DNA of 64,000 nt, taken from Crocinitomicaceae bacterium (lineage in GTDB: Bacteria > Bacteroidota > Bacteroidia > Flavobacteriales_G > Salibacteraceae). The first letter of the stretch is position 1. Each line of letters starts with the position of its first letter. Positions 1-64,000 of this stretch are shown one piece after another. The stretch is taken from NCBI GenBank assembly GCA_002713215.1, contig PAVO01000036.1, forward strand, positions 1 through 64,000, read 5' to 3'. Under the pieces are notes generated by a model. The model was not told the origin of the DNA and did no database searches. It worked only from the letters and a program-made list of their open reading frames with translations. Both the position numbers and the translations under genes were made by a program.

Positions 1-1030
1 AAAGCTGGAAGCATCGTAGTTACCACCACTTACTCCACCTCCTGAGTAGGTTCCACCTGAAGGACTTCCTCCACTCAAAGCAAACACTGGTGTGTTTTCG
101 CATACATCGGCTTGGGCACTTATTGCTACCGTTGGAAGTGCATTTACAGTTATCGTTTGAGTTGCACTACTTGAACAGTTATTGGAATCGGTAAACATAT
201 AAGTCAACGTATCCGTGGTTACCATACTTGGGTTGTATTTTCCTGAGGTAACACTGTTTCCTGAATACATTCCGGTTCCTCCTGAAACTGGCATCCCTTC
301 TATTAGTGTATAGCTTGCACTTCCTAAACAAAGATCAGCGAGGGTTGCAAAAGTTACAACGGGTACTGTATCTGCAGTAATCATTGCAGTATCGGTATTG
401 GTACAACTGTTCGTATCAGTAAAGGAGTAAACAATAGTATCAACTCCTGCTTTGGTCGCTGAGTAAACCGTATCAACAACTCCGTTAACGGTATAGGATC
501 CACCTGTTGGTGTTCCGGTAGTTAGATTTATCGGAGCCGCATTCAAACACCAGTTATTCTGAGTTGAAAAACTAACTGTAGGTAATGCGTTAACCACCTG
601 AGATTGTGATGCTGTATCGGTACAACCTTGAGTATTGGTAAATGAATACGTAATACTATGTGTTCCAACACCCGCAGTATCAGCAGTAAATATTCCTGAA
701 CTGTTTACTCCGGTTCCAGAATAAGTACCTCCAGCTGGCATTCCACCAGTTAAATTAAATGGTGAACTTCCAAGACAAACATCACTTAATGAAGTCATGG
801 TTACGTTTGGTGCAGCATCAACTGTTATGTATGCAGTGTCTGAAGCTTTACAACCGATAGTATCGGTAAAAGTATAATAAAGTGTATCCTGACCTGCTCC
901 TGCACTTACCGGATTAAATTTACCTCCGGTAACATTAGTTCCTGAATAAACACCTCCAACTGGAGTGGCTCCGGTTAAGGTCGTAGCAGTATCATTACTA
1001 CAAACATTATTAGGATTTGGGAAGTTAACG
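1..1030 (-). repeat. tandem Ig/PKD-like protein repeats, about 225 bp period
   Basis: The conserved Tyr of the GGxYSG core lies at codons starting at 46, 265, 493, 721 and 946, giving spacings of 219, 228, 228 and 225 bp (73-76 residues). Each unit carries a CLG/CxN-type cysteine start, the GGxYSGxxV turn, and a later TxTYxFTDxxGC segment. The array continues past the window edge. Confidence 0.8.
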
Positions 1031-4000
1031 GTTGGTAGAGGGTTAGCTCCAACTTTAACCGTATCAGTTGAGGAACAAGAAGACTTAGTAACCTCACAAT
1101 AGTAAGTTCCAGGTGCAGTTACAGTCAATGTAGCATTAGTTGAGTTATCACTCCACTTGTAAGTTGCACCACTTGTAGTTGCATCCAATACATAGTTAAT
1201 AGAAGAAGCTCCACAGAATGCCGTATCCTTTCCTAAAGAGAATACTGGAAGGGGAGTTACATTTAGAATGGCCATGCTTCTGTCTGATGCACAACCTTCC
1301 TCAGTGACTACCCAATTGTAGAAAAAGTAGTAGTATCCCGCTAAACCGTTAATTGCTTGTTTAATAGAAACGGCTCCACCAGTTGAATTAAAAGGATAAG
1401 TTGCTCCCCCGCTGTTTCTATATAAGTTTGATACAGTAGAACCACTTGCATCAAGTTTATAACCTGTACCAACAGGGATTGAGAATCCTACAGCAAGCTG
1501 ATTTGCTCCGGAAGATCCAACCGCAATCACCTTGGTCTGAAGTACAGTATTTGTAGAACTCAATAATCGAACGGTTACATTTCCTGTACCACCTGCATAT
1601 ACAGTAACAGAATCTAATACAAAAGCACTTTTAGCATCAAATACCAACCCATCTGTAAAAGTTGTATATGTTCCACCACTTCCTATTGAATTATTAGCAG
1701 CCCCAGCATTTCCTTTTGCCATTGGGAATGTCTCTACATAAAAAGTATCTGTCTTAATTGCATTTGTAATTTTCAAAGTATCAGAAGTACTTATCGCAGT
1801 TCCTCCAGTTTTGGAACTAAACCAACGATAACCTACTGATCCTGCTGTAGCTATCAAGGTGGTATCAGTTCCTGCACAAACCGTGCTATTTGATGCAACA
1901 CTTGGCGCATTTGGAACAAGACCAATAGAAACACCTGCACTCATTGTAGTATCATTTGAATTATCCTGATCCCCTGAGTGGGTAGTATATCCTTTGAAAT
2001 TGTAGGTACCACCTGCTAAGGTATTCAATGTTCCAACCACCACTGTATCTGCCTTACCTGAAGCCAAAGAAGCAATTGTTGTAGAAAGTGAAGTTGTAGC
2101 CGATCCGGTAACGTCAACAGTAACACCAATACTGGATTGAGTAGCACTACCATAGTTAAATACAGCCACTTTTACTTGTGTAGAATCATCACCACAGCCA
2201 CCTGTAGGTTCTGTAATGGCAGTTACACCCAAATCGTTTGAAGGAGGAGTACCAATAAAAATATCAGTCAAATGAAAATCATAATCCTGACCTGAAGTAG
2301 TACCAACCGTTCCAAAGAATCCAATTATTGCAGCGTTTCCTGAATAACTTCCCAATGGAACTTTATATGAAGTATAACTGTTTCCAGGCTCATTACTGGT
2401 AGTAATAGAGAAGATTCTGGTCCAAGAACCTCCACAATCCGTAGAAATCATAACATTCATACTATCATCTGAGCCCATAGCATCTGTAGCAGCACTATTC
2501 CAATTCGTTACTGCTCCTTTAAATAGCAAAGTATCGGTACCTGACACAGAAAACTTAGGGCTTAAAATCCATTCGTGCTGGCCAGTACCGTAAAGATTAA
2601 CCCTCGCTCCGGTCTTTCCTAATGCCGATTGTTGCACTGCATTTGAATTGGTCCAGGAAGATGATGTTCCTGAAGGAACAGGTTTGCCATCTGCCTCACT
2701 CCAACCAGCGAAAACGGAAGAAAGGTTAGTCCCTGTAAAACCTGCAAAATCCACTTTTTGAGGAGTTGCATAAGTTGCCGTTTGAGTTAAATTTAATACG
2801 CTTCCAGAATCATTACTCGTATTACCATCACCAGATACGACTGTAAAAGGTTTAATTGCATAACTTCCGGCAGCAGTCATTAATACAGTATCAACAAGTA
2901 CATGCATGGTATCACCACCAACCAATGTATCAGACGATAAAACCTTACTAATTGTTGTATTTACCTGACCAGTAATTTTTGCACCAACTGTAGTATTGTT
3001 AGTTCCAAAGTTAATTGTTGTACTCGTGTTGTTTTCTATAACCACATATATAGGTTGAGCATATCCTAAACACCCACTTTTGGTGTAAGCACTATTTGCC
3101 TTCATATCCAGGTTAGGAGGTGTTCCCATAAAAATATCGGTAATATGAAAATCGTAATCTTCAGGGTCATTGGTAGGTCCATCTTGTGCATAAAAAGCAA
3201 CTTGGATGGCTTGACCATTATAAGCACTCAAGCTCATACTAAAACTTGTAAGTGTATTCGTTAAAGCATTGGCCTTGGTAAACACCATTACGTTAGTCCA
3301 GCTTGCTCCGTTGTCATTGGAGATACGAACCATCACGGAGTCGTCAGAACCCATAGAATCTATGCCAGCAGAATTATAATTAGTTACTGCAGCCTTAAAT
3401 CTCAAGGAATCTGTGGAGGTTACTCCAAAACGAGGTGAAATTATCCATTCGTCTCTGGTGGTAGTATACAGATTAACTTTAGCCGTCGTTTTTCCAAACG
3501 CAGTGGTTTGGGTGGTGTTTGATACCGTCCAGGAAGAAGTGGTTCCTGAAGGAATAACATTAGTAGATTCTTTCCAACCTGGAAAAACTGAACTTAAATT
3601 AGAGCCCGTGAATCCCGTAAAATTATTTTCCAATGGCGTAGCATATAATGTGGTAAAAGAATGCTTAGCCCATGCAGAAGAATCGCCAGGAGAACAAATC
3701 TCTCTGAAATATATATCGTATCCAGTTGCTGCTGTAAGTGAACTTAGACCAACAGAAGAGGAACTTATTATGGCACTAGTTCCAGTGCCTTGTGTAAAAT
3801 TACTTAAGCCGTATTCATATTGAATTGAAGTACCTGAACCTACCGCGTTAAATAATATAGTGTTAGAAGTTGCTGCTATATTGGTATCTCTAATGCTTGT
3901 AGGAGGAAAACAAGTAGGGGTCTCACGTAATAAAATATGGTCTAGAGCCATATCTTGGTCATATGTAGTGGTTCCCGTACCACCCATGTTTAGACCGCCT

Positions 4001-4518
4001 TCATGGGCACCAAATCTTAACTGGACACTATCTCCAGATGCAAATGTTCCAAAGGAACTTGTGAGTGTATATGTGTACTTTTTCCAACCACTAACTACTG
4101 AATCTTGGTGCATAACCACCCAAGAACTTCCATTCCAATACTGGACGTAAAATTGATTCTTTGGAGTAAAGGAGGAAGTTGTTGTCTGACTATTATACCA
4201 GAAAGAAAGCTCTGGAGTTGTCAAACTTCCAACATAAACTTTTGGGGTTTGCAACGCGGTAGAATCCGGGTCATCGCTAAAGTCCATTCTTGCATAACTA
4301 CCTGAGTTACCAAAAGGGTCTAAAATTGTAGAGGTAGAGCCGAAATCAACACTACCACAGAAACTCCAACTGTCACTTGATTGGGATACTTGTGTCCATC
4401 CGGTAGGCAATGCGCAAACAGAAAAATCTTCAGAAATAACCGTTTGACTATTCCCGGAAGCAAAAAACAACCAAGAAAAAACGGAGGCAATAAAAAACTT
4501 TAAATAATTTTTAGTCAT
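1..4518 (-). CDS. giant secreted multidomain adhesin-like protein, 3' end outside window
   Basis: An open frame of 1,506 codons runs from the ATG at 4516-4518 to the window edge; I spot-checked many lines across it and saw no stop. Residues 1-25 form a signal peptide ending near FASGNSQ. A MAM/jelly-roll-like region (about 25-200, Trp/Asp-rich) follows, then an FnIII-like segment (about 200-290). Next come two choice-of-anchor-J-like domains with strongly matching sequence (YATP...IFxGTPP), each followed by a CARDB-like stretch. The last third consists of Ig/PKD-like repeats with a GGxYSGxxV core. This architecture is typical of T9SS-exported cell-surface adhesins of gliding Bacteroidota. A C-terminal sorting domain would lie outside the window. 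It could instead be a secreted matrix protein; no catalytic domain was seen. Cysteines recur about once per Ig repeat. Confidence 0.85.
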   Translation of the reverse strand, partial: MTKNYLKFFIASVFSWLFFASGNSQTVISEDFSVCALPTGWTQVSQSSDSWSFCGSVDFGSTSTILDPFGNSGSYARMDFSDDPDSTALQTPKVYVGSLTTPELSFWYNSQTTTSSFTPKNQFYVQYWNGSSWVVMHQDSVVSGWKKYTYTLTSSFGTFASGDSVQLRFGAHEGGLNMGGTGTTTYDQDMALDHILLRETPTCFPPTSIRDTNIAATSNTILFNAVGSGTSIQYEYGLSNFTQGTGTSAIISSSSVGLSSLTAATGYDIYFREICSPGDSSAWAKHSFTTLYATPLENNFTGFTGSNLSSVFPGWKESTNVIPSGTTSSWTVSNTTQTTAFGKTTAKVNLYTTTRDEWIISPRFGVTSTDSLRFKAAVTNYNSAGIDSMGSDDSVMVRISNDNGASWTNVMVFTKANALTNTLTSFSMSLSAYNGQAIQVAFYAQDGPTNDPEDYDFHITDIFMGTPPNLDMKANSAYTKSGCLGYAQPIYVVIENNTSTTINFGTNNTTVGAKITGQVNTTISKVLSSDTLVGGDTMHVLVDTVLMTAAGSYAIKPFTVVSGDGNTSNDSGSVLNLTQTATYATPQKVDFAGFTGTNLSSVFAGWSEADGKPVPSGTSSSWTNSNAVQQSALGKTGARVNLYGTGQHEWILSPKFSVSGTDTLLFKGAVTNWNSAATDAMGSDDSMNVMISTDCGGSWTRIFSITTSNEPGNSYTSYKVPLGSYSGNAAIIGFFGTVGTTSGQDYDFHLTDIFIGTPPSNDLGVTAITEPTGGCGDDSTQVKVAVFNYGSATQSSIGVTVDVTGSATTSLSTTIASLASGKADTVVVGTLNTLAGGTYNFKGYTTHSGDQDNSNDTTMSAGVSIGLVPNAPSVASNSTVCAGTDTTLIATAGSVGYRWFSSKTGGTAISTSDTLKITNAIKTDTFYVETFPMAKGNAGAANNSIGSGGTYTTFTDGLVFDAKSAFVLDSVTVYAGGTGNVTVRLLSSTNTVLQTKVIAVGSSGANQLAVGFSIPVGTGYKLDASGSTVSNLYRNSGGATYPFNSTGGAVSIKQAINGLAGYYYFFYNWVVTEEGCASDRSMAILNVTPLPVFSLGKDTAFCGASSINYVLDATTSGATYKWSDNSTNATLTVTAPGTYYCEVTKSSCSSTDTVKVGANPLPTVNFPNPNNVCSNDTATTLTGATPVGGVYSGTNVTGGKFNPVSAGAGQDTLYYTFTDTIGCKASDTAYITVDAAPNVTMTSLSDVCLGSSPFNLTGGMPAGGTYSGTGVNSSGIFTADTAGVGTHSITYSFTNTQGCTDTASQSQVVNALPTVSFSTQNNWCLNAAPINLTTGTPTGGSYTVNGVVDTVYSATKAGVDTIVYSFTDTNSCTNTDTAMITADTVPVVTFATLADLCLGSASYTLIEGMPVSGGTGMYSGNSVTSGKYNPSMVTTDTLTYMFTDSNNCSSSATQTITVNALPTVAISAQADVCENTPVFALSGGSPSGGTYSGGGVSGGNYDASSF
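2242..2772 (-). repeat. second copy of the internal anchor-J-like domain duplication
   Basis: This segment encodes a domain starting at YATP and ending IFIGTPP. It aligns with 3115-3645 at a fixed offset of 873 bp (291 residues) at both ends. Shared landmarks are SSVFxGW, SGTxSSWT, MGSDDS and DYDFHxTDIF. Confidence 0.75.
3115..3645 (-). repeat. first copy of the internal anchor-J-like domain duplication
   Basis: This is the N-terminal partner of the 2242-2772 copy. It starts YATP and ends IFMGTPP, with the same motif order. The protein sequences remain clearly alignable but the codons have diverged, so the duplication is not recent. Confidence 0.75.
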
Positions 4519-5014
4519 AATTGATATTTATTTTAATAAAACTGAAATCGAAAACAATATAGCTGTAACAGTTCCTAAAGATGCTGTAAAAGATAACTAC
4601 CTACTTGTCCAGATATTGAAATGGACGCAACTAGAAACATAAGGACGATCGCCATAATAGAATTCGATTCATAATAGTAATTAAACAATTAGTAATAGTT
4701 GAGCTACAAAATTAATCACTAAAACGCAGACGAAATATAAAAACCGAACGTTTGGTTGGACTTTTTGAGAACATTCAAAATATTTTAATTCAATAAGGGC
4801 GTATATAACTGGTTATTAGCAATTAAAATAGGAGACAGTCCTAGTTTTTTAACAAAATAATTTTGTTAATGAACCGGTTTTCTTCGTTAAAAGAGGTTCA
4901 AAAATTGAGATTTATCAGTAATTTCCAATCAACTAAAACCAAAAGATTCTTAAAACGCTCATGTTTTTAAAAAAGTTGAATTTCTTTATCGTAATATTGC
5001 AATAAATAAATATA
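4519..5014. other. 496-bp intergenic region between divergent genes
   Basis: AT-rich, with no convincing open frame. A TAATTTTG sequence on the minus strand (4707-4714) fits the Bacteroidota -7 element for the adhesin gene, though 190 bp upstream of its ATG. The plus-strand end holds the ArsR-type dyad described separately. Nothing else was recognised. Confidence 0.5.
4985..5006 (+). promoter_or_regulatory. candidate ArsR operator
   Basis: An 11+11 bp inverted repeat without spacer, TTTATCGTAAT / ATTGCAATAAA, matches in 9 of 11 positions. It ends 8 bp before the arsR ATG and overlaps a -7-like TAATATTG (4992-4999). Position and symmetry suit autorepression by the ArsR protein encoded next. 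Confidence 0.55.
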
Positions 5015-5344
5015 ATGGGATTAACAAAAACTGAGGAATTCACTGCCGAGCAAAATGCAATAGCATCCATCGCCAAGGCAATAGGTCATCCGGCAAGAGT
5101 TGCAATACTTGAATATTTAATTTCGTCCAAAACCTGCATTACCGGAAATATAGTTGATCAACTACCACTGAGCCAGTCTACGGTAAGCCAACACCTAAAG
5201 GAACTCAAATCAGTTGGTTTAATTAAGGGCTCCATTGAAGGTACCAGCGTATGTTATTGTATCAATGAAGAGGTTTGGGAAAAATCCAGTAACCGATTGA
5301 ACCAACTATTTAATCACTTCCAAATTGAAAATAATTGTTGTTAG
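5015..5344 (+). CDS. arsR: ArsR-family arsenic-responsive repressor
   Basis: This 109-residue winged-helix repressor is probably the As(III)-sensing regulator of the operon it heads. The ArsR helix-turn-helix is visible around residues 45-65 (LPLSQSTVSQHLKEL) and is followed by a wing. The classic ELCVC metal-binding helix is absent. Candidate thiol ligands are Cys41, the Cys80-x-Cys82 pair in the wing, and a C-terminal Cys108-Cys109 pair, so the inducer site seems to be of one of the alternative ArsR types. The stop is 8 bp before the next start. The identification rests on family motifs plus the adjoining arsI and arsC. Confidence 0.85.
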   Translation: MGLTKTEEFTAEQNAIASIAKAIGHPARVAILEYLISSKTCITGNIVDQLPLSQSTVSQHLKELKSVGLIKGSIEGTSVCYCINEEVWEKSSNRLNQLFNHFQIENNCC

Positions 5345-5352
5345 AAAGTAAT

Positions 5353-5862
5353 ATGAAATTTCCAAGAATGCACGTTAGTCTTTATGTAAAAGACATAAAT
5401 GACACCGCAAAGTTCTACGAATCGTTTTTTAATCAAAAAGCGAATAAGGTTAAACCCGATTATGTCAAATTTGAATTGGAGGAACCTTCTCTGATCATTT
5501 CGTTTGTTGAAAATCAAGAAAAAGTAAGTCCTGCTTTCGGTCACCTGGGAATACAAATAGAATCGGAAGAGGAGCTTCGGAAACGTTTGACCGCAACCAA
5601 TAATGCCGGGCTAAAAATTCTAGAAGAAATGGGAACGAATTGTTGCTATGCCAGTCAGGACAAATTTTGGGTAACCGATCCGAATGGATATCAATGGGAA
5701 GTGTACTTTTTTCATAAAGATGTGGAATTCAATGATCCCAGGTATTCTAATGGCGAATCGAGCCAATGTTGCATGCCTACAGATGACAAAAAGAAAATAA
5801 GGTTGGTGGACCTTGCAGCCAAGAACGAAGAAGTTTGTGAGCCGGGGTCAGGCTGCTGCTAG
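5353..5862 (+). CDS. arsI: ArsI/CadI-family vicinal-oxygen-chelate dioxygenase
   Basis: This 169-residue protein has the glyoxalase/bleomycin-resistance fold. In characterised ArsI enzymes the reaction is O2-dependent cleavage of the C-As bond of trivalent organoarsenicals. Metal-ligand candidates are His7, His64 and Glu116, and the organoarsenical-binding vicinal pair is Cys97-Cys98 in GTNCCYA; both sets match ArsI spacing. Further Cys pairs lie at 139-140 and 168-169 in an extended tail. The ATG at 5353 was chosen because MKFPRMHVSL starts the domain directly; an in-frame start at 5335 would overlap arsR. CadI-type cadmium/arsenic-inducible proteins belong to the same family, so activity on a substrate is inferred. 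Confidence 0.8.
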   Translation: MKFPRMHVSLYVKDINDTAKFYESFFNQKANKVKPDYVKFELEEPSLIISFVENQEKVSPAFGHLGIQIESEEELRKRLTATNNAGLKILEEMGTNCCYASQDKFWVTDPNGYQWEVYFFHKDVEFNDPRYSNGESSQCCMPTDDKKKIRLVDLAAKNEEVCEPGSGCC

Positions 5863-5865
5863 TAA

Positions 5866-6282
5866 ATGGCTATGAAAAATGTATTAGTTCTTTGCACGGG
5901 AAATTCGTGTAGAAGCCAAATGGCTCATGGCTATCTTAAAGCTTTAGGCAAAGGAAAAATTAATGTGTTGAGCGCCGGTGTGGAAACACATGGTTTGAAT
6001 CAAGACGCAGTTGAATCGATGAAACGCGACGGAATTGATATTTCGGACCATACCAGTAACCTAATGTCCGATTATATGGACATAGATTTTGACGTTGTTA
6101 TAACCGTATGCGATAACGCCAATGAACGTTGCCCCTACTTTCCGGGAAAAGTTTTAAGGATTCATCAAAACTTTGAAGATCCGAGTAAAGCAACGTTAGC
6201 CGGAGATGACAGGGCCCAAGAATTCGACAGAATCAGAAATAAGATTCGAGGTTTTTCGCAAAACTTCCTGGATCAACTTTAA
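5866..6282 (+). CDS. arsC: arsenate reductase, thioredoxin-coupled (LMW-PTP fold)
   Basis: This 138-residue enzyme reduces As(V) to As(III). The catalytic P-loop is Cys10-TGNSC-Arg16. The two further redox cysteines, Cys82 and Cys89, sit at the same residue numbers as in the Staphylococcus pI258-type enzyme, which passes its disulfide to thioredoxin. The start at 5866 is 3 bp after the arsI stop and preserves that numbering; an ATG at 5872 is possible. The complete Cys set makes a plain tyrosine phosphatase unlikely. Confidence 0.9.
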   Translation: MAMKNVLVLCTGNSCRSQMAHGYLKALGKGKINVLSAGVETHGLNQDAVESMKRDGIDISDHTSNLMSDYMDIDFDVVITVCDNANERCPYFPGKVLRIHQNFEDPSKATLAGDDRAQEFDRIRNKIRGFSQNFLDQL

Positions 6283-6291
6283 TATTGTTTC

Positions 6292-7005
6292 ATGAAACTG
6301 AAAAAAGTTATCGCACTCACCGGGGCAAGTAGCGGCATTGGAGAGGCTTCGGCCAGGGCTCTTTCTCATTCACCTCACATGCTGGTACTAATGGCTAGAA
6401 ACGCAGGTAAGCTGAATGCCATTGCTAAAGAGTTGGAATGCCCCGTTTTAGTTCTTGAAACCGATGTTACCGATACCAATCAGATAGAATCCGCTTTCAA
6501 AACCATTCAAGAAAAATTTGGCGGACTTGATGTTTTAATAAATAATGCCGGTGTGGGTTACTTCGATCCAATTGATGATGCCAAATTGAACGAGTGGCAC
6601 ACCATGATTGATGTGAATATTAAAGGAGTGGTCAATTGCCTTCACTACGGATTACCGTTGCTAAAAAACAGTGTTGATGGACAAATCATTAATGTTGCTT
6701 CGGTTGCGGCACATCAGGTGTTTCAAAATTCAGGGGTATATTCAGCTACCAAACATGCCGTAGGCGCAATAAGTAAGTCCTTGCACCTGGAACTTGGCAA
6801 ACAACTCAAAATAACTACAATTTCTCCCGGTGCAGTGGATACACCTTTTGTCGACAACACAAGCAACGAAGAGATGATTGATGACTTAAAGAAATATTTT
6901 GCGGGAGGCCTTGACCCAACGGTAGTTGCTGAACAAATCATCCATTGCATAGAACAGCCCTTAAATGTAGCAATAAGTGAAATCATCGTAAGACCAAAGC
7001 GTTAA
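6292..7005 (+). CDS. short-chain dehydrogenase/reductase
   Basis: This 237-residue classical SDR is a cytoplasmic NAD(P)-dependent oxidoreductase of unknown substrate. Visible motifs are the N-terminal dinucleotide-binding TGASSGIGEA, the NNAG strand, and the catalytic Ser with YSATK. It lies 9 bp after arsC and is presumably the last gene of the ars operon, at the place where an arsenite permease is often found. No arsenic link is established for this family, so it may simply be co-transcribed. It is convergent with the Rrf2-family gene across a 20-bp gap with no evident terminator. Confidence 0.85.
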   Translation: MKLKKVIALTGASSGIGEASARALSHSPHMLVLMARNAGKLNAIAKELECPVLVLETDVTDTNQIESAFKTIQEKFGGLDVLINNAGVGYFDPIDDAKLNEWHTMIDVNIKGVVNCLHYGLPLLKNSVDGQIINVASVAAHQVFQNSGVYSATKHAVGAISKSLHLELGKQLKITTISPGAVDTPFVDNTSNEEMIDDLKKYFAGGLDPTVVAEQIIHCIEQPLNVAISEIIVRPKR

Positions 7006-7025
7006 GGAATTCAGAAGAAAGAAGC

Positions 7026-7469
7026 TTAGCCGAATATACTAAACAGGTCTTTATTACTCTCCAGACTGGCCGTTAACGTATTGATAGTTAGCCCATCAAA
7101 AAGCTCCATCGTTTGTTGTTTTAAACTTACATATGAAAAATGTGCAGGACATGGTTTTTCATCGGAACAACCTGGCAGTCCCAAAAAACAATCTGAAAAA
7201 AAATCTTCTCCTTCAATAATTTCAACAACTGTTCGAATGGTTACTCCTCCGGTAATCTCATTTACTAAAAATCCACCGCCCGGACCTTTGACGGAAGCTA
7301 AAATTTTATTCTTAGTAAGCGGCTGTAGCAGTTTGGCGGTAAAGTGTTCAGGTGAATTTATCCCTTTAGCTATCTCTTTAATACTAATAGGGTCTGAGCT
7401 TGTTATGGACTTTTGGTTAATGTAAATCAAAGCACGTATAGCATATTGAGACGTCTTTGAAATTTTCAT
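7026..7469 (-). CDS. Rrf2-family Fe-S transcriptional regulator (NsrR/IscR type)
   Basis: A 147-residue winged-helix regulator. The N-terminal MKISKTSQYAIRAL, the recognition-helix region around residues 36-50 and the GPGGGF wing are characteristic of Rrf2 proteins. Cys94, Cys101 and Cys107 form a CX6CX5C loop suited to an Fe-S cluster, as in NsrR (NO sensing) or IscR. The start lies 3 bp after the nosY stop, so the gene appears to be the last cistron of the nos operon. Control of nos genes in response to NO or redox state is inferred from this position; the exact ligand cannot be told. Confidence 0.85.
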   Translation of the reverse strand: MKISKTSQYAIRALIYINQKSITSSDPISIKEIAKGINSPEHFTAKLLQPLTKNKILASVKGPGGGFLVNEITGGVTIRTVVEIIEGEDFFSDCFLGLPGCSDEKPCPAHFSYVSLKQQTMELFDGLTINTLTASLESNKDLFSIFG

Positions 7470-7472
7470 GGT

Positions 7473-8252
7473 TTAAAAATCTTTTGTATTGCCTTTTCTA
7501 ATTAATAAATACAAAGGAAGTGTTATCCAAATTAATGCCGAAGACAAAGAAACGAAGAATCCTGCCGTAGAACCAAAAAACTGACGAAATGATGCACCAG
7601 TAAAGCCCATTAGAGCAGACAAATCCAGTTTCAATAGAATCATTACTCTACTCAGGTCCATTGGATTTAATACCGTGCCTATCATAGCGAATTTTTCCAG
7701 GGGATAATCATTAAACCACAATAAAAGAATGAGGAACAAACCATCGTAGATCACAGCGAAAAATAACCAGACCACAATCGCATACCCAAAACCCAGCACC
7801 CTATTTTCATTTCTTAAGGTAATAAGTAAGGCGAGCGCCGAAAAAATAAGTGTAAGCATTACCCCAGCCAGTAGAACAATGGATAACTCCTGCAAAATTT
7901 GAAGGCCATTGCCAATGAATAACATCGGAAGTCCAAACCCTACCAGCAGGTTTATGACCAGCGATAGGGACAGCCCAAAATAATTCCCATAAAAATATTG
8001 GCTTCTTCGAATGGGCTGAGCCAACAACAGTTCAGCAAAATCCCGGTTTTGATAGAAGTAAATTACTCCTAGTAAAAGGGAAACAAGTGGAGTTATAAAT
8101 AAGACAATATTCATGAGGCTGGCCACCGCATTTGTTGCCGAATTGGAGAAATAAAGCAATGAAGCAGAACTCAACAAATAGAACAAGGTATATACAATAC
8201 TCCATCTGCTGCGCAGCAGGTCAAACAGGCAATATTTAAATACACTAAGCAT
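7473..8252 (-). CDS. nosY: NosY, ABC transporter permease for NosZ maturation
   Basis: This 259-residue inner-membrane protein has about six hydrophobic segments (near 17-35, 45-66, 97-118, 125-147, 157-185, 225-250). Its start overlaps the nosF stop by 8 bp. In the NosDFY complex it forms the membrane part that couples NosF ATP hydrolysis to periplasmic NosD during CuZ-site assembly. The assignment rests on topology together with the nosL-nosD-nosF order. Confidence 0.88.
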   Translation of the reverse strand: MLSVFKYCLFDLLRSRWSIVYTLFYLLSSASLLYFSNSATNAVASLMNIVLFITPLVSLLLGVIYFYQNRDFAELLLAQPIRRSQYFYGNYFGLSLSLVINLLVGFGLPMLFIGNGLQILQELSIVLLAGVMLTLIFSALALLITLRNENRVLGFGYAIVVWLFFAVIYDGLFLILLLWFNDYPLEKFAMIGTVLNPMDLSRVMILLKLDLSALMGFTGASFRQFFGSTAGFFVSLSSALIWITLPLYLLIRKGNTKDF

Positions 8253-9006
8253 TCTTCTTTCGATTATAAATGTTCACAACTGGAGTTTCTTCTTCTGAAT
8301 CGATCTCTCCCTGTAATATTGCTGCAATGGCCTCTTCCAAATTCTTAGTGTGCGATAATTTTAAAAGTCGATCCGTTGACCCGTGATATTTTACATGACC
8401 CTCTAACAAGAATATGATGTCATCGGACAGTTCTTCAGCCAAATGCAGGATGTGCGTGGTAACTATAATTGTCTTCCCCTCTGATTTTAATTGCAACAAA
8501 AGTTCTTTTAATCGAATGGTATTAATCGGGTCCAAACCAGTAGTTGGTTCGTCCAGGATTAAGATGTCAGATTTGAACATTAATGCCAATACCAAATTTA
8601 CTTTTTGACGCGTGCCACCACTCAGGTTTTTTAGTCGTTGGTTTAGGAAACTTTCAATTTGAAACAATTCAACAAATTCCTGGGGAAATGATGGTTGCTT
8701 GCGAATACTAGTTACCAGATCAATTACTTCATTAACTTTTAAATTCTCAGGAAAACGAGCGATTTGTGGAACGTAGCCAATGTTTGACCGGTATTCATGA
8801 TCTTTCATTCCATCGCTGCCACCCACCATAATTTTTCCGTTGTTGGGTTTAACCAAACCCAAAATCGATTTCATAAAAGTGGTTTTACCAGATCCGTTGG
8901 GACCCAAAATGGAATAGATCTGCCCTTCAAAAAAATCCAAATCAATTCCTTTCAGGACCTCCTGTTTTCCAAAACTCTTCTGTATGTTTTCTACATGAAT
9001 TACCAT
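8245..9006 (-). CDS. nosF: NosF, ABC transporter ATPase for NosZ maturation
   Basis: This 253-residue nucleotide-binding protein carries Walker A GPNGSGKTT, signature LSGGTRQKV, Walker B LILDEPTTGLD and an H-loop TTHI. A C-terminal tail of about 40 residues follows the core domain. It overlaps nosD by 7 bp and nosY by 8 bp, indicating tight translational coupling. Its role is to power the NosDFY complex. Confidence 0.92.
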   Translation of the reverse strand: MVIHVENIQKSFGKQEVLKGIDLDFFEGQIYSILGPNGSGKTTFMKSILGLVKPNNGKIMVGGSDGMKDHEYRSNIGYVPQIARFPENLKVNEVIDLVTSIRKQPSFPQEFVELFQIESFLNQRLKNLSGGTRQKVNLVLALMFKSDILILDEPTTGLDPINTIRLKELLLQLKSEGKTIIVTTHILHLAEELSDDIIFLLEGHVKYHGSTDRLLKLSHTKNLEEAIAAILQGEIDSEEETPVVNIYNRKKNA

Positions 9007-10232
9007 AGTGGTTTCATTCTAGGTTGTTTGTCTACTAAGTTTTCAGGTGTCAAAGAGGGAGCTGCCTTCTCAGCCAACTCAAGCAATCCTATAAAATTAC
9101 TTCTCATCAATAATAAAGTAGGTTCGCATTGTTCAACGATATAGGTAAATAAACTTACCGGACGATGAGGAATATCACCAAATCCATCGTGATCCAAATC
9201 GTATCCGTTATACTCGCTCCAGTAGTTTCTTTTAAACTCATTGTAATTTCTTGGCGAATTGGTAAAGACGCTAAAACTGTTGGACACAAAATCATTATCA
9301 GAAACCACATTATCCACACAACTGCTCAACACTTTCATAGCCCAACCGTTGCTTTCAAAACGGTTGTTCTTGATGATCATTCGCGAAGCACCTTCGCCAA
9401 ATATTCCGGTCGTGTTTTTCTTAAATTTATTGCTGGTGATTTTACCGTCGGTTATTTCCTTGAGAAGCAGACCAAATGAGGCAGGTCCCCAATTATTGAT
9501 GAATGTATTATTATCCATCTCAATCTCCTTTCCATACATTACTGCCACCCCTGATCCATTGTTTTCAAACGTATTTGCCAAGTATCTGTTTCGGTCCGAA
9601 AACATAAAATGTAATCCATAACGGACGTTACCTTCACTATAATTATCCCTTATAATACTATTCTTGACAAACTCGAAATATATACCGTCCCGGTGTTTTC
9701 TTACAATGTTATTTTCTATAAGCATGCTATCGCAATACCAAAGTTGAATTGCGTTTCCGCTGCTCATTTCTTTAACTGCTTCGCCGATAATTACATTATT
9801 GGATATTTCGCAGTTTGAACTCTTTCTGAAATAAACTCCAAAAAATGAGTTTTCAATTTTGTTATTCTGAATTTTGCAATACTTGACTCTATCCGTACTA
9901 ATTGCAGCCCAATCCTTTATATAGCTCGTTGCCACATTACGCAGGGTAAGGCCTGAAATTTCTACAGAATCGGAATGGATGGTAATAATTTCGGCACCTC
10001 CTTCAGCATCGAGAACAGCACCCTCTTCTCCAATCAATGACAATGGCTTTGTTATTTCAACTCCTACGGTCGGATATATTCCTTTTTTAACCCGAATAAT
10101 ATCATGAGGAGATGCGCTGGAAACAGCCTCTGACAAAGTCTTTACTTTACAACTTTTGCAAAGCTGAATTTCCTTCGCATAAAGTGAAGTCAACAGCAAC
10201 AAAAAAAAGGAAGTAATTAGCGGCCTCATCAT
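9000..10232 (-). CDS. nosD: NosD, periplasmic copper-site maturation protein
   Basis: This 410-residue protein has a signal peptide (residues 1-19, ending LYA). Short Asn/Gly-rich turns of the type NxxxNNxFxxN repeat throughout, giving the right-handed parallel beta-helix (NosD/CASH) fold. It works in the periplasm with NosF and NosY to assemble the copper sites of NosZ. A CKSC motif sits at the mature N-terminus. Its ATG overlaps the nosL stop by 1 bp; a second ATG follows immediately, so the exact initiator is open by one codon. Confidence 0.92.
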   Translation of the reverse strand: MMRPLITSFFLLLLTSLYAKEIQLCKSCKVKTLSEAVSSASPHDIIRVKKGIYPTVGVEITKPLSLIGEEGAVLDAEGGAEIITIHSDSVEISGLTLRNVATSYIKDWAAISTDRVKYCKIQNNKIENSFFGVYFRKSSNCEISNNVIIGEAVKEMSSGNAIQLWYCDSMLIENNIVRKHRDGIYFEFVKNSIIRDNYSEGNVRYGLHFMFSDRNRYLANTFENNGSGVAVMYGKEIEMDNNTFINNWGPASFGLLLKEITDGKITSNKFKKNTTGIFGEGASRMIIKNNRFESNGWAMKVLSSCVDNVVSDNDFVSNSFSVFTNSPRNYNEFKRNYWSEYNGYDLDHDGFGDIPHRPVSLFTYIVEQCEPTLLLMRSNFIGLLELAEKAAPSLTPENLVDKQPRMKPLW

Positions 10233-10654
10233 TAAAACTGATCTAAGGCTTCATCAAATGGAAGCATTTCACCTCCCAATTCGTCAATGACCGATTGGGC
10301 AGCATCCTGAGTTTTAAAAACCGTTAGATACCGTCCCATGGGGCTTGGCATTTTCTCACATTTAATAACCCAACTTTCCTTTCCGTTTATTAATACATTG
10401 GGTTGATCGAAAGAAGTAACCATGAACTGTCCTACCTCAACTTCGCTTTCCTTGGAATAATCAATCAAACATTCAAACGAATCGAACTTGAAGGCTTTTC
10501 CTTTTGCGGTAACAATTTCAGTACCGTATCTGGAATCGGTAATTTGCATTTTGCAATGAGAGCAAACATCCAGGTTGTAATTAATGGGCTGTGGTTCAAC
10601 CGAACATGAAACGACGAGAGTGATGACTCCAATGGCAAAAATAACTTTACGCAT
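10232..10654 (-). CDS. nosL: NosL, copper-chaperone lipoprotein
   Basis: This 140-residue lipoprotein (lipobox VVSC, Cys17) has the NosL hallmark CSHCKM at residues 31-36, which binds Cu(I). A Lys/Phe-rich segment follows (GKAFKFDSFECLIDY). It is predicted to face the periplasm and pass copper to the NosDFY/NosZ apparatus. It abuts the upstream membrane-protein gene with a 1-bp overlap and nosD likewise. Confidence 0.92.
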   Translation of the reverse strand: MRKVIFAIGVITLVVSCSVEPQPINYNLDVCSHCKMQITDSRYGTEIVTAKGKAFKFDSFECLIDYSKESEVEVGQFMVTSFDQPNVLINGKESWVIKCEKMPSPMGRYLTVFKTQDAAQSVIDELGGEMLPFDEALDQF

Positions 10655-11235
10655 TACTTTCTTTTTTTCAATGGATAAGTCACAAAACTTAAAAATCCAA
10701 AGACATTTCCTAATAAGAATAAATATCCACCGGTGGCAGGCAGAGAAATTGCGTTAAAATTAAGTAACATTTTGCTTCCTATTAGAGGAGGTTGATAAAC
10801 CATCCCAGGTACTTTAATGGGTGCATTGGGATCCAAATTGTGTCCGTAATCGTACTCCCACAAATAGAAATCGTATAGGCCCAAACAAGCCATAGCAAAC
10901 ACTAAAGCTCCAATTCCAAGGTAAAACCATTTGTTTCGAATAATTACAGCAATAATCTCAAGAAATACCAAAAATCCAATTACATAGGGGAAATAGGTGA
11001 GCTCAGGAATAGAGTCTGGTTCAATATATTTCATTCCAATGTAGTGATTGAGAATATTAATATTTTGCAGCGTAAATTCTGAACTTCCCGTAATTTTATT
11101 GATCCAGATGTACATGGTTATGCCCTCTGGATATTGCGGTGCTTCCAGCGTAATTTGCCACAGAGGAAAGAAGAAAAGTTGCAAGGTTAAAGGGATGGTT
11201 AGCAACATACATAATCGGGGAATTTGCTTTAACAT
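10654..11235 (-). CDS. nos-cluster membrane protein of unknown function
   Basis: This 193-residue protein has four predicted membrane segments (near 10-28, 84-101, 105-124, 165-187). Between the third and fourth lies a conserved-looking, proline-rich external loop (NLDPNAPIKVPG...YQPPLIGSKMLLNF). I have no firm family name; similar membrane proteins accompany nosZ in many clade II clusters, so a role in electron delivery or assembly is possible. It starts about 195 bp after nosZ, behind two hairpins, and overlaps nosL by 1 bp. Confidence 0.7.
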   Translation of the reverse strand: MLKQIPRLCMLLTIPLTLQLFFFPLWQITLEAPQYPEGITMYIWINKITGSSEFTLQNINILNHYIGMKYIEPDSIPELTYFPYVIGFLVFLEIIAVIIRNKWFYLGIGALVFAMACLGLYDFYLWEYDYGHNLDPNAPIKVPGMVYQPPLIGSKMLLNFNAISLPATGGYLFLLGNVFGFLSFVTYPLKKRK

Positions 11236-11265
11236 TTTGACGGGGTTTTGTTTATTATAACCGAA

Positions 11266-11290
11266 TACGGAACCCTTATTGGGTTCCGTA
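11266..11290 (-). terminator. perfect 10-bp stem-loop upstream of the nos maturation genes
   Basis: TACGGAACCC, a 5-nt loop and GGGTTCCGTA form a perfect stem 31 bp before the start of the membrane-protein gene. There is no T-run on the minus-strand side, so it may be an attenuator, a processing/stability element or an operator rather than a simple terminator. Confidence 0.5.
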
Positions 11291-11329
11291 CTTGATTTAA
11301 TTTAATTATGTTTAATAACGAATAAGAAG

Positions 11330-11417
11330 AAAAAAGGAGCGCCGACTATTGTAGAGATGACAAGGTATCAATTGTTATTCTACTTCAATATTGCTTATGA
11401 ATGTCGAAACGCTCCTT
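11330..11417 (-). terminator. probable terminator or partial terminator after nosZ
   Basis: On the minus strand AAGGAGCG (11410-11417) pairs with CGCTCCTT (11334-11341), helped by CGAC/GTCG inside the stem, and is followed by a run of six T (11330-11335) and more pyrimidines. It begins 13 bp after the nosZ stop. The unusually large loop (about 68 nt) could hold further structure. Confidence 0.55.
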
Positions 11418-11429
11418 CTCTCTCAGGTG

Positions 11430-13400
11430 TTAATCACCCAAACTCCATTTTAGTTCAGTATTAGAACCTGCGGCACTAACCCGAACATAACCTTGCATTT
11501 CCTGGTGAAGCGCAGAGCAAAAATCCGTACAGTAGAATGGCCATACACCTTCTGCTTTAGGCTCCCATATAAAGGTTTCAGTTTGACCTGGCATAATAAG
11601 TAGCTCAGAGGTTTGAGCTCCCAACATACTTACACCGTGCGGGGTATCCCAGTCTTGCTCCAGGTTAGTAACGTGGAAATAAACTCTGTCACCAACTTTT
11701 ACGCCTTCAATGTTGTCCGGAGCAAAGTGGCTACGAATCATTGTCATGTAGATATGCACATCTTTTCCATCTCTTTCAACACGAGCATCTTTTTCCGTTT
11801 TACATACATATGGATGTTTGTTTTCCTCAAGAGAAAAGATTTTCTTGCTCATAGGCTTGATAACATCTGCATGTGCACCTTGTGCATAGTGAGGTTCTCC
11901 AACAGTTGGAAAATCAAGAAGTAATTTCATCTTTTCACCAGAAATATCAAAAAGCTGGGCACTTTGACATAACTCTGGTCCTGTAGGTAAGTAACGATCT
12001 TTGGTAATCTTGTTTAACGCAACCAAATACTTAGCCCAAGGTTTTTTACTATCACCTCCAGGTATCATCAAGTGACCAATAGAATAGTAGCATGGTACAC
12101 GATCAACAACTTCCCAAGACTCTAATTTCCATTTTACAACTTCAGAAGAGATAAAGAAAGAAGTGTAAGCGTTACCTTTTCCATCAAATTCAGTGTGGAG
12201 TGGTCCAAGGCCTCCAGAGCTAACAGTACCTGCATTTACAGCGTCAAACTGAAGGATTGGAATACCATAGGCATCACCGTCGAAAGCTTTAGCCTCAATA
12301 GCAGCGATCATTTTATCAAAACTGTGAACAGTAAGATCAGCACTTAATTTACCTGCACCTACAATGTAGCTGCCAGTTGGATCTACATCGATTCCGTGAG
12401 GTGATTTTGGACAAGGCATAAAGTAAACCATACCTGGGCAATCTGCAGGATCAAGAACGGTTACCGTTTCAATCATTTCAGAAGTAGCAGTATGCGTTTC
12501 TTCATCATAATAGTTATGAGCATATCTACCAGGAACTTCTTTGCCTTTTCCTTCAGCCAAGTATTTTTCAGCTAATTTCCAATTAATAGCAGCGATAAAA
12601 TCTTTATCATTTTGAGAAGAGTTAACTTCTTTCAATGTATAAGCTTCCTCTGTATTATATGTGGTAAAGAATGTCCATCCGTGAGATTTTCCTTTTCCAG
12701 AGTGTGCCAAATCATAATCAAATCCTGGCATAAGTACCTGGAACGCAACTTTCATATTTCCTGGCTCATTAGCTTTTATGAATGACAATGATCCCTTAAA
12801 GTTTCCTTTCGCAATGTTTATTGGCATGTCCTTTTGAGGAACTGGAACTGCAAAACGGGTTCCTGCTACAATGTACTCGGTATTCTCTGTCGTAAATGGA
12901 GAAGAGTGATTACCAGCAGAATTTGGTAATTCACAAATTTCTGTTGTTTCGAAAATACTTAAGTCAATTCTTGCTACACGTGGCGTGTTATTACCATTGA
13001 TAAAACACCATTTACCGTCAACTTCTCCATTAGTTTGAGATAACTCAGGATGGTGAGCATCGTCCCATGGAATAAATCCATGAGATGTGTTTAGCATAGG
13101 TTTTGTTTCTTCGTTGAAACCATAAGCCTTTTCAGCGTCTACAGAATACACAGGAACAACTCTGAACAATCTTCCAGAAGGAAGACCATGAATTGCTAAT
13201 TGCCCTGAGAATCCTCCAGAAATAAATGCGTAATACTCGTCTTGTTCTCCCGGAGCAACATATGCTGCATCAGCTGGTGAGTTTCCACCGGTTATAGCAG
13301 GTGCAGCCTTTTTAGCGCCACCTCCGTTACAGCCGATCATTAATCCTACTGTACCTAGTACAATAGGAATAAACATTAATATTCTTTTCATTTTATTCAA
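11430..13400 (-). CDS. nosZ: nitrous-oxide reductase NosZ, clade II lipoprotein form
   Basis: This 656-residue enzyme reduces N2O to N2 as a terminal oxidase of anaerobic respiration. The signal is Sec/lipoprotein type (lipobox GLMIGC, Cys24) rather than Tat, as in clade II enzymes. The seven CuZ histidines can be placed at His116, 117, 164, 335, 402, 443 and 510. The C-terminal CuA domain has His588 and Cys624, Cys628, His632, Met635 (CTDFCSALHQEM). The beta-propeller spans about residues 45-540. It starts 9 bp after the upstream cytochrome c gene, which is a likely electron donor. All key ligands are present, so the enzyme looks functional. Confidence 0.97.
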   Translation of the reverse strand: MNKMKRILMFIPIVLGTVGLMIGCNGGGAKKAAPAITGGNSPADAAYVAPGEQDEYYAFISGGFSGQLAIHGLPSGRLFRVVPVYSVDAEKAYGFNEETKPMLNTSHGFIPWDDAHHPELSQTNGEVDGKWCFINGNNTPRVARIDLSIFETTEICELPNSAGNHSSPFTTENTEYIVAGTRFAVPVPQKDMPINIAKGNFKGSLSFIKANEPGNMKVAFQVLMPGFDYDLAHSGKGKSHGWTFFTTYNTEEAYTLKEVNSSQNDKDFIAAINWKLAEKYLAEGKGKEVPGRYAHNYYDEETHTATSEMIETVTVLDPADCPGMVYFMPCPKSPHGIDVDPTGSYIVGAGKLSADLTVHSFDKMIAAIEAKAFDGDAYGIPILQFDAVNAGTVSSGGLGPLHTEFDGKGNAYTSFFISSEVVKWKLESWEVVDRVPCYYSIGHLMIPGGDSKKPWAKYLVALNKITKDRYLPTGPELCQSAQLFDISGEKMKLLLDFPTVGEPHYAQGAHADVIKPMSKKIFSLEENKHPYVCKTEKDARVERDGKDVHIYMTMIRSHFAPDNIEGVKVGDRVYFHVTNLEQDWDTPHGVSMLGAQTSELLIMPGQTETFIWEPKAEGVWPFYCTDFCSALHQEMQGYVRVSAAGSNTELKWSLGD

Positions 13401-13409
13401 TTTTTTAAA

Positions 13410-13910
13410 TTATAGTGTTCTAAAATATTCATAGATCTTTCTAGCCTGATCTTCAGTAAGACTCTGATTTGCCATAATAGCCATGTTAGATTCAATCATA
13501 ACTTGTTTGGCTAGTGGATCTTCCTTGATCATTTCCTCCGGGTTAAGAATCATGTTCATTACCCATTCAGGCGTTCTTCTTTCGGTTATGCCTTTCATTG
13601 CAGGGCCAACAAACTTTTTATCAATCTTATGGCAAGCTGTGCAGTTAGCTTCGAAAATTTCTTTTCCTTCCGTAACCATAGCATCATCAAGGTCTCCAAC
13701 CTCCAAGGATTGAACAGGCCCTATTCCTTTCATGGTCATAGGATCACCTACCTCATCTGATTTCTCCTCTTTTGGTGCTTTTTTCTCCTTAGCACCACCT
13801 AAGGTAGTTTTCTTTTTTTCGGCGGGAGCAGTTTCTGATCCTCCACCTCCACAAGCGCCTATACTTACTATGAGTCCGGCAGCTAGAATAATTTGAATTA
13901 AACGGTTCAT
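13410..13910 (-). CDS. c-type cytochrome lipoprotein, probable electron donor to NosZ
   Basis: This 166-residue lipoprotein (lipobox SIGAC, Cys20) has a Lys/Glu-rich linker (about 25-60) and one class I haem domain. The haem motif is CTACH at residues 90-94, and Met143 or Met146 is the likely axial ligand. It would be anchored in the periplasm. Its position 9 bp before nosZ suggests that it passes electrons to the CuA site. The specific partner is inferred from gene order. Confidence 0.85.
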   Translation of the reverse strand: MNRLIQIILAAGLIVSIGACGGGGSETAPAEKKKTTLGGAKEKKAPKEEKSDEVGDPMTMKGIGPVQSLEVGDLDDAMVTEGKEIFEANCTACHKIDKKFVGPAMKGITERRTPEWVMNMILNPEEMIKEDPLAKQVMIESNMAIMANQSLTEDQARKIYEYFRTL

Positions 13911-13940
13911 CTGTTTTGTATATTAATTATTATATGTTAT

Positions 13941-14519
13941 TTATTTTTCAGGTGGTAAAAGTACAGCGTCAATTACATGCACCCAGCCATTACTTGCCTT
14001 AACTGAACCAAGAACTTTAGCCCCGTTAACATAGGTTGCTCCATCTTTTTCTTCAACCACAACTTTGTCTCCTGTAGCTTGGCCAATTCCCATAACACCA
14101 GCGATATGCTCAGCATCATAACTACCTGGTGCAGCATGGAATGTTAGAATGCGGGCTAGCGTCGCCTTATTCTCTGGTTTAACCAAATTTTCAACTGTTC
14201 CCTCCGGAAGTGCTGCAAACGCCGCATCAGTTGGGGCAAAAACAGTTATTGGACCATTGTTTGCCAATACATTTTCTATTTCAGCAGCTTGAACTGCAGC
14301 AACCAATGTTTTGTGATCCGGAGAGCCTATGGCGATTCCCAAAATATTTGGAGTTCCAGATTCATCTGTTGTTAAAAATGCTTGTCCAGCTTTTTCCTGG
14401 CTAGCTTCTTCCTGTGCGGGGGCTTGTTCAGCTGCCGCTGGCCCGCTTCCCTGATTTCCACATCCTGTGAAAAACAAAACTCCTAGGGCTAAGCCTAGAA
14501 TTGTAGATACCTTTTTCAT
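13941..14519 (-). CDS. FAS1 (fasciclin) domain lipoprotein
   Basis: The ATG at 14519 gives a 192-residue protein with a lipobox FFTGC (Cys20), an Ala/Glu-rich linker and one FAS1 domain (about 50-190, with FAPTDAAFAALPEGTV and an HVIDAVLLPP end). An in-frame ATG at 14549 would place ten extra residues before the signal peptide and is less likely. FAS1 proteins are adhesion or matrix proteins, yet this one is the first gene of the nos operon, 30 bp before the cytochrome. Its job in N2O respiration is unknown. Confidence 0.85.
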   Translation of the reverse strand: MKKVSTILGLALGVLFFTGCGNQGSGPAAAEQAPAQEEASQEKAGQAFLTTDESGTPNILGIAIGSPDHKTLVAAVQAAEIENVLANNGPITVFAPTDAAFAALPEGTVENLVKPENKATLARILTFHAAPGSYDAEHIAGVMGIGQATGDKVVVEEKDGATYVNGAKVLGSVKASNGWVHVIDAVLLPPEK

Positions 14520-14574
14520 AATAAAATTAATTTTTGTTTTACGAGACAAAGTTCAGATGATATTAGTGTTAAAA

Positions 14575-14594
14575 AAAAGACCTAAGTGTCTTTT
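14575..14594 (-). promoter_or_regulatory. candidate operator upstream of the nos operon
   Basis: A perfect 7-bp inverted repeat AAAAGAC-N6-GTCTTTT lies 56 bp before the FAS1 start. No TAnnTTTG element was found between it and the gene, so the promoter may depend on an activator. The regulator is unknown; the Rrf2 protein at the operon end is one candidate. Confidence 0.4.
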
Positions 14595-14670
14595 ATATAT
14601 GATTGACGTCATGTTTTTTGAAAAAGCCACAAGTAGTTTAATCAGAATATGGAGTTATCTCAATTTACCC

Positions 14671-14697
14671 CATAAAAAAGGCCGCACAAGGCGGCCT
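14671..14697 (-). terminator. Rho-independent terminator of metK
   Basis: On the minus strand AGGCCGC-CTTGT-GCGGCCT (14679-14697) is a perfect 7-bp GC-rich stem followed by TTTTTT. It lies 27 bp after the metK stop. Confidence 0.85.
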
Positions 14698-14723
14698 CTT
14701 AGTATATATCATTATTTCTCGAA

Positions 14724-15977
14724 TTATAAACCGAAGCCAGCTTTTACCTGATCTACGTAATCCAATTTCTCCCACGTAAACAGTTCAACGTCCATGGTCT
14801 TGGAAGTTCCGTCAGGAGTTGTAAAGGTTTTGGACACCACTTCATTTTTTCTACCCATGTGACCATAAGCCGCAGTTTCCAAATACATAGGATTTCTCAA
14901 TTTCAATCGCTGCTCAATTGCATAAGGTCGCATGTCGAAAATTGCCTCCACTTTACGGGCAATTTCTCCATCGTTTAAATCAACGGTAGCTGTACCATAA
15001 GTATTTACAAAAATTCCCATTGGCTCAGCAACTCCAATTGCGTACGAAACCTGAACCAATACTTCACTACAAAGTCCGGCAGCAACCAGGTTTTTAGCAA
15101 TGTGTCGTGTAGCGTAGGCCGCAGAACGATCTACCTTACTTGGATCCTTTCCTGAGAAAGCTCCACCGCCATGAGCACCTTTACCACCGTAAGTATCAAC
15201 TATGATTTTTCTCCCGGTAAGTCCGGTATCTCCATGAGGTCCACCTATCACAAAAATTCCAGTAGGATTAACGTGATATACAATGTCATCATTAAATAGT
15301 GCATTGATATCATCGGATAAATGAGATTGAACCCTTGGGATCAAAATACTTTTAACATCAGCATTAATCTTTTCAAGCATTGCTGCTTCCGAGTCAAAAT
15401 CGTCATGCTGTGTAGAAACTACAATGGTATCGATTCGTACCGGCTTATTGCTGTCATCATATTCCAGGGTGACCTGAGATTTAGAATCAGGACGGAGGTA
15501 AGTCATTTCCTTTCCTTCCTTTCTAATGGCAGCCATTTCCCTCAATATTAAATGAGATAAGTCCAGCGCCAATGGCATATAGTTTTCCGTTTCGTTAGTA
15601 GCATAACCAAACATCATTCCCTGGTCACCGGCTCCCTGGTCCATGGGATTGCTTCGTTCCACTCCCTGGTTAATGTCGGGAGACTGCTCGTGAATTGCAG
15701 AAAGAACTCCGCAGGAATTCGAATCAAACATATACTCGCCCTTGGTATAACCAATATTGGCGATAACCTCACGTGCAATTTTTTGAACGTCAAGGTAGGT
15801 ATCAGATTTTACTTCACCAGCAAGAACAACCAGGCCAGTAGTACATAATGTTTCACAAGCCACTTTAGAAGAGCTGTCAAACGCCAAAAAATTATCAATC
15901 AACGCATCAGATATTTGATCAGATACTTTATCGGGATGTCCTTCAGAAACAGACTCGGATGTGAAAAAATAAGCCAT
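14724..15977 (-). CDS. metK: S-adenosylmethionine synthetase
   Basis: This 417-residue cytoplasmic enzyme makes S-adenosylmethionine from methionine and ATP. Diagnostic motifs are [13 protein letters not shown] (residues 13-25), [12 protein letters not shown], and [20 protein letters not shown] in the C-terminal third. Length and motif order fit a full MetK. It is monocistronic with its own terminator. A -7-like TAATTTCG lies at 16012-16019 on the minus strand. No SAM riboswitch was recognised in the 78-bp leader region. Confidence 0.97.
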
Positions 15978-16055
15978 GTAATTTGAATTTTACGTGTTTA
16001 AAATTGAGGTGCGAAATTAAGAAATTAGTTGAGTGTTTGGATGGCCTGGTCAAGG

Positions 16056-16958
16056 CTAATTCTTGGTGAGCGACTTAAAGGCTTCTTCCAGGCTCTTTTC
16101 TTCCTTCTGAAGTGTTAATATTCCCAAGTTATTTTTTACGGAAAACTGAAACAAATCATTGCGAATATCGGCCTTAGATACGATCATCCATTCGTTACCG
16201 CCCATGCTTCTAATTTCCAGCACACCACTAACTTTTCTTAGCAAATCTTCTTCAACTGACTGATCAAATTCAACCCGAGTTACATGTTGCTCTTCCTGCG
16301 ACTCACTAATGTTTCTTGAGGTATCGTTAGCGACAATTTTTCCCTGACTAATAATAACCACCCGATCGCAAATGGCTTCCACCTCCTGCATTATATGAGT
16401 ACTCATCATTACCGTTTTTTCCTCTCCCAGTTTTTTAATCAGGTTCCTAATTTCTTCAATCTGGTTAGGGTCTAATCCGGTGGTAGGTTCATCCAATATA
16501 AGTACGTCAGGGTCGTGAATAAGGGCTTGAGCTAATCCTACCCGCTGACGATAACCCTTGCTCAATTCACCAATTTGCTTGTTTTGCTCCAATTCCAAAC
16601 CAACGAGTTTCACCATTTCATCCACCCTCTTCTTTTTGTCAGGAACAAGATGAAGTCCGGCCACAAAGGTCAAATACTCCTTTACATACATATCCAGGTA
16701 AAGCGGATTGTGCTCCGGCAAGTATCCAACTCGCTTCTTAACTTCAAGTGGGTCTTGCTCTACATCAAATCCGCATACCGATATTTTACCTGCAGTTTGC
16801 GGAATAAAGCAGGTAATAATTTTCATCATGGTGGATTTTCCGGCCCCATTAGGTCCTAAAAAACCAACTATTTCTCCAGGTTTAACGGAAATTGAAATGT
16901 TATCAAGAGCGTTTTGCTCTCCGTAAACCTTGGATACATTTTGAACCTCAATTGACAT
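16056..16958 (-). CDS. gldA: GldA, gliding-motility ABC transporter ATPase
   Basis: This 300-residue ATPase carries Walker A GPNGAGKST, the distinctive YLPEHNPLYLDMYV segment, signature LSKGYRQRV, Walker B LILDEPTTGLDP and MSTH, all closely resembling flavobacterial GldA. With permease-type partners GldF and GldG (not in this window) it supports gliding motility. A poorly conserved C-terminal region (about 220-300) follows the ATPase core. A TACCTTTG -7 element only 5 bp before the ATG suggests a leaderless or very short-leader mRNA. Confidence 0.87.
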   Translation of the reverse strand: MSIEVQNVSKVYGEQNALDNISISVKPGEIVGFLGPNGAGKSTMMKIITCFIPQTAGKISVCGFDVEQDPLEVKKRVGYLPEHNPLYLDMYVKEYLTFVAGLHLVPDKKKRVDEMVKLVGLELEQNKQIGELSKGYRQRVGLAQALIHDPDVLILDEPTTGLDPNQIEEIRNLIKKLGEEKTVMMSTHIMQEVEAICDRVVIISQGKIVANDTSRNISESQEEQHVTRVEFDQSVEEDLLRKVSGVLEIRSMGGNEWMIVSKADIRNDLFQFSVKNNLGILTLQKEEKSLEEAFKSLTKN

Positions 16959-16963
16959 TGACG

Positions 16964-16971
16964 CAAAGGTA
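16964..16971 (-). promoter_or_regulatory. -7 promoter element of gldA
   Basis: TACCTTTG on the minus strand matches TAnnTTTG and sits 5 bp before the gldA ATG. No clear -33 element was seen. Confidence 0.5.
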
Positions 16972-17020
16972 ATTGTGAAAATATAATGGTTGGGGTTCCA
17001 CTGGGCGAATTATTGGAAGG

Positions 17021-17869
17021 TTAAGTTCCAATTTTTGCACAAATAATTCGATACTGCCATTGTTGTTTCATCAACGAGCGAAACTGATAAATAGCTGACC
17101 GATAATGATGTTTTGCAAACCTCGAAGTATTAAAAAACAAATTGTAGCATTCAGAAAAAGGAGCAGCCAAAATAGATGCACAATACATTCGTTTTGAAGA
17201 TCTTTGAACCTGCGCACTAAAATCCTGATTGGAAATAATACTGAGGCCGTTTTCCTCAATGAGTGAGTTTAATGTAGAGTTTTTATAAAAATCCGAAATT
17301 GCCCATAGATCTCCCCATTTTTTCAACCATCCATTTGGATCTTTCTCTCCTTCATCAGTCAAAAAATAATCTGCGAGTATTAATCGGCCTCCTGGTTTTA
17401 ATAGACGATTCACTTCATTCAAAAAGGTGCTTTTCGGATTAGCGTAACAGGAACTTTCACACGCCCATATCACATCAAATGAATGATCGGGATAATCGGT
17501 ATTGGAAAAATCCTTTAGGTCAAATTGCACCTTATGGCTTGTATTCAATTCTCCCTTATGTTGGTTCGCCATCTCCAATTGCTTTTCACTCAAGGTAATT
17601 CCTACTACTTCACAATCCATGTTTTTGGAAAGGTAAAATGCCGCTCCCCCTACTCCACATCCTGCGTCCAATATCTTTTCACCAGGTTTAATACCCGCTA
17701 TTTGCGACATTACCCGGTTTGTATTTTGTAAGGCCTCGGCAAAAGATCGCGTATCCTTCTCCCACAATCCATAGTGTACGGATTGGTTGTTCGCCAATTT
17801 CCACCATTGTTTATAGTGAACCTGGGTCTGATTATAATAATCTGCAATATCGTGGTTCGAAAAATCCAA
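17021..17869 (-). CDS. class I SAM-dependent methyltransferase
   Basis: This 282-residue cytoplasmic enzyme has SAM-binding motif I (ILDAGCGVGGAAFYL, about 66-80), a following acidic strand, and a motif IV-like WACESSCYA. The N-terminus (QTQVHYKQWW...SVHYGLWE) resembles the small-molecule and lipid methyltransferase group that includes tocopherol and sarcosine methyltransferases. The substrate is unknown. It is divergent from rsgA, with a TAGTTTTG -7 element at 17893-17900. Confidence 0.8.
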   Translation of the reverse strand: MDFSNHDIADYYNQTQVHYKQWWKLANNQSVHYGLWEKDTRSFAEALQNTNRVMSQIAGIKPGEKILDAGCGVGGAAFYLSKNMDCEVVGITLSEKQLEMANQHKGELNTSHKVQFDLKDFSNTDYPDHSFDVIWACESSCYANPKSTFLNEVNRLLKPGGRLILADYFLTDEGEKDPNGWLKKWGDLWAISDFYKNSTLNSLIEENGLSIISNQDFSAQVQRSSKRMYCASILAAPFSECYNLFFNTSRFAKHHYRSAIYQFRSLMKQQWQYRIICAKIGT

Positions 17870-17892
17870 CTTGTATCGATGCTTCTAAAATT

Positions 17893-17900
17893 CAAAACTA
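17893..17900 (-). promoter_or_regulatory. -7 promoter element of the methyltransferase gene
   Basis: TAGTTTTG on the minus strand matches TAnnTTTG, 23 bp before the ATG. Confidence 0.45.
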
Positions 17901-17939
17901 TTCAATCCGATATATCCCTAGCCGCTTGCTACAATCTTC

Positions 17940-17947
17940 TACTTTTG
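17940..17947 (+). promoter_or_regulatory. -7 promoter element of rsgA
   Basis: TACTTTTG matches TAnnTTTG, 7 bp before the rsgA ATG, again implying a very short or absent leader. Confidence 0.5.
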
Positions 17948-17954
17948 AACCCGC

Positions 17955-18890
17955 ATGAGAGGAAGGGTTGTAAAAAGTACGGGAAGCTGGAGCTCGGTTA
18001 GATCGGAGGACGGAAAGGTAATCCCCTGTAAAATTAAAGGCAACTTTCGACTAAAGGGAATTCGCTCTACCAACCCGGTGGCTGTCGGTGATTGGGTAAA
18101 TTACGAGATTGTTGAAGAAGACACGGGAGTTATTAATCAGCTGGAAGAACGAAACAATTACATCATTCGAAAATCCATTAAGTTATCCAAGAGGGGGCAT
18201 ATTTTAGCCAGTAACATCGACCAGGTATTGGTTTTTATTACCCTTCGCGACCCTGAAACAACCAAGGGATTTATAGACCGCGTTATAGTGGGTGCAGAAG
18301 CTTATCACATTACTCCTATTCTAGTATTTAACAAGGCCGATCTATTGCAGGAAGAAGATGCTGATGAACTGATTGAATGGCTTACTATCTATGGAGACAT
18401 AGGTTACCGCTGCATTCAGACCTCGGTCACAGAAAATGTGAACCTGGATGAAGTCAAAGAGATTATGAAGGGGAAAACCAGCATGCTTGCCGGACATTCA
18501 GGAACTGGAAAATCTTCACTTATTAATGCCATTTCGCCTAATTTGAATTTAAAAATAGCTGATATTTCGGACTTCCACCGTCAAGGAAAACACACAACCA
18601 CTTTTGCCGAAATGTATCACCTTGACTTTGGAGCAGAAATAATTGATACCCCTGGCATCCGCGGATTTGGTGTGATCGATATTGATCGGAAAGAAATCTC
18701 CCATTACTTCCTTGAAATGAGAGCATTACTATCGCAATGCAAATTCAATAATTGCCAACACCTCAACGAACCAGATTGTGCGGTTAAGCAAGCCGTTGTT
18801 GATGGTAACATTGCAGAATCCAGATTTAAGAGTTACCTCAGCATTTATGACGGTGATGAAAACGAAAGCTACAGAACCGTTGACTACTGA
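17955..18890 (+). CDS. rsgA: RsgA, ribosome small-subunit-dependent GTPase A
   Basis: This 311-residue GTPase helps mature the 30S subunit. The circularly permuted motif order is visible: NKAD (126-129), then the P-loop GHSGTGKSSL (180-189), then DTPG (231-234). An OB-fold occupies about residues 1-70. The C-terminal zinc knuckle has Cys262, Cys267, His269 and Cys275. It heads an operon with a HEPN-like gene and an ABC-F gene; the next start lies inside its last codons. Confidence 0.95.
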   Translation: MRGRVVKSTGSWSSVRSEDGKVIPCKIKGNFRLKGIRSTNPVAVGDWVNYEIVEEDTGVINQLEERNNYIIRKSIKLSKRGHILASNIDQVLVFITLRDPETTKGFIDRVIVGAEAYHITPILVFNKADLLQEEDADELIEWLTIYGDIGYRCIQTSVTENVNLDEVKEIMKGKTSMLAGHSGTGKSSLINAISPNLNLKIADISDFHRQGKHTTTFAEMYHLDFGAEIIDTPGIRGFGVIDIDRKEISHYFLEMRALLSQCKFNNCQHLNEPDCAVKQAVVDGNIAESRFKSYLSIYDGDENESYRTVDY

Positions 18891-19413
18891 ATCAAAAATT
18901 GACTTCTTTTTTGGACGTACCATCCTGGAGGACAAAATTTCTCCTCTGTCAAAGGCTTTGGATGAGATTGAAAACTTAAAAGTTTCTGGCTCAAGTACAA
19001 CACAGGCCTACTGCATGATGCTGTGGGCTACGATAGAGATGCTGTCTCGGTTTTATTCGGGACAACTTGGAAACCAACAGGCTACAAAAAGATTAAAAAA
19101 CTTCCTGAGGGACTACTTTCCACACAATAGGGAGATGACGCAAGTATTACTTCTTTTTCGAAATGCCTGTATGCACTCAGTCGTCCTTCACTCTTTCGAC
19201 CCATCGGGTAAAAAGGAAGTCCGATTTCAAATACAAAACGATGGTCAGTTTCTAGAATCCGCGAGTAGAACAAAATTCAGCGTCAATGTCAATGAATTTA
19301 GAATGCGACTGGATCGATGCATAAATAAATATCGTGATGATTTGGAGCAAAACAAACTATTGCAGGTGAAGTTTGAAAAGGTCTTTCTTAAAATGGGATA
19401 TTTGGCGCAATGA
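18856..19413 (+). CDS. HEPN-like protein with RNxxxH motif, unknown function
   Basis: The ATG at 18856 gives 185 residues; in-frame starts at 18847 and 18778 would overlap rsgA further. The protein is mostly helical and contains Arg102-Asn103-x3-His107 (FRNACMHS) after a helix (AYCMMLWATIEMLSRFYSG). RNxxxH is the catalytic signature of many HEPN-fold RNases, but I cannot confirm the fold. It overlaps the rsgA end by 35 bp and the ABC-F start by 4 bp (ATGA), so it is translationally coupled to both. No DNA-binding or toxin partner is adjacent. It may be a non-enzymatic family specific to Bacteroidota. Confidence 0.6.
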   Translation: MKTKATEPLTTESKIDFFFGRTILEDKISPLSKALDEIENLKVSGSSTTQAYCMMLWATIEMLSRFYSGQLGNQQATKRLKNFLRDYFPHNREMTQVLLLFRNACMHSVVLHSFDPSGKKEVRFQIQNDGQFLESASRTKFSVNVNEFRMRLDRCINKYRDDLEQNKLLQVKFEKVFLKMGYLAQ

Positions 19414-21281
19414 ATTATTTGTCCGTTGAAGAAATATCCAAACGATTTGGCGATCGGGAAATATTAAAAACGCTGTCCTTTGGAATGGCGAAAGGTGAAA
19501 AACTTGCCCTGGTTGCCAAAAATGGAACTGGTAAATCTACCCTACTCAATATGATTGCCGGATTGGATACACCGGATACGGGTCAGGTGGTCTGGCGAAA
19601 AGGCATTTCGGTTCGATTTCTATTGCAAGACCCCTATTTTGATCCGGAGCTTACCATTTGGGATGCCGTTTTTCAAAGTGAAAACCCAATTCTTAAAGCC
19701 ATTCGCGAATACGAAGACTGCATAGAACATGGTATTGAAGGAGACCGGTTTCAAAAGGCATTGGACAAAATTGAAGAACTAAAAGCCTGGGATCACGAAG
19801 TACGTGTTAAGAGTATCCTGAGTGAATTAAAAGTAGACAGCCTGGATGCCCGAATCAAAGAATTATCTGGTGGCCAGGTTAAGCGATTGGCGCTGGCAAA
19901 GGTGCTTATCGATGAACCGGATTTTTTGATCCTGGACGAACCAACTAACCACCTGGACCTGGAAATGATCGAGTGGCTGGAGAAGTTTCTAATTTCTGAA
20001 AAGCTGACCCTATTGATGGTTACGCACGATCGCTATTTTTTGGAAAACGTCTGTAACGTAATCCTGGAAATGGACGACTACGGCCTGTACTCGTACAAGG
20101 GGAATTACTCCTACTTTCTTGAAAAACGGGAAGAGCGGAAACAGATTGAAAAGAGTGAAATTGAAAAGGCTAAAAACCTATACCGAAAAGAACTCGACTG
20201 GATGCGTCGTCAGCCCAAAGCACGAACCACAAAATCGAAGGCCAGAATCGATTCTTTTTATGGTATTGAAGAAGTAGCTAAAAAAAGGGTTAATGAACGA
20301 GAAGTTGAGCTGGAATTCAATATGGAACGTCTCGGAAGCAAAATCCTTGAATTTCATAATGTCTCGAAACAATTTGGCGAAAAGGTACTTTTTGAGGGTT
20401 TTTCGTACAAGTTTCAGCGAGGCGAAAAAGTGGGCATAATAGGCCCTAACGGAGCCGGCAAGTCTTCGTTTTTAAACCTCATTACCAACAACCTGGAACC
20501 GAGTTCGGGAAAGGTGGTAGTTGGAGACACCGTGTTGATTGGATATTATCGGCAGGATGGGTTACAATTTAAACCGGGAGACAGGGTTCTTGAAGTCATT
20601 AAAAAAGTGGCTGAGTACCTGCCCCTGGCTAAGGGCAAAAAACTAACCGCGTCCCAATTGCTTGAACGATTTCTGTTTCCTCGGTCGATGCACTACAATC
20701 GAATTGACAAGTTAAGCGGAGGTGAAAAGAGAAGGCTTCACCTGCTTAAGGTACTGATGAAAAATCCCAACGTATTAATTCTTGATGAACCAACGAATGA
20801 CCTGGACATTATGACCCTTCAGGTACTTGAAAACTTCTTACTGGATTTTCCTGGGTGTGTGATTATAGTAAGCCACGATCGTTACTTTATGGACAAGTTG
20901 GTTGATCACTTGTTTGTTATAGAAGGAGGAATTCCCATAAAGGATTTCCCGGGAAACTATTCGCGGTGGAGGGAATGGAAAAAGCAACCAAATGAAGATG
21001 TTAGTGCCTCTGCCATTTCACCAAGCGACCCGCGGAAAAAGGAAAAGCCAAAAGCCGACCGGAGCAATAAACTAAGCTATAACGAAAAGAGAGAATTGGG
21101 AATTCTGGAAATTGAAATCGAAAAGATGGAGAAACGGAAGAATGAAATCAATGCCGAATTTGAGGCAGGTATCTCTGATGCTGACAAAATGATGAAGCTC
21201 TCGGATGAGTTGGGCAGGCTCATGGAAGAGCTGGATACAAAAACTGATCGTTGGCTGGAATTGAGCGAGAAGGAAAGCTAA
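19410..21281 (+). CDS. ABC-F family ATPase (Uup-like)
   Basis: This 623-residue cytoplasmic protein has two ABC domains and no membrane segments. Domain 1 has an A-loop variant Walker A AKNGTGKST (first Gly replaced by Ala), LSGGQVKRLALAK and LILDEPTNHLD. Domain 2 has GPNGAGKSS, LSGGEKRRLHLL and LILDEPTNDLD. An inter-domain linker rich in Arg/Lys lies at about 235-300, and a C-terminal coiled coil (about 550-620) resembles Uup. ABC-F proteins act at the ribosomal E site or on branched DNA; grouping with rsgA favours a ribosomal role. Confidence 0.88.
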   Translation: MNYLSVEEISKRFGDREILKTLSFGMAKGEKLALVAKNGTGKSTLLNMIAGLDTPDTGQVVWRKGISVRFLLQDPYFDPELTIWDAVFQSENPILKAIREYEDCIEHGIEGDRFQKALDKIEELKAWDHEVRVKSILSELKVDSLDARIKELSGGQVKRLALAKVLIDEPDFLILDEPTNHLDLEMIEWLEKFLISEKLTLLMVTHDRYFLENVCNVILEMDDYGLYSYKGNYSYFLEKREERKQIEKSEIEKAKNLYRKELDWMRRQPKARTTKSKARIDSFYGIEEVAKKRVNEREVELEFNMERLGSKILEFHNVSKQFGEKVLFEGFSYKFQRGEKVGIIGPNGAGKSSFLNLITNNLEPSSGKVVVGDTVLIGYYRQDGLQFKPGDRVLEVIKKVAEYLPLAKGKKLTASQLLERFLFPRSMHYNRIDKLSGGEKRRLHLLKVLMKNPNVLILDEPTNDLDIMTLQVLENFLLDFPGCVIIVSHDRYFMDKLVDHLFVIEGGIPIKDFPGNYSRWREWKKQPNEDVSASAISPSDPRKKEKPKADRSNKLSYNEKRELGILEIEIEKMEKRKNEINAEFEAGISDADKMMKLSDELGRLMEELDTKTDRWLELSEKES

Positions 21282-21301
21282 CCCGTTCTGTTTGTGATAA
21301 T

Positions 21302-21333
21302 AAAAAAAGGGGAAGCCAAGACTTCCCCCTTTC
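21302..21333. terminator. bidirectional terminator between convergent genes
   Basis: GGGGAAG-CCAAGA-CTTCCCC (21309-21328) is flanked by seven A on the left and by CTTT on the right. It sits between the ABC-F stop (21281) and the convergent T9SS gene (21356), so it can serve both strands, best on the minus strand. Confidence 0.75.
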
Positions 21334-21355
21334 AAATTATTAAATGATCCTTATC

Positions 21356-22060
21356 CTAAGGAATGTAGATTTTCTGGGTGCTTATTTCACCATCAGCTGT
21401 TGCTTTTAAAATGTAAATTCCCGATTTCAAATTCGCGTCTAAAGCAATGTTACCGGACTGACCAACAAAGTATTGACCTACTCTTGCTCCTGTCAGGCTA
21501 AACAGTTCAATTGCATTTGATTCGTTCCCCGATCCAAAGTTGAAATTCAAGGAATGGTTTACAACGACAAAACTTCTCTCATCCGAATTTAGCCATCCCA
21601 ATGAGGAAGGTATCCTTCCTTTAAAATCACTACAGTACCTTCCGTTGTTAGGATCGGTATTGGCAGCATATGGATTGTATAATGGCCAGGCACAAATTTT
21701 CAAACTAAAACCGGGCGTAGTTGGCAGCACATAATTGTTTCTTAAGAAAGCATTTATAGAACTCCCATTAGTCAGGTCAGCAGTTAAACTGGACATGATT
21801 AATGTCCCCTGATCAGTACCATCAATGGACCAGCCAAAGGTTAACGAATCTCCCATCTTAAGGTCCTGTGCGCCTGATAAATTATTTTTAAAAACAAACC
21901 AAAGGGTCACGGTATCACCAGGAGTTAAATCATTAGAAGGCAGAGGGTTGCTTGCACTCCCACCAGCCTTAGTAAAAAAGATGTCTGTTACATCCAGGTA
22001 TTGAGCTTGTAAGCCAATGGTCAACATTGACAATAATGTAAGGGTAAGTAATTTTTTCAT
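21356..22060 (-). CDS. secreted protein with T9SS C-terminal sorting domain
   Basis: This 234-residue protein has a signal peptide (1-19, ending LQA). The middle domain (about 20-165) is beta-rich with a CARDB-like look (TPGDTVTLWFVFKN, LKICAW). A type A T9SS sorting domain covers about residues 180-234 (ELFSLTGARVGQY, SGIYILKA, QKIYIP). It should be exported and attached to or released from the cell surface. No enzyme motif is visible and the function is unknown. A -7 element TATTTTTG lies at 22081-22088. Confidence 0.8.
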   Translation of the reverse strand: MKKLLTLTLLSMLTIGLQAQYLDVTDIFFTKAGGSASNPLPSNDLTPGDTVTLWFVFKNNLSGAQDLKMGDSLTFGWSIDGTDQGTLIMSSLTADLTNGSSINAFLRNNYVLPTTPGFSLKICAWPLYNPYAANTDPNNGRYCSDFKGRIPSSLGWLNSDERSFVVVNHSLNFNFGSGNESNAIELFSLTGARVGQYFVGQSGNIALDANLKSGIYILKATADGEISTQKIYIP

Positions 22061-22080
22061 ATCTGATATTTATATTTTCT

Positions 22081-22088
22081 CAAAAATA
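22081..22088 (-). promoter_or_regulatory. -7 promoter element of the T9SS cargo gene
   Basis: TATTTTTG on the minus strand matches TAnnTTTG, 20 bp before the ATG at 22060. Confidence 0.45.
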
Positions 22089-22350
22089 GATATTCGATTT
22101 AGTCATGCAGAATAAAAAGGATAAATGGTAATTCCTGTCGTGCCTTACCTTAACAACATAAACGGGCTCTTTAGTTTCTAACCATCCGCTTTAAGCTGTG
22201 ACCAGGTCGGTGCTTAAACCAAATAATGCCAACAGCAGCACAATTTGCATAACCCTGACATTATTTGATTTTTGCATCTTACAAAATTGAGTTCAACCTG
22301 ATAACTCAACATAAGTTGCTTGGGACAATGTAAATACGCAAAATAAATAT

Positions 22351-22372
22351 GGGGGTTGCCTACGAAACCCCT
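22351..22372 (-). terminator. terminator-like hairpin after the cyclophilin gene
   Basis: On the minus strand GGGGTT/AACCCC pair around a short loop (22352-22357 with 22366-22371), preceded by A6 and followed by ATATTTATTTT. It lies 40 bp after the cyclophilin stop. The T6 on the plus side means it could also act in the other direction. Confidence 0.5.
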
Positions 22373-22411
22373 TTTTTGGTTCACAAATGAAGCATCATGG
22401 CTCAGGATTGA

Positions 22412-23224
22412 TTATCTCCTGATTACAATTCGCTTGGTTATATAGCTGTCAGCATAATTTGCCCGTAAGACGTACAAGCCATCTTTTAGGTTTGAAATGT
22501 CTATTTGATTTCCTCCTTTTTCCAATAGTTGATCTTCAAGTACAACTTTACCGGTAACATCAATCAATTCAATCCGATAAGGCAACGATCCATTAGTATA
22601 AACAGACAGGTTATCCCGTGCCGGATTTGGATAGACGTTCAAACTTATTTTTTGAGCATTCAGAGAGTTGACAGACGAAGGAGGCTCTGGGATAACTATA
22701 CGTACGCTATCCATTACCACATCAGTTAGTGGCTTATCAGCAGGATTACCGGTTCTTCCTGTAGTTGGTACTTTACCAATGGTTTGAACTACGGGAAACC
22801 CTTCAACAACGTGTCCGAAAACGGGATGTTTGGAAGTTGAAGGTGCTTTGTCCCAATCCAATCGGGTGTTGTCTATCAGGTTAATAAAAAACTGAGTGGT
22901 ACCACTATTTGGGCCTGCATTGGCCATGGAAATTGTTCCTTTTACATTACTAAGTCCGGTTATAAATTCATCCTGTATGGCTGGTTTGGTTGCTCCCCTA
23001 CCGCCTTGAATCATAAAGTTGTCTATAACTCTATGGAACAATACTCCATCGTAATATTTTTCGTTGACAAGCTTTATAAAATTACCTGCGGTTATTGGTG
23101 ACAAGGTATCCTCCAGGTACACGACAAAATCACCTTTGGTGGTATAGAATTTTGCCTTGGTCTGACCAAAACAACTTAACCCAATGGAAATAACAAATGC
23201 AGAGAATACTATTTTCTTAAACAT
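22412..23224 (-). CDS. secreted cyclophilin-type peptidyl-prolyl isomerase with T9SS tail
   Basis: The ATG at 23224 gives 270 residues starting with a signal peptide (MFKKIVFSAF...SCFGQ). A cyclophilin domain follows (about 22-180) with FHRVIDNFMIQGG and the TTQFFI strand, so proline isomerisation is likely. The last 75 residues are a type A T9SS sorting domain (VYPNPARDNLSV, ELIDVTGKVV, GLYVLRA, KRIVIRR). An in-frame ATG at 23266 lies upstream of the probable promoter (TACATTTG, 23245-23252) and would hide the signal peptide, so I rejected it. T9SS export of a cyclophilin is noteworthy. Confidence 0.88.
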   Translation of the reverse strand: MFKKIVFSAFVISIGLSCFGQTKAKFYTTKGDFVVYLEDTLSPITAGNFIKLVNEKYYDGVLFHRVIDNFMIQGGRGATKPAIQDEFITGLSNVKGTISMANAGPNSGTTQFFINLIDNTRLDWDKAPSTSKHPVFGHVVEGFPVVQTIGKVPTTGRTGNPADKPLTDVVMDSVRIVIPEPPSSVNSLNAQKISLNVYPNPARDNLSVYTNGSLPYRIELIDVTGKVVLEDQLLEKGGNQIDISNLKDGLYVLRANYADSYITKRIVIRR

Positions 23225-23244
23225 GGTGTAGATTTTAATTCCCT

Positions 23245-23252
23245 CAAATGTA
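23245..23252 (-). promoter_or_regulatory. -7 promoter element of the cyclophilin gene
   Basis: TACATTTG on the minus strand matches TAnnTTTG, 20 bp before the ATG at 23224, and supports that start. Confidence 0.5.
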
Positions 23253-23360
23253 TCGATTAATATCATTCCTCAGACGCTGCTGATATTCAGACCTTAATAA
23301 GCCTTCGATTAACTTTTGTAGCAATTGAACCAAATGATTCTATTATTGTAAGTGATTGTA

Positions 23361-24359
23361 ATGCGATACTTCATTATTTGCTTTTTCCTTATCCCAGTCT
23401 TCTTGTTTGGACAAAAAGAAGAGATTAACCAATTGCTAAAATCAAATCAACTGTTGACTTATGGATCATTTGTAGTGGGGTATTCTAACCCCGATCAGCA
23501 ACGGCTTTTGATTTATGGGGAAAAAACTGAATCCTCCACTACCCTTTTCAACGTGGCATCAGTATCTAAAACTTTTACCGGGCTGGGCATCTTAAAACTA
23601 ATTCAGGAAGAGAAAGTAAAACCAGGTGATCCAATTGGCAACTACCTGAATAACTTACAACCGGCTTTAAAAAAAGTTACAATTGAACAGCTGGCTTTTC
23701 ATACCAATGGCATTCACGACTATTTTACACTGATTCAGAATCACAAAGGAATTACAAATGATGATGTAATGGCTGCTCTCGCGAAACTGGACAGCACCGT
23801 TTTTGAACCAGGGAGCAATTGGGGGTATACCAACTCGGGATATGTACTGTTAGCGGAAATAATAGAAGCAGTTACCCAGGAAGCTTATTCGGTTTGGATA
23901 AAAAGAGAAATTCTAGATCCAATGGGTATGGAATCTGCTGTTCTGTTTCAAGACTCAAAAAACAAACCTGTTTATGGGCACCGTTCCAATGGAAATAGAG
24001 ACAGTGTTATTTCTCTTACCCATGGTGGTGGAAATTACCTGTTCACCCCAAACGATTTTATTCAATTGGGAGTGGCTTGCAACCAAAACAAAGAGTTAAA
24101 TTCCTTATTCAAATTGTCCAAGGGTTTGTCAAAACCGTGGATAAGGGATTCGACCTGGAGTTCAGGTTATGGCATGTGGCATGGTCAGGACGATTTTGGT
24201 GAATTTGTAGCACATTCAGGACGATCTTATGGTTATCAAGCCTATTACCGGTATTATACCAATAAGAAGCTTTTTATTTTTTACATGACCAACCAGGATT
24301 CACCAAATACTAAGAAGTTCAGGAATGAATTGATTAAACTGACCACAGAAACCCAATGA
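23361..24359 (+). CDS. beta-lactamase-family (class C/PBP4-like) serine hydrolase
   Basis: The ATG at 23361 gives 332 residues with a signal peptide (IICFFLIPVFLFGQ). An upstream in-frame GTG at 23352 is less likely. The active-site SxxK is in VASVSKTF (about 70), the second motif is YTN in WGYTNSGY, and HSGRSYGY replaces KTG, as in many class C-like esterases and peptidases. It probably acts on peptidoglycan peptides or small esters in the periplasm. The family covers D-aminopeptidases and esterases, so it should not be read as antibiotic resistance. Confidence 0.85.
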   Translation: MRYFIICFFLIPVFLFGQKEEINQLLKSNQLLTYGSFVVGYSNPDQQRLLIYGEKTESSTTLFNVASVSKTFTGLGILKLIQEEKVKPGDPIGNYLNNLQPALKKVTIEQLAFHTNGIHDYFTLIQNHKGITNDDVMAALAKLDSTVFEPGSNWGYTNSGYVLLAEIIEAVTQEAYSVWIKREILDPMGMESAVLFQDSKNKPVYGHRSNGNRDSVISLTHGGGNYLFTPNDFIQLGVACNQNKELNSLFKLSKGLSKPWIRDSTWSSGYGMWHGQDDFGEFVAHSGRSYGYQAYYRYYTNKKLFIFYMTNQDSPNTKKFRNELIKLTTETQ

Positions 24360-24360
24360 A

Positions 24361-25680
24361 TCAATGTGACACGACCAATGGTGTACTTATTTGAGTTGAG
24401 TTTACTGTTGAAATCAAATAATAAAATCCATTTTCCAACGCTGAAACATCTATTTGAACCGGTAGGTTAGGAGCTTTTTCCTGCAAAACCAAATTACCCG
24501 TTGAGGAATACAACCTGAAACCTGAAATTGATGCATCTGAATCAATTTGGATTAAAGAAGTTGCCGGATTCGGAAATGCGGTAATTTTAATTGAAGTGCT
24601 TTTTAGCTCCTGAAATCCTACTGACCTGGTACATGTTGGATAGAACTGAGTTCTATTTGTTATTAACCTGCTGTAATGGTGGTAGGTTTCTGTTCTCGAA
24701 ATAACTCTACCGTTTTCATAGTAGTATTTATAAACCCAGGTTCCCTGATAATTGCCTGAATCTGCATTCCAGTTGGAACGAACAATTGAACTATCAATAC
24801 CCCAGGCATTGTAAACAATATTGGTTTCATAGGTGCTTAATGGTCCTCCGGGGTTGCCTTGTTTTTTAAATTCGTAAATTAATCGACCCTTGTCGAATTT
24901 GCGCTGTGCATACTCTAGGGAATCTTTTGGTTGCCCCAGGCTATCTATATTAACGCTAATAAATTTCATATTCGTTGAGTCTGGCAGATAAACAGAATGA
25001 TCTTCCCATTTTAAACCAAAGGACTTTGAAGTTTTGTCATAATTATGAAACTTAAAAATCATCTGACGCCCTTTGGAATCGTAGATGTACTCAAACTTTA
25101 TTTTATTGAATAATTCACCTTTGTAGGTGTATGAAGTATGTAATTTTTCCTGAATTCCATTACTGTCGTATGTGAACTGAAAAACATCGGCTAGGAATAG
25201 TTTCTTTTGATAGGCCAGGTACTTCTCTTCTTTCATCAAGTGATCGTTGGAATAGGTGTTAAGCGTTTTACGTGCCGAATACCTGTTGCCCAATTCGTAA
25301 GCATAAAAATTATACTCTGTCACTCTATTACGGGCATCAATTTTCCATAATTCAACTGCATTGGTATCCGTCAATTCAGGATCACTTGGGTCATAGTGAT
25401 TTAATTCAACCTTTCTTTCAAGAGTCCCATTTTTATCGTATTGAAAATGATAGGAGTTGACTAAACACCAGGCACCATTTGGAAGCCCACAGCTTCGATC
25501 ATAAACAAAAACCAGGGTTGAGTCACAATCGGAATTGAATTGCACTATAAAAAACTCCGTGGTGTCTTTTTGCTGGGTACTGGTATTTAAACTTATTGTA
25601 AAGCTGGAATCCTGTGTTTCCCCAGCGTAGAGCGATACGGAGACAAGAAAAATTAGTGATAGATAAAGGGCGTTTTTCAT
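24361..25680 (-). CDS. secreted protein with T9SS tail, unknown function
   Basis: This 439-residue protein has a signal peptide (1-19, SLYA). The central part has repeated YxYxxxGR/K, YDSNG and YNAWG elements resembling YD/RHS-type strand repeats of Bacteroidota surface proteins. The end is a type A sorting domain (AFPNPATSLIQI, FRLYSSTGNLV, GFYYLIS). It is convergent with the serine hydrolase with a 1-bp gap. No catalytic motif was seen. Confidence 0.78.
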   Translation of the reverse strand: MKNALYLSLIFLVSVSLYAGETQDSSFTISLNTSTQQKDTTEFFIVQFNSDCDSTLVFVYDRSCGLPNGAWCLVNSYHFQYDKNGTLERKVELNHYDPSDPELTDTNAVELWKIDARNRVTEYNFYAYELGNRYSARKTLNTYSNDHLMKEEKYLAYQKKLFLADVFQFTYDSNGIQEKLHTSYTYKGELFNKIKFEYIYDSKGRQMIFKFHNYDKTSKSFGLKWEDHSVYLPDSTNMKFISVNIDSLGQPKDSLEYAQRKFDKGRLIYEFKKQGNPGGPLSTYETNIVYNAWGIDSSIVRSNWNADSGNYQGTWVYKYYYENGRVISRTETYHHYSRLITNRTQFYPTCTRSVGFQELKSTSIKITAFPNPATSLIQIDSDASISGFRLYSSTGNLVLQEKAPNLPVQIDVSALENGFYYLISTVNSTQISTPLVVSH

Positions 25681-25890
25681 GATAATATTTTTGGCGAAAG
25701 TGAATTCTTTCAGCTAGTCGTTCCAGGTCATATTCTTAGTCGGTTGGTATGATTAAACGAATGGACTAAACTTCTTTCTAACAGCCGTTTACACTGAATT
25801 TAGGACCCTTTATTGATAAAATAATTCTAAAAGCGGACACAGGATACACAGTTCAATTGGTTCAATTATTATGGAAGTTAGCAACAGCTA

Positions 25891-27033
25891 TTATTGCAGC
25901 CCCTTGTAAGACCACTTTCTCCACAACCATTCAAGTGGTCCTTGCTTGAATTTTTGAAGCCACAACGTGGAAAGAATTACCTCGACAATAAATATTCCAA
26001 TGGTAAGGTATAGTAAATCGATTGGGCGAAGGCTACCATACCATCCCAGTCCATAACCATAGAATAAGAATACGCAAACCAGGGATTGAAGAAAATAGTT
26101 TGACAAGGAAGTTCGTCCTACGGGAATGAAAAATTGTAAAATTTTTCCAACCCATTTTTGGTGGAATAAACAGGTAAAACCGAGGATATAGAAAAGCCCC
26201 AAAAGAATCTCAACCACAATGTTTTGCCCGATTAAAAATGGAACAATCAAAGGATTTTCATCCGGATTGTACCACTCAAAATATTCGGATCTAAACCCGT
26301 ACCAAAGAAGAATGATCACCAATGCAAACAAAAAGTTCAACCATTTTGGCCTGTAAGTTTCAATCAACTTGAGTTTGCCGGCAGCAATTCCAAAACAAAA
26401 AAGGGCCAATTCCTTGGGGAGGTAAAAAGCCAGTTTCTCATTCCTAAGCGACCAGAATTCTTGCAATCGGTATGGAAGTAGTTCCCAATACATTGACGAC
26501 GAATAAATTTCAATAAACTGATCCAATGACAAATCGGATTGAATGGAAATGGAGGGCAAAAGAAACCACCTAAAAACAAACGAAATAGCCACCGACGAAA
26601 AGTAAAGTGAGACTCCCAGAATCAGCAGGGTTTTTACCTGCCGTTTTAGTAGAAATGGAATTAAAAAACCAAGGAGCGCGTAAGGCAATAGAATATCTCC
26701 AAACCAAAAAAACAGGAGGTGAATAATTCCGAATCCGGCAAGTGCAACCATTCGTCGATTCCAGAACTTTCCAAATTTGGAATCATTGGCCATTCTACGG
26801 TATTGAATGTTGGCACCATATCCAAAAAGGAAGGCGAATATGAACATGAATTTGCCGGCAATAAAAGAAGAGGATATAAAAACGAGTAACTCGTCTATTC
26901 CTTTGAAGCCACCATAGAAATCAGGGTAATAGGCATATGGGGCGTGAAAAACGTAGATGTTTACCCACAGAATGCCAAGCAGCGCAAATCCTCTTAGGGC
27001 ATCAATCGAATCTATTCGTTGCTTCTTTTCCAT
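25891..27033 (-). CDS. DUF418 family membrane protein
   Basis: The ATG at 27033 gives 380 residues starting MEKKQRIDSIDALRGFAL, the hallmark of DUF418/YeiB proteins; an upstream in-frame TTG was rejected. About nine or ten membrane segments are predicted. The family is related to acyltransferase-3 type membrane proteins and is proposed to modify or transport envelope components, but no function is established. The gene directly follows a GNAT gene (23 bp) on the same strand. Confidence 0.85.
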   Translation of the reverse strand: MEKKQRIDSIDALRGFALLGILWVNIYVFHAPYAYYPDFYGGFKGIDELLVFISSSFIAGKFMFIFAFLFGYGANIQYRRMANDSKFGKFWNRRMVALAGFGIIHLLFFWFGDILLPYALLGFLIPFLLKRQVKTLLILGVSLYFSSVAISFVFRWFLLPSISIQSDLSLDQFIEIYSSSMYWELLPYRLQEFWSLRNEKLAFYLPKELALFCFGIAAGKLKLIETYRPKWLNFLFALVIILLWYGFRSEYFEWYNPDENPLIVPFLIGQNIVVEILLGLFYILGFTCLFHQKWVGKILQFFIPVGRTSLSNYFLQSLVCVFLFYGYGLGWYGSLRPIDLLYLTIGIFIVEVILSTLWLQKFKQGPLEWLWRKWSYKGLQ

Positions 27034-27056
27034 GCCAATTTCCGAATACAATATTG

Positions 27057-27794
27057 CTATAAAAACTCAAATACTTCCATTATACCGAAAGAATTGAATC
27101 CAAGTTTTTTATAAACCGGCAAACCCATTGGAGTGGCATACAGAAGTGCTGTTTTATAACCTCGATTTTTAGCATTCAACATTAGGGCTTGAGTAATTTC
27201 CGTACCATACCCTCTTCCACTATAATCTTCCAGTGTAGATATTAAGTACAGTCCTATTTCACCTTCTTCCAGATAACCTAATGCCGTGCATACCGGAACA
27301 TCGTTCTCGAATCCCAGAAGCAGTTTTACCTGATCCATTTGGAGCCATTTTGCAAAGGCTTGTTCAGCTAGCTTTCCCCTCATCAAGGCTCTTTCTACAA
27401 CAGCCAGCCAGGCCTGGAATAGCTCCTCTGAATTTACTTCAACCACATTCAATTTGGTGGGCCTCAGTGCTGGTGTATCATTCAGGTTCTTGCTCATGCT
27501 TATCCACTCGGTTCGCTTTGTGGTCAACCGATTAAGTTGCATGCGAACCTTCGAAGACGTATTCGAATTGGTCATTATCTTGTTGGGCCAATTGTTTTGT
27601 TTTATTTCGTTGGTTAATTCCTGTATCTCAGTCTCCGACCAGCGCTGGTTTTCACTTGGATCAAACAATATGTTCTGCCAAACCGAATTGGGAGATTGAG
27701 AAACTTTAAAATGGGTATGAGAAATTACAGGCTGTTCAAAACACTCAGCTATGGAATTAAAAAAAGAAAAGTGAATTTGATCGGGGTGTCTCAT
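27057..27794 (-). CDS. GNAT-family N-acetyltransferase
   Basis: This 245-residue protein has an N-terminal region of unclear fold (about 1-115) and a C-terminal GNAT domain (about 115-245). The acetyl-CoA loop is visible as YSGRGYGTEI, and the end FYKKLGF-like motif as YKKLGFNSFG. The substrate is unknown. It lies in a run of minus-strand genes with short gaps. Confidence 0.82.
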   Translation of the reverse strand: MRHPDQIHFSFFNSIAECFEQPVISHTHFKVSQSPNSVWQNILFDPSENQRWSETEIQELTNEIKQNNWPNKIMTNSNTSSKVRMQLNRLTTKRTEWISMSKNLNDTPALRPTKLNVVEVNSEELFQAWLAVVERALMRGKLAEQAFAKWLQMDQVKLLLGFENDVPVCTALGYLEEGEIGLYLISTLEDYSGRGYGTEITQALMLNAKNRGYKTALLYATPMGLPVYKKLGFNSFGIMEVFEFL

Positions 27795-27807
27795 AAAAGT
27801 GCTAACG

Positions 27808-28752
27808 CTATTTGGATCGCTTAATTATCCATTGCATCAATAATTCTTCATCGACAATGGTCCAGGAGTGACAGTTTCGATTTCCTTGTTTATCAAATCC
27901 CTTTCCCATGGTTTCGATTAGGGTTACATCCTCATTTCCAACATTGTTAAGTGCCCTTGCAAAACCAACATGGTCCACCGCATTAATATCGGAATAGGTT
28001 GCGTTTCTTTCATAGGTCCACCAATTCATATCGGCTTCGTGAAATAGGATAATGGGAACATAGTTGAAATCTTTTGCTGAAGTCATTGCCTTATCCGTAG
28101 CGGAAAAGACGGAAGCCTTTCGATAATTCTCTATGTACTCGTCCGGACCTCCACCAAGGTATTTGGGATACAACTCCAACATCCAGTTGGCCTCCTCATT
28201 CATTCCCTTCGGATGATTTCTTTCTAAAATGTCTTTTGCGGAGCGATAAAACCGTTCGTTATCCAATGGAGAATCGCACACAAAAGCACCGGCTATTTTA
28301 AGTCCGAACTTAGATTTCCCCTGTTCACAAAACTGTGTAAATCGCAAAGCACGTGTTCCACTGGCTGATATGCCTCCGATAAAAATATTTTCTTTCGGAA
28401 CCTTGTTTCCCTCAACTACCTCTTGAATAATTTGATCCAATAAAACCATGGGGGCCTCGTCCAGAAACAATTCCGGAAAAAGATTTGAGGTATTGGTGAG
28501 TAAGTAGATAAATCCATTTTCAAGGCAGAGGTTCATGATGTTGTACCGACTTTTTGGTTCCCCTTTGGGTAAGCTCGAATAGTCACGAACTACCATGCCT
28601 TTTATTTCACCTTTTGGCAATATTTTCAGGTAGCAATTGAATGAACTATCTGCTGGATTTCGATAAACGTATTCAAAGTTTTGCCCACTAGCATCAATGG
28701 AGCAAAGCAAACCCCAAAGCATCAAAGCAATAAAAAAAGTACCCTTTCTCAT
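27808..28752 (-). CDS. secreted alpha/beta-hydrolase-like protein
   Basis: This 314-residue protein has a signal peptide (1-23, ending ASGQ). The nucleophile-elbow motif is GGISASG (about 135-141), after a core-strand NIFI. A C-terminal HSWTIVDEELL may supply the catalytic His. Family and substrate were not identified; an esterase- or peptidase-type activity is a reasonable guess. The stop is 13 bp before the GNAT gene. Confidence 0.65.
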   Translation of the reverse strand: MRKGTFFIALMLWGLLCSIDASGQNFEYVYRNPADSSFNCYLKILPKGEIKGMVVRDYSSLPKGEPKSRYNIMNLCLENGFIYLLTNTSNLFPELFLDEAPMVLLDQIIQEVVEGNKVPKENIFIGGISASGTRALRFTQFCEQGKSKFGLKIAGAFVCDSPLDNERFYRSAKDILERNHPKGMNEEANWMLELYPKYLGGGPDEYIENYRKASVFSATDKAMTSAKDFNYVPIILFHEADMNWWTYERNATYSDINAVDHVGFARALNNVGNEDVTLIETMGKGFDKQGNRNCHSWTIVDEELLMQWIIKRSK

Positions 28753-28755
28753 GGC

Positions 28756-29256
28756 TTACAATACAGCTTTCTCCCTTGGAAGTTCATAGCGTCGGTGATC
28801 TCCACTCATTTCTTCGGTTCTTGTAAATCCCATTTTGTAGATCACCCCAATGGAAGCTTCATTGCTGTCAGTGGTATATGCCGTTATCATTTTCAGGTCC
28901 AAGTCTTTAAACCCAAAATTTAGAACCCGAATTAATGCCTCCCACATGTATCCCTTTCTTCGAAAAGGTTCTCGCGTAACATAACCGACCTCTCCTATAT
29001 CATTCTCAAAACCTCGATAATAACCTATGGTTCCGATAAGTTCTGGCCCCTTATAAATTCCCCAGGTAATCATTCGTTTCTTGCTAAAACCATCCGTAAC
29101 ATTCTTTACCAACTCAACTACTTCTTTATGATTATTGGCCCTGCCATTAAACGAAGTAATCTCCAACAGATGATCCAGGTTGGGGTTAACGAGTTCTTTT
29201 AACTCCAACCTTTCCGTACTTAATTCAGGAAAAGATTTAAATACATTTTGATTCAT
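28756..29256 (-). CDS. GNAT-family acetyltransferase, RimJ/RimL-like
   Basis: This 166-residue protein shows the RimJ/L pattern: an N-terminal LSTERLELKEL strand, GTIGYYRGF, VGYVTREPFRRKGYMWEAL with the acetyl-CoA-binding loop, and a C-terminal IYKMGFTRTEE. It could acetylate a ribosomal protein N-terminus or a small molecule. It overlaps the upstream DUF1801 gene by 4 bp and ends 3 bp before the hydrolase. Confidence 0.85.
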   Translation of the reverse strand: MNQNVFKSFPELSTERLELKELVNPNLDHLLEITSFNGRANNHKEVVELVKNVTDGFSKKRMITWGIYKGPELIGTIGYYRGFENDIGEVGYVTREPFRRKGYMWEALIRVLNFGFKDLDLKMITAYTTDSNEASIGVIYKMGFTRTEEMSGDHRRYELPREKAVL

Positions 29257-29639
29257 TTCTTAGGCAGTTCAATGGCAATTTTTAATAATTCGTAGAGCTC
29301 TTCTTTGTTAATGTCCTGATTGGGATTTACCCGATAAATCTTCATACGCTTTCGGCTCCCCTGCTCCAACCTGGGGTCATTGATTCGATTGCCATCAACA
29401 AACAATACATAGGGTTCTTTCCGCGAATCGCCATTAGCTTTAGCGGAGGTGCTCTTTCGATTTAAATCAATTCCCAGGTAGAATTTGTGCTTGCCCTTAT
29501 ATAAAAAACAGGCCATCCCGTATTTGGTGGTTTCCTGAATATCAGGGTCAAAGTTTACCAATAAATGGCTCAATGCCTGGAGGCATGCGTTGATGTGCTC
29601 TGGCCATTTGAGGTAGAAAGAAGTGAGGAGGTTTTCCAT
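29253..29639 (-). CDS. DUF1801 (YdhG-like) protein
   Basis: A 128-residue cytoplasmic protein with the DUF1801 pattern: an initial helical region, ETTKYGMACFLYKGKHKFYLG (split at residue 20 of the motif) and a basic C-terminal half. The fold is that of the YdhG/frataxin-like group, and the function is unknown. Its stop overlaps the next start by 4 bp. Confidence 0.75.
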   Translation of the reverse strand: MENLLTSFYLKWPEHINACLQALSHLLVNFDPDIQETTKYGMACFLYKGKHKFYLGIDLNRKSTSAKANGDSRKEPYVLFVDGNRINDPRLEQGSRKRMKIYRVNPNQDINKEELYELLKIAIELPKK

Positions 29640-29656
29640 CGATCAAAAATGGGGAT

Positions 29657-31027
29657 TTAACTTGGGTTCAACTCATCATGGACATCATTATTATTCGAAA
29701 CAAATTCGAAGTAGGTCTTTAAGTTTTCTGGGTTCCTGAGAGATAATTTATTTGGATGTCGGTTTTGCTCTACATGCTTTCTATATGGTAAGGATGAACC
29801 TGCCGGATTCGCGATATTCTTAAAGGCTAACGTCGCCAAACCTGAACCAAATAAAGATCTAAAGACACTGTCGAACACTGCTACCTCACGATTTTCAGAG
29901 TCAAAACTTGAACCGTTCTTAAGAAATTCTGGATGGTTTTTATTTACATAAGATCTAACACCCCTATTATAAAATGAATCTGGGCTTAAAGACTTAGTAG
30001 CCAGATAATATATTTTTACTATCTCAAATAAATCATGAACTTTTACTCTAATAAGTTCAAGTGCAAATAAGTCTTGCGGGACCAGTTTATCACCTATTGA
30101 GATTTGCGCAAATCGATATGAATTAATTAGTCTCTTAACATCACGTGGCGTATGGAAATAATGTTCAAAAAGCCCTTTTATGGTTCCGTTCCTAATATTC
30201 ACATCAGTGGTCATTTCGACATAATTAGCGGCATATTCGAAAAGTTTATCTGAATGAATTTGAGGTATTTGAATTGGAATTTGGATGATCTTTTCGACAA
30301 AAGATTTCCCATCTTCTACACTTCCGTCTACATAATTCTCCTTAATTGACCGCGCTACCATATTAAAATCACAGGCAATCACATAAATCACATGCTTGAA
30401 ACTGGCAATGAGCCTTAGCGTTTTAAATAATACTTGTATTTCACTTTTACTCAATCGGTCTACATCATCAATAAAAATAACTAATGGATTGGCCGTGCTA
30501 GACAAAATTCTATCTATCTGCTGTTTACAGTATGAAGCGTTTGAACTCCAGGTATCATCTCCAAATGTCTTTAAAACTCCTTCGATAAACCTTCCTGTAG
30601 TAGCATTTACGGCAGAAACCAAGGGGTAGTACTTTTTCATCCATTTAATAAACTCGCTATATTCATTTCCCTTAAGTCCACAATTTTCAATAATTACATT
30701 AAATAAAGAAATTATAATCTGGTCCTCTGAGCCATACATCCAAGGATTAAAATAGACGGTTTTAAGTTGTCTATCGTTCTCCAAATTGGATTTAAGCATG
30801 TTTAGAATACTGGACTTTCCAAACCCCCATTCTCCGTAGATTCCGATGATCATGTTTTCATCTATATTCTTAACCCCTTTCTTATTTTCTGGGTTAACCT
30901 GGGTTGCTTGGCTATGAATGATTTCCGCAATGGAATTCACAAAATCCTTTCTACCAAATTCGTCTTCCTCAACTGAGCTTATTGGCTGATCGCTGAGTAA
31001 ATCGATGTCTTTCTTCTGTATTGCCAT
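29657..31027 (-). CDS. KAP-family P-loop NTPase
   Basis: This 456-residue protein has Walker A GEWGFGKSS (65-73) and Walker B VIFIDDVDRLS (about 203), both typical of KAP NTPases. The transmembrane insert found in many KAP proteins seems reduced to one weakly hydrophobic stretch (about 105-125), so it may be soluble. KAP proteins include phage-exclusion factors (PifA) and membrane-scaffold ATPases. No obvious defence partner adjoins; its neighbours are a DUF3667 membrane protein 21 bp upstream and the DUF1801 gene. Its role is unknown. Confidence 0.83.
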   Translation of the reverse strand: MAIQKKDIDLLSDQPISSVEEDEFGRKDFVNSIAEIIHSQATQVNPENKKGVKNIDENMIIGIYGEWGFGKSSILNMLKSNLENDRQLKTVYFNPWMYGSEDQIIISLFNVIIENCGLKGNEYSEFIKWMKKYYPLVSAVNATTGRFIEGVLKTFGDDTWSSNASYCKQQIDRILSSTANPLVIFIDDVDRLSKSEIQVLFKTLRLIASFKHVIYVIACDFNMVARSIKENYVDGSVEDGKSFVEKIIQIPIQIPQIHSDKLFEYAANYVEMTTDVNIRNGTIKGLFEHYFHTPRDVKRLINSYRFAQISIGDKLVPQDLFALELIRVKVHDLFEIVKIYYLATKSLSPDSFYNRGVRSYVNKNHPEFLKNGSSFDSENREVAVFDSVFRSLFGSGLATLAFKNIANPAGSSLPYRKHVEQNRHPNKLSLRNPENLKTYFEFVSNNNDVHDELNPS

Positions 31028-31048
31028 TATATTAAAATTGGTTCATTT

Positions 31049-31798
31049 TTAAAAAACCGAAACCCATAAATAGGAAAACCCGAAACCAAAAATCATATAC
31101 AGTAGAATTCCGAACAAGGCTATTAATACGTATTTGAGGTAAGACAAAAACGAGCTTTCTGCGATTAAAGAACGTGTACAATAAATAACATAAAATATCA
31201 GGAAAATAAGCTGATAGCCGTTGTTTATTCGAAATACAAACTGAGAAAACAGCATGAATAAAATACCCACCTGAATATAAATACCGGTAATGTAAAAACC
31301 CATTGAAGCATATTCGGCCAGGTTATACCTTTTGCTGTAAAACATTTTAAACACCAATGCCAGTGAAAAAACCAAAAAGAACATGATATTGTTGATGTTG
31401 TCGACCATAAAACGGGAGGCAACTCCTATATTCCGCATGACTTCGTTAGTACTTTGGTCAATCTTAGGATCTATGGCTCCCTCCAACGGGTTAAATCCAA
31501 TAATTGCACGAACGATTATATACAATGCGGAGGTTAAGATGAAAAAAGCTACCGGTTTGTAATATTGCTTCCTTCTGCCACCAACAAATTCCCTAAACAC
31601 GGCTCCTGGTGATAGAATAAGCTGCTTAATGGTATAGAGCAATGGCCCTTCAAACGAGAACGCAGAGCTTAGAAAATGGTCCCAGGTTTCTTTTATGGTA
31701 ATCCTAGATACAGTTGAACTCTGACCGCACGAAGCACAAAAATCTCCGGTTGGTTCAAAACCACAATTCAAACATTTACCTCGATTTTCCAATTCCAT
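31049..31798 (-). CDS. DUF3667 zinc-ribbon membrane protein
   Basis: The ATG at 31798 gives 249 residues beginning with a zinc-ribbon (CLNCGFEPTGDFCASCGQ, four Cys). A conserved EGPLLYTIKQLILSPG segment follows, then four or five membrane helices. This is the layout of DUF3667 proteins. A frame running on to 31969 lies upstream of the zinc ribbon and runs into the REP-like element, so I did not extend it. Function unknown; probably co-transcribed with the KAP gene. Confidence 0.8.
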   Translation of the reverse strand: MELENRGKCLNCGFEPTGDFCASCGQSSTVSRITIKETWDHFLSSAFSFEGPLLYTIKQLILSPGAVFREFVGGRRKQYYKPVAFFILTSALYIIVRAIIGFNPLEGAIDPKIDQSTNEVMRNIGVASRFMVDNINNIMFFLVFSLALVFKMFYSKRYNLAEYASMGFYITGIYIQVGILFMLFSQFVFRINNGYQLIFLIFYVIYCTRSLIAESSFLSYLKYVLIALFGILLYMIFGFGFSYLWVSVF

Positions 31799-32100
31799 AA
31801 TCAGCTCTAAAACAAGATTTTTTTGCTCGACTAAAAATAGAATTTTTAAGTGCCATTGTAGAATAATGCAGAAATAGTCGTCATTACTTTGTAACGAAGC
31901 GGAAACAGGAATCTCGAACATTATTTTTGAGATTCCTGCTTTATGCTTCCGCAAAAGCTTCAGCAACACGCGGACGTAGGAATGACGGTCTTTTTATGTG
32001 GTAGTTTTTAACCTACAATATTCTGCGACACCATAAATTTTTAGTCAATTGGCGAATATGAACCTTGAAGTGATTGAAGGTAATTCCCTACTTTCGAAAT
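31799..32100. other. 302-bp divergent intergenic region containing a REP-like element
   Basis: It separates the minus-strand DUF3667 gene from the plus-strand helicase gene. It holds the large inverted repeat at 31879-31987 and, near its right end, TACTTTCG (32089-32096), a one-mismatch -7 element for the helicase with a TTG 21 bp upstream. Confidence 0.5.
31879..31987. repeat. REP-like palindromic element
   Basis: The outer arms CGTCATT (31879-31885) and AATGACG (31981-31987) enclose an inner perfect pair CAGGAATCTC (31906-31915) / GAGATTCCTG (31929-31938), with GAAGC/GCTTC between. This CGTCATT...GAAGC...AATCTC...GCTTC...AATGACG plan is like interspersed palindromic repeats I recognise from Bacteroidota genomes, although no second copy was noticed in the window. 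Confidence 0.6.
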
Positions 32101-34371
32101 ATGGATTCGACCTCAACAGAACTTGATTTAATTGAACTAACAGCCAGGTTCGTCAACAACACTTCCAGTCATATTTTTCTGACTGGAAAAGCAGGTACCG
32201 GAAAAACAACTTTCTTAAGAAACCTGGCCAACAAAACCCACAAAAGTTTTGTGATTGTAGCACCGACAGGCATTGCCGCATTAAATGCCCAGGGAGTAAC
32301 CATTCACTCTCAGTTTCTATTTCCCTTTGGTACTTTTATTCCCGACCGATCTCCAGCTGGAAGCTTTGGACAGGATGCCCGGTTTTATACCCAACATACA
32401 TTGGCCAGAAAACATCCATTGAACAGCATTCGAAAGCAAGTATTACGTGCAGCGGACTTATTAATTATTGATGAGGTAAGTATGCTTCGGGCCGATATTC
32501 TGGATGCCATTGATTATCGTATGCGAAGTGTAAAAGGGAATTTCAATCGCAGTTTCGGGGGAGCACAGGTGCTGTTTATTGGTGATCTGTTTCAACTTCC
32601 CCCCATAGTTCAGGATCGGGAATGGGGAGTGCTTAAGAACTACTACCCAAGTATGCACTTTTTTGAGGCGCATGCACTCCGGGAAGACAAACCCACCTAC
32701 ATCGAACTGGATAAAATCTTTAGGCAGGAAGACAATTCGTTTATTTCCATTCTCAATAATTTGAGGAATAATGAAGCTACCCAGGCAGACATTGACGAGT
32801 TGAATCGACACTACAAAACAGAAGCTGAAATTGATAATCACGAAGGGGTAATAACCCTTACAACGCACAACTATAAGGCGGACAACATCAACCGAAAAAA
32901 ACTGGATGACCTGGAAGGCAAGTCACAGTTTTTCGAAGCTGAACCAGACGGTGACTTTCCCGAACACTTGTTTCCCGTGGCAGAAAGCCTGGAACTTAAA
33001 GTGGGGGCTCAAATCATGTTTATTAAAAACGATACGAGTGGAGACGCACGGTTTTTTAACGGAAAAATTGCCAAAGTAACCTCATTGGCTCATGGAGACA
33101 TAACAGTAATTATGAATGGCGAAGACGAAGAATATGAGCTTCGTCGTGAAGAATGGGAAAACAAGAAATACACGGTCAACGAAACCTCCAAAGACCTGGA
33201 AGAGGAGGTCATTGGTACCTTCCGTCAATATCCCATAAAATTAGCCTGGGCCGTTACAGTCCATAAGAGTCAGGGCCTGACCTTTGACAAGGCCATTATT
33301 GACGTAGGGCAGGCATTTGCTTCTGGACAGGTTTATGTCGCCTTGAGCCGATTGCGAAGCCTCGACGGTTTAATGTTAAGAACTAAGATTAATACGCATT
33401 CGTTGAGCAATGACGTCAATGTGTTGACGTACATTGGAAGTCAATACAAAAAGGAGCAATTACCTCAATTGTTAGCCAACCACCAGATTCAATTTCTGCA
33501 ACGACTATTAGCTGTTACATTTGATTTCACTCCGATTGAAAAATTATTGGACTACCTCGGTCGCGATAAAAAATCTTCGCTGGAATTTGAATTGGAGGGT
33601 ATGCGAATGGCCATTCCCAGTATTCGGTCCAATTTCCAAATGCAAAAAATAACTACAGAAAAATTCAAAAACCAATTGCTTCGATTGTTGAATCAAAACG
33701 ATCACAAAAACTTGCAGGAACGGCTTCAGAAAGGGAGTGACTACTACCTCAATTTCCTGGAAGAAGTTCAAAAGCAGCTGCTTCATCATTTGGCCGAGGT
33801 GGAACAACTTACCAGAACCAAAACCTACCGAAATGGATTGGAAGAAATTGATCAATTGCTGGTTAAGACCATTGCTGAAATTGAAAAAGCTGCTTATGTA
33901 ACCGACTGTGTATTGGCTGGAAGAGAAATTGACAAGTCGAACCCTAACACCATTCACCGGATTAAAAGCAGACAATCCTACCTTGAGAAAGCCCGTGATC
34001 TTGCAGAGAAGAATCCTGATTTAGCTTCCAAAAAGAGCGGCAGAAAAAGGAAAAAGAAATCCACTGGCCCCAAGAAAGAAAAAGGAGAAACTTATCGGGT
34101 TACCTACTCCATGATTAAAGAAGGCAAGAGTCTCAAAGAAATTGCAAAGACTCGCGACATGGCAGTTTCTACCATTGAAGGCCATGCGGTACGAGGAATT
34201 CAAGAAAAGAAGGTTTCTATAGATCAACTTCTAGCAAAAGACACGGTTGACGTAATCTCACTTTCCCTTTCCAAGTCCAAGAAAGGAATCAAAGAAATCT
34301 ATGCTGCCTTTAAAGGCAAATATTCTTTTGGAGAAATCAGAATGGTGCAAGCGAGTTTAATTGCGAATTAG
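32101..34371 (+). CDS. Pif1/RecD-like SF1 helicase with C-terminal HTH
   Basis: The ATG at 32101 gives 756 residues; an upstream TTG is unlikely. Helicase motifs in order: GKAGTGKTT (I), APTGIAALNAQGVTIHS (Ia), LIIDEVSML (II), IGDLFQLPP (III), VTVHKSQGLTFD (V), VALSRLRSLDGL (VI). These place it in SF1B, which unwinds DNA 5' to 3' at replication forks or G-quadruplexes. The C-terminus (about 660-750) contains a basic linker and an HTH_40-like domain (YSMIKEGKSLKEIA...STIEGH) shared with RecQ-type helicases. Confidence 0.88.
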   Translation: MDSTSTELDLIELTARFVNNTSSHIFLTGKAGTGKTTFLRNLANKTHKSFVIVAPTGIAALNAQGVTIHSQFLFPFGTFIPDRSPAGSFGQDARFYTQHTLARKHPLNSIRKQVLRAADLLIIDEVSMLRADILDAIDYRMRSVKGNFNRSFGGAQVLFIGDLFQLPPIVQDREWGVLKNYYPSMHFFEAHALREDKPTYIELDKIFRQEDNSFISILNNLRNNEATQADIDELNRHYKTEAEIDNHEGVITLTTHNYKADNINRKKLDDLEGKSQFFEAEPDGDFPEHLFPVAESLELKVGAQIMFIKNDTSGDARFFNGKIAKVTSLAHGDITVIMNGEDEEYELRREEWENKKYTVNETSKDLEEEVIGTFRQYPIKLAWAVTVHKSQGLTFDKAIIDVGQAFASGQVYVALSRLRSLDGLMLRTKINTHSLSNDVNVLTYIGSQYKKEQLPQLLANHQIQFLQRLLAVTFDFTPIEKLLDYLGRDKKSSLEFELEGMRMAIPSIRSNFQMQKITTEKFKNQLLRLLNQNDHKNLQERLQKGSDYYLNFLEEVQKQLLHHLAEVEQLTRTKTYRNGLEEIDQLLVKTIAEIEKAAYVTDCVLAGREIDKSNPNTIHRIKSRQSYLEKARDLAEKNPDLASKKSGRKRKKKSTGPKKEKGETYRVTYSMIKEGKSLKEIAKTRDMAVSTIEGHAVRGIQEKKVSIDQLLAKDTVDVISLSLSKSKKGIKEIYAAFKGKYSFGEIRMVQASLIAN

Positions 34372-34413
34372 AAATATTTACTTTCCAGCTGTTATTTAAA
34401 TCAACTTCTTTTT

Positions 34414-36510
34414 TCAAAACTTTGGCCGATACATTGGCTGGTTCAAACATCTCATAGCCTTTCTTGAAGGTTGAGTGAATTCCCCTTCCAGAAGATATGC
34501 TAGTTCCGGATCGTTCTGGAGTTCTTTGGCAAACCCTGCCCAAATAGGTAACGCCGTTTTACTTCCGGCGCCTTCTTCGAGTGATTTAAAATGAATTTCA
34601 GGGCTATCGGCTCCTACCCAGGCTCCTGCGGTAACCTGAGGTGTGTAACCTACAAACCAACCGTCAGATTGATTCTGGCTTGTCCCGGTTTTACCCGCAA
34701 TAGGACCGGCTAGCCCATACTCCGTTCGTAATGCACTGGCGGTACCTCTATTTACAACGGATTCCATCATATTGGTCATTGTGGCAGCTACGTTGGTTGT
34801 AAAGAGCTCCTCTACGTTATGAGTTTCATCACTGTAAATCACTTTACCATTAGGCAATTGAATTCTCGAAAGATATTTGGTGTGAACTCGCTTACCATCG
34901 TTCGGAAAACAGGTGTATGCATTTACAACATCGTATAAGCTTATATCGGGAGTGCCCAGTGAAATGCTTCCTACCTCTGGCAAGTCAGCTCTGATACCCA
35001 TCTGTTTGGCAACGTTTAAAACATCACGCAGTCCGGCGCGAAGCATCACCTGTACCGAAATCACATTAAGCGACCAGGTCAATGCTCCTTTCATAGTATA
35101 GGCTCCTTGATATCGATCACTTGCATTTCTGGGCTGCCAATCGTGAAATTGACTATAGGAAATCTTTTCGTTTTTGAAGTAATTGCAAATGTTAACTCCC
35201 TGATCTACTGCGGTAACATAAACAATCGGTTTAAAAACGGAGCCAACCTGTCTGGTACCTTTTACATGATCGTATTGAGAATAACTAAAGTCTCTACCCC
35301 CTACCCAGGCCAGCACTTCTCCCGAGTTTTTAATACAGGTAAATCCAGCTCTTAGGCTTGTCAAATCGGTTTTCATTTTTTTAAGCATTGAGTCCTCCTC
35401 TATAGTCAGGGAGTTGTTACTTTCCAATGCTTCACCTACAGATTCATACCCAGGATGTTTTTTAAGTTGAAGCAATTTAATAAGGGTACTCTTTTCCTCA
35501 CGCCACCTTTCTTCCGACCATTCCTCATTAAAAAGTAACTGTAGTGAATCCATATGATTATACAAAGCACTTTCGGCATGCAACTGTACCCTTGAATCTA
35601 TAGTAGTATATATCTTTAGCCCATCCGTATTGGGATCGACGGATAACCCTAATTTACCTCCACTTGGTCCACACATTTCTTTTACGGTGGTAATGATATG
35701 TTGAAGAAAATAGGACCCAAAAGTCAATTTAAAACTATTCTGTGTCAATGAGAGTTCAGTTTCAATGGCATTTCTGTATTGCTTATTTGTCAAATGCCCC
35801 TGTTGATGCATGTTCTTAAGAACTAAATTCCGCCTCGTAAGGCACCCCTTCGGATTTCTCTGAGGATCGTATTGCGTAGTTCCCTTGAGCATTCCTATGA
35901 GAACAGCCATTTCGTGAACTTGTAACTCAGATGGTAACTTATTGAAGTAGTATTTTGCTGCTGTATGTACACCAAACGTATTGTGTCCAAACGGTACTGT
36001 ATTGAGATAGTGCACAAGAATCTGTTCTTTGGAATAAATATTTTCCATCTTCACTGCTGTAATCCATTCTCTGATTTTATGAAAGGGGAGGAAATTATAT
36101 TCGTATGAAACTCTTGGATGGCGGTTCTTAACCAGTTGTTGGGTGATTGTGCTTCCCCCTCCTGTATGTTCGCCCATCAATATTGTTTTGATTCCTACCC
36201 GTATCAAACCAATCCAATCGACCCCGTTATGTTCATGGAATCTGTTATCCTCAGTTGCTATCAGGCAATTGATAAGATCATTAGGAATATCCTCTATGGA
36301 AATAATTTTTCTGTTTTCGGAATAGATTTTTCCTAATAAAACACCGTCTGAAGTGTATATCTCTGACGCCTCAGGAAGTCGAAAACCTTTAATCGTTTCT
36401 CGCGATGGAACATGAAGTAAGTGACCGTTCCATAGCAATGGAATCAAAATCCCAATTATGATTCCAGAGAGAAGAAGGATTTTCAGGGATAATTTTCCGA
36501 TTCGGGCCAT
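34414..36510 (-). CDS. class A penicillin-binding protein (glycosyltransferase/transpeptidase)
   Basis: This 698-residue inner-membrane protein has an N-terminal anchor (10-30). A GT51 domain follows, with EDNRFHEHNGVDW (87-99) and GGGSTITQQLVKN (117-129). The transpeptidase domain has SVFKP (SxxK, about 405-420), WSLN (SxN) and KTGTSQ. It polymerises and crosslinks peptidoglycan. It is convergent with the helicase gene. A -7 element TATGTTTG lies at 36527-36534. All catalytic motifs are intact. Confidence 0.93.
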   Translation of the reverse strand: MARIGKLSLKILLLSGIIIGILIPLLWNGHLLHVPSRETIKGFRLPEASEIYTSDGVLLGKIYSENRKIISIEDIPNDLINCLIATEDNRFHEHNGVDWIGLIRVGIKTILMGEHTGGGSTITQQLVKNRHPRVSYEYNFLPFHKIREWITAVKMENIYSKEQILVHYLNTVPFGHNTFGVHTAAKYYFNKLPSELQVHEMAVLIGMLKGTTQYDPQRNPKGCLTRRNLVLKNMHQQGHLTNKQYRNAIETELSLTQNSFKLTFGSYFLQHIITTVKEMCGPSGGKLGLSVDPNTDGLKIYTTIDSRVQLHAESALYNHMDSLQLLFNEEWSEERWREEKSTLIKLLQLKKHPGYESVGEALESNNSLTIEEDSMLKKMKTDLTSLRAGFTCIKNSGEVLAWVGGRDFSYSQYDHVKGTRQVGSVFKPIVYVTAVDQGVNICNYFKNEKISYSQFHDWQPRNASDRYQGAYTMKGALTWSLNVISVQVMLRAGLRDVLNVAKQMGIRADLPEVGSISLGTPDISLYDVVNAYTCFPNDGKRVHTKYLSRIQLPNGKVIYSDETHNVEELFTTNVAATMTNMMESVVNRGTASALRTEYGLAGPIAGKTGTSQNQSDGWFVGYTPQVTAGAWVGADSPEIHFKSLEEGAGSKTALPIWAGFAKELQNDPELAYLLEGEFTQPSRKAMRCLNQPMYRPKF

Positions 36511-36526
36511 CTTTCAGCAGTAGCAT

Positions 36527-36534
36527 CAAACATA
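36527..36534 (-). promoter_or_regulatory. -7 promoter element of the PBP gene
   Basis: TATGTTTG on the minus strand matches TAnnTTTG, 16 bp before the ATG at 36510. Confidence 0.45.
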
Positions 36535-36611
36535 ATAAAATTGAAAGATGTTGAAATGAATATTAAACGTAACTATATTGAACCAATCACTATTAACGAA
36601 GGTTATGCGAT

Positions 36612-37829
36612 TTAAAAATTCCACTTAAACCTCAAATAGTATTGAGACCCGTAGTCTCCGTAAGCCGTATTTGGTGTTCCCGAAAAGAATTGGGCGGTTA
36701 GCAGCACCTCAAAGTTATTTGACACGGTAATCATAGCAGTAGGGCCAACAAAAAAGGACAAATCGGAAGGATTGAGAATGGAGAAGAAGTTACCATAAAA
36801 CATAGGTGCAAATTGATAGCCTGCTCCTGCATAAATACTGTGCATGGTTGGGCTCAGCAACTGTGCAGACAATTCCCTGTTTACAAAGAAAGCACCGTAA
36901 TTTCCATTTTTGGTATCCAACCCTTCGCTGTTGTATAAGTAAGAAGCTGACAGATTAAGGGAGTTTTTAAAGGTGTAATCGAAGTCAATAGTTGCTACCA
37001 ATTGTGGATTAAAGGCCATGTAACTATAGGCAGGCACAAATTGAGTTAATTCCCCACGGAAACCAGCGCCTTTTATTTCACCAGCCCAGCCTCCGCCAAC
37101 TACCCAAAACCTCTTTTGCCAACCCGCAAAGGCCTGAATATCGTATCCTTTTTTATTGAATTTATATTTAATGGCAGAAGTCGTACCTTCTATACTATCA
37201 GAAGGGGCAAAAACAATTTCTGCTTCTGCCGAAGAACTGGTGTAATATTTTATTGCAGCAGCATCTGTTCCTGGTCGTTCTTCGTAGTCGAAATCAAATA
37301 AAGAATAGGCATTAAATATATCATTGGGATTCCAAACCAGGCTGGTTCCCCAGTTGACGCGTTGCCTCCCTAGTTTAACTTCCAACTTGCCAAATGTTGC
37401 TTGAAAATTCATTCGATCGAAGGTGGTGTGAAGCATGTACGAGGTGTCGGCAGCCCAAACGGTGGTTAGGTCCAACCAGCTAACATCCTTATCCATTTGT
37501 TCTTCATAAAATGGATTTAGGGTATAGTTCAGTTTATGGATTTCACCAAAAAACAAGCGGTTTCTCATGGCCGCTTCAAATGTGAAATTCTTATTGATGA
37601 ACCACTTGTAGTTGAATCGATTATGAATAAGATTGTCCGTTAGCCATTGGCTGGAAGTTGCAGTGCTACTGTTGGGTGGAACGGCTACTATGGTCAGGTT
37701 TTTGACATAGCCATTCAGCTGCATGTTTTTCCAAATGGTCTTTTTTTCTGATGGAGCCTGAGCCCATGAACACAAGCCTATTCCGATAGTAAAAGCAATC
37801 AGTAATGAGTGTAGAGCCCAGCCTTTCAC
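36612..37829 (-). CDS. outer-membrane beta-barrel protein of an ABC export operon
   Basis: This 405-residue protein has a signal peptide (1-24, ending SWAQA). The rest is rich in alternating aromatic/polar strands and ends in WNF, a typical C-terminal signal for BAM insertion. The segment LGRQRVNWGTSLVWNPNDIFN (shown only in part as family-like, DUF1302 style) is recognisable around residues 135-155. It is the last gene of the TetR operon, 7 bp after the ATPase, and probably forms the outer-membrane part of the system. The substrate is unknown. Confidence 0.75.
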   Translation of the reverse strand: MKGWALHSLLIAFTIGIGLCSWAQAPSEKKTIWKNMQLNGYVKNLTIVAVPPNSSTATSSQWLTDNLIHNRFNYKWFINKNFTFEAAMRNRLFFGEIHKLNYTLNPFYEEQMDKDVSWLDLTTVWAADTSYMLHTTFDRMNFQATFGKLEVKLGRQRVNWGTSLVWNPNDIFNAYSLFDFDYEERPGTDAAAIKYYTSSSAEAEIVFAPSDSIEGTTSAIKYKFNKKGYDIQAFAGWQKRFWVVGGGWAGEIKGAGFRGELTQFVPAYSYMAFNPQLVATIDFDYTFKNSLNLSASYLYNSEGLDTKNGNYGAFFVNRELSAQLLSPTMHSIYAGAGYQFAPMFYGNFFSILNPSDLSFFVGPTAMITVSNNFEVLLTAQFFSGTPNTAYGDYGSQYYLRFKWNF

Positions 37830-37836
37830 GATTTAG

Positions 37837-38520
37837 TTATTTCCGCTCGTCTTTGAGCACCTTACCATCTTCCATGTGAATGATTCTCCTGGCTTTTCGC
37901 ATCACCCGCTCATCGTGGGTTGCAAAAATGAAGGTGGTGTTTTCCTTCTCGTTCAGTTTCTTCATTAAGTCGAGCAGCGTTTCAGTAGAATGACTATCCA
38001 GGTTTGCGGTCGGCTCATCGGCCAATACAAACTTGGGTTTAGATGCCAGTGCCCGGGCTACTGCAACCCGTTGCTGCTGCCCACCACTCATTTCACTGGG
38101 GCGCTTTAGCTTTTGATCTGCAATTCCAAGAATCTCTATTAATTCATCTACCCGGGCTTCGCTATCTACACCAGAGTGTCCTTGCAATTGCATGATAAAC
38201 TCAATGTTCTCTTTAGCGTTAAGCACTGGAATCAGGTTATAAGCCTGAAAAACGAAACCGATGTTTTTAAGCCTAAACTCCGTTAACTCGGCAGGCTTTA
38301 GGTTTGATAAGTCTGTTCCGGCAATCTCCACTGATCCTCCGGTAGCCTGTTCCAATCCTCCCAGCATGTTTAGGAAAGTTGTCTTTCCACATCCGGAAGG
38401 GCCAACCAGTGCAGCAAACTCTCCTTCTTCAAATTCAAGATCAATCCCATTGACAGCGTGAACCGGAATGGTTGTTTCGTTATACGTCTTTTTTAAGTCT
38501 GATATTTTAATAATTCCCAT
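37837..38520 (-). CDS. LolD/MacB-type ABC transporter ATPase
   Basis: This 227-residue ATPase has Walker A GPSGCGKTT, signature MSGGQQQRVAVARALA and Walker B FVLADEPTANLDS. The LolD/MacB subtype follows from the N-terminal YNETTIPVHAVNGIDLE pattern and the TANLDS stretch. It drives the three FtsX-type permeases encoded upstream in the same operon (20-bp gap). It is unlikely to serve the canonical LolCE alone because three permeases accompany it. Confidence 0.9.
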   Translation of the reverse strand: MGIIKISDLKKTYNETTIPVHAVNGIDLEFEEGEFAALVGPSGCGKTTFLNMLGGLEQATGGSVEIAGTDLSNLKPAELTEFRLKNIGFVFQAYNLIPVLNAKENIEFIMQLQGHSGVDSEARVDELIEILGIADQKLKRPSEMSGGQQQRVAVARALASKPKFVLADEPTANLDSHSTETLLDLMKKLNEKENTTFIFATHDERVMRKARRIIHMEDGKVLKDERK

Positions 38521-38540
38521 TTTCTTGAGATTTTCAAATT

Positions 38541-39761
38541 CTACATTTCGCGAATTGCCGTCGCGGGATTCAACTTAATTGCTCGTTTAGCTGGAAAATA
38601 TGCGGCAATAATTGCCGTAACAATTACCGCTATGGTTATTTGAAAATAGAAACTGAATTCTACTTCCGGGTAAATAATTGGGCTCCATCCCAAATCCTCT
38701 ACCCCACTCATTTGATCGGACAGGTCGATTCCTACATCGCCAACCCAGGCTACAATAACAAAGCTCATAATACACCCCAACACACCACCAACCAGGGAGA
38801 GGAAAACGGTCTCCAAAATAATCATACTGGCCACCCGCATCTTACTCATTCCCACCGCTCGCAACATTCCAATTTCGTGAGTTCTTTCCATAATGACCAT
38901 AAGCATGGTATTAATTATTCCAAAGATCAAGGCAATTAGAATTATAGTGAGTAGAATGAAATTAAACTGATCGATAAAACCGGAATACATTTTCATTGTG
39001 GGCAAAAGGTCTCCCCAATCCCTGATTTTTGAATCTGGAAACTTCTTTTCCAATCCATCGATTATTATTGGCAGCTGCTCCAAATCATTGATCATCGCGG
39101 CTACTTCATGAACTTGCCCATCGGGTAGATTTACAAGTGGTTGAAGGTCTTGTTTTCGTACAAAAACAGTACTTCCATCATAGATTCCGTTACCGGAATG
39201 ATAAATTCCTACTACCCGAAATAAACCATAAGAGACGTTTCCCTCCAGATCAGGCATATTCAATACAATTTTTGATTTTAACCGGACTTTGAGTTCTTCG
39301 GCTTGTTTGCGACTTATCAAGATTGGAGCTGTTCTGGATTTTCCTTCGAAATAGGTCCCTGTATCCAGTTTGGTATATAGCTGCGTAGTTTGTTTTTCAA
39401 TGTCTGGATCTATTCCCAAAATTCGTACGCCCATGGCCTTATTCGCAGTAGAAGCCATACCATTGGAAATAACCCTGGAAGTCACTGATTTTACAGTGGG
39501 ATCTGCTTTTAATGTTTCAATTATTTCGTCGCTTCCCTGAAGGTGCATTCCAAGGTCTTCATTCATCGTAAAATCAGGATGGCAAACCTGAAAGTGAGAA
39601 GATTCAATTTTGATTCCTCTATCGATTTGTTGATTGACCATACCGGTCATAAAGGCGGCAAAAAAAATAGCAGCTGTTATACCAATGGCAATAGCCATCA
39701 TTACTACAGCGCTTCTCGATTTGTTTCGCCAAACATTTCTCCATGCAATTTTCAACAACAT
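38541..39761 (-). CDS. FtsX/MacB-type ABC permease 1
   Basis: This 406-residue permease has one N-terminal membrane helix (about 17-40, after AWRNVWRNKSR), a large periplasmic domain (about 45-270) and three C-terminal helices (about 275-300, 325-350, 370-395) of the FtsX domain. An 'RTHEIGMLRAVGMSK' motif contacts the ATPase. It has the most divergent periplasmic domain of the three. It ends 20 bp before the ATPase and starts 1 bp after permease 2. Confidence 0.88.
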   Translation of the reverse strand: MLLKIAWRNVWRNKSRSAVVMMAIAIGITAAIFFAAFMTGMVNQQIDRGIKIESSHFQVCHPDFTMNEDLGMHLQGSDEIIETLKADPTVKSVTSRVISNGMASTANKAMGVRILGIDPDIEKQTTQLYTKLDTGTYFEGKSRTAPILISRKQAEELKVRLKSKIVLNMPDLEGNVSYGLFRVVGIYHSGNGIYDGSTVFVRKQDLQPLVNLPDGQVHEVAAMINDLEQLPIIIDGLEKKFPDSKIRDWGDLLPTMKMYSGFIDQFNFILLTIILIALIFGIINTMLMVIMERTHEIGMLRAVGMSKMRVASMIILETVFLSLVGGVLGCIMSFVIVAWVGDVGIDLSDQMSGVEDLGWSPIIYPEVEFSFYFQITIAVIVTAIIAAYFPAKRAIKLNPATAIREM

Positions 39762-39762
39762 A

Positions 39763-40983
39763 TTACCTCCCTCTTAAAGAATCGACAACATTCAAATTTT
39801 TGATCAAATTGAGTGGTGCTAACAAGGACACCAAACTCAGAATTAAAACAACAAAAGCCTGATCATAAACATAACCCAGTTCACCTGACATAATCATTAC
39901 TGGCTCAATGTTGTATTGTGCATACATGTCGGCAATCTCTCCTGTGAAATGAATGGGATTAAAGAAAAAATAGACCTTAATTGGAATGGATACCACCATA
40001 CCTGCTAATACAGCAACACATGCCAAAAACACGGTTTCCATTCCCACCAGAGCCATTACCTTGCTTCGTTTCATTCCAATGGAATTAATGATGGAAAATT
40101 CCCTTCGCCTTTCGGCTGCCATCATCAATAAAGTTCCAAAAATCCCAAACCCAATAACCATGTACAAAACGGAAATCATGATTAAACCTCCAACACTATC
40201 GGCCTGTATATTTTCCAGAAGTGCCTTATTCAGTTTTTCCCATTTCATGGCAATCAATTCGGTTCCACTTAACTTTTCATCAAACCTCTTTCTCACCTTT
40301 TTAGCCAGGTCCTTATCTTTTAGATTAATACTTAAGGTGGAGATCTTTCCATAGGCTCCGTACAACTCCTGAGCTTGAGGCAAAGTCATATAAACCACTG
40401 CATTCCCCAATGTGGAGAAAGTGTAATCAAAGACCCCTTTTATCCTGTACTTTCCAACGGCCGTAACTCCATGATATCCCTGGCCAAACAATACTATACT
40501 GTCTCCCAATTGAGTATTCAAAAATTTAGAAAGCTCCTTGGATATCAGAACTCCGCTGTCATTGTCTTCCAGGTAGTCGCCATCAACCAATAATTCGTTA
40601 AGCGCCGTAGCTTGTGTTTCCAACTTTGGAAGAATTCCAAATACCGGAACTCCTTTGGTATGCACTCCGCTTGAAACCAGGGCAAAATTTTGAAACCGTG
40701 GAAAGAAAGCAGTTACATCCGGATCGCTAGCGACAATCTCTTTTACCTCATCGGTATAATCAAATATGCGATCAATGGTCATGTCATCATACCAATCCTT
40801 ATGTTGGATTTGAATATGACCGGAGGTAGCCTTTAAGGTTCCTTCAATCATGTTGTCGTAGGTACCCAGCTGAAAACCGCGCATGACAACAGCAATGAGC
40901 ACGGCAAATGCAATACTGGAAACGGTAAGAAAGGTTCTTCGCTTATTACGCCATAAATTTCGCCATGCCAGTTTAATCAACAT
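39763..40983 (-). CDS. FtsX/MacB-type ABC permease 2
   Basis: This 406-residue permease has the same four-helix plan. The start AWRNLWRNKRRTFLT and the coupling motif RRREFSIINSIGMKR are visible. Its periplasmic domain shares GDSIVLFGQGYHGVTAVGK with permease 3 (GDTFVLFGQGYHGVTAAGK), so these two are likely paralogues from a tandem duplication. It lies 1 bp from each neighbour. Confidence 0.88.
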   Translation of the reverse strand: MLIKLAWRNLWRNKRRTFLTVSSIAFAVLIAVVMRGFQLGTYDNMIEGTLKATSGHIQIQHKDWYDDMTIDRIFDYTDEVKEIVASDPDVTAFFPRFQNFALVSSGVHTKGVPVFGILPKLETQATALNELLVDGDYLEDNDSGVLISKELSKFLNTQLGDSIVLFGQGYHGVTAVGKYRIKGVFDYTFSTLGNAVVYMTLPQAQELYGAYGKISTLSINLKDKDLAKKVRKRFDEKLSGTELIAMKWEKLNKALLENIQADSVGGLIMISVLYMVIGFGIFGTLLMMAAERRREFSIINSIGMKRSKVMALVGMETVFLACVAVLAGMVVSIPIKVYFFFNPIHFTGEIADMYAQYNIEPVMIMSGELGYVYDQAFVVLILSLVSLLAPLNLIKNLNVVDSLRGR

Positions 40984-40984
40984 A

Positions 40985-42214
40985 CTACCTACCCCTTAAT
41001 GCATTAACAAAATTGAGTCTGTTTACACTTATGATTGGAACTATAGAAAGCACAACACACAATATAAAAATGACCAAAAATTGATTGATAATAAAATCCG
41101 CTGCAAAAGCGAAATGATACTCAGGTTCTACACCATAAGCTTCATACATAGTTGCTATATCACCTGAAAGTGGAATGGGATGTTTATGAAGGTAAGCCAA
41201 CAAGGGTAAGCTCAAACCAATTCCAGCTAACCCTCCTACCATACCAAGCAAAAGGCTTTCGATGAATACCACAATGGAAAGTTTAAACCGTTTCATTCCT
41301 ATGGAAATCATTACTGAAAACTCCCTTCGCCTTTCCAAGGTCATCATAAATAGGGTGCCAAAGATTCCAAATCCAACAATTAGATAGAGTATACCGATCA
41401 TAATCCCGGACGAAACGTCTTTGCTGCTCGCCATTTGTACATAATCGGCATTCATTTCTTTCCAATTCATGACCCTATAATTCGATGCATCAATTTTTGA
41501 TGTAAGCTCCTCTTGAATAGCATACAACTCGTTGGGGTCATCAATCATAATAGACAAATGGGTCAAGCGTCCTTCTGCACCAAACAGGAACTGGGCATCT
41601 TCTAATTGGATATAAATAAGGGTATTATTCATCATTGGAATTCGTAAGTCGATTATTCCTTCGGCCCAAAACTTACCGGCTGCCGTTACGCCATGATATC
41701 CTTGCCCAAACAGTACAAATGTATCTCCAACCTCCAGTTCAAGATATTCAGCCAGGTTTTTCGGAACCATTGCGGCTCCTGCTTTTCCTGAAAAATATTG
41801 CCCCTGCAATACCTTAGTATCCATGTTGGACATCTCCTTTTCTACCGAAGCATCGGTTCCAATAATGGCCACTCCCTTGGTTATATTACCGGTTGAAGCC
41901 AGGGCAAAATAATCCAGCTTCGGAACTTTGGTTCCAATTCCGGGTGTGGAATTTACCACTTCCATTATGTCGCTACCATTCAGGTCAAGCGAATTGTCTA
42001 TGTTCTTATCGTCCCAGTACTTTGGGTTTTGAATTTGGAGGTAGCCGGTTGAGCTTTTAATCATGGCGTTGTCCAAATTGGCATAAGTACCCGTGATCAT
42101 TGACTTCATCATTAAGCCAAAGAACATAGCAAAACAGATACTTGATATGGTTATCAAGGTTCTTCGGCGATTGCGCCAAAGGTTTCGCCAGGCCAATTTG
42201 AAATAGGCTCGCAT
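40985..42214 (-). CDS. FtsX/MacB-type ABC permease 3
   Basis: This 409-residue permease is closest to permease 2 in the periplasmic loop and C-terminal helices (RRREFSVMISIGMKR). Its start overlaps the LolA-like stop by 1 bp (TAATG). The three permeases suggest a heteromeric or alternative-substrate transporter, unlike the two-permease LolCE. No cysteines or other catalytic residues stand out. Confidence 0.88.
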   Translation of the reverse strand: MRAYFKLAWRNLWRNRRRTLITISSICFAMFFGLMMKSMITGTYANLDNAMIKSSTGYLQIQNPKYWDDKNIDNSLDLNGSDIMEVVNSTPGIGTKVPKLDYFALASTGNITKGVAIIGTDASVEKEMSNMDTKVLQGQYFSGKAGAAMVPKNLAEYLELEVGDTFVLFGQGYHGVTAAGKFWAEGIIDLRIPMMNNTLIYIQLEDAQFLFGAEGRLTHLSIMIDDPNELYAIQEELTSKIDASNYRVMNWKEMNADYVQMASSKDVSSGIMIGILYLIVGFGIFGTLFMMTLERRREFSVMISIGMKRFKLSIVVFIESLLLGMVGGLAGIGLSLPLLAYLHKHPIPLSGDIATMYEAYGVEPEYHFAFAADFIINQFLVIFILCVVLSIVPIISVNRLNFVNALRGR

Positions 42215-42966
42215 TAACGAACGCGTTTCATGTTCTGTTGAGAGAAGAATGTTTCATCGATATCAATATCAAACTCCTGCCATTTCGTTACAAAAATGGT
42301 TTTCTGGTTTTCTTTATCTGCAGGAATTAGTTCCATCCTGGCTGGCAATTTTCGATTTCCCATTTGTTTGATATCTGAGGCTGTCATAGTGTTCACCAGA
42401 ATCATATCTTCATCATAACTTGTTTGTTTTAGGGTATACCACTCCCCCTTGGCTATCCACATTTCCAGCTTTCCCCAAACTACAGCGGCATCTTCTTTTG
42501 GGATCAATTCCACCTTGTAACAGGGGTAGCCTCCAATGGTTTCTTCTCCTACAATTTTGTGGTTGTAGTCTTCCACAATGGAGTTCATCCGTACCAGATC
42601 GTCGTTGGTAAAATCAGACCCCATCCAACTTTGTCCCATCATGCTGCTTGGAATTTTCATCATACGAGATACGGTGGGCATCCAGTTCCACATTTCGGTT
42701 TTGCGCTTTAAAAACACCTGTCCTTTATCCCGAGCTGGCCCGGTAATGTATATCATGGAAAACTCCCTCCCCAGGCTCCAGGATTTCATGGTTATAGTAC
42801 GACTCCAGGATGGACGCTGAATGGTCATTTCCATTTCTCCTTTAGCAGATTTTCCAAGCGTTAAATTGTTGGCTTTTTCTACAATTTGTTTGGCCGTAAG
42901 GTCCTGCCCAGTGGCCGAATAAAATCCAATTATTAATAAGGTCGTTAATACTGCTGCTGTTTTCAT
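42214..42966 (-). CDS. LolA-like outer-membrane lipoprotein-sorting protein
   Basis: This 250-residue protein has a signal peptide (1-20, ending ATGQ). The signature of the LolA-like family is clear: RTITMKSWSLGREFSMIYI, WNWMPTVSRMMKIPSSMMG and GSDFTNDDLVRM. The fold is an open beta-barrel that carries acylated or hydrophobic cargo in the periplasm. Being the first structural gene of the TetR operon, it probably shuttles cargo between the ABC permeases and the beta-barrel. It is not the housekeeping LolA by motif. Confidence 0.87.
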   Translation of the reverse strand: MKTAAVLTTLLIIGFYSATGQDLTAKQIVEKANNLTLGKSAKGEMEMTIQRPSWSRTITMKSWSLGREFSMIYITGPARDKGQVFLKRKTEMWNWMPTVSRMMKIPSSMMGQSWMGSDFTNDDLVRMNSIVEDYNHKIVGEETIGGYPCYKVELIPKEDAAVVWGKLEMWIAKGEWYTLKQTSYDEDMILVNTMTASDIKQMGNRKLPARMELIPADKENQKTIFVTKWQEFDIDIDETFFSQQNMKRVR

Positions 42967-42990
42967 AGCCCTTTAGTCTATTTTATGATG

Positions 42991-42998
42991 CAAATTTA
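42991..42998 (-). promoter_or_regulatory. -7 promoter element of the LolA-like operon
   Basis: TAAATTTG on the minus strand matches TAnnTTTG, 24 bp before the ATG at 42966 and 8 bp downstream of the palindrome. Confidence 0.55.
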
Positions 42999-43005
42999 AA
43001 CTATT

Positions 43006-43041
43006 AATCTTTTAACTGACCGATTGGTCAGTTAAAAGATT
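43006..43041 (-). promoter_or_regulatory. perfect palindromic operator, probably for the TetR regulator
   Basis: Arms of 16 bp (AATCTTTTAACTGACC and its exact complement) flank the spacer GATT. The ACTGACC-N4-GGTCAGT core is of the form seen in TetR-family operators. It overlaps the last codons of the tetR gene and the -33 region of the downstream promoter. No T-run follows, so it is not a typical terminator. Confidence 0.75.
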
Positions 43042-43610
43042 TCATAATTCTTAAGTAGCCGATTTACTATTTCGTCAATCGGGTAATTTTCTCCAATTAT
43101 TAAATATGCTCGAATGGCCCCGGACAGGGTCGCTCCGAAAAAGTAAACCTCATCCAATGGGTCCTTAAATCCCATTTTTTTAAAAAGAGAAGCGTAATCG
43201 GCCATTTTTTCTGAACTTATTTTGGCAATTAACTTTTGCATCTCCTCAGTATCAGGGAGTTTCTCCTGCAGTTCGCTAAGAATTTTGTAGAACTTAGGGT
43301 TTTCCTTGATGCTTTGAACCGATGCCAAAACGCTTCTCTTTAACTCTTGCCGGGGCTCATCAAATTGGTCTGCTACTCCATATTTTTCCTTCCAGTCGTA
43401 ATACGAATTTTCAAGAATGGTTATCAATATTCTTTCCTTACTTTCAAAGTGGTGATATAAGCTGCTCTTAGAAAGACCACATGCTCCAGCAATGGCTGAA
43501 GCTGAAGTACTATCATAACCTTTTGTAGCAAATAGGTCCAGGGATTTAGCAAGGATTTTGTTTCTTGTTCTAATCCTTATTTTTTCGAATTGTTCCTTGG
43601 AGCGAGGCAT
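43032..43610 (-). CDS. TetR/AcrR-family transcriptional regulator
   Basis: This 192-residue repressor has an N-terminal HTH (about 25-50, STSASAIAGACGLSKSSLYHHF) and a helical ligand-binding domain. Its own 3' end holds the palindrome that it most likely binds, and the LolA-like/ABC operon starts 66 bp downstream. Ligand unknown. Regulation of the export operon by a small molecule or lipid is inferred. Confidence 0.88.
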   Translation of the reverse strand: MPRSKEQFEKIRIRTRNKILAKSLDLFATKGYDSTSASAIAGACGLSKSSLYHHFESKERILITILENSYYDWKEKYGVADQFDEPRQELKRSVLASVQSIKENPKFYKILSELQEKLPDTEEMQKLIAKISSEKMADYASLFKKMGFKDPLDEVYFFGATLSGAIRAYLIIGENYPIDEIVNRLLKNYEIF

Positions 43611-43667
43611 GGAGCAAAGATGAAAAGAATATTAATCCATGCGATGAGATATTTGAAAGGACAAACC

Positions 43668-44681
43668 TCAATACGTTCTTACACCCGTTTCGTAATAATG
43701 TTCGGCCTGGTTTTGTTCCTTTTTATCAGGGTTAAACTCATTGTAGGTAAATCCCTTCTGAATAGAATAAGCCCCAGTTTCACCCTGTTTATTTAAAGCC
43801 AAATAACCCACCTGGAAATTTTTGGAACCCGGATTCTTATCAATGATTCGTTGTATCGCTATTTCGCAGGCTTCTTGCGGAGATTTTCCCTGTCTCATCA
43901 ACTCTACAATTAAAAACGCACCGACCGTTTTTATCACTGCTTCTCCTTTTCCGGTAGCGGTTGCAGCTCCAACCTCATTATCTACATAAAGTGCTGCTCC
44001 AATTATTGGTGAGTCTCCTACTCTACCATGCATTTTCCAGGCAAGGCCAGAAGTGGTACAGGCACCGCTTAAATCCCCATTTTTATCCAACGCAACCATT
44101 CCAATGGTATCGTGATCTTCAACGTTAATTTCAGGCTGGTAATTGGCATCAGTCTTCCATTTCTCCCAACGTTTACGAGCTTTTTCGGTTAACAAATCTT
44201 CTACCTTAAAGCCCTGTGAAAGTGCATAATCCTGTGCTCCTTTTCCAACCAACATTACATGTGGAGTTTTTTCCATGACCAACCTGGCTACCCGAATGGG
44301 ATTTTTAATTCCTTGCAAAAAGGCAACTGACCCAGCATTACCTGATTCGTCCATAATGCAGGAATCGAGGGTCACATTCCCATCCCTATCGGGTAATCCA
44401 CCATAGCCAACGCTACTCACATTTGGGTCACTTTCAGGTACCTGAACTCCTGACTCAACCGCATCCAAAGCCCTACCTCCACTTTCCAGTGTTTCCCAGG
44501 CTTTTTCGTTAGCGGGAAAACCAAATTTCCAAGTAGAAATTACGACAGGTTTTATTGCCTTCTTTGATACACTGACAGCTCCCTTCGTTTCCTTTTCTGC
44601 TTCGCAAGCCTGCACTCCCAGAATGGAAAGTGCTGGAAGGGTAACCCCCAATTTCTTTATGAATTTTCTACGTGAACCCAT
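43668..44681 (-). CDS. N4-(beta-N-acetylglucosaminyl)-L-asparaginase family lipoprotein
   Basis: This 337-residue protein has a twin-arginine type signal (SRRKFIKK) and a lipobox GVQAC (Cys26). The Ntn-hydrolase motif DHDTIGMVALD places the nucleophile at Thr192, which becomes the N-terminus of the beta subunit after self-cleavage. The family hydrolyses the GlcNAc-Asn bond of glycoproteins or isoaspartyl peptides. Periplasmic location is expected. It is monocistronic and divergent from the polysaccharide operon. Confidence 0.88.
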   Translation of the reverse strand: MGSRRKFIKKLGVTLPALSILGVQACEAEKETKGAVSVSKKAIKPVVISTWKFGFPANEKAWETLESGGRALDAVESGVQVPESDPNVSSVGYGGLPDRDGNVTLDSCIMDESGNAGSVAFLQGIKNPIRVARLVMEKTPHVMLVGKGAQDYALSQGFKVEDLLTEKARKRWEKWKTDANYQPEINVEDHDTIGMVALDKNGDLSGACTTSGLAWKMHGRVGDSPIIGAALYVDNEVGAATATGKGEAVIKTVGAFLIVELMRQGKSPQEACEIAIQRIIDKNPGSKNFQVGYLALNKQGETGAYSIQKGFTYNEFNPDKKEQNQAEHYYETGVRTY

Positions 44682-44740
44682 GAATAAAATTTACTGCAAG
44701 GTAAGAATTACACAATGAGAATATAAACTTGGTAAAAAAC

Positions 44741-44748
44741 TACATTTG
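44741..44748 (+). promoter_or_regulatory. -7 promoter element of the polysaccharide operon
   Basis: TACATTTG matches TAnnTTTG, 17 bp before the ATG of the Wzz-like gene. No good -33 element was found at the usual distance. Confidence 0.5.
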
Positions 44749-44765
44749 CTTACACATTAAGCACC

Positions 44766-45671
44766 ATGGAAAACAAAGATTCTATTAAGAACAAATCGGA
44801 TAACGAGGAAGTAGATTTTGAACCGCTAATTGCCTGGTTTGTGGGGGGGCTACAAAAGATTGGAAGGTTTTTCAATTTAGTGGTGTCGGCCCTTGTAAAT
44901 CGCTGGATTCTTATACTAGGTGTAACTCTTATTGGTCTAATTGCAGGATTAGGGGTCTACTTTCTAGCCGATAAAAAATACTCAGCTTCGGTACAATTAA
45001 TTGCAAATCACACTACGAATCAAATCTCTAAAAACATTATTGAGTCTTTAACCCGGCTTACTGTCGATAAATCACACAACAACTTAAAAACTGCTTTAAA
45101 CATCTCTCAGGAACAGGCGGAAGAGATTTCTGCCATCTTGTACCTCGATCAAAATTTTGAGGTTCCCTCTAATGAGGATACGGTTGCTGAAGGTAAACCC
45201 TTCTTCATTTATATTGAAACTTACTCGCCGGAAGTTTTAAATGACGCACAGGAAGCCCTTATTAATTACCTGGAATTTCAACCACTTACTACGGAATTGC
45301 GTTCACGCGATGAGGTAGAAATCACCTCGAAGATTAAAAAACACGAAATTGAATTGCAACGCCTGGATAGTTTAAAAGGAATTGTTGCCAAAAGCATTGA
45401 ACCAAGATCAGGTGGAAATGGCTTTATCTACGGTGAACCTATCAATCCCATTGAAGTTTATAAGGAAAGTGAGCGCATTTTTGACGAATACTTAACCTTA
45501 AAAAGTCGATTGAAAACACTGAGATCGATAAAGATGATTAGTGAGTTTTCTCCCAGTGAGAAGCCTATTTTCCCTAGATTAAGGCATATATTGTTTTTTG
45601 CTGGTGGTTTCTTTCTATTAGGATTAATCCTAGGAATTCGTGTCGAAAGCAAAGACCACAGTGCCGCTTAA
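44766..45671 (+). CDS. Wzz-type polysaccharide chain-length/co-polymerase protein
   Basis: This 301-residue inner-membrane protein has helices at about 50-72 (WILILGVTLIGLIAGLGVYF) and 273-293, with a periplasmic domain between that includes predicted coiled coil. No tyrosine-kinase domain is present. It heads an operon with a GT2, a Wzy-like protein and two GT4 enzymes, and probably sets polymer length or organises export. Confidence 0.75.
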   Translation: MENKDSIKNKSDNEEVDFEPLIAWFVGGLQKIGRFFNLVVSALVNRWILILGVTLIGLIAGLGVYFLADKKYSASVQLIANHTTNQISKNIIESLTRLTVDKSHNNLKTALNISQEQAEEISAILYLDQNFEVPSNEDTVAEGKPFFIYIETYSPEVLNDAQEALINYLEFQPLTTELRSRDEVEITSKIKKHEIELQRLDSLKGIVAKSIEPRSGGNGFIYGEPINPIEVYKESERIFDEYLTLKSRLKTLRSIKMISEFSPSEKPIFPRLRHILFFAGGFFLLGLILGIRVESKDHSAA

Positions 45672-45696
45672 GGCTACAGCCTGCACCCAGTAAGGA

Positions 45697-46506
45697 ATGA
45701 ATCCGGAAAATCAAAATTCCACACCCCTGTTGAGCATTATTACCGTTGTTCTTAACGGTGAAAAAACAATAGAACGCTGCATCAAATCAGTGGTTGACCA
45801 ACTTGAAGAAAACATGGAATATGTTATTATTGATGGCGCCTCAACGGACAGCACCCTATCAACCATTAAAAAATTTGAGGAGCCCGTTACGCGCTGGGTC
45901 AGTGAGTCGGATAATAGCATTGCGGAAGCGTTTAATAAGGGGGTTGGACTTGCAACGGGCCAATATGTACTTTTCTTAAATGCGGATGACTGGTTACAGG
46001 ACGGAGTCTTAAAAAGATTTGAGAATATAGCCTCAAAGGCAGATATTGTTCATGGCAATATAAAATATTGGTCGAAAGGAACAGAAAAACTAACTCGTAT
46101 TGGAAATCACGAAAAACTGGACCTCGAAATGAGCATAAATCATCCGGCAACTTTTATGCGTAGGGATTTAATTTTGCAGGAAGGCGGTTTTAACACCGAG
46201 AGAAAAATTGCCCTGGACTATGACCTCATTCTTAAAAGTAAAAGTGCGGGAGCTTCATTTTTTCATTGGAATGAGACCATAACCAACATGTCTTTGGATG
46301 GAGTAAGTGATGCAAACTGGTACCGCAGCTGCCAGGAGACCTTTGAGGTTAAGCAGGCAATTTTGGGAGGAAGTTTAAAAAACTACATCTGGTTCTTCAA
46401 ACAAACCGCTACCTTGTTCCTGATTAAAAATCTTGAAAAAGTGGGATTCGGGCCCTTAATTTCAAATTGGAGAAGTAATTCAAGTAAGTGGAAAAATGAA
46501 GTTTGA
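45697..46506 (+). CDS. glycosyltransferase family 2
   Basis: This 269-residue enzyme has the GT-A start LLSIITVVLNGEKTIERCI and the DXD-like NADDW (about 96-100). A C-terminal hydrophobic/basic end may associate with the membrane. It transfers a sugar to a lipid-linked acceptor. Overlap of 11 bp with the next gene indicates coupling. Confidence 0.87.
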   Translation: MNPENQNSTPLLSIITVVLNGEKTIERCIKSVVDQLEENMEYVIIDGASTDSTLSTIKKFEEPVTRWVSESDNSIAEAFNKGVGLATGQYVLFLNADDWLQDGVLKRFENIASKADIVHGNIKYWSKGTEKLTRIGNHEKLDLEMSINHPATFMRRDLILQEGGFNTERKIALDYDLILKSKSAGASFFHWNETITNMSLDGVSDANWYRSCQETFEVKQAILGGSLKNYIWFFKQTATLFLIKNLEKVGFGPLISNWRSNSSKWKNEV

Positions 46507-47734
46507 TAGGTTTCTGCCAATTGCCATCATCTATTTTTTCTTTAATGGGTTCCTTCTGCCCATGGGAATGCAGTACACCATTTTGCTTACACCGCTATTC
46601 TATTTTTGGCTGTTAAAAAACAAGCAAAAAAACGTAATCGGTTATTTTATCGTTGCCTGGGCTCCGTGGGCCATAATTCATTTTTTTATTGGGATAGATT
46701 ACTTTTATTATGCGAAATCCACCATCCTTCTTTTCACAGTTTATATTTTTTGCTTTGCCTTCTATTGGTGGGTAAAGAACAACAGGGGGTTGGAAAAGGT
46801 TTTTGCTCATTTGATGGTTTTCAACTTCATGGCTGTATTACTGGCTCTGCTTATTTTCTTCACCCCGTTTAGTGAATTGCTCTGGACCTTTGAAAACCTA
46901 ACCATTGATATGCCCTCGTTTCCCAGAATTCGCCTTCTAACCTATGAGCCTTCTTACTATGCTACATTAATGGTCCCTTTTGTGGTTTATTACTTACTTG
47001 GGGTATTACTAAAGCCTTACTCAATAAGAACAATTGCCGGCCTGTTGGTTATGATTCTCACGCCGCTTGTCTTTTCATTTTCGCTGGGTGTTATTGCTTC
47101 ACTGGTAATGGCATTGGTAATGGTTGTTGCATTGAATTTCAAATCATTTATCACCAAAAGAAGGGTCTTTTATATGTTCTCTGGCCTGGTTGTCGTATCC
47201 ATTTTCACACTCCTGGCATTAATAATTTTTTATCCAACCAACCCCTTGTTTGAACGTATTGGAGATCTCTATTCAGGCAAGGACACAAGTGCCCAGGGTA
47301 GAACTTACTATGCTTTTGTTCTTGCGACTCAAATTGCCGAGGTATCGAATTACTGGTTTGGTGCCGGAATTGGACAAATCAAGATCATGGGAGATGCCAT
47401 TATTAGGGCTTTTTACGATCTGGATTTAAACGAAACTAAGACCATTCGAATTCCAAACACCCTGGGTGAAACTATTGGAACTTTTGGTATGGTAGGCCTA
47501 ATTCTTAGATTAGGAATTGAATGGTATCTTTTTTTTAAGACGAAGGTTTGGACCAATTTATACCGGCTTACCTTGTTCATATACATTTTTATATACCAAT
47601 TTACAGGCAGCTTTTTAACCAATATTGCCGAGTATGTAATTTGGGTCTTAGCTTTTACCCCCTGTTTTACCCATTTCGATCAGGTGAATTTTAGGGTAAG
47701 TTCAAAACCCACCTTAAAAACTGATCAATCATGA
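46496..47734 (+). CDS. polytopic membrane protein, O-antigen polymerase (Wzy)-like
   Basis: This 412-residue protein has ten to twelve hydrophobic helices. A hydrophilic external segment (about 255-290, PLFERIGDLYSG...GRTYYAF) resembles Wzy loops. The context of Wzz and GTs supports a polymerase; sequence conservation in this family is too low for certainty. Confidence 0.7.
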   Translation: MKFDRFLPIAIIYFFFNGFLLPMGMQYTILLTPLFYFWLLKNKQKNVIGYFIVAWAPWAIIHFFIGIDYFYYAKSTILLFTVYIFCFAFYWWVKNNRGLEKVFAHLMVFNFMAVLLALLIFFTPFSELLWTFENLTIDMPSFPRIRLLTYEPSYYATLMVPFVVYYLLGVLLKPYSIRTIAGLLVMILTPLVFSFSLGVIASLVMALVMVVALNFKSFITKRRVFYMFSGLVVVSIFTLLALIIFYPTNPLFERIGDLYSGKDTSAQGRTYYAFVLATQIAEVSNYWFGAGIGQIKIMGDAIIRAFYDLDLNETKTIRIPNTLGETIGTFGMVGLILRLGIEWYLFFKTKVWTNLYRLTLFIYIFIYQFTGSFLTNIAEYVIWVLAFTPCFTHFDQVNFRVSSKPTLKTDQS

Positions 47735-48810
47735 GGGTAGCCATGATTTCAAGAGACACCCTTTTTAGTGGTCCGGGGGGCGATACCGTTCAAATGAAAC
47801 AAACAGCAAAGCACCTGGAAGCTATGGGTGTTTCGGTTGATATTTGCCTTTCTTCAAGTTCCGTTGAGTACAATAAATACGACCTGCTCCATTTTTTTAA
47901 TATTACCCGGGTGGCGGCAATTCTTCCTCATTTGAAGAAATCCAATACCCCTTACGTAATCTCACCCATATTCGTGGATTACAGCGAATATGATTTGTTG
48001 CATCGGAAAGACATAATCGGAAAAATAACCCGGGTTTTTGGACGAGACCGCTCTGAATATTTTAAAACGCTGGCCCGATGGATAAAAAATGGAGAATCGG
48101 TTAACAGCCTGCCCTACCTCTTTCAAGGCCAACGAAAAAGCATTGAAAATACATTGAATCGAGCTTCTGTTATTCTTCCTAACTCCAAGAGTGAATTTGA
48201 TCGTCTAGGCAAGGCTTTTAATTTCAGAGGGAAGTACGTAGTAGTCCCAAATGGAATCAACAAACCTGAAAGGACTGGAGATAATAGTAATAACAAAACA
48301 GGAGTACTTTGTGTGGGTAGAATTGAAAGTTACAAGAACCAGTTGAATATAATACGGGCACTCAAGAATTCTGATACCAGGTTAACCATTGTAGGTAAAC
48401 CGGCGCCAAATCACATTTCCTATTACGAACAATGCAAATTGGAAGCAGGAAACAACATCACTTTTTTGGATCATGCTCCTCATGACAAGCTGGTAGACCT
48501 ATATCGGAGCCATAAAGTTCATGTTTCGGCAAGTTGGTTTGAAACCACAGGTTTATGCAATCTGGAGGCCGCCCTCGAAGACTGTGTTTTAGTTATTACT
48601 GACAAAGGGGATACTAAAGATTACTTTGGAGACGATGTATATTATTGTGATCCGGATGGTGTTAATTCTATTCGGGAGCAAATTGAAAAAGCCCTGAAAT
48701 CGGCTCCAAGCTCAGCATTGAAAAATCGCATTCTTACTCAATATACCTGGGAAAATGCGGCTAAAAAAACGCTAGAGGGTTATAACATTGCGTTGAAGCA
48801 AAACAAATGA
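47731..48810 (+). CDS. glycosyltransferase family 4
   Basis: This 359-residue GT-B enzyme shows the GVLCVGRIESYKNQLNIIRAL start of the C-terminal domain, HVSASWFETTGLCNLEA with the GT4 Glu, and an N-terminal GPGGDTVQ loop. It overlaps its neighbours by 4 bp on each side. Confidence 0.85.
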   Translation: MRVAMISRDTLFSGPGGDTVQMKQTAKHLEAMGVSVDICLSSSSVEYNKYDLLHFFNITRVAAILPHLKKSNTPYVISPIFVDYSEYDLLHRKDIIGKITRVFGRDRSEYFKTLARWIKNGESVNSLPYLFQGQRKSIENTLNRASVILPNSKSEFDRLGKAFNFRGKYVVVPNGINKPERTGDNSNNKTGVLCVGRIESYKNQLNIIRALKNSDTRLTIVGKPAPNHISYYEQCKLEAGNNITFLDHAPHDKLVDLYRSHKVHVSASWFETTGLCNLEAALEDCVLVITDKGDTKDYFGDDVYYCDPDGVNSIREQIEKALKSAPSSALKNRILTQYTWENAAKKTLEGYNIALKQNK

Positions 48811-49913
48811 AAAAAAAGATTGCCATACTAGGGTCTCGGGGAATTCCAAACCACTATAGCGGGTTCGAACAGTTAGCTGAATACCTGGCACAGGGATTAG
48901 TAAAAATGGGTTATGAAGTCAGTGTGTACAACTCCCACGACCATCCCTATCAGGAAAAAACCTGGAACGGCGTAAATATCATTCATTGTCATGACCCGGA
49001 ATACAAGATGGGCACATTCGGGCAATTTATCTACGACCTCAATTGCATTAAAGACAGCAGAAAAAGGAATTTCGATCTAATCTTTCAGTTGGGGTATACC
49101 AGTAGCACCGTTTGGTTTTGGTACCTACCGAAGGGAAGCAAAATAGCCACCAACATGGATGGGCTTGAATGGAAACGAAGCAAGTATAGCAAGCCCGTTC
49201 AGCAGTTTTTAAAGGTGGCGGAATGGCTTGGTGTAATAGGGAGTGATCGACTTATTTCGGACAGTTTAGGTATTCAGGCTTATCTAAAAAAGAAATACAA
49301 AAAAGATTCTTCCTTTATTCCCTATGGCGCACACCTCTTTAGTGATCCAAACCCGGAAGTACTGAGCGAGTTTAATCTGAAGCCAGGCGAATACGATATG
49401 CTGGTAGCGCGCATGGAACCTGAGAACAATATAGAAATGATTATAAAAGGGTACCTGACATCAAAACGTTCCAGGAAACTAGTGGTTGTTGGAAACACAC
49501 AGAAAACTCCTCATGGTCGATACCTGAAAGAGCAATACCAAAATGAAAATGGAGTGATGTTTACGGAAGGTATTTTTGATATCGACAAGCTGAATAACAT
49601 CCGACACCATTGTCACTTATACTTTCATGGACATTCGGTTGGTGGTACTAACCCTTCCTTGCTTGAGGCTATGGCTTCATCAGCGCTTATGGCAGCACAC
49701 GACAATCCTTTTAATAAAGCTATTTTGGAAGGGGAAGCATACTATTTCTCAAATCCAGAGGACGTAACCACCGCAATAGAAACCAGCAACAAAGCTGAAA
49801 AAATGCAATGGATAACCGACAATAGGAAGAAAATAACAGATAAATACACCTGGGATGCTATTGTTAAGGGGTATGCTCAGGTCATAGAGGAGTTAACCAA
49901 TGGAAAAGCTTAA
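48807..49913 (+). CDS. DUF1972-type glycosyltransferase
   Basis: This 368-residue GT4-like enzyme starts IAILGSRGIPNHYSGFE, the mark of DUF1972 (rhamnosyltransferase-like) proteins; a second typical stretch is HGHSVGGTNPSLLEAM. It probably adds a sugar to the repeat unit. It overlaps the next gene by 14 bp. Confidence 0.87.
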   Translation: MKKKIAILGSRGIPNHYSGFEQLAEYLAQGLVKMGYEVSVYNSHDHPYQEKTWNGVNIIHCHDPEYKMGTFGQFIYDLNCIKDSRKRNFDLIFQLGYTSSTVWFWYLPKGSKIATNMDGLEWKRSKYSKPVQQFLKVAEWLGVIGSDRLISDSLGIQAYLKKKYKKDSSFIPYGAHLFSDPNPEVLSEFNLKPGEYDMLVARMEPENNIEMIIKGYLTSKRSRKLVVVGNTQKTPHGRYLKEQYQNENGVMFTEGIFDIDKLNNIRHHCHLYFHGHSVGGTNPSLLEAMASSALMAAHDNPFNKAILEGEAYYFSNPEDVTTAIETSNKAEKMQWITDNRKKITDKYTWDAIVKGYAQVIEELTNGKA

Positions 49914-51147
49914 AACGGCCTATTTCTTTTCAATAATTGCTGTTGCACTTACCTTCCCTTATTTTGCCCACTTAAACTCAGTACTCATATTTATTTGTTG
50001 CCTGCTTTCGGCAGTCTCAAATCCAATCAACGAAAAATGGGCTAACTTAAAATCAAACCCCTGGATTATATTTTTCATTATCTACTACTTGGTACAAGTT
50101 GTTGGCTATTTCAATTCCTCCAATGAACAGGAAGCTCTTTTCATTTTGGAAAAAAAAGGTGGAATGGCCTTACTCCCCATATTTCTGGCATCTGGGACAC
50201 AACTAAGCAAATCTCAAATTAAGACCATCTTACTCTCAGTTGTGGCTTCCGTATTATTGGGTGGCTTGGCAATGATTCTATTGTCCGGCTTCGACTATTT
50301 TGAAAACAAAGATTCTGCGGTTTTCTACTACCATCAATTATCTAACCAACTTGGGGCACATGCCATCTACTTCAGTGTTGTAGTTGCTACCAGTATTTTT
50401 TTATTGATGAAATTCAAATCGCTTGTTTTTAATGCCCACACAATTCTTTATTATGTTTTGCTCTCTTTTTTAGCCATTCTGCTTATCCTCCTTTCATCAA
50501 AAATGATTCTGATTATTTCACTATTTCTATTCCTAGCATTACAGTTGATACAATTCAAAAAAAGGGAGAAAAAGGCAATGCTTGTTCTGATTACGGTGAT
50601 TGGAGTTGTTTTTATGCTCTTTGGTGGAGGAATTAGCTCACGGTTTTCGGAGATCATTAATCAGGATCTGGAAGTTCTCGGTCAAGAAAAGTACAAGTAC
50701 GACACACCATTAAATGGGCTCACTCTTCGTATTACCTTCTGGAATATAGTTATTGAAACCCTTTCCCAGGAAAGTAATTCCATGGCGTTTGGAGTTGGTA
50801 CGGGTGATGCCCAGGAAACACTTAGAAAAGCTTATCAAAATAAGGGACTATACATTGGGAATCCTGAACTCAAAGATCGAGGATACCTGGATTATAATGT
50901 ACATAGCCAATATTTCGAGGAATTGTTGAAGAATGGAGTACTTGGTCTTATTGCCCTGCTAATCCTGATTAGCACCATCTTAGGTATTTCTAAAAAAGAC
51001 AGGTTTTCGTTTTCCATTCTCCTTATTATAAGCTGCTTTTTCTTAACTGAAAGCGGGCTGGAACGCCACGCTGGCAGCATCTTGTTTACCCTAATTTCTG
51101 TATTACTAATTCTTGATAGCAACCAACAAAAAAGGCTAGTAGGCTGA
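49900..51147 (+). CDS. O-antigen ligase-like membrane protein
   Basis: This 415-residue protein has about ten helices. The external part HSQYFEELLKNGVLGLIAL (about 330-348) matches the Wzy_C/WaaL motif with its key His. It could be a second polymerase or a ligase that transfers the glycan. It is convergent with, and overlaps by 12 bp, the glycosylphosphotransferase. Confidence 0.78.
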   Translation: MEKLKTAYFFSIIAVALTFPYFAHLNSVLIFICCLLSAVSNPINEKWANLKSNPWIIFFIIYYLVQVVGYFNSSNEQEALFILEKKGGMALLPIFLASGTQLSKSQIKTILLSVVASVLLGGLAMILLSGFDYFENKDSAVFYYHQLSNQLGAHAIYFSVVVATSIFLLMKFKSLVFNAHTILYYVLLSFLAILLILLSSKMILIISLFLFLALQLIQFKKREKKAMLVLITVIGVVFMLFGGGISSRFSEIINQDLEVLGQEKYKYDTPLNGLTLRITFWNIVIETLSQESNSMAFGVGTGDAQETLRKAYQNKGLYIGNPELKDRGYLDYNVHSQYFEELLKNGVLGLIALLILISTILGISKKDRFSFSILLIISCFFLTESGLERHAGSILFTLISVLLILDSNQQKRLVG

Positions 51148-52497
51148 TTCACTTCTCGATAAAAGGGCTGTTCTAATGGTTCGAAAAACTACCCGGACAT
51201 CCAATAGTAATGTCCAATTTTGGATATATACAAAATCTGTTTTTATTCGGATTGTCATGTCCTTCAATTTCTGAGTCTCGCCTCTATACCCGTAAGCTTG
51301 TGACAATCCCGTAATACCAGGCTTCACCCTAAACCGAGCGTTATAATCCGGGATACGAGATTCGAATTTCTCATCCAATAAAATAGGATGTGGTCGAGGT
51401 CCCACAACAGACATGTCTCCCATAAAAACATTAAAAAACTGGGGCAATTCGTCTAAACTGGTTTTACGAAGAAAGGCCCCAACCTTTGTTATTCTGGGAT
51501 CTGACCGGGTAGCCTGTTTGCTGTGAGCGACATCATTAGCCCTCATTGTTCGTAGCTTCAGACAGTTAAATTGTTTTTTATTTCTACCATTTCTGGTTTG
51601 CCTGAAAAACACTCCTCCCTTGCTCTCAAACACAATGCACAAACCGAGAATGGGCAACAGCCAAGACAATAAGAAAACAATAATAACGGTAGAGAATATA
51701 AGGTCAAATATTCTTTTTGCCATGCGATTTATCCAAATAATGAGTGGCCCATTCATAATTTCTTCATAAGAACTGGATGTGATTTTTCTAAAGTTGAAAA
51801 ACTGTATGTGCTTTACGGTATCAATAGGAATCAAAAAAATATTTGCTCCTGATAGTTTTGCAACCTTTTGAATGAAGTCGAAGGTTTCTTTCTTATTGGT
51901 TGGATATACATAAATCTCATTAATCTTATGGTCGTTAAGCACGGAAGTAAACTCTTCTACATCGTTTTTCTCTATAAATGGATGCCCCTCTTCAATGGCA
52001 CAACAAAACCGATAACCTCCATGAGTCTTTTTTCTTAGAGACCTCCTAAAATAAACGGCCTCTTTTGCATAAGCCAATATCATGTATTGCGATGTTCCCC
52101 AGCCCAGTTTTCGAATAAATCGTATGACGGAAACAAAGGCTGATTTCTCTATCATTACCAGTAAAAACAAAAAGAACATAAACTTCAGGTAACCTATACT
52201 AATACTGGCATTCCATCCATCATAAAATATAACTAATACCAACCAATAAATGATGGTGAACAACGCATAAAGCTTGACTATACGGTAATAGGTATGAATA
52301 AAACTTACGTAACGTTGATTGGAAGTTGGAAACACCAGGGCATTGGAAATTACCCAACAAAATACAATTATCGGGGTAGCTTCCACACTAAACGGATCTA
52401 CACCAATTACATAATTCAAAGAAAAGAATATGACCAGAATATCCAGCAGCGTGGCAATAACAAAGTAGTGCCAAAATTTAGGTAATCGTAGTGGCAT
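51136..52497 (-). CDS. polyprenyl glycosylphosphotransferase (WcaJ/WbaP-like)
   Basis: This 453-residue protein starts glycan synthesis by moving a sugar-1-phosphate to undecaprenyl phosphate. The N-terminal half has four or five helices and a CoA-binding-like middle. The C-terminal sugar transferase domain (from about 265) shows KRIFDLIFS, FNCLKLRTM, TSLDELPQFFNVFMGDMSVV and GPRPHP. Complete by motif. Confidence 0.92.
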   Translation of the reverse strand: MPLRLPKFWHYFVIATLLDILVIFFSLNYVIGVDPFSVEATPIIVFCWVISNALVFPTSNQRYVSFIHTYYRIVKLYALFTIIYWLVLVIFYDGWNASISIGYLKFMFFLFLLVMIEKSAFVSVIRFIRKLGWGTSQYMILAYAKEAVYFRRSLRKKTHGGYRFCCAIEEGHPFIEKNDVEEFTSVLNDHKINEIYVYPTNKKETFDFIQKVAKLSGANIFLIPIDTVKHIQFFNFRKITSSSYEEIMNGPLIIWINRMAKRIFDLIFSTVIIVFLLSWLLPILGLCIVFESKGGVFFRQTRNGRNKKQFNCLKLRTMRANDVAHSKQATRSDPRITKVGAFLRKTSLDELPQFFNVFMGDMSVVGPRPHPILLDEKFESRIPDYNARFRVKPGITGLSQAYGYRGETQKLKDMTIRIKTDFVYIQNWTLLLDVRVVFRTIRTALLSRSESAY

Positions 52498-52607
52498 CCA
52501 TGTCTCGTTTAGTTTATGTAATTAATACAGATTTAAGGTTGTTTGTTGAGACGCCTCCCCCCTGCAAATGGTTGGTAGAATCACTAACAATATCACGAAA
52601 TTAAATA

Positions 52608-53282
52608 TTAGATCGTTGCAATTCTAAAAATAAAGTTCTTTTCCAAGATAGTACTTCGCCGGTATACAATATCCATTGACAAGGAGTATAACTTAGCAAT
52701 CGAATAAACCTTTTCTAAATCGCAATCTTCTGATAATACCATATAAACGACTGTATCAACAGACTTTTCTGTCAATTGCTCAAACAACTTATGAAAGTAT
52801 TCGAATTCAACTCCGCAATACCAGGCTTGCTCTTCAATTGTAGCTGCACTTTTAGCATAATATGGCGGATTTATAATAACAATCTGATATTCATTGGGGA
52901 TAAGGTTTGTAAACAAATCGGATTGAACCGTTTTTACACTTACTCCATTGTTCAAAGCATTAATTCTGGTATTTTCAATCGCTTTGGGGTTTATATCGCT
53001 AGCCACCATTTCAGCACCCATTTTAGCTGCCCAAACAGAAATAGCACCCGTTCCGCAACCTAGCTCCAACATAGTTTTCCCACTTACTTCAATCGTTTTT
53101 AAAAAGTAAATCAGGGTTTTGGTGCTGAAGAATAACCCGGGGTGAAATATTCTAGGTTGTACGACTATTTTACAACCAAAAAAGTCAATATTCAAATCCT
53201 TAGAAGCATATCGGTTGTAGGACCACCGAAGCCAAGGGTCAACCACAAACTTAATTGATTTCCTTATTGCCTTTCTAAACAT
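52608..53282 (-). CDS. class I methyltransferase, HemK/PrmC or RlmG-like
   Basis: This 224-residue enzyme has motif I MLELGCGTGAISVWA and the NPPYY motif (IINPPYYAKSA) that marks N-methyltransferases of Gln, adenine or guanine. No target-recognition domain is apparent. It lies between the glycosylphosphotransferase and a radical SAM gene, so its substrate could be protein, RNA or a small molecule. It starts 10 bp after the radical SAM stop, suggesting co-transcription. Confidence 0.75.
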   Translation of the reverse strand: MFRKAIRKSIKFVVDPWLRWSYNRYASKDLNIDFFGCKIVVQPRIFHPGLFFSTKTLIYFLKTIEVSGKTMLELGCGTGAISVWAAKMGAEMVASDINPKAIENTRINALNNGVSVKTVQSDLFTNLIPNEYQIVIINPPYYAKSAATIEEQAWYCGVEFEYFHKLFEQLTEKSVDTVVYMVLSEDCDLEKVYSIAKLYSLSMDIVYRRSTILEKNFIFRIATI

Positions 53283-53291
53283 TATTCAGAA

Positions 53292-54803
53292 CTAAAATCC
53301 TTCTATTTCAGGTTGCCTGTATTTTAACCAAAATTTCTGTAGGGCCTTTATTTCATAAGGATATTTAAGCAGGTTATTCTTGTATCGAAACGAAGAAATC
53401 AATCCCATAGCCTTACGCTGAAACGGTGTAATTTTAGGATCGGTATAGGTTGGATATCGACCATTAACTACCGTTTCAAAGTTTCGAATTTTATCTACCA
53501 TTTTTGGTGTTAACCAAGGAGTTAAAGGGTTTTTTCGCAAATCAAAATTTTCCCAGGAAGGGTCAAGCCAGTCTTCCAGTTTTTCAGGAAACGAAAAACC
53601 TGCATTCTTAACTGCTTCAAACAACTCAGAGCCCTCAGTTGGCACCGGACTGTAGAGGTAAATAATTATTTCTGCATCTGGATTTATTCGCTTTACCTCT
53701 TTTATAAAAGCGATATCAGAATCAATTTGGCGCATAACCTGCTGGGGAGTATCCGCTGGCATTCCAAGCACAAACGAATACTCAGGAATAATATCAAACT
53801 TCCTCAACCTGGCGGCGAAATCAAGGATTTGTTGACCGGTCTGAGTACCTCCTTTATTCATTTGCTTCAACACCTCATCATTACCGGTTTCAGCTCCAAG
53901 AAATATCATCTTACAACCGGATTTTCGCATAAGTGCCAGGCTCTCATCGGAGTACTTATTAATCGTATCAATTCTTCCTTCGCCCCACCAATTCATACCT
54001 TCCTCCAGCATCAGTTTCGAAAACTCTACAACCCGTTTCTCAGAAGTGAAGAAATTATTGTCATGGAATTCAACTGAATCGGCTCCATATTCTTCTTTCA
54101 GGTATTTGACATCCCGATAGACCAAATCTGCTGATTTAGCCTTCCATCTCGCATTATAAATAGGTACAACCGCACAAAAGGAGCAAGAGAAAGGGCATCC
54201 CATACTCGAATGGTAAGCCATCGTTTTCCTACCAAGGTAAGTCCTTTTTAAATAGCCTGGAATGGAGTAAAATCGATGGAGTACATCATAAGGAAGTGAA
54301 GGCAACTGGTCTTGATTCAGCAATGCTTCTCTGGGTCCCTTAATTATTTTACTTGCATCTTTAAAAATTAGGTTTTTGATTTCATCAATGGGTTTATTTG
54401 CCCCTAGTGAATCCAACAAAGCAGGAAAAGCTACATCTCCCGGGCCATCAATTATATAATCTACAAAACCCGAATCGAGTGCACTCTGGTATTGATTCGA
54501 AGCGAAATACCCTCCCCAAATCACAACCATTTCGTTAAACCTTTCCTTAATTCGCTTTGAAAAGGGAATGGCTTGTTTAAGCTGAGGCCCAGGCATTACT
54601 GTTGAACAGAAATACCCAAATTCACCACTTGACAAATATTTTTCAATAACAGACCAGGAGTCATCTTCCCTATTCCCATCGATCAGCACAAATTGATATT
54701 TGTCGTGGATACTGGCAGCCACCTGAAGAATGGAATTTGGAATTCGATAACCGTAGGTGGCAGCCTTGGGGTTAAACAGTATAATCTTTTTACTTTTTGA
54801 CAT
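53292..54803 (-). CDS. B12-binding radical SAM protein 1
   Basis: The ATG at 54803 (503 residues) starts just before the cobalamin-binding-like domain (IILFNPKAATYGYRIPN...). A start at 54854 is also possible. The [4Fe-4S] motif is CPFSCSFC (CX3CX2C) and the SAM strand GAETGNDEVLKQMNKGG. The C-terminal region (about 400-503) is of BchE-like helical type. Members modify or methylate carbons of lipids, peptides or sugars; the substrate here is unknown. It is divergent from the SGNH gene. Confidence 0.85.
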   Translation of the reverse strand: MSKSKKIILFNPKAATYGYRIPNSILQVAASIHDKYQFVLIDGNREDDSWSVIEKYLSSGEFGYFCSTVMPGPQLKQAIPFSKRIKERFNEMVVIWGGYFASNQYQSALDSGFVDYIIDGPGDVAFPALLDSLGANKPIDEIKNLIFKDASKIIKGPREALLNQDQLPSLPYDVLHRFYSIPGYLKRTYLGRKTMAYHSSMGCPFSCSFCAVVPIYNARWKAKSADLVYRDVKYLKEEYGADSVEFHDNNFFTSEKRVVEFSKLMLEEGMNWWGEGRIDTINKYSDESLALMRKSGCKMIFLGAETGNDEVLKQMNKGGTQTGQQILDFAARLRKFDIIPEYSFVLGMPADTPQQVMRQIDSDIAFIKEVKRINPDAEIIIYLYSPVPTEGSELFEAVKNAGFSFPEKLEDWLDPSWENFDLRKNPLTPWLTPKMVDKIRNFETVVNGRYPTYTDPKITPFQRKAMGLISSFRYKNNLLKYPYEIKALQKFWLKYRQPEIEGF

Positions 54804-54867
54804 GGGTGATTTCCGCGAATCGAAAATAGTGGTAATCTTCTCACCATACAGCATTTCTTTATATCAT

Positions 54868-54875
54868 TAAGTTTG
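54868..54875 (+). promoter_or_regulatory. -7 promoter element of the SGNH-like gene
   Basis: TAAGTTTG matches TAnnTTTG and lies 7 bp before the ATG at 54883, so the transcript is expected to be leaderless or nearly so. Confidence 0.5.
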
Positions 54876-54882
54876 TTGACCA

Positions 54883-55947
54883 ATGCGCTCAATTTTCAGG
54901 AATTTTAAACCCGTTATTCTAATCAGTATTCCAACCACACTGGTTACACTTATACTGCTTGAATTGGTATTTCGATTCGTTATTCCAGCTGCCACATACC
55001 CAACATCTTTCTACGATAGCGAAACACAAATTTTAAAATACGATACCTCGTTGTCCTCAGGTTTAATTACCCTTGGCACAAATGCCAGTATTCGAACCCA
55101 GTGGAATATCAATGCCCAGGGATGGAACAATTCCTATGACTACATTCGAAGCGATAAACCATTGGTTGCCGTAATTGGTGATTCGTATGTCGAAGGATTT
55201 CAGGTAGATGTAAACCAACGTTTTTCTGAGCTTTTACAGCAATCGCTTTCTGGTCGGTTTGATGTTTTCTCCTTTGGCAGATCAGGTTCCCCACTTTCCC
55301 AATACCTGCATATGGCCCGGCATGTTCAGCAAGATTATCAACCAAAGGTTATGGTATTTACCATCATTTCAAATGACTTTTTGGAAAGCGTATCTGCCCA
55401 TAATAATCGTCAGCCTTATTACCTTAGGTTTAATGTTGAGGGTGAAAACGTAACCGATGACAATATTCAACCTTATACTATCTCCGGAACCAATTCCATC
55501 TGGAAGAAAAGTGCACTGGTTCGATACGTTTTTTATAACCTGAAATTGGGAAGGATTATACGATCGTACAAACATGAAAATAGAAAGCCCAAAACCATTA
55601 CAGGAATTGAAGACTTTGAAAAAGTAAAGCCTGAAATTCAATTGGCTATAGAATATTTTCTTGAGCGGGTTACAACTGAATTCAAGAATACTCGAATTCT
55701 TTTTTTACTGGATGGCCCAAGAGATTGTATGTATTCCAACAATCTGGACAACTGCACGGAAAGAAAACTTTTTAATCTCTTTAAGACTACCTGTAAGGCA
55801 TACAATGTAGAAATAATTGACCTGGAGCCACCGATGCGGTCAGGATTTGGCACCGATGGAACCAAGTATGAATTTAAGATTGACCATCACTGGAATGTGG
55901 AGGGGCATAAACTAGCTGCGAAAGAGCTAGAAAAACTACTAAAATAA
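54883..55947 (+). CDS. membrane-anchored SGNH-hydrolase-like protein 1
   Basis: This 354-residue protein has an N-terminal membrane helix (about 10-32). The SGNH catalytic Ser sits in VIGDSYVEG (block I) and the C-terminal DHHWNVEGHK supplies Asp/His (block V). Such proteins remove or add acetyl groups on exopolysaccharides. It is followed by a radical SAM gene 53 bp downstream. Confidence 0.75.
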   Translation: MRSIFRNFKPVILISIPTTLVTLILLELVFRFVIPAATYPTSFYDSETQILKYDTSLSSGLITLGTNASIRTQWNINAQGWNNSYDYIRSDKPLVAVIGDSYVEGFQVDVNQRFSELLQQSLSGRFDVFSFGRSGSPLSQYLHMARHVQQDYQPKVMVFTIISNDFLESVSAHNNRQPYYLRFNVEGENVTDDNIQPYTISGTNSIWKKSALVRYVFYNLKLGRIIRSYKHENRKPKTITGIEDFEKVKPEIQLAIEYFLERVTTEFKNTRILFLLDGPRDCMYSNNLDNCTERKLFNLFKTTCKAYNVEIIDLEPPMRSGFGTDGTKYEFKIDHHWNVEGHKLAAKELEKLLK

Positions 55948-56000
55948 AACGATGAAGGTTTGATTTTGGTAAATGACTTTGTGTATTTTTCCTCCTTGTA

Positions 56001-57419
56001 ATGCTTACCCGAAAGAAAATACTGTTATACAACCCCAACACGGTTTTCTATGACATGCCATTGGCGCTTTTAGCATTAGGGTCAAACCTGGATAATGACT
56101 CTTATGACGTGATTATAGTTGATGGTCGTATTGATCCAAACGCAAAACAGGCCATCAAAAACCACATTAAGGATGCCATTTGTTTTGGGGTAACTGTTCT
56201 TACCGGAAAGCCCATTAAAGATGCACTGGAAATGACTCAATGGGTAAAGTCCATTGATCCTGAACTAACTACCATTTGGGGAGGTTGGCACACGTCCTTG
56301 TTTCCTACGGAAACCTTGGAAGACGAAAAAACCATTGATATAACGGTACAAGGACAGGGGGAAGAAACGTTCCAGGAATTGGTAGCTGCTCTGGATAATA
56401 AAACATCCCTGGATAACATTAAAGGAATTTGTTTTCGAAAAGAGGATTCAATAGTTAAAAACCCCGGCCGGTTATTGAGGGACATGAATACCTTAAATCG
56501 AATCAATTACGACCTCATTGATGTTGAAGCCTATTTTACCAAAAAAGGAAAACGTCAGTTTGACTATATCAGTTCAACCGGTTGCTATTTTCGGTGTACG
56601 TTTTGTGCCGATCCTTTTGTGTTTGGCAGAAACTACTCGGCCGTTGACCCAGAGCGTATGGGCGAGGAATTTGAATATTACAAAAGCAAATACCAATTCG
56701 ACGAAATAAACTTTCAGGACGAAACCCTATTTACCTATCCGAAAAGGATTCGAAAAATGGCAAACGAGTTTTTGGATCGCAACCTGAATGTACTCTGGTC
56801 GGGAACAATGCGCGCTGATCAAGCCCATAGAATGACTGATGAAGATTTTGCGCTAGTGAAAAAATCAGGTTTAAAGCGAGTACTTATTGGAGTTGAGTCC
56901 GGTTCGCAGGAAATGATGGATTGGCTAAAAAAAGACATCAAACTTGAATACGTTTTTGAAGCGGCCGAACGTTGTGCCAAATTTGACGTTGGAGTTATCT
57001 TTCCTTTCATCGTTGGCTTTCCCAATGAGACCCAGAAAAGTTTAGACGCGACCATTTCGGTTGTAAAACAGCTCAATGCCATATCTCCCAAGTTTGAAAC
57101 TCCTATCTTCTATTTCAAACCTTATCCGGGTTCGCAAATCACCAGCGAAGTGGTTGCCAACGGGTATGAGCTTCCCAATTCTTTGAAAGAATGGGCTTCG
57201 TTCGACTACATTGGATCGGCAGGTCCATGGGTAAGCGACGAAATGTATAATTTCTTTGAGAATTTCAAATTCTTTTTGAAGGTTGGTTATGGAAAGCGCC
57301 GTCCATTGTTTTACCCGGTTCAACAATTCAGTAGGTGGAGAGTGGCTAATAATTCGTTTGGGTTTCCAATTGAAAGAAAAGTCTTTGAGTTGGTTAGGCC
57401 TGCTCAGAAGCTTTCGTAA
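56001..57419 (+). CDS. B12-binding radical SAM protein 2 (BchE-like)
   Basis: This 472-residue protein has an N-terminal cobalamin-binding-like domain (ILLYNPNTVFYDMPLALLALG) with WGGWH, and the radical SAM motif CYFRCTFC (CX3CX2C). SAM strand LIGVESGSQEMMDWL. It is distinct from protein 1 and runs on the opposite strand. Substrate unknown. Confidence 0.85.
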   Translation: MLTRKKILLYNPNTVFYDMPLALLALGSNLDNDSYDVIIVDGRIDPNAKQAIKNHIKDAICFGVTVLTGKPIKDALEMTQWVKSIDPELTTIWGGWHTSLFPTETLEDEKTIDITVQGQGEETFQELVAALDNKTSLDNIKGICFRKEDSIVKNPGRLLRDMNTLNRINYDLIDVEAYFTKKGKRQFDYISSTGCYFRCTFCADPFVFGRNYSAVDPERMGEEFEYYKSKYQFDEINFQDETLFTYPKRIRKMANEFLDRNLNVLWSGTMRADQAHRMTDEDFALVKKSGLKRVLIGVESGSQEMMDWLKKDIKLEYVFEAAERCAKFDVGVIFPFIVGFPNETQKSLDATISVVKQLNAISPKFETPIFYFKPYPGSQITSEVVANGYELPNSLKEWASFDYIGSAGPWVSDEMYNFFENFKFFLKVGYGKRRPLFYPVQQFSRWRVANNSFGFPIERKVFELVRPAQKLS

Positions 57420-57425
57420 TTAATC

Positions 57426-58985
57426 TTACAGAAAAACAACTATCGACTCACCTTTCTTTTCACCTGATGATTTTTCATTCCATGCAGGTCTAATTCTATG
57501 ATTAAAAATATTGGAATCCAGGCGTGGAGTAACTTCAGATGAGAATGCATATTGCATTCCTTCAAATACCAGGGCTTTTTGATCTTGGTATTGGGATAAC
57601 AATTTCAATGCAAGCGCTACTTTGGGCTTCAGTATTTTCGGTTCAGTAGTTGAGTCATTTAGAGAAGCAAACAAGTTTGTTGCTGTTCCCCACCCTATTC
57701 CAATCGAAATCTCATCCTCATCATAAATGTGATTGGAGTTTATACGAATCAATTCCTCAGGCAAATGTCCAAATTTGGTCGCAAGTACCCAGCCTGTTGG
57801 TCTGGCCAAAATCGCCTTGGTTGGTTCTTTTTTATATGCCACATATGCCGAAAAAATGCATGGAAAAATGAGAATAACTAACCCGTACTCTACCGCCTTC
57901 TTTAGGTTTACCCCAGGGAGTTGATTATTGGCAAGTCCAACAATGGAGATCGCCACAAACAAGGGAATGATATAGGTAAAATGCCTTGCATTGATATAAT
58001 GTGCAAAGTCTGGCCATTCCAGGTAGAAAGGACTTATGGCATACAAAGCAAAATACACGGCCAATACCAAGATCGGATAAATAAGCAACTTGCTTTTTCC
58101 TTTTATACTTCTTTGAATGAACAAGACGATTCCCAGCAATCCCATCCAATACCAGATAATTCTAACCCATTTAGTTGAAATCGGACCCAAATTTTCAAGA
58201 AGAGAGATTTGCGTGAGATGTTCGGTGTATACTTTAGTGATACGAGCATAGCTTTCTATCTCAAAGAAGTTGAAAGACTCACCGCGGATTGAACCTAAAC
58301 TAAATTTAGATAATCCAAATCCTGTGTCAAAACTGACCCTAATGCCAACATGAAAGAGAACCAAAACACCAAGGGGTAAGCCTACCCAAAGCATGTTCTT
58401 AAGTTTGGTTTTTGAATGGAGAAGAAAAACAATATAAATCGGTACAAAAATCAGATTGGTATAACTAAACCAAGCCGAAAGTCCAAGAAAGATACCGTCA
58501 GCAACAAATTCTTTGGAGCTTGAATGAACTCTATGAATCAGGTAAATAAACAAGAAAGGAAAAACGGATGAGATCGAATGTAATCCGAAACTTAGTCCAG
58601 CCCAAGGAAGAATTAAAGGAACTCCAACAATGGTCCAAAAACCAAAATACAACATGGCTTTTTTACCAAAAACACGATTTACTACCACAAGTTGAACATA
58701 CCTTGAAACCGTGTCTAACAAAAAAGCAACAATCACTAAACTCTTGAACTGAAACAAAGGCTTGAAAAGAAGCCCTAATAAAGAAACCAGAATGGAGCCG
58801 CCTTCGTGTGGGTAATGAATGATTTTTGCATAACTCCACAACTGGGAATTGATCAGGTCATTTAGAATAAGCTCGGAAGCAATCTGATCAGGTGCCAAAT
58901 TCCAATATTGAAATTTCAAACCAAAAAGGACTCGAACCAACGTTCCGAGCAAGACAATGGTTACGGCTATAATATTAAATCTCAT
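57426..58985 (-). CDS. polytopic membrane protein, GT-C glycosyltransferase-like
   Basis: This 519-residue protein has ten or more helices and a large C-terminal periplasmic part (about 410-519). An Asp/Glu-containing first loop and IIHYPHEGGSILVSL suggest a polyprenyl-phosphate-dependent GT-C. Weakly supported; could be another membrane enzyme of the locus. It converges on the radical SAM 2 gene with a 6-bp gap and follows the SPASM gene by 14 bp. Confidence 0.55.
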   Translation of the reverse strand: MRFNIIAVTIVLLGTLVRVLFGLKFQYWNLAPDQIASELILNDLINSQLWSYAKIIHYPHEGGSILVSLLGLLFKPLFQFKSLVIVAFLLDTVSRYVQLVVVNRVFGKKAMLYFGFWTIVGVPLILPWAGLSFGLHSISSVFPFLFIYLIHRVHSSSKEFVADGIFLGLSAWFSYTNLIFVPIYIVFLLHSKTKLKNMLWVGLPLGVLVLFHVGIRVSFDTGFGLSKFSLGSIRGESFNFFEIESYARITKVYTEHLTQISLLENLGPISTKWVRIIWYWMGLLGIVLFIQRSIKGKSKLLIYPILVLAVYFALYAISPFYLEWPDFAHYINARHFTYIIPLFVAISIVGLANNQLPGVNLKKAVEYGLVILIFPCIFSAYVAYKKEPTKAILARPTGWVLATKFGHLPEELIRINSNHIYDEDEISIGIGWGTATNLFASLNDSTTEPKILKPKVALALKLLSQYQDQKALVFEGMQYAFSSEVTPRLDSNIFNHRIRPAWNEKSSGEKKGESIVVFL

Positions 58986-58999
58986 GCTTTTCCAACATT

Positions 59000-60079
59000 T
59001 TAAAAAGCACTACAGCATCTTGAGCATCCTGGAAATAATCCTCCGGCCGACATTAAATTGGACCTAAACTTTGAAAAGGTTTCCGAGTTCCAAATTTCAG
59101 TCATATCGTTTTTATACAAATTACCCACAGATAAATTAAAACATCTTCCATGGGCTGGAATTACACTTCCGTCAGATTTAATCATCAAACTACTAAATAC
59201 AGCATGACAGTGCTTTCCAAGTAATTTATTGGTTTGAAAGTAAAACTCAACAAGCTTTTCTTTGGTTTCAATCTCTGGTGAAAAAGTAACCTTAAATGGG
59301 TATTCCGTTTTCTTAATTTCTTGTATTTCCTTCAAAAGTAGTTCGAGGTCCATCTTAGAGGGATCAACTTCTTCCAGGTTTGACGCCGTTGCCGGATAGA
59401 GATGTCCCCATTTTTCGTTATGCTTGTCTGCCATCAATTGATCCGCAAATTGAGTATGCATAAACGATACTTCGTTCAGATCTAAATTTTTGACGCTATC
59501 CAAAAATCCCTTCAAGTATCCAATATTCCACTCGGTAATCGCGAAAATGATATCAATCTTTGGCGCATTCTTATACTTCTTAATTTCCTGAATGCCTTCA
59601 ACTGCCTTCTGAAAAGATTTTTTATTTCCTCTTATCTCGTTGTGAATTTCCTGAGGCCCATCAATTGACACGTAGAGGTGATTTACCCCTGCCTCTACCA
59701 GCTGCTCGGCTTTCTGCCTAAGTGTAAGGGCATTGGTGGTTATTGTTGACTGAAGACCTTTCTCAGTTGCGTAACTTATAGACTCAATCAAATGTGGATA
59801 CACCAATGGCTCAGTAAATGCATAGGCCAGCTTACTCTTTGGAAAATTTTCGGACACCTGTTCAATAATGTCCTTAATAAGAGGTAAAGGCATATTTATA
59901 GGGTGTGTTCCAACCAAATTCTGAGCAAAATTGCTTTCCAGGTTTTGCGTACCAACATCACACATTTTGCAATGCAAATTGCATACATTATTTACACCCA
60001 ATACAATCCATTTCGGGCTTTGAAATACCTTACCCGGATACATTCTTGCATTTAAGACTCTTAATTTTTCACTAATCAT
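59000..60079 (-). CDS. radical SAM/SPASM-type enzyme
   Basis: This 359-residue protein has the cluster motif CNLHCKMC (CX3CX2C) and a C-terminal cysteine-rich end (CFNLSVGNLY...CSRCCSAF) that probably binds an auxiliary Fe-S cluster. SPASM-type proteins modify peptides or sugars. It overlaps the flippase by 8 bp, so it likely acts in the same pathway. No peptide precursor gene was seen nearby. Confidence 0.83.
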   Translation of the reverse strand: MISEKLRVLNARMYPGKVFQSPKWIVLGVNNVCNLHCKMCDVGTQNLESNFAQNLVGTHPINMPLPLIKDIIEQVSENFPKSKLAYAFTEPLVYPHLIESISYATEKGLQSTITTNALTLRQKAEQLVEAGVNHLYVSIDGPQEIHNEIRGNKKSFQKAVEGIQEIKKYKNAPKIDIIFAITEWNIGYLKGFLDSVKNLDLNEVSFMHTQFADQLMADKHNEKWGHLYPATASNLEEVDPSKMDLELLLKEIQEIKKTEYPFKVTFSPEIETKEKLVEFYFQTNKLLGKHCHAVFSSLMIKSDGSVIPAHGRCFNLSVGNLYKNDMTEIWNSETFSKFRSNLMSAGGLFPGCSRCCSAF

Positions 60080-61259
60080 TTATAAGCTGCAATTTACCTG
60101 ATTTATGAACCACCATGATGGCTAATATTATTCTTGAAATTATACCGCTAATTAATGCTCCAACTACCCCAATAATAGGGATCAAACCAATGGCCAATAC
60201 AATGTTTATAATAGCCGCAACTAAATTAAATTTTAACAAGGCTTGTTCTGAGTTGTGCTTTATGAGCACCTGACATTCGATTAAATAGGCATATAACGGG
60301 ATGAGGTACAGAAAAATAAGGGGTAAATAAATTAGTGATGGGGTGAATTTATATACATAAAGAAGGGCTAAGAATAAACCAATTGAAAACACAATGGTGG
60401 ATGCCAGACCCAATCTCACAAAAGGTTTTTTTAGGTTTTGTACTTCATTCGGCTTTAAGCGATAAATGTTCTTTTGAAAAGGCCCAAGAAGAATACCTGC
60501 AAACGTCTGTGCCATGATTAAGAACCCAATGAGGACATGATAAAAGCCTATTTCTGCTTCGCTTAAAAAATAATTTACAACATACAGTTCACCTTTGCTT
60601 TGAAACAAACCTGCTATGGCCAGCGCAAAAAAGGGCCAGGAAATTTTCAAATTATTAATTAGAGTTGTTGATCCAATACCTGAAAGGGTCAACTTCGGGA
60701 GCACCTTTGTCAATATCAATAGTTTCAGGGAAGCACCGGCGATTATGGAGAGTATTATGTTGTCAACGGATATTTCCTTAAAATAGAAAATCAACAAGGA
60801 AAGGGAGAGTAAAATGGAAAGGCTCTCACTTAAAATGGAAACGGAATATTTTCTTCGGTACTGAATTATGGGATCAATGGACCCAGCCACGACGCGCAGA
60901 AATACCAATGCATACAATTCCCACAAATAGGGTTGAAGAATTGGAATAAAGGAAACTAAGAAGGATATAAAAAGAAACAAAATCAGTCTGGAAATGACCA
61001 CCAACCACCATGACGCATTAATGTCTTTTGGCATCGTAGAAAACTGACGCATAAGCCAGGGTCTTTGTCCCCAACTAACCACAGAAAACATAAGTTCGGC
61101 TGCTATTAAAAATGTAACTATCGCACCCCAAATATCAACTCCTGATGTGCGGATCACCCAGAGTGAAACCAGGCTAATGTTTATGGAACGAAGAGCAAGA
61201 CTAACACCTTCCTGAGTAATCCATTTGCCTCGTTTAAGGTTTTTTTTGTCGACTTTCAT
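60072..61259 (-). CDS. Wzx-type polysaccharide flippase
   Basis: This 395-residue protein has about twelve helices and is of the MATE/oligosaccharide-flippase type (WGAIVTFLIAAELMFSVVSWGQRPWLMRQ). It would move the lipid-linked unit across the inner membrane. It overlaps the downstream and upstream genes by 8 and 4 bp. Confidence 0.8.
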   Translation of the reverse strand: MKVDKKNLKRGKWITQEGVSLALRSINISLVSLWVIRTSGVDIWGAIVTFLIAAELMFSVVSWGQRPWLMRQFSTMPKDINASWWLVVISRLILFLFISFLVSFIPILQPYLWELYALVFLRVVAGSIDPIIQYRRKYSVSILSESLSILLSLSLLIFYFKEISVDNIILSIIAGASLKLLILTKVLPKLTLSGIGSTTLINNLKISWPFFALAIAGLFQSKGELYVVNYFLSEAEIGFYHVLIGFLIMAQTFAGILLGPFQKNIYRLKPNEVQNLKKPFVRLGLASTIVFSIGLFLALLYVYKFTPSLIYLPLIFLYLIPLYAYLIECQVLIKHNSEQALLKFNLVAAIINIVLAIGLIPIIGVVGALISGIISRIILAIMVVHKSGKLQLIND

Positions 61260-62422
61260 GGCAGCAAATCAATGCTTACTATTTCGGTTTCTCTACTTCC
61301 AACGGCTGTTCTAACCGTACTAAATTCCAATAAAGTCTGAACCTCATTTCTGATATACAATCGCCCCATTTCCGGAAACTCTTCATGCAGTTGAGCTTTA
61401 TAGGACAATAATTTTTGTTTAGCCTGAACTTGAGAAACTCCCATTTCTTGGGCTAGCCTTTTTAGTGAAGGTTGATAATACCTTATATACAGCTTCTCGA
61501 GGTGCTCATGGGCCTTAGCATCAGTAAAGTCAATTTCGCCGTTCAACGAAGTTCTATATAATGTCAACGATTGCATTGCAGCCTTAACCGAAGAATTAAA
61601 GTCATCCGTTGTTAAGTACCCACTTACCTTAGGACTTTGCAAAAAAGAAGGTTGGATATTAGTTTCATGACACCACAAACATTTTGATGGCTTACCTCCA
61701 TTGGAAAGGATATTATTTGCTCCCGAAATTCTCCTTCCCTGGGAATCATATACCCCAAACCTGGGCTGACCATTGGGCATAATATCCATAACTTCAAATT
61801 CTTTGATGGAATGTGTACCCTGCTCAATAGACCCGGAAAGCTCACTTGCTATATAGGATTGATTGTGGCTACCTGCATTAACAACTGGTAGCTGAATAAT
61901 TCGATTTCCAAATGCCACCCCCGAGTTAATAACCGCCACAGAACTATCTAAATAAGACCTACCCTTTTTGTATAAATCAAATCGATCGGGTATACCCACA
62001 ATTTTGTAATAATGGTTGGTGGTATTGAAAGTAGCGGCCACCCACCTACCACCGTCTATCCCTTGCTTCAGCTCAAACTCACCTGATTCTTTGAATAAGG
62101 AATTCAACTTTGTAATCTGCTCTAACGCTATTTGGTTAAATCCCATTTGGGAAAAATCAACATGCAATTTATTATCCTCCCATCTTGTACCGTTCTCCCA
62201 TGAACCTGTTGAAAGTTCTGCACCTAAAAACGAAAAGCACCACCGCAAACCAACTTCAAAATCATTTTTGGTTTCCATGTCGTTCTGGTACCAAATAAGG
62301 GCAAGTTCTGAAGTTGAATCTTCCACTTCACTTACGTAAAGGGTTTCTTTCTTACAAGCTTCGAACAAAATCGTTATAAGCACAAAAAGTGTCGTTATCT
62401 GTAGGAAAGATCGCTTAGCCAT
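61256..62422 (-). CDS. lipoprotein with one CxxCH motif, unknown function
   Basis: This 388-residue protein has a lipobox LFEAC (Cys23). A CLWCHETN motif (about 243-250) in the sequence GGKPSKCLWCHETNIQPSF fits covalent haem attachment, but no Met/His axial partner can be assigned. The rest shows no recognised domain. It sits between a flippase and a GT87-like gene with 4- and 8-bp overlaps. It may be a haem protein or only resemble one. Confidence 0.6.
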   Translation of the reverse strand: MAKRSFLQITTLFVLITILFEACKKETLYVSEVEDSTSELALIWYQNDMETKNDFEVGLRWCFSFLGAELSTGSWENGTRWEDNKLHVDFSQMGFNQIALEQITKLNSLFKESGEFELKQGIDGGRWVAATFNTTNHYYKIVGIPDRFDLYKKGRSYLDSSVAVINSGVAFGNRIIQLPVVNAGSHNQSYIASELSGSIEQGTHSIKEFEVMDIMPNGQPRFGVYDSQGRRISGANNILSNGGKPSKCLWCHETNIQPSFLQSPKVSGYLTTDDFNSSVKAAMQSLTLYRTSLNGEIDFTDAKAHEHLEKLYIRYYQPSLKRLAQEMGVSQVQAKQKLLSYKAQLHEEFPEMGRLYIRNEVQTLLEFSTVRTAVGSRETEIVSIDLLP

Positions 62423-63653
62423 TACTTTTACTAGTCCTGTAGAACAACAAAGAAAAGGTTAAAAACAAACCGATTAAGCCGTACAACCTTGGAAAATGAA
62501 CAAGTGTATTAATTACTTTAGAACCGGGTATAGTCGGAATATGGTGAGGCAAAAGGTTAAAAGTTAACACTGCAAGTATCGCCATAGCGAGCAGTAAATT
62601 CCCTTCACCAAAACGAATTCGAATCCATAATAGCAGGATTGAAACGGGTGGAATTAAAAATAAAAAATGATAGGTTGCAGTTACTGGAAGCAAGGCCGAA
62701 AGCCCTAAAATCACAATGGACGGTAAAACAAAGGAATGCTCATGATCACTTTTTTTTCTGGACCACAAAACGGCAATTATGGCCAATATCCCAAGAACAA
62801 AGCCTGCTTTAAAAATGGGTTTTAAACCAGGCAAATTAATAACTGGTGCAGCATTAAAATTACTATCGGCAACAAAAAGATTAGCTAAAAGCGCATCCAT
62901 TGATTGATAATTAAATGAGTGCTGCCCCTGGCCCTGAATATTGCCTTGTAGATGTTCTGACAAATGTTGGAAGAAATCCTGGTAAATGCCTACCCCTTGA
63001 AAAATAACCGGCGAAACCCAGAGTAACAATCCAACAAGGAAGGCCATCAGGCTGGTCTTTATCATTGTTTTTCTGTTGCCGTAAAGCAGATAGACTAGTG
63101 GAAAATATTTTAAAGCCACAGCCAATCCAATTAATGCCCCAGCCCCCTTCCACCTGCCTTCTTTAAGAATGAGCATAGCGACTAACAACATGGTGGTGAA
63201 CATCAGGTAGGTTTGCCCAAGTCTGAAATTGGATGCCAGCGGAATGCAAAACAGACTAGTGAGTAATAGGGTATTTAGCCAGGAAAACTGAATCAATCGT
63301 TTCAACAGAACCACCAACAAGGCTAAAAACAAGACATTTAGCATCATCCAAATGCGTTTCGCAGTTAATTCCGTGAACCCACTTAATGGAAGCATTAAGT
63401 AGGATGTAACTGGTGGAAAAGGAGTAAACTTAGCCCCATGTTCTACACCGTTTTCAATTGCTTTTTGATTAAACTCTGAATCATTGTAAAACGAAAAGTC
63501 AGTGATTGAACGGGATATCAAAACAGAAGACGCATAATAATTGGAAAAGTCTGACCTTCCTTCCTGCCATCCGGGAATGATCCCTTTAATCGTGATAAAT
63601 GTGAAACACAATAGAAGCCACAATAACAAGAAGACGTATTTAACTTTATACAT
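62415..63653 (-). CDS. GT87-like membrane glycosyltransferase
   Basis: This 412-residue protein has about ten helices and the DUF2029/GT87 pattern (DFSNYYASSVLI, FTPFPPVTSYLMLPLSGF, AVALKYFPLVYLLYG), as in polyprenol-mannose-dependent mannosyltransferases. It starts a minus-strand run of five genes. A -7 element TATCTTTG lies at 63673-63680, 19 bp upstream. Confidence 0.8.
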   Translation of the reverse strand: MYKVKYVFLLLWLLLCFTFITIKGIIPGWQEGRSDFSNYYASSVLISRSITDFSFYNDSEFNQKAIENGVEHGAKFTPFPPVTSYLMLPLSGFTELTAKRIWMMLNVLFLALLVVLLKRLIQFSWLNTLLLTSLFCIPLASNFRLGQTYLMFTTMLLVAMLILKEGRWKGAGALIGLAVALKYFPLVYLLYGNRKTMIKTSLMAFLVGLLLWVSPVIFQGVGIYQDFFQHLSEHLQGNIQGQGQHSFNYQSMDALLANLFVADSNFNAAPVINLPGLKPIFKAGFVLGILAIIAVLWSRKKSDHEHSFVLPSIVILGLSALLPVTATYHFLFLIPPVSILLLWIRIRFGEGNLLLAMAILAVLTFNLLPHHIPTIPGSKVINTLVHFPRLYGLIGLFLTFSLLFYRTSKSNG

Positions 63654-63672
63654 TTAAATAATCCGAATCGCC

Positions 63673-63680
63673 CAAAGATA
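63673..63680 (-). promoter_or_regulatory. -7 promoter element of the GT87 operon
   Basis: TATCTTTG on the minus strand matches TAnnTTTG, 19 bp before the ATG at 63653. Confidence 0.5.
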
Positions 63681-63753
63681 TTGTTTCAAGTGACCCATCA
63701 TTTCGTTAACAACATCTAAGACTTATCTTCGTGATTTCGATTCAAAGAATGTC

Positions 63754-64000
63754 TTGAAAAATAAGTTGAAGAATTTGTCCGCTGTCCTTATTGGATTGGT
63801 TTTTTCCTTTTTTATTCTTGAATTGGGGTTAAGAATTTACAACCCATTACCAGCAACTATTAAAGGCGATAAGGTTGTTTTAAGAGCTAACTATAAAATC
63901 GAATTTAAGAATAATGTCAACTCCAAATTACCTGCTCGTATTCAAGTAAACGGAAATTCACTTGGTTTTCGTGGACCGGAATTAACTTCTCTGCATTCAA
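63754..64000 (+). CDS. SGNH-hydrolase-like protein 2, 3' end outside window
   Basis: An open frame runs from TTG at 63754 to the window edge (82 codons). No ATG is available in this frame: the nearest ATG (63749) is followed by a stop. The N-terminus has a membrane helix (about 8-25), and the region ending SLGFRGPEL is the usual stretch before the catalytic GDS motif of SGNH proteins. It resembles the first SGNH gene in this locus. A -7-like TATCTTCG lies at 63724-63731. Confidence 0.55.
   Translation, partial: MKNKLKNLSAVLIGLVFSFFILELGLRIYNPLPATIKGDKVVLRANYKIEFKNNVNSKLPARIQVNGNSLGFRGPELTSLHS

Follow-up and report, generated by a model that had tools for sequence, protein, structure and literature searches.

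A conserved radical SAM gene module in Bacteroidota that may build and export a remodeled lipid-linked molecule

Six radical SAM (rSAM) genes lie beside polysaccharide, export and glycosylation genes in the window (the whole stretch of 64,000 nucleotides analyzed) and just past its end, raising the question of what radical chemistry contributes there and to which molecule. An initial annotation had noted three of these genes, called two of them B12-dependent and assigned them to a WcaJ-type polysaccharide locus. Here, we ask which parts of this locus belong together across the Bacteroidota and what they may make.

Gene content and order of the locus

The three rSAM ORFs of the initial annotation are present (Table 1), as are the SGNH protein between them, which exceeds the PF13472 cut-off, and the initiating transferase, which is over the cut-off of TIGR03025 (316.8 versus 295.55 bits) and under that of TIGR03023. 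The count of three is, however, incomplete: within 16.6 kb there are six rSAM genes, three in the window and three just past its end, together with a nucleotidyltransferase (NTase), two methyltransferases (MT), a heme-motif lipoprotein, a flippase-like protein and glycosyltransferases. The region 52608-70814 is 98.8% coding with numerous overlaps of 4-8 nt, and the stretch of it that is conserved best, NTase-rSAM_F-MT2, is located beyond the window end. Three small ORFs (37, 28 and 24 aa) are found in gaps flanking the core.

Table 1. Features of the locus; coordinates above 64000 are in the numbering of contig C36, which is identical to that of the window.
Feature	Position	Strand	Basis or remark
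Wzz-like chain-length protein	44766..45671	+	PF02706 33.4 bits vs cut-off 25.5; starts + strand polysaccharide operon
GT2, Wzy-like, GT4, GT4/DUF1972, second Wzy-like ORF	45697..51147	+	spacings 25 to -14 nt
WcaJ-like initiating glycosylphosphotransferase	51136..52497	-	PF02397 202.8 bits
MT1, HemK/PrmC-like methyltransferase, NPPY motif	52608..53282	-	PF05175 60 bits; 9 nt from rSAM_A
rSAM_A, B12-domain-type radical SAM	53292..54854	-	PF04055, CxxxCxxC
SGNH1, one N-terminal membrane segment, AlgX-like match	54883..55947	+	PF13472 42.4 vs 32.9; PF16822 28.3 vs 26.5
rSAM_B, radical SAM with B12-binding domain over cut-off	56001..57419	+	Pfam
Polytopic membrane protein, ~8 membrane segments	57426..58985	-	membrane prediction
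rSAM_C, radical SAM/SPASM	59000..60079	-	PF04055, PF13186
Wzx-like flippase (distant), ~10 membrane segments	60072..61259	-	profile alignment
Heme388, lipoprotein-like, 388 aa, CxWCH heme motif	61256..62422	-	motif conservation
GT87 (GT-C type) glycosyltransferase	62415..63653	-	PF09594 87.2 bits vs 25
SGNH2	63754..64845 (first part, 63754..64000, in window)	+	PF13472 50.7 bits
rSAM_D	C36:64857-66254	-	HpnJ scores best, far under cut-off; B12 domain unmatched
rSAM_E	C36:66258-67631	-	B12 domain 55.4, over cut-off
MT2, UbiE-like methyltransferase	C36:67628-68422	-	UbiE-type matches among others
rSAM_F	C36:68419-69879	-	B12 domain 26.6, under cut-off
NTase	C36:69876-70814	-	PF01909 21.3 vs cut-off 21

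Several of these names are our own readings (Wzx, GT-C and Heme388, and further on ABC flippase, IleS, LspA and RuvB). The flippase called by the initial annotation has no match in Pfam or among the NCBIfam matches listed; profile alignment of its family with three flippase-like proteins, two over the Polysacc_synt cut-off and one without a Pfam match, nevertheless gives an hhalign probability of 89 (E 2.3e-6). The membrane protein between rSAM_B and rSAM_C, which likewise has no match in Pfam or among the best 25 NCBIfam matches, is perhaps a GT-C glycosyltransferase. In the upstream operon, the first Wzy-like protein is under the Wzy_C cut-off (25.6 versus 31.7) and the second, putative one is named from its membrane pattern only. 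In Heme388, C248, W250, C251 and H252 are invariant in 25 aligned rows; a fold search of the PDB returned no match at E<=1e-3 and a PDB sequence search returned zero rows.

All six rSAM proteins exceed the cut-off of PF04055 (29.5; rSAM_A, rSAM_B and rSAM_C score 58.5, 67.7 and 76.3 bits) and carry CxxxCxxC. The Pfam B12-binding domain (cut-off 32.1) is over cut-off in rSAM_B (42.9) and rSAM_E, under it in rSAM_A (21.8) and rSAM_F, and without a match in rSAM_C and rSAM_D. Thus, of the two enzymes originally called B12-dependent, rSAM_B has the domain at full score whereas rSAM_A falls short of it, although rSAM_A keeps the GG...GPGD loop; the cofactor requirement of both is a prediction from sequence. 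Other PF02310 proteins besides those of the locus are also encoded in the genome. In rSAM_C, the SPASM domain is clear (PF13186, 40.7 versus 21.5 bits) and C291, C352 and C355 are at least 95% conserved in 44 aligned rows. Given that several orthologues begin near M18, the true start of rSAM_A is perhaps at ~54803.

A linked core with exchangeable partners

Two samples were used to follow these genes through the phylum: 296 sampled Bacteroidota genomes, and the best 80 of 553 rSAM_A relatives in a scan of genome contigs, a set that by this choice is biased to close relatives and in which rSAM_A is 61-70% identical across the phylum. The 83 long loci counted below are those with at least 13 ORFs of at least 120 aa, with split stretches of one genome merged and the window's own locus included; most extend up to 10 kb on either side of rSAM_A, and the divergent rSAM_A of four loci (L138-L141), which clustered apart, are left out. 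As a control for chance, 20 stretches of 20 kb, placed at arbitrary round-number positions in the genomes of seven relatives, contained none of the 22 clustered families except the ABC family (2/20); because such stretches are nearly devoid of these families, the clustering is not a matter of chance. The open-access literature yielded no paper on this system.

The tightest association is that of the NTase with rSAM_F. Strong NTase matches (E<=1e-65) and rSAM_F occur in the identical 24 of the 296 genomes, and in 24/24 they lie on one contig at most 4.5 kb apart, the adjacent NTase piece in one genome (G323) being a fragment. A fusion of rSAM_F and MT2 was found once. rSAM_A occurs in 14/296 genomes, all of which also have rSAM_F, and the two are within 20 kb in 13 of the 14; in the fourteenth, G323, NTase pieces on both contigs are consistent with a contig break. 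Ten NTase-rSAM_F loci come from genomes without rSAM_A. The rSAM_F match of genome G107 is closer to rSAM_E. PF00383, which brings a deaminase to mind, adjoins MT2 in L150 and L152, a lead from two loci only, to which the amidohydrolase of other loci may be added.

The NTase fits the pol-beta nucleotidyltransferases in that, next to its PF01909 match, G116, D128 and D130, i.e. the Gly of a GS motif and a DxD, are invariant in 42 aligned rows. Its model is nearest in fold to the aminoglycoside nucleotidyltransferases ANT(4')/KNTase (Z 6.5-6.7 over 108-115 residues, rmsd 3.0-3.4), followed by OhrR (Z 5.6), LinB (Z 5.2) and MNT antitoxins (about 4-5), where a Z below 8 may reflect merely a common arrangement; Foldseek gave no match at E<=1e-3, and searching PDB sequences with the alignment of the NTase yielded two rows, both at chance level. 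The NTase domain fold is like that of ANT(4')/kanamycin nucleotidyltransferase and MNT antitoxins; the protein differs from them by a winged-helix-like N-terminal part (13-74 in rows such as 2pex) and by its C-terminal part.

rSAM_A has partners of its own. MT1 or a second type of methyltransferase, MT4, lies near rSAM_A in 81/83 long loci (neither in L094 and L129, both in L136), and the gap between rSAM_A and MT1 has a median of 1 nt (n=71). MT1 has N138, P139 and P140 invariant in 19 aligned rows (of 68 sequences), and MT4 has matches that include UbiE-type ones among others. Of the 20 loci with MT4, 19 also have an amidohydrolase, which is found together with MT1 in 0/83, a nearly perfect link for which the test on independent pairs has three pairs, too few for significance. 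Across the rSAM_A tree, at least three switches of partner type are seen. rSAM_B is optional, being present in 13/83 loci, and is distant from the core in G001 and G009, whose units in the set take in this far rSAM_B.

The export genes are exchanged in a similar manner. A Wzx-like flippase is present in 28 of the long loci and a full-length ABC flippase (members of at least 480 aa, with short ABC ATPases left out) in 23, both together in none and neither in 32, and the flippase type switches six times on the rSAM_A tree. A glycosyltransferase of the clustered families is present in 69/83. In total, the picture of a unit rich in rSAM genes next to those for export and glycosylation holds, with a flippase of one kind or the other in 51/83 long loci. 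Its placement in a WcaJ-type polysaccharide locus is not supported: within the reach of these loci, a WcaJ-family gene is found in 14/83. The core stretches of G001, G002 and G003 (16-20 kb) have neither WcaJ nor Wzz and instead contain genes read as ileS, lspA and ruvB. As the core is found without WcaJ nearby, it appears to be a portable module rather than a decoration system of one polysaccharide.

Alternatives to a lipid-linked product

The window does resemble Wzx/Wzy-dependent loci with WcaJ, in that Wzz, a Wzy-like protein, WcaJ, glycosyltransferases and a Wzx-like flippase share one locus (WcaJ is clear, Wzy sub-threshold and the flippase seen by profile only), and the original proposal was that the rSAM enzymes decorate the polysaccharide of the adjoining Wzz/Wzy/WcaJ genes. 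MT1 is followed at a distance of 110 nt by the WcaJ-like gene, which has the same orientation; WcaJ-family members are also close to the core in loci of Puia and Crocinitomix, and GT4a and GT4b/DUF1972 are close to it in those of Mucilaginibacter (counts for these three are best BLAST hits at E<=1e-6, and the rSAM_C label in Mucilaginibacter covers relatives at 23-27%). Unlike in Wzx/Wzy-dependent loci, however, the rSAM core recurs without WcaJ or Wzz nearby, and the phylum-wide identity of rSAM_A among its closest relatives is unlike that of repeat-unit genes, which are usually strain-variable; we therefore consider decoration improbable. A small lipophilic non-glycan molecule or cofactor, either exported or needing no transporter, with the polysaccharide genes as mere neighbors, is a possibility to be taken more seriously, if still an unlikely one. 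NTase-rSAM_F-MT2 stands alone in the distant members L151 and L153-L156, i.e. five of the ten loci without rSAM_A, where the 20 kb contain neither a glycosyltransferase of the clustered type nor a flippase of full length (L151 and L154 have short ABC ATPases only, of 251 and 373 aa); MT2 and MT4 both have UbiE-type matches among others; the core of G001-G003 is apart from WcaJ and Wzz; and 10/83 long loci have none of the three gene kinds, flippase, WcaJ or glycosyltransferase of the clustered families. Because of these ten and of the five loci without rSAM_A, what the core makes may be something other than a glycan. Against this alternative, 73/83 long loci carry at least one of flippase, WcaJ and clustered glycosyltransferase, the two unrelated flippase kinds replace each other without ever occurring together, and GT87 is present in 26/83.

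Known rSAM pathways provide further candidates. BchE, PhpK, BzaD and the ladderane-type B12 radical SAM enzymes are class B enzymes, and their domain order is shared here, but no rSAM protein of the locus exceeds any listed NCBIfam family cut-off among the best 25 matches: rSAM_E scores 163.5 with PhpK (cut-off 600) and 141.4 with rSAM_ladder_B12 (360), rSAM_F 154.1 with BchE (TIGR02026, 481.35) and rSAM_B 122.5 with BzaD (450). PhpK being the best model for rSAM_E, phosphonate chemistry was considered and rejected, the only PEP-mutase-type match of the genome being sub-threshold (22.5 versus 31.5). AprD4 of apramycin biosynthesis, which has a B12-type fold without a need for cobalamin and dehydrates an aminoglycoside, is the best solved structure by sequence for rSAM_A (6fd2, E 1.1e-11) and the second best for rSAM_F (2e-16); the AprD4 family (NF033070) is nevertheless matched at 97.5 at best, by rSAM_D, versus a cut-off of 500. 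Since the NCBIfam models that the five B12-type rSAM genes match best include HpnJ and BchE, synthesis of hopanoids or tetrapyrroles, a kinship that would have told against the initial annotation, also had to be weighed. The closest match, rSAM_D, aligns to HpnJ (TIGR03471) over 46-465 of 472 positions with 155.6 bits versus a cut-off of 577.6, and no rSAM protein is over the cut-offs of HpnJ, HpnR or BchE among its best 25 matches. Hopene cyclase (TIGR01507) has no match in this 98.9% complete genome and none over cut-off in the 296 phylum genomes (two sub-threshold matches are in genomes without rSAM_A or rSAM_F), as judged with a weak control that gave matches in 2/14 named control genomes, none over cut-off. 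Both pathways were rejected on these grounds and we give them next to no probability. SPASM and B12-type rSAM proteins are common maturases of RiPPs, and the ApyD and rSAM_ocin_1 models are matched in the locus at scores far below their cut-offs; modification of a small precursor peptide is nonetheless very unlikely and was rejected, as the core leaves no space for a precursor: the gaps within 52608-70814 (the widest 100, 53 and 28 nt) hold no ORF of at least 20 aa lying mostly in a gap. A known defense system is made less likely by PADLOC, which for ten locus proteins (rSAM_B and rSAM_D left out) gave matches at the domain level only, among them rSAM_C to pVip (51 bits) and MT1 to mad2 (65 bits).

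A proposed pathway and its implications

Combining the gene content, co-occurrence, pairing, single fusion and partner exchange observed here, we tentatively favor, at somewhat less than even confidence, the reading that a module conserved in Bacteroidota, one part of which is contained in the window, assembles and exports a lipid-linked molecule, the sugar or headgroup of which is remodeled by radical chemistry. Weighing against it are the 32/83 long loci with neither kind of flippase and the B12 domains, sub-threshold in rSAM_A and rSAM_F and unmatched in rSAM_D. The pathway is apparently undescribed and probably acts on the sugar or headgroup of an exported lipid-linked molecule; from the genes we infer its substrate, reactions, their order, the use of cobalamin and the destination at the surface. 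NTase, rSAM_F and MT2, which are retained most widely, would act at the cytoplasmic side on a precursor that rSAM_A and its partner methyltransferase, MT1 or MT4 with the amidohydrolase, would also modify, while rSAM_E, rSAM_C, rSAM_D and rSAM_B could contribute optional extra steps. The product would then be flipped by the Wzx-like or ABC flippase and may be finished outside by the GT-C glycosyltransferases and SGNH proteins.

The reactions would most likely be carbon methylation, dehydration or rearrangement of a sugar ring; because the enzymes score far below the cut-offs of the families they match, these reaction types are analogies. A precedent may be found in the HpnI-HpnK-HpnJ route of hopanoid synthesis, in which the rSAM enzyme HpnJ converts a lipid-linked sugar after glycosyltransferase and deacetylase steps (PMC12583986); by analogy, a conversion like that of lipid-linked glucosamine to the cyclitol ether of BHT could take place here. 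The locus differs from that route by its six rSAM genes, its NTase and flippase, its low HpnJ score and the lack of a detectable hopene cyclase.

More speculatively, and as a doubtful though conceivable extension, the strictly linked triad of NTase, B12-type rSAM and MT could belong to an undescribed, phylum-wide pathway, in which it would make a new activated, carbon-remodeled sugar or headgroup. As many as five further rSAM steps would follow, and interchangeable flippases would export the product as a surface lipid or glycan new to the Bacteroidota. If the favored reading is true, radical chemistry shapes an unrecognized envelope molecule in a major phylum. The core is common to many Bacteroidota lineages, cultured type strains included, and carriers among the best 80 of 553 relatives, i.e. 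Crocinitomix catalasitica, Flavobacterium terrae, Mucilaginibacter and Kordia, provide named culturable targets in which the molecule could be found. Of the cultured strains among these relatives, which include Flavobacterium terrae DSM 18829, Crocinitomix catalasitica ATCC 23190 (L085) is the closest in gene content. The locus also supplies a set of rSAM families that await an assigned function.

The locus and its gene products

The three radical SAM genes reported in the initial annotation (rSAM_A, rSAM_B and rSAM_C) were confirmed at their positions, and each product is over the Pfam cut-off for radical SAM. The set is larger, however: three further genes (rSAM_D, rSAM_E and rSAM_F) lie past the window end and were missed because the window stops at 64000. 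Of the 21 PF04055 matches in the source genome (5.03 Mb, 56 contigs, completeness 98.9%), six fall on this contig between 53.3 and 69.9 kb. The coding fraction is 98.8% over 52608-70814, and two runs of genes are consecutive with joints of 4-8 nt overlaps or a 3-nt gap: (i) NTase (a nucleotidyltransferase), rSAM_F, the methyltransferase gene MT2, rSAM_E and rSAM_D, and (ii) the glycosyltransferase gene GT87, Heme388 (lipoprotein-like, with a haem motif), the distant Wzx-like flippase gene and rSAM_C.

Coordinates of features in the window and in loci extracted from other genomes
Sequence	Positions	Strand	Feature
Window	11430-13400	-	Nitrous oxide reductase propeller match
Window	43668-44681	-	Asparaginase_2
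Window	53292-54854	-	rSAM_A
Window	56001-57419	+	rSAM_B
Window	59000-60079	-	rSAM_C
Window	60072-61259	-	Wzx-like flippase
Window	62415-63653	-	GT87
L010	12284-14452	-	SprB repeat and Por secretion tail protein
L042 (G008)	449-1480		Asparaginase_2
L043	2106-3854		NodU-like
L046	14103-17488		UbiA, FAD-binding, SDR- and HAD-like ORFs
L047	2193-3968		NodU-like
L053	12334-14061		NodU-like
L150	8237-8788		Cytidine-deaminase fold
L152	11123-11701		Cytidine-deaminase fold

All six radical SAM proteins contain CxxxCxxC, and a motif check found DxHxxG in none. Two of the first three had been described as B12-dependent, a trait that is putative for all of these enzymes: rSAM_B and rSAM_E are over the Pfam cut-off for the B12-binding domain, rSAM_A and rSAM_F match under it, and the Pfam scan gave no match in rSAM_D or rSAM_C. 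Among the NCBIfam models listed, no cut-off is reached by any of the six or by MT1 and MT2; the best models, all under cut-off, are Sden_1168/HpnJ/PhpK (rSAM_A), BchE (rSAM_B and rSAM_F), HpnJ (rSAM_D), PhpK (rSAM_E) and a tungsten-cofactor maturase (rSAM_C). MT1 is HemK/PrmC-like with NPP invariant across 19 aligned rows, and MT2 has UbiE-like matches, among others. In Heme388 (388 aa), CxWCH is invariant in the aligned rows, and we read the N-terminus as lipobox-like. The predicted NTase structure (pLDDT 92.9) combines a winged helix with a pol-beta nucleotidyltransferase domain, for which fold comparison places ANT(4') enzymes nearest and MNT antitoxins little further.

The window's Asparaginase_2, which we read as glycosylasparaginase-type, has a signal-like N-terminus and immediately precedes the Wzz gene, which Asparaginase_2 also adjoins in G008. 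Judging from the propeller match, the host may be capable of N2O respiration when oxygen is scarce, a setting that would favour oxygen-sensitive radical SAM enzymes.

Distribution and exchange of partners

Among 296 independently sampled Bacteroidota genomes, each at least 90% complete, rSAM_A (E<=1e-120) occurs in 14 and rSAM_F (E<=1e-105) in 24, including all 14. The NTase profile, partly built from these same genomes, is strong (E<=1e-65) in exactly the 24 rSAM_F genomes and weak (1e-21 to 1e-28) in three others. The distance from NTase to rSAM_F is at most 4.5 kb in 24/24 genomes and no more than about 600 nt in 20 of them (for G323, the adjoining NTase piece is a fragment), and rSAM_A lies within 20 kb of rSAM_F in 13/14. 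Of the 22 listed families, only ABC was matched among the 331 ORFs of 20 control stretches (20 kb each, arbitrarily placed), in two of the stretches.

Within the same taxonomic family, rSAM_B has matches at E<=1e-30 in 16 of 35 genomes; a close rSAM_B is present in seven, the window's included, and the rest match mostly via rSAM_A. The surrounding stretches carry NTase-rSAM_F-MT2-rSAM_E, rSAM_A-MT1, Heme388 and a flippase in differing combinations. When named genomes were searched with the rSAM_A alignment, the best 80 of 553 relatives (61-70% identity) are nearly all Bacteroidota by title (Flavobacterium, Aquimarina, Winogradskyella, Kordia, Crocinitomix, Mucilaginibacter, Puia, Pinibacter, Spirosoma, Roseivirga, Saprospiraceae and others), the exceptions being an Ignavibacterium MAG and two MAGs with odd titles, Rickettsiales and Bifidobacterium, which may be wrong names. 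These 80 loci, some of them short, contain MT1 (57), rSAM_F (48), MT2 (46), NTase (34), rSAM_E (27), Wzx-like (23), Heme388 (22), WcaJ (11), rSAM_B (6) and rSAM_D (3).

Partners were compared in 83 long loci (rSAM_A loci with at least 13 ORFs of at least 120 aa, the window's own included). Two or three radical SAM genes are present in 66, and the maximum, six, is reached in the window's locus and in G009's unit, where rSAM_B is distant from the remainder. MT1 is found in 62 and the methyltransferase gene MT4 in 20, with both in one and neither in two; an amidohydrolase occurs in 20, alongside MT4 in 19 and MT1 in none. Similarly, 28 loci have a Wzx-like flippase and 23 a full-length ABC transporter, none has both and 32 have neither. 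The rSAM_A tree of 99 sequences, built by a quick method with SH-aLRT support only, requires three partner changes and six flippase-type changes. In L153, rSAM_F and MT2 are fused in a single 727-aa ORF. The initial annotation had placed the genes within a polysaccharide locus; a WcaJ locus is, however, no constant setting for the module, as WcaJ is present in just 14/83 long loci and the module sits away from WcaJ and Wzz in G001-G003.

Several neighbours were observed in individual loci. A NodU-like carbamoyltransferase family, its name resting on one member with a match under cut-off, occurs in 12/83 long loci. The L046 set adjoins rSAM_A, has similar ORFs in L043 and looks like a set for polyprenyl-phosphate-arabinose. 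The cytidine-deaminase-fold protein adjoins the core-triad MT2, and the L010 protein lies just past that locus' NTase end. The core adjoins ribosomal genes, which we read as rplM, rpsI, rpsB and tsf, in L087, L092, L096, L100, L102 and L103 (by title Flavobacterium or its close relatives), perhaps reflecting a fixed chromosomal place.

A proposed pathway for a lipid-linked product

The strict link between NTase and rSAM_F, the fusion of rSAM_F to MT2 and the pairs of radical SAM and methyltransferase genes argue for a single pathway whose steps are paired. Neither the enzyme superfamilies nor the export logic is new; we found no publications on this system in the open-access literature, and the gene combination is, as far as testable, undescribed.

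The mutually replacing flippases together with the frequent GT-C, GT4 and GT9 genes suggest that the product is lipid-linked and crosses the membrane. A product other than a glycan is possible, because five of ten core loci lacking rSAM_A have no nearby glycosyltransferase of these families or full-length flippase. By analogy, we favor remodelling of a sugar or headgroup: HpnJ is an example of a radical SAM enzyme converting a lipid-linked sugar (PMC12583986), AprD4 is the top solved-structure match of rSAM_A, and the NTase fold would point in the same direction.
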